This document shows, in pieces, positions 1 to 24,162 of a stretch of 24,162 bases of DNA. Numbering within the stretch: the stretch's first letter is position 1; the number at the start of each line of letters is the position of its first letter. The translations under genes and the position numbers were made by a program. The DNA lies in IMG/VR virus record IMGVR_UViG_3300043673_000013, positions 1-24,162 of that record. One strand, 5' to 3'. Below the pieces are notes generated by a model. The model did no database searches. It was given only the letters and a program-made list of their open reading frames with translations, and was not told where the DNA came from. This DNA is from a virus.

Positions 1-226
1 ACAGCTTCGCGTGAGTGCCGATGATTTCGTTCTCGAAAGAATCGATCAGCAAATATTGGATCCACAGCGGCGCGATCTGCTGCGGGATGATGCGATACCG
101 CTCCTTCGACCAGTAAATGCTGTCGCGATCGGTGATCGCGAGCTTGCCGGCGAACGTCGCCATCGGCTTGACCGTGGGTCGCGGGGCGTCAGGGCCCGGG
201 CGCGGCGTCGGCAGCTTCTGGCTCAC
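1..226 (-). CDS. Hypothetical leftward early protein (partial, runs off the left edge)
   Basis: An open minus-strand frame runs from a GTG at 226 to the window edge, giving 75 codons without a stop. The GTG overlaps the TGA of the gene upstream in a GTGA junction (223-226), which fixes the start and argues for translational coupling. The visible part begins MSQKLPTPRPGP, a Pro-rich N-terminus, followed by a mixed region containing YWSKERYRIIPQQIAPLW. I recognise no family. It is the fourth and most distal gene of the leftward operon in this window, a place where lambdoid phages carry accessory or recombination genes, but no function can be assigned. Its C-terminus is outside the window. Confidence 0.7.
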   Translation of the reverse strand, partial: MSQKLPTPRPGPDAPRPTVKPMATFAGKLAITDRDSIYWSKERYRIIPQQIAPLWIQYLLIDSFENEIIGTHAKL

Positions 227-402
227 GGTGTCACCAGGTGGCCGCGGCCTGCAGCGTGCAACGCCAGCCGATCGCTCGCGCTGATTTCGCCGCTGCTATT
301 GCGTGGTACGCGGCAAACCTCAGTGCGACAGCCGGCGCAGAGCTCGACGATGCAGGCCGTGTCGCGCTCGATCAGGCAGCCGCAGGGAAGTTTGTGGATC
401 AT
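223..402 (-). CDS. Small Cys-rich hypothetical protein
   Basis: This is a 59-aa protein starting MIHKLPCGC. A longer in-frame start exists at 432, but the ATG at 402 overlaps the TGA of the preceding gene as ATGA, so it is preferred. The N-terminal half has six cysteines in the pattern CGC, C, CAGC, C, which could bind a metal ion such as zinc; this is inference from spacing only. The C-terminal half is Ala/Arg-rich and probably disordered. It ends in a GTGA overlap with the next leftward gene. I do not recognise a family. Small Cys-rich proteins of this kind are common in phage early operons. Confidence 0.65.
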   Translation of the reverse strand: MIHKLPCGCLIERDTACIVELCAGCRTEVCRVPRNSSGEISASDRLALHAAGRGHLVTP

Positions 403-599
403 GCGGCCACCGCGAAGATATTGAACACGCACACATCGCTCGAATCACAAACTTCGACGCGATGAGCATCAGCAATTTCAGGATCGCTGATGTATTCGCG
501 AGCGCGGGTGCGCGCCTGGGCCAGCGTGTCGAGCTCGTCGCTGAAGATGGTGCAGTTGTCGGCGCTGAATAGCGTGACGGTGTAGGGAGCGCTGCTCAT
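399..599 (-). CDS. Small acidic hypothetical protein of the leftward operon
   Basis: This 66-aa protein starts MSSAPYTVTLFSADNCTIF at an ATG that overlaps the TGA of the upstream gene (ATGA, 596-599). It is chosen over an in-frame ATG at 620. The sequence is acidic with a central helix-prone stretch (DELDTLAQARTRAREYI) and two C-terminal beta-like stretches (HRVEVCDSSDVCVFNIFAV), so it looks like a small folded alpha/beta protein. No family was recognised. It is the second gene of four in the leftward operon, and its end overlaps the start of the Cys-rich gene by 4 nt. Confidence 0.65.
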   Translation of the reverse strand: MSSAPYTVTLFSADNCTIFSDELDTLAQARTRAREYISDPEIADAHRVEVCDSSDVCVFNIFAVAA

Positions 600-841
600 G
601 CGTTGCGCTCGACGAACCACATGGAGATTTTGCGGCCGCGCTTCGTGCGCTCATCGGTGTCGATGACCTGCTCGCCGCGGCGGCGCAGCTTGCGCGCACG
701 CTGGCGGTGAACGATGCGAAGGCTCGCGTTCTCCCACACCTGGCGGCGGCCATCCAGATCGCCGGTGATGTCATCAACGCCGGGCTGGGAATGAACGCCG
801 ATCAGGCGCGCCGGGCCTGCTGACTTTGATCCTGCTGACAT
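596..841 (-). CDS. First gene of the leftward operon, basic Arg-rich protein
   Basis: This 81-aa protein starts MSAGSKSAGPARL at 841. A strong GGGAGG ribosome binding site lies six bases upstream of that ATG, which decides against an in-frame ATG at 859. The middle is very basic (about residues 45-57, RQRARKLRRRGEQ, and again near 66-71), and the protein ends KISMWFVERNA. It is the first gene after the candidate leftward promoter, the place of the antiterminator N in lambda. An RNA-binding arginine-rich role is therefore conceivable but unproven, since the basic stretch is not at the N-terminus as in N. It overlaps the next gene as ATGA. Confidence 0.65.
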   Translation of the reverse strand: MSAGSKSAGPARLIGVHSQPGVDDITGDLDGRRQVWENASLRIVHRQRARKLRRRGEQVIDTDERTKRGRKISMWFVERNA

Positions 842-844
842 GTG

Positions 845-866
845 GCCTCCCGAGAACATGGGAGGC
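845..866 (-). repeat. Perfect 7-bp inverted repeat over the Shine-Dalgarno of the first leftward gene
   Basis: GCCTCCC (845-851) and GGGAGGC (860-866) are exact reverse complements around an 8-nt loop. Read on the minus strand, the 3' arm is the Shine-Dalgarno of the gene starting at 841, so a folded RNA would hide it. The 5' arm lies at or just before the predicted start of the leftward transcript, so whether the full hairpin forms depends on the true start site. Confidence 0.45.
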
Positions 867-867
867 G

Positions 868-896
868 AACCTACACGTATCGTGTATCTACGTCAA
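868..896 (-). promoter_or_regulatory. Candidate leftward early promoter (PL-like)
   Basis: On the minus strand TTGACG (896-891, 5 of 6 to the sigma-70 -35 consensus) is followed after 17 bp by TAGGTT (873-868, a weak -10). The predicted start is near 861, leaving a leader of about 20 nt before the ATG at 841. A palindromic operator fills the spacer and a second one abuts the -35, which strengthens the assignment. The geometry matches the candidate rightward promoter before cro. Confidence 0.5.
873..885. promoter_or_regulatory. Operator OL1-like palindrome
   Basis: ACAC-GTATC-GTGT is a perfect 4+5+4 palindrome, extended by one more pair (T872/A886). It occupies the spacer of the candidate leftward promoter, so a bound repressor or Cro dimer would block RNA polymerase. 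Its centre lies 23 bp from that of the next copy, about two helical turns. Confidence 0.7.
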
Positions 897-908
897 CACA
901 TTTTGTGT
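896..908. promoter_or_regulatory. Operator OL2-like palindrome
   Basis: ACAC-ATTTT-GTGT has the same arms as the copies at 873-885 and 1370-1382. It sits immediately upstream of the leftward -35 box and overlaps it by one base. The 23-bp centre spacing to the 873-885 copy would suit cooperative binding of two dimers on one face of the helix. Confidence 0.7.
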
Positions 909-970
909 AATCGATGGAAATACGAACCCAGGGCTGCCGGTTTCAAGCAGCAGAAGCACCTGCTCTGCCG

Positions 971-1300
971 TCAGCTGGCTTTTTGGATCGGGTTGCCTTC
1001 GGTGCGCAAAACTAGCAGCACTTTCGCCTCGCGTTTGTCGAGAACACCCATAAAGTAGGGCGCCGGGTACTCCGGGAAGACGCGGGCGAGAATTTCGGCT
1101 TCTTCATAGCCAATGCGGCGCGTTCCTTGCTCGAAATTGCCGATTTGGCTGGGGCTCAATCCACTGCGCCGCGGCCTATATCCGGTGGCTTTAGATAGTT
1201 GCTCTTGAGTCAGGTCGACCGCCTTGCGGCATTCGGCGACGCGCTTTCCACATTCCAGCGCTAACAGGTCTGGCGGCGCTTTCTTACGTTTCTCTGACAT
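971..1300 (-). CDS. XRE-family HTH repressor (CI-like, short)
   Basis: This 109-aa protein is the likely lysogeny repressor. It has a helix-turn-helix of the XRE/Cro-CI type: LTQEQLSKATGY at about residues 29-40, then LSPSQIGNFEQGTRRIGYEEAEILARVF. An extra RPRRSG stretch lies between the first helix and the recognition helix. The C-terminal part after the HTH is only about 30 residues, so there is no S24/LexA-type peptidase domain and no basis for RecA-driven self-cleavage. The start MSEKRKK at 1300 is taken because it opens the conserved part; MHTLCMSEK at 1315 is an alternative. Neither has a good Shine-Dalgarno, and an operator palindrome covers both. Transcribed divergently from the cro-like gene. 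Confidence 0.85.
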   Translation of the reverse strand: MSEKRKKAPPDLLALECGKRVAECRKAVDLTQEQLSKATGYRPRRSGLSPSQIGNFEQGTRRIGYEEAEILARVFPEYPAPYFMGVLDKREAKVLLVLRTEGNPIQKAS

Positions 1301-1313
1301 GCACAAAGTGTGC
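1301..1313. promoter_or_regulatory. Operator next to the repressor start (OR3-like)
   Basis: GCAC-AAAGT-GTGC is palindromic, and the arms extend to six pairs (1299-1304 and 1310-1315, ATGCAC/GTGCAT). It touches the ATG at 1300 and contains the alternative ATG at 1315. Occupation would be expected to shut down repressor synthesis, as at lambda OR3; this role is inferred from position. Confidence 0.6.
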
Positions 1314-1336
1314 ATACGCCTGGCTGTGGCGTCATC

Positions 1337-1349
1337 GAACAAAACGTGT
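1337..1349. promoter_or_regulatory. Degenerate middle operator (OR2-like)
   Basis: GAAC-AAAAC-GTGT keeps one perfect GTGT arm and the 13-bp layout, but only two of four bases in the other arm. It lies between the two good copies, with centres 36 and 33 bp away. It may be a weak site or a chance match. Confidence 0.35.
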
Positions 1350-1359
1350 ACCGAATTCA

Positions 1360-1388
1360 TTGCGTGACTACACGAAACGTGTTATCTG
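1360..1388 (+). promoter_or_regulatory. Candidate rightward early promoter (PR-like)
   Basis: TTGCGT (1360-1365) and TATCTG (1383-1388) are separated by 17 bp. Both boxes are only partial matches to sigma-70, but the spacer holds a perfect operator in almost the same register as in the leftward promoter. The predicted transcript starts near 1395, two to four bases before the cro ATG, so the message would be leaderless or nearly so. Confidence 0.45.
1370..1382. promoter_or_regulatory. Operator in the cro promoter (OR1-like)
   Basis: ACAC-GAAAC-GTGT is a perfect palindrome with the same arms as the two leftward operators. It fills the spacer of the candidate rightward promoter directly before the -10, so binding would silence the rightward early genes. 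Confidence 0.65.
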
Positions 1389-1397
1389 TAGCCGCCC

Positions 1398-1604
1398 ATG
1401 AACCTCAGCGATTACATCAAGCAGACTGGCGCAAAGGATTTTGCAGCCCAATTCGGAGTTACCGAGCGAGCAGCACTTGCCTGGCAATACAAGACGCGAA
1501 TCCCGCGCACGGAGATGGCGAAACGCATCGTGGCCGAGACCCCCGTGACGTGGGCAGGCATCAATGGGCAGGAAGCTCAATCTGAGCAGCCCCAGTCTGC
1601 ATGA
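1398..1604 (+). CDS. Cro-like HTH regulator
   Basis: This 68-aa protein starts MNLSDYIKQTGAKDFAAQFG and has a helix-turn-helix (KDFAAQFGVTERAALAWQYKTRIP at about residues 13-36) followed by a helix (TEMAKRIVAE). Its size, position and divergent orientation to the repressor fit a Cro-type protein that competes for the same operators. No Shine-Dalgarno precedes the ATG, and the predicted promoter would give a nearly leaderless mRNA. The C-terminal 15 residues are Gln/Glu-rich and probably disordered. A YdaS-type regulator is an alternative family name. Confidence 0.75.
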   Translation: MNLSDYIKQTGAKDFAAQFGVTERAALAWQYKTRIPRTEMAKRIVAETPVTWAGINGQEAQSEQPQSA

Positions 1605-1639
1605 CCATTTTTTTTTACTCCCACCGTTTCACTTAATCC

Positions 1640-1855
1640 ATGTCCCTGGAACGCAAGGACATCCGGGCGAAGCTGGACCCGAAGATCCACCAGGCCCTCG
1701 TCGCCATTTGCGAAGCCGACCGCGTCGACATAGGTGAATTCGTCGAGCACGAGATTGAGACCGTTATCCGTCGGCGTGTCCATGACGCCAATGTACTGGC
1801 TGACAAAACCGCTCACCTGGGAATAACCGGGAATCGCCGGGAAAAGGGCAAATGA
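1640..1855 (+). CDS. Small early protein, possibly ribbon-helix-helix
   Basis: This 71-aa protein has an N-terminal stretch, ERKDIRAKLDPKIHQALVAI, that resembles the beta strand plus first helix of Arc/MetJ-type ribbon-helix-helix proteins, followed by IGEFVEHEIETVIRRRV as a second helix and a basic tail. It occupies the position of cII in lambda, but no CII-type HTH is visible. It would be a DNA-binding regulator if the fold is right; the family call is tentative. No Shine-Dalgarno precedes the ATG; a run of nine T (1608-1616) lies in the 35-nt gap after cro. Its TGA overlaps the next ATG. Confidence 0.6.
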   Translation: MSLERKDIRAKLDPKIHQALVAICEADRVDIGEFVEHEIETVIRRRVHDANVLADKTAHLGITGNRREKGK

Positions 1856-2301
1856 GCGGTATATTTCGCGCCGCCTCCGGACGCCACAGATTGCGTGCCT
1901 ATAAATCATGGTACGGGGCGATATATCGTTGCACTCGAAAAGACTGGAAACAATTTAAGGATTACGGCGGCCGCGGCATTAAGGTCTGCGAGCGCTGGAT
2001 GGATTTTGAGAATTTCTATGCAGATATGGGTGAGCCAGCCGCTGGTTTATCTCTAGATCGCATCGATAACAATGGTGATTACTCGCCACAAAATTGCCGA
2101 TGGGCCACCAAAAAGGCGCAGCAGAACAACATGCGGAATAACGTGTTCGTCACTGCGTTCGGCAGAACTCAGCCGCTGCGCGCATGGGCAGATGAACTGG
2201 GGCTCAAATATGCGACTATCACGACTCGCTTGAGGCGCGGCTGGCCATCGGCGTTGGCATTGAGAAGTCCCGAGCAGATCGCGCGGAGGCTGCAGAAGTG
2301 A
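1852..2301 (+). CDS. HNH-like protein with C-terminal DNA-binding repeat
   Basis: This 149-aa protein belongs to a widespread phage family with the motif pattern YGGRGIKVCERW (38-49), FENFYADMG (52-60), LDRIDNNGDYSPQNCRWAT (68-86) and KAQQNN. It is related to small HNH-type homing endonucleases, with the DRID...NCRW part in the HNH position. The expected first catalytic His is replaced by Asp in this subfamily, so activity is uncertain. Residues 103-138 (FGRTQPLRAWADELGL...TRLRRGWPSALAL) form the helical DNA-binding module often attached to these nucleases. The gene looks somewhat AT-richer than its neighbours, suggesting it may be an intron-free mobile insertion. It starts in an ATGA overlap and ends in a GTGA overlap. 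Confidence 0.65.
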   Translation: MSGIFRAASGRHRLRAYKSWYGAIYRCTRKDWKQFKDYGGRGIKVCERWMDFENFYADMGEPAAGLSLDRIDNNGDYSPQNCRWATKKAQQNNMRNNVFVTAFGRTQPLRAWADELGLKYATITTRLRRGWPSALALRSPEQIARRLQK

Positions 2302-3083
2302 GGGATTACGGCCGTGTCTATTCCAGCTTTTGGACCAGCGAAGATACGCGATCACTTACCGACGATGCTCGCATGCTGGCGCTGTATTTACTGAGCGGCC
2401 CGCATGGAACGATTGCCGGCGTTTGCCGCCTTCCGGACGGCTACGTCCACGAGGATCTCGGCTGGTCAATCAAAAGGGTTCGCGAAGGGTTTGCTGAACT
2501 GTTTCGAAAGGGTTTCGCTAACCGTTGCGAAACCACAGATTGGGTCTGGATTCGTCGTTTTTTGGCATGGAACCAGCCGGAGAATCCCAATCAGTGGAAG
2601 GCGGCTAGGAAGATAGCCTCATCAGTACCCTCAAAATGCTCATGGAAAGCCGCGTTTTCAAGCGTTTTTGCGAATGCGGAGCGCGGAATAATTGAACCGT
2701 TGCCAAACCCTTCCGAAACCGTTCCCGAACGGTTGCCTACTCAGGAGCAGGATCAGAAGCAGGAACAGTATCAGAAACAGGAGCAGGAGTTAGGAGGTGG
2801 GAAGCCTCGCGCTGCGCGCTCAGCCGCCACCCGTATTCCCGATGAGTTCGAATTGACCGACGAGCGAGCGGAATACGCCAAGGCCCGCGGCGTGAATCCG
2901 CTGCCGACCTTTGAGGCCTTCCTAGCCTACTGGCGAAGCAAGCCCAAGGACAACACCAAACTAGATTGGAACGCCACATGGCATTCGTGGGTGCTGAAGG
3001 ATGCGAAGGATGCCGCGCAGCACAACGCACCCAAGCCAACAAGATTCGAGCAAATCCAGGCGATGCGCGGCAATGGCCACTAA
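2298..3083 (+). CDS. Replication initiator, lambda O-like
   Basis: This 261-aa protein starts at a GTG overlapping the previous TGA. Residues 5-105 (RVYSSFWTSEDTRSLTDDARM...WIRRFLAWNQPENPNQWKAARKI) match the winged-helix N-terminal type found in phage replication initiators. A Gln/Glu/Lys linker (148-164) follows. Residues 181-237 (FELTDERAEYAKARGV...FEAFLAYWRSKPKDNTKLDWNATWHSWVLKDA) resemble a DnaT-like primosomal or ssDNA-binding module. By analogy it binds origin repeats and recruits the helicase-loader complex encoded just downstream. A cluster of AACCGTT repeats inside this gene may be the origin. It overlaps the next gene by 11 nt. Confidence 0.75.
   Translation: MRDYGRVYSSFWTSEDTRSLTDDARMLALYLLSGPHGTIAGVCRLPDGYVHEDLGWSIKRVREGFAELFRKGFANRCETTDWVWIRRFLAWNQPENPNQWKAARKIASSVPSKCSWKAAFSSVFANAERGIIEPLPNPSETVPERLPTQEQDQKQEQYQKQEQELGGGKPRAARSAATRIPDEFELTDERAEYAKARGVNPLPTFEAFLAYWRSKPKDNTKLDWNATWHSWVLKDAKDAAQHNAPKPTRFEQIQAMRGNGH
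2511..2789. other. Candidate replication origin inside the initiator gene
   Basis: AACCGTT occurs four times in about 215 bp: 2520-2526, 2695-2701, 2717-2723 and, inverted, 2728-2734. The last two form a perfect 8+2+8 dyad (2717-2734). The first copy lies in the loop of a 7-bp inverted repeat (GGTTTCG 2511-2517, CGAAACC 2528-2534). Imperfect 18-bp direct repeats of CAG/GAA type follow at 2751-2768 and 2769-2786 (15 of 18 identical). Lambda likewise carries its iterons inside gene O. Coding constraint could explain the CAG part but not easily the dyad. Confidence 0.35.
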
Positions 3084-3669
3084 AAACAAACGCGCCGACA
3101 GGCTTTGGGACCGATTAATCCAAAGCTACGGAACCCGCGTCGCCGAAGCCTACGGCGCCGACATACCTAAACCTTGGCAAGACGCGGTCGATGATTTGAC
3201 CGACGAGCAGATTGCATACGGAATCAAGGCAATTGTCACCATCACGCCGGTTCACCCACCAACCTTGGGGCAATTTCAGCAGACCTGTATCAACATGCCG
3301 ATCGCGCAGACGAAGCAAATCGCGACGCTGCAGGAGCAGCTTTGCGAGTACGCGATGCTAAAGCTTCATCACAGATACGATGGCGTAAGTGATCTGAAAA
3401 AACTATGGGAAATGGCGCGGCCTTGGTTCTACGTTTACCGCGAGTGGTGGGACGCATCGAGGCCGAAGGGATTCGAGAAATGCGCTGAATGCACCGGCAT
3501 AGTGATCGAGTGGAATGACGGAACGCGCAGTGGATTTAGCGTCGCCGCGATGCAGGCCGACCACGACGTGTACATGAAAGTCATGAGCAGCTTTCGCCGC
3601 GGACCAAACCCGCATCAGCGGCGCAACGTGCGGGCGGTCCAAGAACGACTGCCGTATGTCGACACATGA
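3073..3669 (+). CDS. Helicase loader, lambda P-like
   Basis: This 198-aa protein starts MATKNKRADRLWDRLIQSYG. The start at 3073 overlaps the end of the initiator gene; a longer in-frame ORF reaches back to 3001 but only through its neighbour's coding region. Residues 11-72 (LWDRLIQSYGTRVAEAYG...PWQDAVDDLTDEQIAYGIKAI...PPTLGQFQQTC) match the N-terminal pattern of phage replication protein P: W, LT-EQI--G and PP-GQF--C. P proteins load the host DnaB helicase at the origin marked by O. Location directly after the initiator supports this. The C-terminal region holds a CAEC pair (about residues 136-139) of unknown role. Confidence 0.65.
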   Translation: MATKNKRADRLWDRLIQSYGTRVAEAYGADIPKPWQDAVDDLTDEQIAYGIKAIVTITPVHPPTLGQFQQTCINMPIAQTKQIATLQEQLCEYAMLKLHHRYDGVSDLKKLWEMARPWFYVYREWWDASRPKGFEKCAECTGIVIEWNDGTRSGFSVAAMQADHDVYMKVMSSFRRGPNPHQRRNVRAVQERLPYVDT

Positions 3670-3896
3670 ACGGTCACGACTTCGCACACTTCGATCAGGA
3701 GCACTACATCGTGATGCGCCTGCATGAGCACGGCGCGGCGATTTATACCGGCGTCACTGATCAGGAAATTCGAAAGGCACGCATTCGCGCAGCCATCGTC
3801 AATAACCGTCTTGAATGCGCGTCGGTCAAGAACGCAGCTGGCATAGCCGAGACGTGGACGGATTTATTCCAGCGCGTATTCAACGAACAACTTTGA
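3666..3896 (+). CDS. Hypothetical early protein
   Basis: This 76-aa protein starts MNGHDFAHFDQEHYIVMRLHE in an ATGA overlap with the P-like gene. It is His-rich at the N-terminus, then helical with a basic middle (DQEIRKARIRAAIVNNRLE) and ends in TWTDLFQRVFNEQL. I recognise no domain. Coupling to the replication genes suggests an accessory replication or recombination role, but nothing in the sequence shows it. Confidence 0.6.
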   Translation: MNGHDFAHFDQEHYIVMRLHEHGAAIYTGVTDQEIRKARIRAAIVNNRLECASVKNAAGIAETWTDLFQRVFNEQL

Positions 3897-3924
3897 TTTT
3901 TTCAAACCACAAAGGGGAACGACG

Positions 3925-4104
3925 ATGATCGAACTAGGTGCAACAGTGAAGGATAAAAACACGGGATTCTCTGGCAAGGTCACCGCCAGAATCGAATATT
4001 TAAACGGCTCGAACCAGGTCGAAATCACCTCGCCTGATCTGCACGAAGGCAAGCCAGTGACGGCGTGGCTTCAGGAAGATGGCGTCGATGTAGTGACGGT
4101 CTGA
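3925..4104 (+). CDS. Small hypothetical protein
   Basis: A 59-aa reading frame starts MIELGATVKDKNTGFSGKV and ends in TGA at 4102-4104. GGGG (3914-3917) serves as a ribosome binding site. The sequence has alternating hydrophobic residues and turns (GATVKDKNTGFSGKVTARIEYLNGSNQVEI), typical of a small beta-barrel of KOW or SH3 type. Similar small proteins about target recognition or RNA binding are common in phage early regions, but this gene's role is unknown. Confidence 0.65.
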   Translation: MIELGATVKDKNTGFSGKVTARIEYLNGSNQVEITSPDLHEGKPVTAWLQEDGVDVVTV

Positions 4105-4117
4105 AATGCAAATCTCT

Positions 4118-4136
4118 CCGACCCCTTCGGGGTCGG
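4118..4136. other. Strong 8-bp hairpin after the small beta protein gene
   Basis: CCGACCCC and GGGGTCGG pair perfectly around a TTC loop. There is no proper U tract on either strand (AATTTCC follows), so it is more likely an mRNA-stabilising or weak pausing element than a strong intrinsic terminator. It lies in the 65-nt gap before the small membrane protein gene. Confidence 0.55.
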
Positions 4137-4169
4137 AATTTCCAATGTTCGAGAACAGGGAGTATCGGC

Positions 4170-4316
4170 ATGAATAAATCGGACTGGATGCACATCAAGC
4201 CGGCGCGCAGTCGCTTACCGAAAGGATTCGATGCAACCGATCGGTCCGGCCGCATGGGCTACATGATCGCCGTGGTTTTGGTCGTGGCGCTGTACGTCAT
4301 GTGGGCACGCTCTTGA
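4170..4316 (+). CDS. Small single-pass membrane protein
   Basis: This 48-aa protein starts MNKSDWMHIKPARSRLPKGF. A GGGAG ribosome binding site lies eight to nine bases upstream and decides this start within a longer open frame. Residues about 30-46 (MGYMIAVVLVVALYVMW) form one transmembrane helix, preceded by a basic cytoplasmic-type segment, so an N-in/C-out orientation is expected. Function unknown; a holin would normally be longer and sit after Q. It ends in a TGATG overlap with the antiterminator gene. Confidence 0.6.
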   Translation: MNKSDWMHIKPARSRLPKGFDATDRSGRMGYMIAVVLVVALYVMWARS

Positions 4317-4798
4317 TGGCCATCGCGCACGATTGGCTCGAGCCGACCGATACGCAAGATCACTGCGAAACAAAGTTCGTCGATCAACTGCTAGAGGGCT
4401 GGGCAAAGTGGGCGCGCGACACTGGCATTGATCAGCGGCCTACGCCCGCGGGTGATCTTTGGCAGATTCAGAGCATTATCGAAATCGGCACGTACGTGCT
4501 CGAGCTCAACGATGCGAGCTTCGTTCTCATCGACCAGACGATCGCCGCGTTGCCTGCGCGCCTTAAGCAAATCGTGTTTATCGAGTACATGGACCAGCGA
4601 CCGTCGCGGGCAAAAGCGAAATCTATTGGCCTGATGCACCTGGCGTACCGGCAGAGATTGCATGCCGCGCAGTGGGTGCTGCACGCCGGATTGATCAGCT
4701 ATATCGATGACTTGAGGCGCAACGCAACTGTGAACGCCGTCAAAAATGCCGACAGATTTAGGACCAAGGCCGTTGCTAAGTGCGCACTGAAAGGGTAA
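4316..4798 (+). CDS. Q-like late antiterminator
   Basis: This 160-aa protein starts MAIAHDWLEP at 4316, set by a TGATG junction with the preceding gene (a GTG at 4301 is possible). It fits the phage Q/antitermination family: an N-terminal LLEGWAKWARDTGI (25-38), a middle VLIDQTIAALPARLKQIVFIEYM (70-92), and a sigma-region-4-like HTH, SRAKAKSIGLMHLAYRQRLHAAQWVLHAGL (97-126). Q proteins act on RNA polymerase at a late promoter and let it pass a nearby terminator. A candidate late promoter and a terminator lie directly at its 3' end, as expected. The family call is from pattern, not close identity. Confidence 0.65.
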   Translation: MAIAHDWLEPTDTQDHCETKFVDQLLEGWAKWARDTGIDQRPTPAGDLWQIQSIIEIGTYVLELNDASFVLIDQTIAALPARLKQIVFIEYMDQRPSRAKAKSIGLMHLAYRQRLHAAQWVLHAGLISYIDDLRRNATVNAVKNADRFRTKAVAKCALKG

Positions 4799-4801
4799 AT
4801 A
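4773..4801 (+). promoter_or_regulatory. Candidate late promoter (pR'-like)
   Basis: TTGCTA (4773-4778) and TAAATA (4796-4801) are 17 bp apart and overlap the end of the Q-like gene. The start would be near 4808, about 27 bases before the terminator hairpin. That arrangement is the one expected for Q-controlled late transcription. Both boxes are partial matches, so support is mainly positional. Confidence 0.4.
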
Positions 4802-4834
4802 GTGTGTCAGATTGGTCCTACGGACCCCAAAACG

Positions 4835-4854
4835 ACCCGCAACTGCGGGTTTTT
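4835..4854 (+). terminator. Intrinsic terminator after the Q-like gene (tR'-like)
   Basis: ACCCGC (4835-4840) pairs with GCGGGT (4845-4850) across AACT, and five T (4850-4854) follow. A further small stem, GGTCC/GGACC (4814-4826), precedes it. It would end transcripts from the candidate late promoter unless the Q-like protein modifies the polymerase. All late genes lie downstream. Confidence 0.65.
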
Positions 4855-4874
4855 GCGTCTCAGAAGGCCGCATA

Positions 4875-5687
4875 ATGGGTCAGCATCCGGTCCGGATCTC
4901 GCGCGGAATGGCCAGCGGATTCCCTGCGATTCCACCCTTCAGCGGCCCTGCGAGCCTTCGCCAGTCGGTATTCAACAATTGGCCCGGGCAGTCGGCAAAT
5001 ACGCCGCCTGACCCGCAGAGCACTACGCAATCTCTCACGCTGCCATCCTCAGTGCTGGCGGGCAGCACGATGGTGTTGGTGGGCACGCTGTCAAACGGCG
5101 GCTCGGTGGTTGCCTCGCCGACGTATTCGGATTCCGCCAACGGCACTTGGGGCTCAGGCACGAAGCTGCAGCAGATCGACGATACGGGCGAGCTGCAGTC
5201 GATGTTCCTGCACTGCCTGCAGAACTCGCTCGGCGGCTGGACAACGCTCAACATAACTTTTGCGAACGTCGAGTGGCAGGGTGCGTACCTCCAAGAATGG
5301 TACGGCGTTCCGGCGGCAAGCCTGATCGCGAGTGTGAAGAATCTTCAGTCGGGCATCACCGCAACGACGACCGATCTGATCACCAGTACCGGTGTAGCTG
5401 GCGCTGGCAACAAAGCGATCCTGCTCGGCTTCTCGGCGGTCACTGGCGATAACAACATCGCCAACGGTGGTAGCGGTCAAGGCCGCCCGCTCGTCGGATC
5501 AGGCTTCGCCGGTATCGATGATCCTGGAGTGTGGAACGACAACGGCGAGGAGAACACGTCTACCTCGCCTGTAATGCGCGCCGAGTCGCAGTCATTCAGC
5601 AGCATGGGCACGGTCGCCGCGACCTTCACCGGGACAGGCGGGACGGATAGTTACGCAACGTTTGGCCTGGCGCTAAAGAGCAACTGA
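4875..5687 (+). CDS. Beta-rich, probably virion-associated protein A
   Basis: This 270-aa protein starts MGQHPVRISRGMASGFPAIP with AAGG upstream. After a Pro-rich N-terminus (to about residue 50) it is a Gly/Ser/Thr-rich beta domain: LPSSVLAGSTMVLVG, then SPTYSDSANGTWGSG, TTLNITFANVEWQGAYLQEWYGV and a final DSYATFGLALK. The layout resembles jelly-roll or Ig-like domains of virion surface proteins. The next gene encodes a recognisable paralogue. It is the first gene after the late terminator, so it is presumably a late, Q-dependent gene. No enzyme motif is visible. Ends in a TGATG overlap with its paralogue. Confidence 0.6.
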   Translation: MGQHPVRISRGMASGFPAIPPFSGPASLRQSVFNNWPGQSANTPPDPQSTTQSLTLPSSVLAGSTMVLVGTLSNGGSVVASPTYSDSANGTWGSGTKLQQIDDTGELQSMFLHCLQNSLGGWTTLNITFANVEWQGAYLQEWYGVPAASLIASVKNLQSGITATTTDLITSTGVAGAGNKAILLGFSAVTGDNNIANGGSGQGRPLVGSGFAGIDDPGVWNDNGEENTSTSPVMRAESQSFSSMGTVAATFTGTGGTDSYATFGLALKSN

Positions 5688-6433
5688 TGACCACCATCGC
5701 CCAGGCCGTGCCGTACGCCTCGTTTGGCGGCGGTGCATCAAAGACCGTGACGGTGAGTGCAACCACTGTCGGCAATTCGATCATCGTTCCAATTTCGCTC
5801 GACTCTGGCGCGACGCAGTACACAGCGCCGGGCGTAACAGACAATGCCGCCGGCGGCTCGAACGTTTACACAGTACGAAAGACTAACCTTGGGTCCGGCA
5901 GCTCGCGCAGCGTCTTTGTAGCCGATTGTCTGAACGCGCCGAAGTCCTGCACGGTCATTACGATCACACCCACGGGCGGGACTGGCGGCGGCTTCGGCTG
6001 CGGTGCGGTGCTCGAGGCGGCAGGCGGCACCTATGCCGCGGATCAGTCTGGCACCACAAACGGGACGGCTTCATCGCCGCTGGCTGTCGCCAACACGTCG
6101 GTCGACACGGGCGCAGCCGATCTTGTCGTCGGCGTCGTCGGGCGCGGCAACGGATCTGCAGCCACCGGTATCAGCGATCCGCCGGCGGGGTATACGAGCG
6201 CCGCGGTTCAGCAAAACGATCAAACCGACGGGGCAGGGGAGTGCTGTTATCGCATCAACGCGAGCGCGCTAACCGATTCTGTTTCCTGGGCATCGACGAC
6301 GCAAACGAGCGGGGATCCGGGAATTTTGCAGAGCTATTCGGTCACAGCGGCAGCCGGCAGCTTTCCGCCCGTACCCGGCTCGCCCAATACGCTGCCTGGC
6401 TTCTCGCAGCACAACGCACTCATGGTCAACTGA
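5687..6433 (+). CDS. Beta-rich, probably virion-associated protein B (paralogue of A)
   Basis: This 248-aa protein shares the domain plan of the preceding one: VGNSIIVPISLDSG for AGSTMVLVGTLSNG, then VTDNAAGGSNVYT for YSDSANGTWGSG, a strand-rich middle ending in GAVLEAAGGTY, and STDTGAADLVVGV-type strands for GAGNKAILLGF. Similarity is at the level of pattern, so the duplication is old. The C-terminus is Pro-rich (FPPVPGSPNTLPGFSQH). It probably decorates the virion or binds a cell-surface ligand, which is inferred from composition and location. No signal peptide or catalytic motif is seen. Confidence 0.6.
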   Translation: MTTIAQAVPYASFGGGASKTVTVSATTVGNSIIVPISLDSGATQYTAPGVTDNAAGGSNVYTVRKTNLGSGSSRSVFVADCLNAPKSCTVITITPTGGTGGGFGCGAVLEAAGGTYAADQSGTTNGTASSPLAVANTSVDTGAADLVVGVVGRGNGSAATGISDPPAGYTSAAVQQNDQTDGAGECCYRINASALTDSVSWASTTQTSGDPGILQSYSVTAAAGSFPPVPGSPNTLPGFSQHNALMVN

Positions 6434-6446
6434 AGGACTTCTCGCC

Positions 6447-6716
6447 ATGGCAAGACAGGATAGGTTCGTTATCAAACACCAAGACGGTAAGTTCTATTCG
6501 CACTGCGACGTCGCCGGCACGAGGGAATACATCGAGAAAGACGTTCTCGGCAACAGGACAGTCCATGACCGCCATCTGCTGGAACCGAAATTTCAGGATG
6601 CAGCCGCGTCTGCCAAGTTTGATACCGAAAATGATGCGACAGCGATGCTGACGCACGAGCACCTGAAGGATTCAGACTCATTCGCTGGCTGCACAGTTGA
6701 GGTTGCGGACGAATAG
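6447..6716 (+). CDS. Hypothetical late protein
   Basis: This 89-aa protein starts MARQDRFVIKHQDGKFYSH with AAGGA at the right distance upstream. The first third has strands of the type FVIKHQDGKFYSHCDVAG, followed by charged helical segments rich in Asp, Glu and His. I recognise no family. It lies between the paralogous beta proteins and a second structural-looking gene, so it is presumably expressed late. Confidence 0.55.
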   Translation: MARQDRFVIKHQDGKFYSHCDVAGTREYIEKDVLGNRTVHDRHLLEPKFQDAAASAKFDTENDATAMLTHEHLKDSDSFAGCTVEVADE

Positions 6717-6761
6717 AGCCAAACGCTCCACACCTACCATTTCGACAAGGAGATTTTCCCC

Positions 6762-7244
6762 ATGTTCATCGGTCCATGCTACGTCCTAGACAATAACGGT
6801 GTTTCGATCAGCACCGCAGTCAGCGCGATCCAGTACAAGGCTGGCGTGAACGGCGCCGCTGAGATCCTTCGCGCGTCCTTAACGCAGGGCTCAACAGCGA
6901 CGAGCGCGCAACTTGCCGCTGCATTGCTGCGCAAGACTGTCGCGGCCACGGTCACGCTCGGAGTCGCAGGCACGACGGTCTTAAAGCAAAACCCGATCAA
7001 TCCGACCACGGATGCATCACTTGGAACCTCGGCGACCGGAATCACCGCGTCCGCCGAAGGGACCAACGGCGAGCAATTCGTCACCGATGGATTCAACGAT
7101 CTGAACGGCTACATCTACCTGCCTGCGCAGGAGGAGCGCCCACTGGTGCCACAAGGCGGCATTGTCGCGCTCACCTTCATGACGGCGCCGCAGTCGGCGA
7201 CGCGCTATGCGCGCCTGGCGTGGCGGGAACTGCGCGGCTCGTAA
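6762..7244 (+). CDS. Probable virion structural protein
   Basis: This 160-aa protein starts MFIGPCYVLDNNGVSISTAV, with GGAG well placed upstream (6749-6752). It is a beta-rich sequence dominated by Ala, Thr and Gly with few charges until the C-terminus, where FVTDGFNDLNGYIYLPAQEERPLVPQGGIVALTFMT suggests a folded barrel. This composition is typical of phage head or tail decoration proteins. No named family was recognised. It sits five nucleotides before the next gene. Confidence 0.55.
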   Translation: MFIGPCYVLDNNGVSISTAVSAIQYKAGVNGAAEILRASLTQGSTATSAQLAAALLRKTVAATVTLGVAGTTVLKQNPINPTTDASLGTSATGITASAEGTNGEQFVTDGFNDLNGYIYLPAQEERPLVPQGGIVALTFMTAPQSATRYARLAWRELRGS

Positions 7245-7248
7245 ATCG

Positions 7249-7617
7249 ATGCTTCTGGCGCATTCCGACGTCTACAAAACCCCTCGGCCTCACGAGGAAG
7301 AACTGTGCAGGCCCGGGGATTTGGCCGAGGTTCGCCGCAGTCACTGCACAGCGGAGAGCGGCTTGCTCGTGCAGGTCATGGGCGAGCCGCATTTCTGTTT
7401 CTGCCAATGCGCCGAGTGTGGACAGGAGGTCACGGAGTATTTCGTTGAGGTGTGGGCGGCGGATGCGGCCTGGTGGTTCAAGACACCGGGCCCGTGGTTC
7501 ATGCCGATCAAGTGGCTGAAGCGCATCGATCCGCGCGATCCTCTGAAAGTGGCGCGTATCAAAAATTACGCGCCGCTCGATGCGACGCCTGAACAACTCG
7601 TCATTGCCAATAGGTAG
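7249..7617 (+). CDS. Cys-containing hypothetical protein
   Basis: This 122-aa protein starts MLLAHSDVYKTPRPHEEEL at 7249, five bases after the preceding TAA; an in-frame ATG at 7207 lies inside the previous gene and is less likely. The centre has CFCQCAECG (about residues 50-58), whose Cys pairs could hold a zinc ion, followed by an aromatic stretch (AAWWFKTPGPWFMPIKWLKRID). The mixture suggests a small folded protein with a metal knuckle. No family recognised. It immediately precedes the repeat protein. Confidence 0.55.
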   Translation: MLLAHSDVYKTPRPHEEELCRPGDLAEVRRSHCTAESGLLVQVMGEPHFCFCQCAECGQEVTEYFVEVWAADAAWWFKTPGPWFMPIKWLKRIDPRDPLKVARIKNYAPLDATPEQLVIANR

Positions 7618-7620
7618 TCC

Positions 7621-8889
7621 ATGAGCCTGTTTCGATCGCCGCAGGTTCCGCAGCAACCGCCGCAATACTTCACGCCGGGGCTGCCGCTTGGCATTCCGCG
7701 GCCGCACCAAGACATGCAGCTGCAGCAGTCGGGCGCCTACTACCGGCAGCGGCCGGACAATGAAGCCGCGCAGCTCGCCGCCGGCGTGACGCGTCGCATG
7801 GTTACCACTGGCCAGACGGTAAGCGCACCAAAGCCGCGCCAGAGCAGTCAGGATCATGCGGGCTGGCGCCAGCGCATCGAGGTGCAGCTGCCGCCAACCT
7901 ACAACGCGACTGCTTCGGGAGCGGCGCCTCCGCAGTTCGTACCGTCCAGCACGCCGCAAAATCAAGCGACGTGGCGATCGCGCTACGAGATATTGCAGCC
8001 GCAAACGTTGTTTGCGAATCAGGCGGGCGTGGCGATCGTCTTTGTGCCGGCGCCGGACTATTTGGGCTTTGATTCGACGGCCGATGAGCCGCCGCAGCAG
8101 CCGCAAAGCTTTGCGGTGCAATCGGTGCCGCAAGCTTTTGTGCCAGCCCCAGCACTGCAAATGCTGCCAAGCAATCGCTGGGCTCTGGAATGGATCGTCG
8201 AGAACTACTCGGTCGAGTTCACGCCAGGATTTACGCCAGCAGCGGCCTTCGTGCCGGCCGCGCCGCTGCAAATACCATCGAATGTCAGATGGCCGATCGA
8301 ATGGATCGTTGAGAATTACGGTGCTGAGTTCACGCCTGGGTTACCGCTTGGCGTTCCAGCGCCGCGGCAGAGCGATCAATCCCACGCGATATGGCGATCG
8401 CGCGTTGAGATTCAGCAGCCGCAAGTATTCGCGCCGATTCAGCCGCCGCAGGTGGTTTATGTGCCGCACACAGATTTTCAGATGGCGGCGTATTTTCCAG
8501 CGCATCCGATCACGGTCGAGATTTTAAGTGAGCAGCTGGTCACGGAGTTTACGCAGAGCGCGATCACGCCATTTGTACCCGCGCCCGCGCTGCAGATGCC
8601 CTTCGCGCAAGCTACGCGAAACGAGTGGTCAATCCTGCTGCTGCAGCAGCGGGTAACGACGGGAATTCCGCGCGGCACACCGCAGCCGAGACAGGGCGAT
8701 CAGACCGCTGCGTACTACCGTCAGCATGTTGAGATTCAGCAGCCGATTTACTTTGCGTACATTGCGCCGATACCGCTATCACTCAGGCGCGATGAGTTTG
8801 TTGCGGGACGCGATCAGATTCGTTACACCGTGGAGCGCGACGTCGAATTCAGCATGCCGCGCGAGAAAGTGAAGTTCAGCCCAACATGA
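7621..8889 (+). CDS. Pro/Gln-rich repeat protein of unknown function
   Basis: This 422-aa protein is built from two alternating repeat types. Type A (about 18-45, 62-94, 108-131, 238-270, 347-378) has the pattern TPGLPLGIPRPRQ, D/SQ, A-Y/W-YRQR-VEIQQP. Type B (about 172-203, 209-240, 281-312, 318-349) has the pattern FVPAPALQM, N-RW-IEWIVENY, EFTPG. It is very rich in Pro, Gln and Ala with few Lys and no Cys, and has no signal peptide or membrane segment. The repeats suggest an extended beta-type or fibrous structure, for instance a virion appendage or a scaffold, but I know no family with this signature. ATGA overlap with the next gene. Confidence 0.7.
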   Translation: MSLFRSPQVPQQPPQYFTPGLPLGIPRPHQDMQLQQSGAYYRQRPDNEAAQLAAGVTRRMVTTGQTVSAPKPRQSSQDHAGWRQRIEVQLPPTYNATASGAAPPQFVPSSTPQNQATWRSRYEILQPQTLFANQAGVAIVFVPAPDYLGFDSTADEPPQQPQSFAVQSVPQAFVPAPALQMLPSNRWALEWIVENYSVEFTPGFTPAAAFVPAAPLQIPSNVRWPIEWIVENYGAEFTPGLPLGVPAPRQSDQSHAIWRSRVEIQQPQVFAPIQPPQVVYVPHTDFQMAAYFPAHPITVEILSEQLVTEFTQSAITPFVPAPALQMPFAQATRNEWSILLLQQRVTTGIPRGTPQPRQGDQTAAYYRQHVEIQQPIYFAYIAPIPLSLRRDEFVAGRDQIRYTVERDVEFSMPREKVKFSPT

Positions 8890-9362
8890 AAACTGATTAC
8901 ACGTTCGAGCCGGTGACCAAAGATCCGGCCGAATCACGGATTGTTGAACTCGAGCTATTCAATAAAGCCGCGAATTTCTGGCGCTCGAACGAGCAGTTTG
9001 CGGTCAACGAATTCATCCGGCCGAACGTGCCCACTGGGTTTGCCTATCAATCGAGTGGCGGCGCATCTGGCAATCGTGAGCCAAAGTGGCCGACGACCAT
9101 TGGCGTGATCATTTCGGAAGGATCAATCACATGGACTTGCGCGGCAGCTGGGTCGAACGGATTAAACACGGTCAGCTCTCCAAGCGCAGTGTCTGATCCG
9201 ACCGGCATCACAATAAGTGCGATATCGGTGGCAGAGACTACGAAGATTCTCGCCACCTACTCAGCCGGCGCTGCGAATCAGGACTATGACGCGGTGTTCA
9301 GCTTTACTTTAAATGGCGTGCCTCGCGTCGCGCGTCAGACAGTGCGCGTGCGCTACAAGTGA
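8886..9362 (+). CDS. Fibre-like virion protein
   Basis: This 158-aa protein starts MKTDYTFEPVTKDPAESR in an ATGA overlap. Residues about 28-92 (AANFWRSNEQFAVNEFIRPN...GFAYQSSGGASGNREPKWPTTIGVIISEGSITWTCAA) match a small domain common in phage head or tail fibre proteins, with the core N-F/Y-Y, P--PTGF-Y, SG-REP-WPTT-G and DG-I-W. The second half (SSPSAVSDPTGITISAISVAETTKI...VARQTVRVRYK) is an Ig-like strand-rich region. It is probably a virion surface or receptor-facing component, judging by the domain. Confidence 0.65.
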   Translation: MKTDYTFEPVTKDPAESRIVELELFNKAANFWRSNEQFAVNEFIRPNVPTGFAYQSSGGASGNREPKWPTTIGVIISEGSITWTCAAAGSNGLNTVSSPSAVSDPTGITISAISVAETTKILATYSAGAANQDYDAVFSFTLNGVPRVARQTVRVRYK

Positions 9363-9883
9363 TTTCGATTAGCTTCAAGATGGACATTGATGCTGTCCGT
9401 ACACAGTTCCTATTCAACCAAGGCGAGATCAGCAAGGCTGCAGCGAGGGCGTTGAATCGCACGGCAGATGGTACGAAGGCGACAGCCATAACTGAGATCA
9501 GCACGCGCACGAAGCTTAAAGTTACGGCGCTGCGCCAGCGATTCAGTGTCAATGGCGCGAATCCAATGAAGCTCACCGCCATCATCAGTGCGTATGGGTA
9601 CTCGCCGAATCTTGCTTCGTTCAATGCACGCCAGACAACTGCAGGAGTCGTGGCCACGGCATGGGAAGGACGCAAGGTGTATGCGCATTCGTTCATCGTC
9701 AATGGCCACGTGGTAGCGCGAGTCGGCAAGGCACGCTTTCCACTCAAAGGGTTGCGCGGCCCATCCTCACCGCAGACGTTCAAGACCGACGCGGTCACAC
9801 AGAAGTTGATTGCATATGCGACGGGTAGATTCGCGAAAGAGTTTGCATACGAGTGGCAGCGTCGGCTGACGCCACGTGTGTAA
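9359..9883 (+). CDS. Minor tail protein, gpZ-like
   Basis: This 174-aa protein starts at a GTG overlapping the previous TGA (an ATG at 9380 is possible). ISKAAARALNRTADGTKATAITEISTRTKLKV and the later VARVGKARFPLKGLRGPSSPQTF match the lambda gpZ (prophage minor tail protein Z) pattern: an N-terminal helix with ARALN-T, then a strand region ending in GPS-PQ, and a C-terminal amphipathic helix (AKEFAYEWQRRL). gpZ is needed for correct connector-tail joining in lambda. In lambda Z lies downstream of the head genes, but here it lies before the terminase. Confidence 0.65.
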   Translation: MISISFKMDIDAVRTQFLFNQGEISKAAARALNRTADGTKATAITEISTRTKLKVTALRQRFSVNGANPMKLTAIISAYGYSPNLASFNARQTTAGVVATAWEGRKVYAHSFIVNGHVVARVGKARFPLKGLRGPSSPQTFKTDAVTQKLIAYATGRFAKEFAYEWQRRLTPRV

Positions 9884-9972
9884 CAAAATGGTGGTCAAAA
9901 TTCTCGGGTCCTTCTAGCCGGTTACATGCGGGTGACGGCGCGGCCGCAGACGGGAGGTCGTCTTCAAGCTCC
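9884..9972. other. Gene-free GC-rich stretch before the packaging genes, candidate cos region
   Basis: The 89 nt between the gpZ-like gene and the HNH gene carry CGGGTCCTTC (9905-9914), a GGTTAC/GCGGGTGAC stretch and an 8-bp palindrome, GCGGCCGC (9940-9947). A gpA/Nu1-type terminase makes a cos-type cut, and cos normally lies just upstream of the small terminase gene. This is the only obvious non-coding sequence there. The exact nick positions cannot be read from sequence alone. Confidence 0.3.
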
Positions 9973-10557
9973 ATGCGTTCCACAATCAAAGATAGAAAAC
10001 GCGAAATAGCGATCGCGCAGGATATGACTGAAAAAAGGCCGAATGGTCGTCCAGCGTATGTGTGTTTGCTGGAAAAGCGATGTGGCAATTGCGGCTCGAT
10101 TAAGCAACTTTCGGATTATCGAAGGACTCCCAGCAAGTTCGACGGCCGCGAAACGGTATGCAAGGTCTGCGAGCGTCCCCGCCGCGCTGGCCGCGGATGG
10201 TCTGGTATTCGAACGCCTGAACAGCGGCGAGCATTAGAAGCGCGCCTGCGTCTGGATGCGAATTTCCTTCTAAACAAGCGCATGAGGAACTCGATACGCA
10301 AGGCGCTCGCCGGTGGCAAATCTGGGCGCAGATGGGAATCGCTGGTCGGCTACTCGCTGGCCAATCTCGTGACGCATTTGGAATCGAGGTTCCTGCAGGG
10401 AATGTCGTGGTCGAATATCGGCAAATGGCACATCGATCATAGGAAACCGAAGTCTCTGTTCGACGCTTCGCAAATTCGCGAATGCTGGGCGTTGTCGAAT
10501 CTGCAGCCATTATGGGCAATAGACAACCTGCGCAAGGGCAGTCGTCTTGCAGCGTGA
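9973..10557 (+). CDS. HNH endonuclease next to the terminase
   Basis: This 194-aa protein has a zinc-ribbon-like N-terminal part (Cys37, Cys40, Cys63, Cys66: CGNCGSIKQLSDY, then CKVCE), a basic helical middle, and an HNH core at about 151-189 (WHIDHRKPKSLF...CWALSNLQPLWAIDNLRKG) with the catalytic-type DH pair and the N/H-position LQPL--DN. HNH proteins beside the terminase are known to assist packaging in HK97-type phages, but this zinc-ribbon subtype is also common as a free-standing homing nuclease. The start is uncertain: ATG 9973 has a distant GGGAGG, and ATG 10024 gives a 177-aa form. It overlaps the small terminase start by 11 nt. Confidence 0.75.
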   Translation: MRSTIKDRKREIAIAQDMTEKRPNGRPAYVCLLEKRCGNCGSIKQLSDYRRTPSKFDGRETVCKVCERPRRAGRGWSGIRTPEQRRALEARLRLDANFLLNKRMRNSIRKALAGGKSGRRWESLVGYSLANLVTHLESRFLQGMSWSNIGKWHIDHRKPKSLFDASQIRECWALSNLQPLWAIDNLRKGSRLAA

Positions 10558-11143
10558 GGCACAGTCCGTCAGTTGGTTGGCTGTCAACCTGGGAATGGAC
10601 AGGCGCACGCTGAATTCGAAGCTCGAGGGATTGAAGCCCGCGTCCGAAACAAAGACGAAGCGCGGTATTGATCGGAAATACTTCGTTCGCGATGTCGTAG
10701 ATGCAATATGGGCTCGTGGATCTGGCGAGGCCGAGTATCTTGACCCAGACCAAGAACGCGCTCGCAAGGACAAAGAAACGGCCGACAAGCTTGCGATGGA
10801 GAATGCGCTGCGACGGCGCCAGCTCGTCGACATTGCCAGCGTCTCGCTAGTCTGGATCGATCAAATGGCCGGAATGCGAGCGAAGCTGCTCAGCATGCCG
10901 ACCAAACTCGGGCCGCAGCTACTCCATGTTACAGACGCCAGAATCGTCGCCGATAAGATCCAGGACGAGGTCTACGCAGCGCTCAATGAATTGGCCGAGC
11001 TATCTTTCGATAGCGAAGAAACGACTGGCGAAGGATCGGCGCATTCTGAAGGCGCCCCCAAAGCTGACTATAAGCCAGTGGGCGGACGCGGAAAGAAGGC
11101 TGAGCAGCGAGTCAAGCTCGGAGCCAGGCCAGTGGCGAACTGA
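10547..11143 (+). CDS. Terminase small subunit, Nu1-like
   Basis: This 198-aa protein probably starts at a TTG, with AAGGG about ten bases before it and inside the end of the HNH gene. Residues 8-40 (VSWLAVNLGMDRRTLNSKLEGLKP) form the DNA-binding winged-helix/MerR-like start seen in lambda Nu1. Then come a charged helix (ERARKDKETADKLAMENALRRRQLVD) and a C-terminal dimer-type region (IDQMAGMRAKLLSMPTKLGPQLL). The small subunit recognises cos DNA and passes it to the large subunit. The last roughly 50 residues are low-complexity and lie over the start of the large-subunit gene. Confidence 0.8.
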   Translation: MQREAQSVSWLAVNLGMDRRTLNSKLEGLKPASETKTKRGIDRKYFVRDVVDAIWARGSGEAEYLDPDQERARKDKETADKLAMENALRRRQLVDIASVSLVWIDQMAGMRAKLLSMPTKLGPQLLHVTDARIVADKIQDEVYAALNELAELSFDSEETTGEGSAHSEGAPKADYKPVGGRGKKAEQRVKLGARPVAN

Positions 11144-12884
11144 CAGGGCCCCGTATCAGCGCGGGCTGATGGACGCGGTAGCTGACCCGCGGATTCTCGA
11201 AATATGGGTCATGAAGTCAGCGCAGATCGGCTGGACCGAGATGCTGAACAATGTGATCGGTTTTTACATCGATCAGGACCCGTCACCGATCTTGTTGGTG
11301 CAGCCGACGATAGATGTTGCCGAGGCGTGGTCGAAAGATCGACTTGCGCCAATGGTGCGTGACACGCCGTGCCTCAGAGACAAGATCACAGATTCCAGGG
11401 CACGCGACGGCAACACACTTCTTCATAAGAAGTTTCGCGGCGGCCATTTGACTATCGCCGGCGCGAACTCGCCGTCCGGATTACGATCTCGTCCGATACG
11501 GATAGCGCTATTCGATGAGGTCGACGGATTTCCTGCAAGCGCAGGGGCGGAGGGAGACCCGTTCAGCCTCGGCAAGAAGCGAACGACGACGTTCTGGAAT
11601 CGCAAAATTTTGGCAGGCTCAACGCCGACGATCAAAGGGAGCAGCCGCATCGAGGCCGGTTTCGATGAATCGGATCAGCGTTATTACTTCGTGCCGTGTA
11701 ACCATTGCCGCGAATTTCAGCGGCTCATATGGCCGCAGGTCAAATGGGACCCAGCCGAGCCGGCGAAGGCCTGGTATGCGTGCCAACACTGCGGCGCGGT
11801 TCTCACCGACGCGGATAAGCAGGTCATGCTGCGGGTCGGCGAGTGGCGCGCGACGAAGCCGTCGAAGGGCATCGCGGGTTTCCATATCTCGGAGATTTAC
11901 TCACCCTGGGTGACCTGGGGCGAAATGGCCGTTGCTTTCCTTACCGCGAAGAAATTTCCAGAGACGTTGCAGACCTGGATCAACACGGCGCTTGGTGAGA
12001 CCTGGGAGGACAAGGGCGAGACGCTCGAGCCAAAAGGGTTAGCCGCGCGCATGGAGGCCTACACGGCCGATAGGCTGCCTCCCGGTATTTTATTGCTGAC
12101 CTGTGGCACTGATGTTCAGGACGATCGCCTCGAAACAACCGTTTGGGGCTGGGGCGCGGATGAGGAATGCTGGCGAGTCGAGCACATCGTGCTTCGTGGC
12201 AATCCTGGATCTCAGGCGTTGTGGCTCGAGCATGACGCGATTTTGCGCCGGCGCTGGAAGACGGACGATGGGCGGCAGCTGCTGATCGAAGCGGCCGCGG
12301 TCGATTCCGGCGGCCATTTCACTGATCACGTCTATCGGTATTGCTCAGAACGCAAGCGATTTCGGGTCTTCGCCATCAAAGGCCAGGGCGGTCCGGGCAG
12401 ACTCGTCTGGCCGAAAAAGGCATCCCGCAGCTCCAAGTCGCGCGTCTCGCTCTGGATGATCGGCGTCGATACGGCAAAGGAATTGCTGTATGGGCGCTTG
12501 AAGAAAGTCACGGAACAGGGCCCGGGCTACGTGCACTTCGATGCCGATACGACGAACGAATTCTTGGAGCAGATGACGTCCGAGACCGTTGTGTTTCGTC
12601 AGGTCCAGGGCCGCAAGGTTCGGTTGTGGAAGCCAAAGAAGACAGGCATCCGGCAAGAGGCACTCGACTGCTTCGTCTACGCCTATGCAGCGATGATCGG
12701 CCGCGGCGGCCCGCGCGTGCTCGCCGGCCGCCATTCGAAGCCAGTGCAAACAGTTCAAGCGGAAGAAGTAGGACCCAATGACGCCACGCAGGACGAAGAA
12801 CAAGAGCAGCCGACGCCCGCGCCAGTTAAGCGCATCGTCCAGCGGATCCGGCCGGCGCGTCGCGGCTGGGCCAAGAGCTGGTAA
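10986..12884 (+). CDS. Terminase large subunit, lambda gpA-like
   Basis: This 632-aa protein is the ATPase and nuclease of DNA packaging. Residues 77-84 (KSAQIGWT) form the Walker A-like motif of the gpA family, 174-178 (LFDEV region) Walker B, and 211-217 (GSTPTIK) motif III. CNHC (238-241) and CQHC (266-269) form a zinc knuckle typical of gpA. The nuclease part begins at GTDVQDDR (374-381), with AVDSGG and EALDCFVYAYAA further on. Length agrees with lambda gpA (about 640 aa). The start is uncertain: the conserved part begins near residue 22, and ATG 10986 lies 158 nt inside the small terminase gene. TAA is directly followed by the next ATG. Confidence 0.9.
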   Translation: MNWPSYLSIAKKRLAKDRRILKAPPKLTISQWADAERRLSSESSSEPGQWRTDRAPYQRGLMDAVADPRILEIWVMKSAQIGWTEMLNNVIGFYIDQDPSPILLVQPTIDVAEAWSKDRLAPMVRDTPCLRDKITDSRARDGNTLLHKKFRGGHLTIAGANSPSGLRSRPIRIALFDEVDGFPASAGAEGDPFSLGKKRTTTFWNRKILAGSTPTIKGSSRIEAGFDESDQRYYFVPCNHCREFQRLIWPQVKWDPAEPAKAWYACQHCGAVLTDADKQVMLRVGEWRATKPSKGIAGFHISEIYSPWVTWGEMAVAFLTAKKFPETLQTWINTALGETWEDKGETLEPKGLAARMEAYTADRLPPGILLLTCGTDVQDDRLETTVWGWGADEECWRVEHIVLRGNPGSQALWLEHDAILRRRWKTDDGRQLLIEAAAVDSGGHFTDHVYRYCSERKRFRVFAIKGQGGPGRLVWPKKASRSSKSRVSLWMIGVDTAKELLYGRLKKVTEQGPGYVHFDADTTNEFLEQMTSETVVFRQVQGRKVRLWKPKKTGIRQEALDCFVYAYAAMIGRGGPRVLAGRHSKPVQTVQAEEVGPNDATQDEEQEQPTPAPVKRIVQRIRPARRGWAKSW

Positions 12885-13091
12885 ATGAGCTTCTTCTACG
12901 CACCGCCAATGACTCGCGTACCCGATGGCGCAAGCGATTCTGTGCGGCGTCGAATGTATCTGGAGTACGTCTCTGAGCTGGTGAGATTTAATCCGCACTG
13001 CTTCCTGCTGCCAGGCGTCAAAAAGCGCTGGTGGCATTTGTGGAAAAACGAATTTCCAAAGTGCCTGCTGCCTCCTGGTGTAACGCCGTGA
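12885..13091 (+). CDS. Small hypothetical protein between terminase and joining protein
   Basis: This 68-aa protein starts MSFFYAPPMTRVPDGASDSV immediately after the terminase stop (TAAATG). It has a basic, aromatic C-terminal half (FNPHCFLLPGVKKRWWHLWKNEFP). Its length and place fit gpW of lambda (68 aa), but the sequence does not show the gpW pattern, which is instead at the end of the next gene. Function unknown. Its TGA overlaps the GTG of the next gene. Confidence 0.55.
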   Translation: MSFFYAPPMTRVPDGASDSVRRRMYLEYVSELVRFNPHCFLLPGVKKRWWHLWKNEFPKCLLPPGVTP

Positions 13092-13636
13092 CCGCTGTTG
13101 TTCCTGATCAGGTCCCGTCCTCGCTCATCGCGGGCGATACCTGGACGTTCACGCGTGACTATGCGAATTACCCCGCGCCGACCTGGGCCGCCACGCTATA
13201 CGCGGAATTCAGCGGCTCACAGTTCAACGCAGCGGCGAGCGCCTCAGGTACCGCTCAGAGTTTCAGTATCACAGCGAGCGCGACGGGCGGCTACAAAACC
13301 GGCCGCTACAAGTGGTGGGTGCGCGTCACGGATGGCACATCGAGCTTCACGGTCGAGAGCGGATGGTTCGACGTCAATCCGGATCCTGCCGCCAGCGGCA
13401 CGCGCGATCAGCGCTCCTGGGCGCGGCGCACGTTGGATGCACTCGAATGCACGCTCGGGGGACGCGCTTCCTCTGATCAATTGGCGATGACCATCAATGG
13501 CCGTTCGCTGTCGAGGATACCGCTGCAGGAGTTGCTCATCTTTCGGGACAAGCTGCGCCAGGAAGTGCGAACGGAGGAGCAGGGCGGCAAGTCTGGCTCT
13601 GGAAGAAACATCAAGGTGAGGTTCTCGCGTGGCTGA
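13088..13636 (+). CDS. Ig-like plus gpW-like head-tail joining protein
   Basis: This 182-aa protein starts at a GTG in a GTGA overlap with the preceding gene. Residues about 8-98 (AGDTWTFTRDYANYPAPTWAATLYAEF...YKTGRYKWWVRVTDGTSSFTVESGWFDVNPDP) form an Ig-like beta domain. Residues 109-179 (RSWARRTLDALECTLGGRAS...INGRSLSRIPLQELLIFRDKLRQEV...NIKVRF) match the gpW type of head-tail joining protein, which closes the head after packaging. This two-part layout is, to my knowledge, common between terminase and portal genes. It overlaps the portal start by eight bases. Confidence 0.65.
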   Translation: MTAVVPDQVPSSLIAGDTWTFTRDYANYPAPTWAATLYAEFSGSQFNAAASASGTAQSFSITASATGGYKTGRYKWWVRVTDGTSSFTVESGWFDVNPDPAASGTRDQRSWARRTLDALECTLGGRASSDQLAMTINGRSLSRIPLQELLIFRDKLRQEVRTEEQGGKSGSGRNIKVRFSRG

Positions 13637-15287
13637 TCAAAGACCGTACGGTTCTGGTGGTCTTTGGAGCGCAATGCCGCAGAAACCCGCAGCCGCGCCT
13701 CGATCTAAGTCAGGATTTGGCACAAGAATGTATGCCGCCGCGCGGCTCTCAAGATTGAATTCTGACTGGAAGTCGACGAATAGCAGCGCAGACACTGAAC
13801 TCGTTGCAAGCATTATCACGCTGCGGGCGAGATCCCGTCAGCTTGTTCGAGATTCCAGTTTCGCGAAGCGCGCCCGCACCATCGTGGTCAACAATGTGAT
13901 CGGCAGCGGCATAGGCCTGCAGGCCCAGGTCAAGACGTCGCGCGATGTTCTCAATGATCGCGTGAATTCGGATATCGAGGACGCGTGGTGCCAGTGGGCG
14001 GAAGCTGAGAATTGCCACACAGGTGGACGCTTGGCATTCCAGCACCTCGAACGCGCCTGTATGGGCCAGGTGTTCGAGGCGGGCGAGGTATTCATCAGGA
14101 AGCATTACAGTGCTTTCGGCGCGATGGGCGTGCCTTTCGCCCTTGAGATGATTGAGGCTGAACGCATTGCCGATTACATCGATGTGCCGTTCGTCAATGT
14201 TCAACCCGGCAATCAGTTTCGAATGGGTATTGAGGTTGATGCTTTCCAGAAGCCTGTTGCCTACTGGATACGAAAGCGTCACCCAGGCGAGATTCTGTTT
14301 TACGGCGATTACAACAGCACGCTGATTGAGCGGGTTCCCGCGGATCAGATCATTCACCTTGCCGTTATTGACCGTTGGCCGCAGACCCGCGGTGAGCCCT
14401 GGCTGCATAGTGCTGCGCGGCGCTTGAACGATATGGACGGCTACGCAGAAGCCGAAATTATTCGCGCTCGAACGCAGGCAAGCATGGCCGGCGGCATTGA
14501 GACGCCGGAAAATTCCGAGTCTTTCGGCGACGCAAACGCTGCGGACGGTTCTACGGATGATGGCAGCGTCGAGATGGAAATGGAGCCAGGGATCTTAAAG
14601 CGCACCAACCCGGGCGAGAAGATCATCCTTCCTTCGCCGACTTCGCCGAATCCCGCCGCTGATCCGTTCATGCGCATGATGCTGCGCGAAGTGGCTGCCG
14701 GCGCTGGCGTCTCGTATGAATCGCTGTCTCGCGATTATTCGCAGACGAGTTACAGTTCCGGACGCCTGGCACTTCTTGATGACCGCGATCTTTGGAAGTT
14801 CTTTCAGTCGTGGTTCATCTGCGATTTTCGCTCGGTCGTCCATAAGGAATGGCTACGCCAGACGGTGCTTGCGCAGAAGATCCCGAGCATTTCCGTCGCG
14901 CAGTACGCGCTCGATCCTCGCAAGTTTGAGGCTGTGCGATACAAGCCGCGCGGCTGGTCATGGATCGACCCCACGAGCGAAGTTACGGCCTACAAGATGG
15001 CGGTGCGCAGCGGCTTCACGACGGTTACTGACGTGATTGCAGCAACTGCTGGCGGCCAGGATGTCGAGGATATTCTCGATACGCGCCGGCGCGAGCTTGA
15101 TTTGATGAAGGCGAAGGACTTGACCTTCGAGACAGATCCGGTGGCCTTCAACGATAAGGGCCAGACGCAGCCGCTGCCGGCGGATCCGAACGTCAACGTT
15201 ACCGGAACAGAAGTCCCGGTAACGCCCGTAGAGGCGCAGAGCACGGCGCCGAAAACTCCGCCCGGCCGCGTCGTTTCACTGAAATAA
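13629..15287 (+). CDS. Portal protein, lambda gpB family
   Basis: This 552-aa protein starts at a GTG preceded by GGTGAGG, overlapping the previous TGA as GTGGCTGA. It follows the lambda portal family: N-terminal RSRQLVRDSSFAKRARTIVVNNVIGSGIGLQAQV, central RIADYIDVPFVNVQPGNQFRMGIEVDAFQKPVAYWIRKRHPG, the VPADQIIHLAVIDRWPQTRGEPWLHSA strand-helix element, and the GAGVSYESLSRDYSQTSYSSGRLALL stretch of the stem. Portal rings hold the terminase and later the tail. Length is close to gpB (533). A disordered Pro/Thr-rich tail ends the protein. Confidence 0.92.
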   Translation: MADQRPYGSGGLWSAMPQKPAAAPRSKSGFGTRMYAAARLSRLNSDWKSTNSSADTELVASIITLRARSRQLVRDSSFAKRARTIVVNNVIGSGIGLQAQVKTSRDVLNDRVNSDIEDAWCQWAEAENCHTGGRLAFQHLERACMGQVFEAGEVFIRKHYSAFGAMGVPFALEMIEAERIADYIDVPFVNVQPGNQFRMGIEVDAFQKPVAYWIRKRHPGEILFYGDYNSTLIERVPADQIIHLAVIDRWPQTRGEPWLHSAARRLNDMDGYAEAEIIRARTQASMAGGIETPENSESFGDANAADGSTDDGSVEMEMEPGILKRTNPGEKIILPSPTSPNPAADPFMRMMLREVAAGAGVSYESLSRDYSQTSYSSGRLALLDDRDLWKFFQSWFICDFRSVVHKEWLRQTVLAQKIPSISVAQYALDPRKFEAVRYKPRGWSWIDPTSEVTAYKMAVRSGFTTVTDVIAATAGGQDVEDILDTRRRELDLMKAKDLTFETDPVAFNDKGQTQPLPADPNVNVTGTEVPVTPVEAQSTAPKTPPGRVVSLK

Positions 15288-15302
15288 GCAAAGGAAATTC
15301 CT

Positions 15303-15512
15303 ATGGCAAAAGAAGTGCAAATGGCCTACGACGCGGCCAAGCGCGAGGCCGTCTTTACATTCGAGAACGGCAAGACGCTAACCCTGGGCCAGGTCACAGA
15401 AGAGCAAGCAAAGCGATTCCGCGAGCGGAACGCCGAGGAATTCCAGAAACGTGACGCCTGTTTCACCAGCGACAGCGGCGAATTCACCCGCGGAGCGTCT
15501 GACAATGGCTGA
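15303..15512 (+). CDS. Small charged protein between portal and protease
   Basis: This 69-aa protein starts MAKEVQMAYDAAKREAVFTF with AAAGGA upstream. A strand pair (REAVFTFENGKTLTLGQV) and a charged helix (TEEQAKRFRERNAEEFQKRD) are visible. Small proteins of this type often sit between portal and capsid genes in HK97/lambda-type phages; function is unknown. It overlaps the next gene start as ATGGCTGA. Confidence 0.65.
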   Translation: MAKEVQMAYDAAKREAVFTFENGKTLTLGQVTEEQAKRFRERNAEEFQKRDACFTSDSGEFTRGASDNG

Positions 15513-17409
15513 GGCTAAACGAACCCGAGGATTGTCTTTCTCATCCGAGGCGGTCGTGCAGCGCTGGTATGGCGGCGAGAAGTTGGATCATTCGCCCGGC
15601 GCGGCGCGCATGTCTTTCATCAATAGCGGGCGCGCGCCGCTGCTGCGCGATCACAACACTCGCAATCAGGTCGGCGTCCTCGACGCGGCAACGATCGACG
15701 CAGATAAGGTCGGACGTGCCACAGCGCGTTTCGGCAAATCTGCAGCCGCAGCTGATGCTCTCCAGGATGTAGATGATCGAATCCTGACGAACACATCGGT
15801 CGGCTATCGCATTCATAAGATGGTGCTTGAGTCGACGAGCGACACGGAAGGCGACGTCTATCGGATGACCGACTGGGAGCCAAACGAGGTGAGCCTGGTT
15901 TCCGTGCCGGCTGATCCATCTGTCGGCATGGGCCGCAATTTGGAACCAGCGGCCGCCGATCCGGATCCGCCGGATAAGCCCGAACCGATCACTGATCCAT
16001 TACCCGAAGCCCGCACCCCGCGGGCTTCTTCATTTTCGGCCCCCGCGGCCATTTCCCCAAAGGCCCAGGAGGCCATTCATATGACTGAAGCAGAAAAAGC
16101 CGCGGCGGCTGCAGCCGAAGCAGCGTCCCGTGCTGAACCCAAAGTCGGCGCCGTCGAAGCGGAGCGCGAGCGACGCGATGCGATCACCGCTCTTTGCAAG
16201 GCGAACAAGATTGACTCTCGCGTCGAGGCGCGCTGGATCGAGGAAGGCACGCTGCTTCAAGGGAAGGGTGGGGTTTCGTCCCAGATCCTTGATGTCATGG
16301 AGGAACGCGGCAAACTAAAACCGACGGCGGCATCCTCATTGGGTCTTTCGGGTAATGAAACGCAGCGCTACAGCCTGATCAGGGCCATTCGTTCCATGAG
16401 GACCAATGCAGATCGCGCCACGATCGAAGCCGCCTCATTCGAGCGTGAATGTTCGGCCGAAGTGGCTAAAAGAATCGGCCGCGAAGGATCTGGCAGCATT
16501 TTCATACCCGGCGAAGTGCTGACGCGATCCATGTCCATGTCACCCATGGAGATGGAGCAGCAGCGTGCCATGGCAACCCAACCCGGCTCGAAGGGCGGCT
16601 ACATGGTGAGCGTCACCAACATGGGTTTCATCGACATTCTGCGCAATCGCAGCGTGGCGATCCGTATGGGCGCTCGTCAGCTGTCAGGCCTGCAAGGAAA
16701 TGTCACCTTCGCTCGTCAGACGGGCAAGCAATCAGTGACCTGGCAGGGCGGCGATGGCAGTTCGGTGAGCGCGGCCGATCAGGCATTGGGTCAGCTCTCG
16801 ATGACGCCCAGGACGGCGATCTGCGTCACCGACGTTTCCGAGCAATTGCTGCGCCAGTCCTCGCCGAGTGCCGAGCAGTTCATCATGGCGGACTTGGCAG
16901 CGGTGATTGCGATCGACGGCGTCGACAACGCAGCGATCAATGGCGCAGGTGGCGCACAGCCGCTTGGCATCAAGAACACGACAGGCATCGCGAGCGGCCA
17001 GGACGCCTCGAGTGCGACGTATGCCAAGATTCTGGCCTTCCCGCAAACCGCCGGTTCTGCAAATGCTATACGCGGCAATCCGGGCTTCGTGACCAACACG
17101 GCCGGGGCATCACGCTTGATGCAGGTGCAGCGCTTCACCAGCACCGACACGCCGTTGTGGATGCCAAATATGCTGGAAGGGACGCTAGTCGGCTTCAATG
17201 CCATGTCCTCGGAGCAGTTGGCCTCGGGCAACCTCATCTTCGGATCATGGGATGAGTTGGTGATCGGCGATTGGGGCGTCCTGGAGCTGTCCACCGACAA
17301 CGGCGGAACGCGCTTCAATCAGGCGCAGGTGGGCCTGCGTGCCTTATGGATGGTCGACATCATGGTCCGCTATCCGCAGGCATTCGTGGTCGGCACGAAC
17401 CTGTCGTAA
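15505..17409 (+). CDS. Prohead protease fused to HK97-fold major capsid protein
   Basis: This 634-aa ORF joins two head genes. Residues 1-145 match the U35/S78 prohead protease: LLRDHN with His50, and LTNTSVGY with Ser98 as the likely catalytic pair, followed by NEVSLVSVPADPSV. Residues 150-192 are a Pro/Ala-rich linker. From Met193 (MTEAEKAAAAAAEAASRAEP) an Ala/Glu helical delta (scaffold) region leads into the HK97 capsid fold, with GSIFIPGEVLTR, GGYMVSV, NVTFARQTGKQSVTWQGGDG and ADLAAVIAIDGVDNAAINGAG. ATG 16081 has AGGAGG eight bases upstream, so free capsid protein (442 aa) may also be made. The TAA overlaps the next ATG. Confidence 0.9.
   Translation: MAEAKRTRGLSFSSEAVVQRWYGGEKLDHSPGAARMSFINSGRAPLLRDHNTRNQVGVLDAATIDADKVGRATARFGKSAAAADALQDVDDRILTNTSVGYRIHKMVLESTSDTEGDVYRMTDWEPNEVSLVSVPADPSVGMGRNLEPAAADPDPPDKPEPITDPLPEARTPRASSFSAPAAISPKAQEAIHMTEAEKAAAAAAEAASRAEPKVGAVEAERERRDAITALCKANKIDSRVEARWIEEGTLLQGKGGVSSQILDVMEERGKLKPTAASSLGLSGNETQRYSLIRAIRSMRTNADRATIEAASFERECSAEVAKRIGREGSGSIFIPGEVLTRSMSMSPMEMEQQRAMATQPGSKGGYMVSVTNMGFIDILRNRSVAIRMGARQLSGLQGNVTFARQTGKQSVTWQGGDGSSVSAADQALGQLSMTPRTAICVTDVSEQLLRQSSPSAEQFIMADLAAVIAIDGVDNAAINGAGGAQPLGIKNTTGIASGQDASSATYAKILAFPQTAGSANAIRGNPGFVTNTAGASRLMQVQRFTSTDTPLWMPNMLEGTLVGFNAMSSEQLASGNLIFGSWDELVIGDWGVLELSTDNGGTRFNQAQVGLRALWMVDIMVRYPQAFVVGTNLS
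16006..16036 (+). terminator. Terminator-like hairpin inside the protease-capsid ORF
   Basis: GAAGCCCGC (16006-16014) and GCGGGCTTC (16020-16028) form a perfect 9-bp stem with an ACCCC loop, followed by TTCATTTT. It has the form of an intrinsic terminator but sits within an open reading frame, 45 bases before the second start. It looks like a former intergenic region between protease and capsid genes. The T tract is interrupted, so termination is probably partial. Confidence 0.55.
16067..16083 (+). promoter_or_regulatory. Internal ribosome binding site and start for free capsid protein
   Basis: AGGAGG (16067-16072) is a full consensus Shine-Dalgarno with an 8-base spacer to ATG 16081, in frame with the upstream protease. 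It is the strongest ribosome binding site seen in the window. It would allow synthesis of capsid protein without the protease domain, giving the excess a capsid shell needs. Confidence 0.6.
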
Positions 17410-17636
17410 TGCTGTACCGCGCGCTTCGCGGCGTTTGCATCGGTGTCGATCGACATTTGAAGGTCGACGACACCGCAGACCTGGATCCCGCGACAGGCAA
17501 ATTCCTCACCAGCATCGGTGCGGTCGAAGAGGTGAAACCTGAAAAGGTTGAGCCACCGAAACCAGAACCGGTTGTTGATGAATCCCTCCCTTCAGATTCT
17601 GCACCGCCGGCCAAGTCCGGCAAAAAGGAGAAATAG
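17409..17636 (+). CDS. Small hypothetical head-region protein
   Basis: This 75-aa protein starts MLYRALRGVCIGVDRHLKVDD in a TAATG overlap with the capsid gene. Its first 45 residues look folded (RGVCIGVDRHL, DPATGKFLTSIGAVEEV); the rest is a Pro/Glu/Lys-rich disordered tail ending KKEK. Similar small genes often follow the capsid gene in lambda-like phages, where lambda has FI. Function not assigned. Confidence 0.6.
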   Translation: MLYRALRGVCIGVDRHLKVDDTADLDPATGKFLTSIGAVEEVKPEKVEPPKPEPVVDESLPSDSAPPAKSGKKEK

Positions 17637-17638
17637 TT

Positions 17639-18019
17639 ATGTTGCTTAGTCAAGCTTCCGCAGCCACATCCACGTCATTGCTCGACGCTGTCTCGGCTGC
17701 CAATACTGCTGCCGCGACGAGCGGCGCTGGCAAGTGGCTGGACGTTCGACCCTACGATGGTGAATTTCTGGTCACGCAAAACCTAGGCGCTGTGACCGGC
17801 ACTATCGCCGGCAAGCTGCAAAGCGCAAGCGATGCGAACGGCACCGGCGCGGCTGATATCGCCGGTTACACGTTTGGCACCAATACGGCGAACAGCACCT
17901 CATCCCAAGCTGTGGATCCTAAAAAGGTCCCCGGTGGATTCTTGGGATACGTCGGAACCATCGCCACGGGCCCGTCGATCGTCAGCGTCGTAGCGTCCGC
18001 CAAGAAGGCTGTCGTCTAA
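17639..18019 (+). CDS. Probable head decoration or stabilising protein
   Basis: This 126-aa protein starts MLLSQASAATSTSLLDAVSA with GGAG upstream. It is small, Ala/Gly/Thr-rich and strand-prone (KWLDVRPYDGEFLVTQNLGAVTGTIAGKLQSA...GGFLGYVGTIATGPSIVSVVASAKKAVV). Size, composition and place directly after the capsid genes fit a capsid decoration or stabilising protein, but I see no specific family match. Followed after ten bases by the head-tail joining gene. Confidence 0.55.
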   Translation: MLLSQASAATSTSLLDAVSAANTAAATSGAGKWLDVRPYDGEFLVTQNLGAVTGTIAGKLQSASDANGTGAADIAGYTFGTNTANSTSSQAVDPKKVPGGFLGYVGTIATGPSIVSVVASAKKAVV

Positions 18020-18029
18020 GACTTTTCCC

Positions 18030-18311
18030 ATGGAGAACGATGCAGACCGCCTGGCGATGATCAAGTCGCTGGGCGGTGTTCTCGTGAGCCAGCCGGACGG
18101 GGAATTCTTCGGGATCTTCGAAAGCGCTTATTCAAACGCGCTGTCGAATGGGGTGGACATTGAGAGCGCAGATCCTACGATTTTGGCGCGCACCTCAGAC
18201 GTATCAGCGCTCGTGAAGGATACGGTGCTGACCGTGGCATTGGTGCCATGGCGCGTGAAGCGATCAGAATCCGATGGAACAGGCATGACGACGCTGCGAC
18301 TTAAATCATGA
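18030..18311 (+). CDS. Head-tail joining protein, gpFII-like
   Basis: This 93-aa protein starts MENDADRLAMIKSLGGVLVS. GEFFGIFESAYSNALSNGVDIESADPTILARTSDVSALVKDTVLTV and the closing TGMTTLRLKS agree with small beta-sandwich head-tail attachment proteins of the lambda gpFII type. Such proteins sit on the connector and receive the tail. Position between the decoration and tail terminator genes is as expected. Ends in an ATGA overlap. Confidence 0.65.
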   Translation: MENDADRLAMIKSLGGVLVSQPDGEFFGIFESAYSNALSNGVDIESADPTILARTSDVSALVKDTVLTVALVPWRVKRSESDGTGMTTLRLKS

Positions 18312-18766
18312 GTCATCGCGCGCAGCAGATTATTGATGCGGTGGAGGCCGCCCTCGACGCCTCAACGTCCCTGCAAAACGCGAAAATCTTCAAGCACCGA
18401 TCATTTTCGCTGCTCGAGGCGAGTGATGAAATGCCCTGCGTGACAGTCAATTATGGCGCCGATCAGCCGCTCGACCCGCTGGGTGCATTGAATCTGTCAT
18501 TTCTCGACAGCCTGATCGAAGTGTCAACGGTCGGCTTCGTCGGCGCTGACGACGAGCCAAGCGCTATGTCGGCGCTTATGGACATGAGAACCGCGATTCA
18601 TGTGGCCCTGCTTGCAGACCCCACGCAGGGCTTGGGCTTCATCATCAACACGCGTTATGCGGGGGCAACTGAACCGGCGCTGGATTCCTCGACGCAGAGA
18701 ATCCTCGCCTCTTTGAAATCATCCTGGTTCGTGCACTACCGCATGAATGTCTCAGACCCGTCTTGA
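18308..18766 (+). CDS. Tail terminator protein, gpU-like
   Basis: This 152-aa protein starts MSHRAQQIIDAVEAALDAST in an ATGA overlap. The sequence has an N-terminal amphipathic helix, a core strand MPCVTVNYGADQP, then SFLDSLIEVSTVGFVGADDEPSAMSALMDMRTAIHVALL and YAGATEPALDSSTQRILASLKSSWFVHYR. This layout of helix, strands, central helix and final strand is that of tail terminators (gpU, HK97 gp10), which cap the tail tube and join it to the head. Confidence 0.7.
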   Translation: MSHRAQQIIDAVEAALDASTSLQNAKIFKHRSFSLLEASDEMPCVTVNYGADQPLDPLGALNLSFLDSLIEVSTVGFVGADDEPSAMSALMDMRTAIHVALLADPTQGLGFIINTRYAGATEPALDSSTQRILASLKSSWFVHYRMNVSDPS

Positions 18767-18777
18767 GGAGCTAATCA

Positions 18778-19725
18778 ATGGGCAATTTACGCGTTTCGAA
18801 CGAGGTCATCCTGGCCAAAATCGAAAGTGTCTATAACACCGACCCTGTTCCGACAGCCGGAGCGAATGCCGTGCTGGTTCAGAGCGTTGTCCCAAAGGTC
18901 TCGGGGCTTCGGATGGTCCAGCGTCCGGTGATCAAGGCGAATCTCAATAACGTGCAGGCTGTCTATGGCGGCCAACTTACCGAGTTGAGCTTCGATTGCG
19001 AAATCAAGGGATCAGGTGCAGCCGGTACCGCCCCAGAAATCGGCGTGCTGTTTCGCGGCTGCGGGCTGCACGAAACGGTGGTCGGCGCGACCTCTGTCAC
19101 CTACACCCCGCTTTCGAGCGCGCATGAATCGATCACGCTCTACTGGTATGAAGGTGGAAAGAAGCTGCACAAGATCACGGGCGCGCGCGGGGACTATACG
19201 ATCAAGGTCAGCGCCGGCGGCATTATGCTGGTTTCCTTCAAGTTCACCGGGCATTACTCGGCGCCGACTGACGTATCGATTCCAACGCCGACTTACCTCA
19301 CGACCGTGCCTCGCGCCGCACTCGCGATGACGATCACCGTCGGTGCCGTGGCCGTCGTCGCGCGCGATTGGAGCGTCGCGGCCGGCCAGACAATTGCCAT
19401 GCCGCCATCGATCCAAGCGCCCGACGGCTACAGCGAAATTCAGATCACGGATCAGAATTTCAGCGGCACTATGACAATTGAGTCAGAACTGGCCGCTGTG
19501 ATCGACGTTGATACGGAGCTGCAGAACGGTACTGCGGTTACCTTCTCACCTGGCACTCTGGGCAGCGTCGCTGGGAATAAGTTTGCGCTCACGAGTGCAA
19601 CGAACGGCCTGTATTGGACCTCGCGCGACTGGACAGATGCTGAAGGGCTACGGCTGCGCACGATGCCCTTCGGCCTGGTCGACAGCGCCGCCGGAAACGA
19701 TGCGCTCTCGATGGCGTTCACCTAA
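18778..19725 (+). CDS. Major tail tube protein
   Basis: This 315-aa protein starts MGNLRVSNEVILAKIESVYN with GGAG upstream. It is a beta-rich tube protein: the opening VILAKIESVYNTDPVPTAGANAVLV is typical of phage tail tube subunits, and the middle GQLTELSFDCEIKGSGAAGTAPEIGVLFRGCG matches the tube-core region of this class. A second Ig-like part seems present towards the C-terminus. Location between the tail terminator and the chaperones is the standard place for V in lambda. TAA is directly followed by the next ATG. Confidence 0.75.
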   Translation: MGNLRVSNEVILAKIESVYNTDPVPTAGANAVLVQSVVPKVSGLRMVQRPVIKANLNNVQAVYGGQLTELSFDCEIKGSGAAGTAPEIGVLFRGCGLHETVVGATSVTYTPLSSAHESITLYWYEGGKKLHKITGARGDYTIKVSAGGIMLVSFKFTGHYSAPTDVSIPTPTYLTTVPRAALAMTITVGAVAVVARDWSVAAGQTIAMPPSIQAPDGYSEIQITDQNFSGTMTIESELAAVIDVDTELQNGTAVTFSPGTLGSVAGNKFALTSATNGLYWTSRDWTDAEGLRLRTMPFGLVDSAAGNDALSMAFT

Positions 19726-20073
19726 ATGGCGCGCAAACTGCTGCGGTATTGGTTCACGCCTGAATATCAGCCTAACGCCGACGCGCCTGTCGAATTTGAG
19801 TTGAAGCCGCTCGATCAAGGGACGCTGCACACCGTGCAGGCCTCGTTCAATAGCGGCGTTCCAAACTGGGTGGGAATCAAGGCTGGATTCGAAAACGGCG
19901 TGACGGGGTGGAAAAACATCACGCTGGATGGGTCCGCCGTCGAATTCAACCGCGGTAACGCGCGGCGGATATTGAATCAGGTCGGGAGTGCCGACTGGAT
20001 GATCTGGCTGGGACAGATAGTTGGCGAGCTTTACAGCAATGCATTTCTGAGCGACGAAGAAAAAAAAACTTAA
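19726..20073 (+). CDS. Tail assembly chaperone, gpG-like (unshifted product)
   Basis: This 115-aa protein starts MARKLLRYWFTPEYQPNADAP right after the tube gene stop. Its end is GEDEEKKT-type coding on an A-rich run, directly followed by TAA. It takes the position of lambda G and probably coats the tape measure during tail assembly. A fraction of ribosomes should shift by -1 at 20061-20067 to make the longer form. Fold cannot be confirmed here, but context is strong. Confidence 0.75.
   Translation: MARKLLRYWFTPEYQPNADAPVEFELKPLDQGTLHTVQASFNSGVPNWVGIKAGFENGVTGWKNITLDGSAVEFNRGNARRILNQVGSADWMIWLGQIVGELYSNAFLSDEEKKT
20061..20067 (+). other. -1 ribosomal frameshift slippery site
   Basis: Nine A (20060-20068) give the heptamer A-AAA-AAA in the zero frame, two codons before TAA (20071-20073). 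Slipping back by one base continues into an open frame that ends just past the tape measure start. Sites of this kind are conserved in tail chaperone genes of long-tailed phages; the A7 type is an efficient bacterial slippery sequence. Confidence 0.75.
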
Positions 20074-20360
20074 GTCTAGCCGTAGGCGTTGCAACCGATC
20101 CGCAATGGGCACCATGCGGCGCGTGCGCATGCATCGATGGCGTCTCGCCGTTCCCACGCTGGGAAATCATCGGGATTATCGAAGCGTCACATTTTTGCCC
20201 GCGAAAGCAAGTTACCGACGATTCCAGGGACTGGATTGAACTTTTCTCGCATTACAAAGACGGCCACTTGCTGCGCGGCGGCGGACTGCTTTCGCAGCCC
20301 GCTATTTACCTTGAAGCCATGAGAATGATTCAACAATTCATCGGGGTCTTAGGTGCCTGA
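20067..20360 (+). CDS. Frameshift extension of the tail chaperone, gpT-like
   Basis: The -1 frame is open for 97 codons with no ATG start at its head, so it is made only as an extension of the G-like protein (fused product 211 aa). It reads NLSLAVGVATDPQWAP, a CGACAC cluster, PFPRWEIIGIIEASHFCPR, and the characteristic HYKDGHLLRGGGLLSQPAIYLEAM. The G-x-LLxxGGLLxQPA pattern is typical of T-type chaperone extensions that contact the tape measure. TGA (20358-20360) overlaps the tape measure GTG at 20353. Confidence 0.75.
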   Translation, partial: NLSLAVGVATDPQWAPCGACACIDGVSPFPRWEIIGIIEASHFCPRKQVTDDSRDWIELFSHYKDGHLLRGGGLLSQPAIYLEAMRMIQQFIGVLGA

Positions 20361-22194
20361 CGCAAAAGCAACCTTTCAACTGGTCGGCGAGGATGCCACC
20401 GCGGCGGCGTTTCGCTCCGCGTTAGGTGCCACGCAGGCCTTCGCCGCCAAAGCGCAGGATTTGCTAAAGGGCGCGTTCGCGCTCGGCGGTGCGATGATCG
20501 CCGTTGATTTCGTCAAAAGCATCGCCGATCTTGGTGAGAATCTACAGAAGGGCGCAGAGCGCGCAGGCATAGCACAGGCGAACTTCAATCAGCTTGCAGC
20601 CGCCTTTGGAGTTGCAGACGTCAGCGCGGAATCGCTGTCGAAGGGTATCAAAAACATGCAGGTCGCCTTATCGAAGGCGGCGGATGGCGACGGCTCGATC
20701 GCTGCGATATTCAATTCGATCGGCTTATCTGCGGTAAGCCTCAAGCAGCAGGCGCCGGACGTGCAGCTGCTCTCGATCGCCGAGGCTTTGAGCAAGATCG
20801 AGGATCCGGCGGATCGCGCGCGAATTGGCACGCAACTGCTCGGCAAGCAGTTCCTCGAGCTTGAGCCGCAATTGCTCAAAGGAGCCGCGGGACTAGATGC
20901 CGTCGTGCAGGCCGCGCACGGCATGAGCGATGAGGATACGGAACGCCTCTCTAAATTTAGCCAGCAGATGAATTCTATTGGCCAAAGCTTAAAGCTGTTC
21001 GCCGCAGGCGCGGTTGCCGGAACGGTGAATTCTTTCGGCCAATTGAAAGACATCTTTACCCCCGATTTGGCTGCAAAGATCAAAACGATTCAGGACGCCC
21101 TTGCGAATCCTGGGAACTTCGATGAATCGACATTATCGCGGATGCGCACGCAGCTGGCCGGTTTGCAGGCCCAGGTATCGCAGGTCAGCAAGCCGTCCGA
21201 GAATTTCATGTCGGCGATGGCCGAGCAGGGCAAGGGCAATATCGAAGCTCTCGCGCGCAGCCTGCTTATGCTGTCAGTCCATGAAGATGATCTCGACGCT
21301 GCACTGGCGCTTGAGAAGAGCAAGCGGCTAGACCAGGAAGACAAGGACACGCAGACCCATGCCGAGAAGCGGCTAGACGTCGAAGCAAAGATCGATGATC
21401 TCTTAGTCGAGAAGCGCATCACCCAGATTGAAGCATTCAGGCGCCTGTACGACCAGGACATCACGAATAGCAACGCGGCTTTAAGCCGAAATGCGATGGC
21501 CGAGAACGCAAAGGATGTCGAGGATGCCTGGAAGCAAACCGAGGACAGTCTGAAGCAGAATTTCGCCAATATCGGCGCTGACTCCAAACTCGCCACTGAG
21601 AACATGAAAGCGGATTTCGATAAGACTGCTTCGAACGCCAAGCAGGCGGCACAGAGCATCGAGGATTCCTTCGCGACGTTCCTCGTCGACCCCTTCAGCG
21701 GGGGCCTTAAAAAAATGCTCGCCTCCTGGATTCAGACGATCGATCAGATGGTCGCGAAGGCAGCGGCGCAATCGATCTTCAAATCACTGTTCGGTGATAC
21801 GCCCGGCGGCCTCGGCGGTGTGTTCTCGAATTTCCTAAGCGGCCAATATGGCGCCAGCACTTCCGTCACCTACAACGGCGGCGGTGACCCAGTTCCCGGC
21901 GCACTTGGGCAAGTGCCAGGCTATGCGACCGGCGGATCATTCAATGTCGGCGGAAGCGGTGGCACTGACTCGCAGCTCGTCAGATTCAAGGCAACGCCAG
22001 GCGAGAAAGTCACGGTGAGCAGGCCGGGGCAAAGCGCCGGCGGCGTCACCGTCGTCAATCACAACTACATCGATGCGCGCAGCGATTCCGCGCAGATCGC
22101 GCAGATGATCGGCCAGAGCACGCAATACGCGATTCAGCAGTCTACGGCGCGAGTGGTAGACATGGTCAAGCGCGGGCGGTTCACCAGTGGCTGA
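20353..22194 (+). CDS. Tape measure protein
   Basis: This 613-aa protein starts at GTG 20353 (MPDAKATFQLVGEDATAAAF). It is Ala-rich and helical with long coiled-coil-prone segments, a hydrophobic stretch at about residues 38-60 (LKGAFALGGAMIAVDFVKSI), and the usual Gly-rich closing part (GYATGGSFNVGGSGGTDSQLVRFKATPGEKVTVSRPG) ahead of QIAQMIGQSTQYAIQQSTARV. Tape measures set tail length and enter the cell with DNA. At about 1.5 angstrom per residue, the tail would be near 90 nm. Location after the chaperones confirms the call. Overlaps the next start as GTGGCTGA. Confidence 0.88.
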   Translation: MPDAKATFQLVGEDATAAAFRSALGATQAFAAKAQDLLKGAFALGGAMIAVDFVKSIADLGENLQKGAERAGIAQANFNQLAAAFGVADVSAESLSKGIKNMQVALSKAADGDGSIAAIFNSIGLSAVSLKQQAPDVQLLSIAEALSKIEDPADRARIGTQLLGKQFLELEPQLLKGAAGLDAVVQAAHGMSDEDTERLSKFSQQMNSIGQSLKLFAAGAVAGTVNSFGQLKDIFTPDLAAKIKTIQDALANPGNFDESTLSRMRTQLAGLQAQVSQVSKPSENFMSAMAEQGKGNIEALARSLLMLSVHEDDLDAALALEKSKRLDQEDKDTQTHAEKRLDVEAKIDDLLVEKRITQIEAFRRLYDQDITNSNAALSRNAMAENAKDVEDAWKQTEDSLKQNFANIGADSKLATENMKADFDKTASNAKQAAQSIEDSFATFLVDPFSGGLKKMLASWIQTIDQMVAKAAAQSIFKSLFGDTPGGLGGVFSNFLSGQYGASTSVTYNGGGDPVPGALGQVPGYATGGSFNVGGSGGTDSQLVRFKATPGEKVTVSRPGQSAGGVTVVNHNYIDARSDSAQIAQMIGQSTQYAIQQSTARVVDMVKRGRFTSG

Positions 22195-23764
22195 TTTCCT
22201 GCTGCCGCCAGATTTCGACATCGGGGCCGCGACGCCAAATCTGGACGCCAACACCGCTTCCTTCAAAAGCCCCACCGTGGGCAGTACCCGCAGCGTCGAG
22301 CGCCTAGGCGATGCGCTGCGCTTTCAGTTTAATTTCTCCACCGTCAATGACAATCCCGCTACCGCCCGCAAGCGCGGGCGCATGCAGGCCTTCCTATCGG
22401 GCCTTCGCGGGCAATCAGGGCGCGTCTGGATGACCCCGCCTGGCGCGACGTTGCGCGGCTCGTTCTCTGCCCCTGAGTTATTAGCGAACAATGATTTCAG
22501 CGGCGGCACGACCGGCTGGTCGACGGATGCGCAGTACACGATAGCGGCGATTGATCGCGGCGTTCGCGCGACGCGAGCTAAAGTCTCAGGTGCAACGGAC
22601 GCGCTTTTTCAGAGCGCAACCGTGAGCACCGGGACTCCGTATGCCTTTCGTTTTTTCATCAATGCCGGACGCGGGTCAGCGCTGCTATCTCCCCTCGACA
22701 TTACCGACAACATCACGATAGCCGGCGGAATGTCGCAAGGAATGATGGAGGGGGCTTACGCGCCGGCATCATCTGGAGCGCATAACTTCGGTTTATTTGG
22801 AATTCAATCCGGTTTGGCCGGTGATTTTTTCGACGCTAAATGGGCATCGCTCTCGCGCTGCGCCCAGGTAGACAACGGCGTAAATCTGCTGCTGTTTTCC
22901 GATACGCCTGGGACGGGCACAAACTGGGCATCGACTGCGGCGACATTCGCGTCTACATCGTCGGTTGGGCCTGACGGCGCAGTTGACGCATGGGGTTTTA
23001 CCGAAACCACCGCAACGTCAGTTCATCAAGTGGTGCAGCCAGTTACGGTCGCATCTGGCGCTGCTGACTACATGACGAGCTTCGTTGTTCATGCGAGCAA
23101 TCGAACGTGGTGTTTTGTTCAGGCATTTGACGGTACGAACAACATTACGCAGTGGTTCAATTTAGCAACCGGCGCGCTTGGTACGTTGAGCGTTGGCACG
23201 AATTTTACTTCCATAGGTTCTATCTGCGCCGACCTAGGCAACGGCTGGAAGAGATGCATTATTGTCTATAGAAAGGCCAGCACTTCGACGAGCATGATAT
23301 CTGTACTGGGCTCAGCTACGGGTGACAACGTATCGTCATTTCTTGGCGTCTCGACTTCCACAGCGCTCTTGACCTGGCGCGCATCGTTTGCCCCATCATC
23401 CGTTCCGGTGCAGCCGGCGCAAACGGTGGCGAGCGCTCCGCCAGCTGGGACGCTGCAGACAGGCCTTCAATTGAACTTAAAAGGCCTTCCCCCCTCAGCG
23501 CAAGGCCTACTGCTGCCCGGTGACTATATCGAGTGCGGCTTGCAGCTGAATCAAATCGCATCCCCTCTCGATAGCGACGCGTCAGGCTTAGGAACCGCGA
23601 TTCTGACGCGCCCGCCGCGCAACAGCCCGGCCGATGGGACCGGCTTCGTGATCAACAACCCGATGGGCCGCTTTCTGGTGACGAGCAACTCGACCGGCTG
23701 GAATGAGCAGCCCGGGCGATTGTCGGACGCCTCGATCGAACTTGTCGAAGACATCAGCTTTTAA
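22187..23764 (+). CDS. Minor tail protein with a large inserted carbohydrate-binding-like region
   Basis: This 525-aa protein starts at a GTG inside the end of the tape measure gene. Residues 1-95 (LDANTASFKSPTVGSTRSVERLGDALRFQF...MQAFLSGLRGQSGRVWMTPP) and 421-525 (LQTGLQLNLKGLPPSAQGLLLPGDYIECGLQL...TAILTRPPRNSPADG) are the two halves of a minor tail protein of about 200 aa that usually follows the tape measure. Between them lies a region of about 310 residues with two beta domains: ELLANNDFSGGTTGWSTDAQ at 97-116 opens a CBM4/9-like jelly roll, and 260-400 has a second concanavalin-like pattern (AWGFTETTATSVHQV...LGNGWKRCIIVYR). They may bind surface glycans. Ends four bases before the next ATG. 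Confidence 0.7.
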   Translation: MADFLLPPDFDIGAATPNLDANTASFKSPTVGSTRSVERLGDALRFQFNFSTVNDNPATARKRGRMQAFLSGLRGQSGRVWMTPPGATLRGSFSAPELLANNDFSGGTTGWSTDAQYTIAAIDRGVRATRAKVSGATDALFQSATVSTGTPYAFRFFINAGRGSALLSPLDITDNITIAGGMSQGMMEGAYAPASSGAHNFGLFGIQSGLAGDFFDAKWASLSRCAQVDNGVNLLLFSDTPGTGTNWASTAATFASTSSVGPDGAVDAWGFTETTATSVHQVVQPVTVASGAADYMTSFVVHASNRTWCFVQAFDGTNNITQWFNLATGALGTLSVGTNFTSIGSICADLGNGWKRCIIVYRKASTSTSMISVLGSATGDNVSSFLGVSTSTALLTWRASFAPSSVPVQPAQTVASAPPAGTLQTGLQLNLKGLPPSAQGLLLPGDYIECGLQLNQIASPLDSDASGLGTAILTRPPRNSPADGTGFVINNPMGRFLVTSNSTGWNEQPGRLSDASIELVEDISF

Positions 23765-23767
23765 ACC

Positions 23768-24162
23768 ATGACTAGGTTCGTCAACTCAGCCGCCCAGACA
23801 GCCGCGGATGGTAAGCACGTTGTCTACTCGATCCTGGTGCAGCTTGATTTAGCGAGCGGCTTCGTGCGTGTTTTTAATGGCGCAGGCACCCTCGTATTCA
23901 ACGGCAACACCTATTTGGGGCTTGGCCAGTACGGAAGCATCGGCGCGATCGGCGAATCGATGCAGTTTCGCCCCGCCAATCCCGTCGTGCTGACACTCTC
24001 TGGCTTGCCCGACGGCATGATGCCGCTGCTGGCGGATGGTGCCGCGAATCGGGCTGACTTTTACGGTCGCTCCTGCCGCATTGATATCGCCTTCTTCGAC
24101 AGCAATAGAAAGATCCTCACCCCCATTGAGAATGCGGTGTGGGAAGGGCGCATGGATTCTAT
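23768..24162 (+). CDS. Minor tail protein (partial, runs off the right edge)
   Basis: At least 131 codons are open from ATG 23768 to the window end, starting MTRFVNSAAQTAADGKHVV. The region YSILVQLDLASGFVRVFNGAGTLVFNGNTYLGLGQYGSIGAIGESMQF, then VVLTLSGLPDGMMPLLADG, is typical of minor tail or baseplate hub proteins of the DUF2163-like class, with a start 'L-V-LD--SG-V-V--G-G-L---G-TY-G-G'. It belongs to the distal tail module that follows the tape measure. The C-terminus is outside the window. Confidence 0.65.
   Translation, partial: MTRFVNSAAQTAADGKHVVYSILVQLDLASGFVRVFNGAGTLVFNGNTYLGLGQYGSIGAIGESMQFRPANPVVLTLSGLPDGMMPLLADGAANRADFYGRSCRIDIAFFDSNRKILTPIENAVWEGRMDS

Follow-up and report, generated by a model that had tools for sequence, protein, structure and literature searches.

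The window analysed here is a 24,162-nt stretch of DNA, a 24-kb virus contig that carries lambda-type terminase, portal and connector genes together with a tape measure gene; the parts of the fusion gene described below lie on its plus strand. Three larger ORFs at 4812-8889 (291, 248 and 422 aa) have no Pfam or PHROG match, and neither has a 69-aa ORF (15303-15512) located between the portal gene and the gene under study. The stop of this small ORF overlaps the start region of the following gene (15487-15512, with a GGAG and ATG 15505) by 8 nt, and translational coupling between the two is possible.

From ATG 15505 an unbroken frame extends to 17409 and encodes 634 aa (67.3 kDa). A Peptidase_S78 prohead protease domain occupies residues 30-138 (15592-15918), and its residues H50, S98 and E128 are invariant in the 35 relatives compared. 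A Phage_capsid domain follows at residues 366-631, and the architecture is that of an HK97 major capsid protein: TIGR01554 scores 93.7 bits against a cut-off of 27.5, with residues 195-631 covering positions 3-384 of the 385 in the profile. The two domains are joined by a linker (15937-16080) that is predicted to be disordered, with AlphaFold2 pLDDT of about 30-48 over residues 146-194 and helices from residue 195. Within the linker lies a hairpin, GAAGCCCGC-acccc-GCGGGCTTC, which folds as drawn into a 9-bp stem (16006-16028); its 5' arm (16006-16014) codes in frame for E-A-R, and its 3' arm (16020-16028) is followed by the tail TTCATTTT (16029-16036). A candidate internal Shine-Dalgarno (SD) sequence, AGGAGG (16067-16072), stands 8 nt upstream of ATG 16081, which is residue 193, so that the internal start site coincides with the junction of the disordered linker and the helical delta domain. 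The frame nested in this way (16081-17409) would encode a free major capsid protein of 442 aa and 46.7 kDa, composed of a delta-like helical scaffold segment (16081-16593, residues 193-363, its end estimated from phage R4C) and the mature HK97-fold shell domain (16594-17406, residues 364-634, its start estimated from the R4C structure 8GTA). The original prediction of a protease-capsid fusion is thus borne out by an open frame with both domains; the hairpin, AGGAGG and ATG 16081 lie where it had placed them, give or take one base, and a disordered linker is likewise supported.

Protease-capsid fusions as such are already known, from PHROG 617, PHROG 4523 and NCBIfam NF045541 and from phages phiHAP-1, VP882, MD8 and R4C. 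The ORF is a full-length member of PHROG 617 (prohead protease/major capsid fusion; E = 5.6e-105, residues 3-632). It scores 155 bits against NF045541 (prohead protease/MCP fusion), below the curated cut-off of 525 bits and so outside that family, but this is a narrow model, as relatives such as VP882 also score below the cut-off. Searches of phage records by tblastn identified fusions in phiHAP-1, VP882, R4C, MQ-4, Mica and others, and fusion relatives were found on plasmid records too. Dinoroseobacter phage R4C and E. coli phage vB_EcoM-ep3 are cultured relatives that share this architecture. Loci were gathered from IMG/VR by profile search, with the addition of phage records including isolated phages, and two non-redundant sets were used, a subset of 91 loci and an extended set of 133. 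Protease and capsid share one frame in every locus examined (133/133), and none of the 133 has a stop codon in the linker, the peptide sequence of which is not conserved across relatives. The fused state in so many non-redundant relatives, isolated phages among them, rules out a sequencing or assembly error that joined two genes, and the lack of any relative with a linker stop indicates that the fusion is old. The available text of the MD8 paper (PMC8508860) describes a single, three-in-one gene, and that of the Murka paper (PMC10892653) a single gene whose product is termed a single propeptide; an internal start is mentioned in neither text. A literature search that covered only a minority of subscription journals returned no earlier report of an internal start in such fusions.

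We found that the internal start is widely retained. An in-frame linker start (ATG, GTG or TTG) preceded by an SD of at least 4 nt is present in 127 of the 133 loci; of the six without a recognisable SD, two are cyanophages, and five still have Met at the site. When the count is limited to ATG or GTG starts preceded, at proper spacing, by an SD of 4 nt or more, 86 of the 91 loci possess one, against 56.0 ± 3.4 (maximum 64) in synonymous shuffles of the same loci, a statistic that is too generous owing to relatedness among the loci. The other two reading frames offer a start with SD in 23/91 and 0/91. The proportion of in-frame ATGs that bear an SD is likewise highest in the linker (59%) compared with the protease (13%), delta (7%) and capsid (12%) segments of the 133-locus set. 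Up to 36 nt from the internal start, the RNA folds less than its synonymous versions do (mean z = +0.69), whereas other in-frame ATGs are more folded (z = -0.63 and -0.75; P < 1e-18). Between the window and its relative L002, synonymous changes affect 3 of 28 codons (~0.11) from the hairpin to eight positions past the start, compared with 0.40-0.45 in each of the three domains, and amino-acid changes are not reduced in this interval. These comparisons strongly support an internal start that is conserved and under selection, as the original prediction of a second start for free capsid protein had envisaged. A consensus scan of 15505-16081 found no promoter for separate transcription of the capsid gene. 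As a separate observation, a conserved GCCGCGGCGGGC run that directly follows the start is able to pair with GC-rich stretches lying 5' of the internal SD (16060-16125 in the window, and in relatives L003, L012-L014, L116 and L177), and in several relatives this pairing encloses the start site.

The hairpin has a narrower distribution. Its stem is the longest of 20 terminator-like sites in 10000-24162, a region in which shuffled sequence yields about 15 sites of any strength. The same hairpin, in the same place and codon register, is present in 20 distinct loci, and all nine pairs are Watson-Crick in all of them (180/180 cells paired). Three pairs have changes on both sides: one has gone from A-U to G-C through two synonymous changes, and the other two switch in L013, L042 and L116. 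In these three loci the encoded residues differ on both arms (EAG..PAS, EAAREAAS and EAALEAAS, respectively) and every pair is kept, so conservation of the peptide is rejected as the cause of the hairpin. The covariation score was attained in 0 of 500 shuffles, and for each locus the probability of a perfect stem, conditional on its protein and codon usage, is 0.005-0.04. The folding energy of the whole linker is ordinary relative to synonymous shuffles (z about -0.2), and the case for the hairpin is therefore one of covariation, not of energy. On this evidence the hairpin is a nucleic-acid structure maintained by selection in one lineage. It is absent from most of the wider family and hence not essential to a two-start mechanism. 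A family-wide hairpin was considered and rejected, as a sister clade has the linker peptide EVRMxRAS and imperfect pairing. In that clade (L130, L141, L166 and L170) the EVRMxRAS stretch tends to self-pair as RNA, less perfectly, and this is perhaps the ancestral state of the hairpin. Among 2.9 million viral contigs, the exact hairpin with its TTC tail occurs in 22 stretches, of which 14 lie within this linker; the remainder represent six distinct sites, each at the end of a gene or between two genes and most of them a short distance upstream of a start codon, which supports an intergenic origin or kinship of the hairpin.

The two halves of the fusion are indicated by their trees to have different histories, with modules exchanged across the linker and at least two types of protease and three of capsid involved. 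The protease (type A) groups the window with L018-L022 and L030 (100/100), whereas the capsid (type 1) groups it with the L122-L150 group (100/100), and the forced alternative grouping is rejected in both trees (AU test, P = 6.7e-11 and 0.001). The exchange involves 15505-17409 of the window and loci L001-L022, L120-L161, L175 and L179; in L175 a type-B protease is joined to the third capsid type with the hairpin still present. The delta segment follows the capsid, which places the joint between protease and delta, within the linker or close to it. PMC8508860 suggests that capsid exchange always includes the protease, but for this fusion family the trees show otherwise. The original prediction had described the linker as a fossil intergenic region, and had named a sequencing error that restores a stop as grounds for its refutation. 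Its intergenic character is upheld in part, by the copies of the hairpin at gene ends and gaps elsewhere and by the role of the linker as a recombination joint; the term fossil is not. Since selection acts on the signals at present and the fusion is of long standing, the linker is neither a decayed gap nor the product of a sequencing error, and 'living gene boundary inside an ORF' should replace the earlier description.

We interpret this locus as one gene that produces two overlapping proteins from two translation starts, to which we assign a probability of about 0.84. Ribosomes that initiate at ATG 15505 would make a 67-kDa protease-linker-delta-capsid fusion, and those that initiate at the internal AGGAGG/ATG 16081 would make a 47-kDa delta-capsid protein alone; judged from the sequence signals, production of both is very likely. 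As delta and capsid are common to the two proteins, they should co-assemble, and through the fusion the prohead would receive proteases as a minority component, on its inner, N-terminal side. The protease would later remove linker and delta to leave the bare shell domain. We infer that both proteins are made and assemble together, in a ratio that determines the protease dose. The nearest solved structure, by both sequence and fold, is the R4C capsid 8GTA, whose chain comprises exactly residues 362-629 (the C-terminal 268) of the 629-aa R4C fusion (L102); protease and delta are consequently absent from the model of the mature R4C shell. That shell has 415 copies, and the paper describing it does not use the word protease (PMC10276861). 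By analogy, the products of the window would be the 67.3-kDa fusion, the 46.7-kDa free capsid protein and a mature form of about 28 kDa. A shell without its N-terminal half would result equally from cleavage alone, if only the fusion were made, with a protease on every shell subunit released by self-cleavage and the SD-like motif a relic. The fused state of all examined relatives fits such a single propeptide, as do the annotations in the available text of PMC10892653 (one propeptide) and PMC8508860 (three-in-one gene). A relic would decay, yet the SD is kept well above synonymous expectation at 30-90% identity, and the start site is unfolded with synonymous change suppressed around it; we consider the single propeptide very improbable.

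For the hairpin, function can only be inferred, because the T-run is weak in most copies and the folding energy of the linker is ordinary. Our preferred reading, held at a little short of even odds, is that the hairpin works at the mRNA level where the two genes meet, and may slow ribosomes before the internal start or stabilise the capsid part of the message. Its shape and position, and the identical hairpins with TTC tails at gene ends and gaps in other phage contigs, would also suit a partial intrinsic terminator, acting to reduce capsid mRNA relative to protease mRNA or else silenced by translating ribosomes. All 20 in-frame copies have the stem, but a run of at least four T follows it in only five and seven have TTCGTCTC; moreover, termination here would reduce the most abundant virion protein and leave an mRNA without a stop codon. 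We regard a partial terminator as possible but less likely. There is a fairly small chance that the hairpin and linker serve mainly as a recombination joint, providing a short stretch of common sequence for the exchange of protease and capsid modules between phages. The conflict between the two trees and the presence of the hairpin alongside two types of protease and three of capsid point in this direction. Against this, the compensatory changes, some of which alter the peptide, keep pairing and not sequence, whereas homology-based recombination needs no pairing, and a true gene boundary can give rise to exchange as a side effect.

For phages that lack a separate protease gene, the question is how each prohead acquires the correct number of proteases; a conserved internal start in more than 100 fusions offers a direct and testable answer. 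Databases list the propeptide as the capsid protein and would miss what is likely the main product. The linker also provides an example of two genes that occupy a single reading frame and nevertheless recombine as modules. Tentatively, and with rather more doubt than confidence in the whole, we propose that in this entire family of tailed phages translation determines how many proteases enter each head, through one gene with two starts and co-assembly via the shared capsid part; that both starts are adjusted by a covarying in-frame RNA hairpin in one lineage; and that the linker is a live gene boundary for protease and capsid swaps that leave the fusion intact.

The window ORF has the same protein architecture as the known prohead protease/MCP fusions of phiHAP-1, VP882, MD8 and R4C; papers on these fusions, in their available text, speak of one product or propeptide and mention no internal start, whereas the window has a candidate one. 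As in HK97 gp4/gp5, a prohead protease lies upstream of an HK97-fold capsid protein with an N-terminal delta domain, but HK97 has two separate genes, and the window has a single ORF within which the second gene is nested. Herpesvirus UL26/UL26.5 yields a protease and a shorter product in one frame with a shared C-terminus, the short UL26.5 product having its own transcript and being scaffold, not capsid. In lambda C/Nu3, an in-frame internal start with its own SD lies towards the 3' end of the protease gene. The same arrangement is reported for Mu-like phages (PMC4378225). The window ORF resembles lambda C/Nu3 and Mu I/Z in having a conserved, same-frame nested start with its own SD; in those systems, however, the nested frame yields nothing but scaffold and the capsid protein is encoded by a separate gene, whereas in the window the nested frame runs through both the delta segment and the capsid domain.
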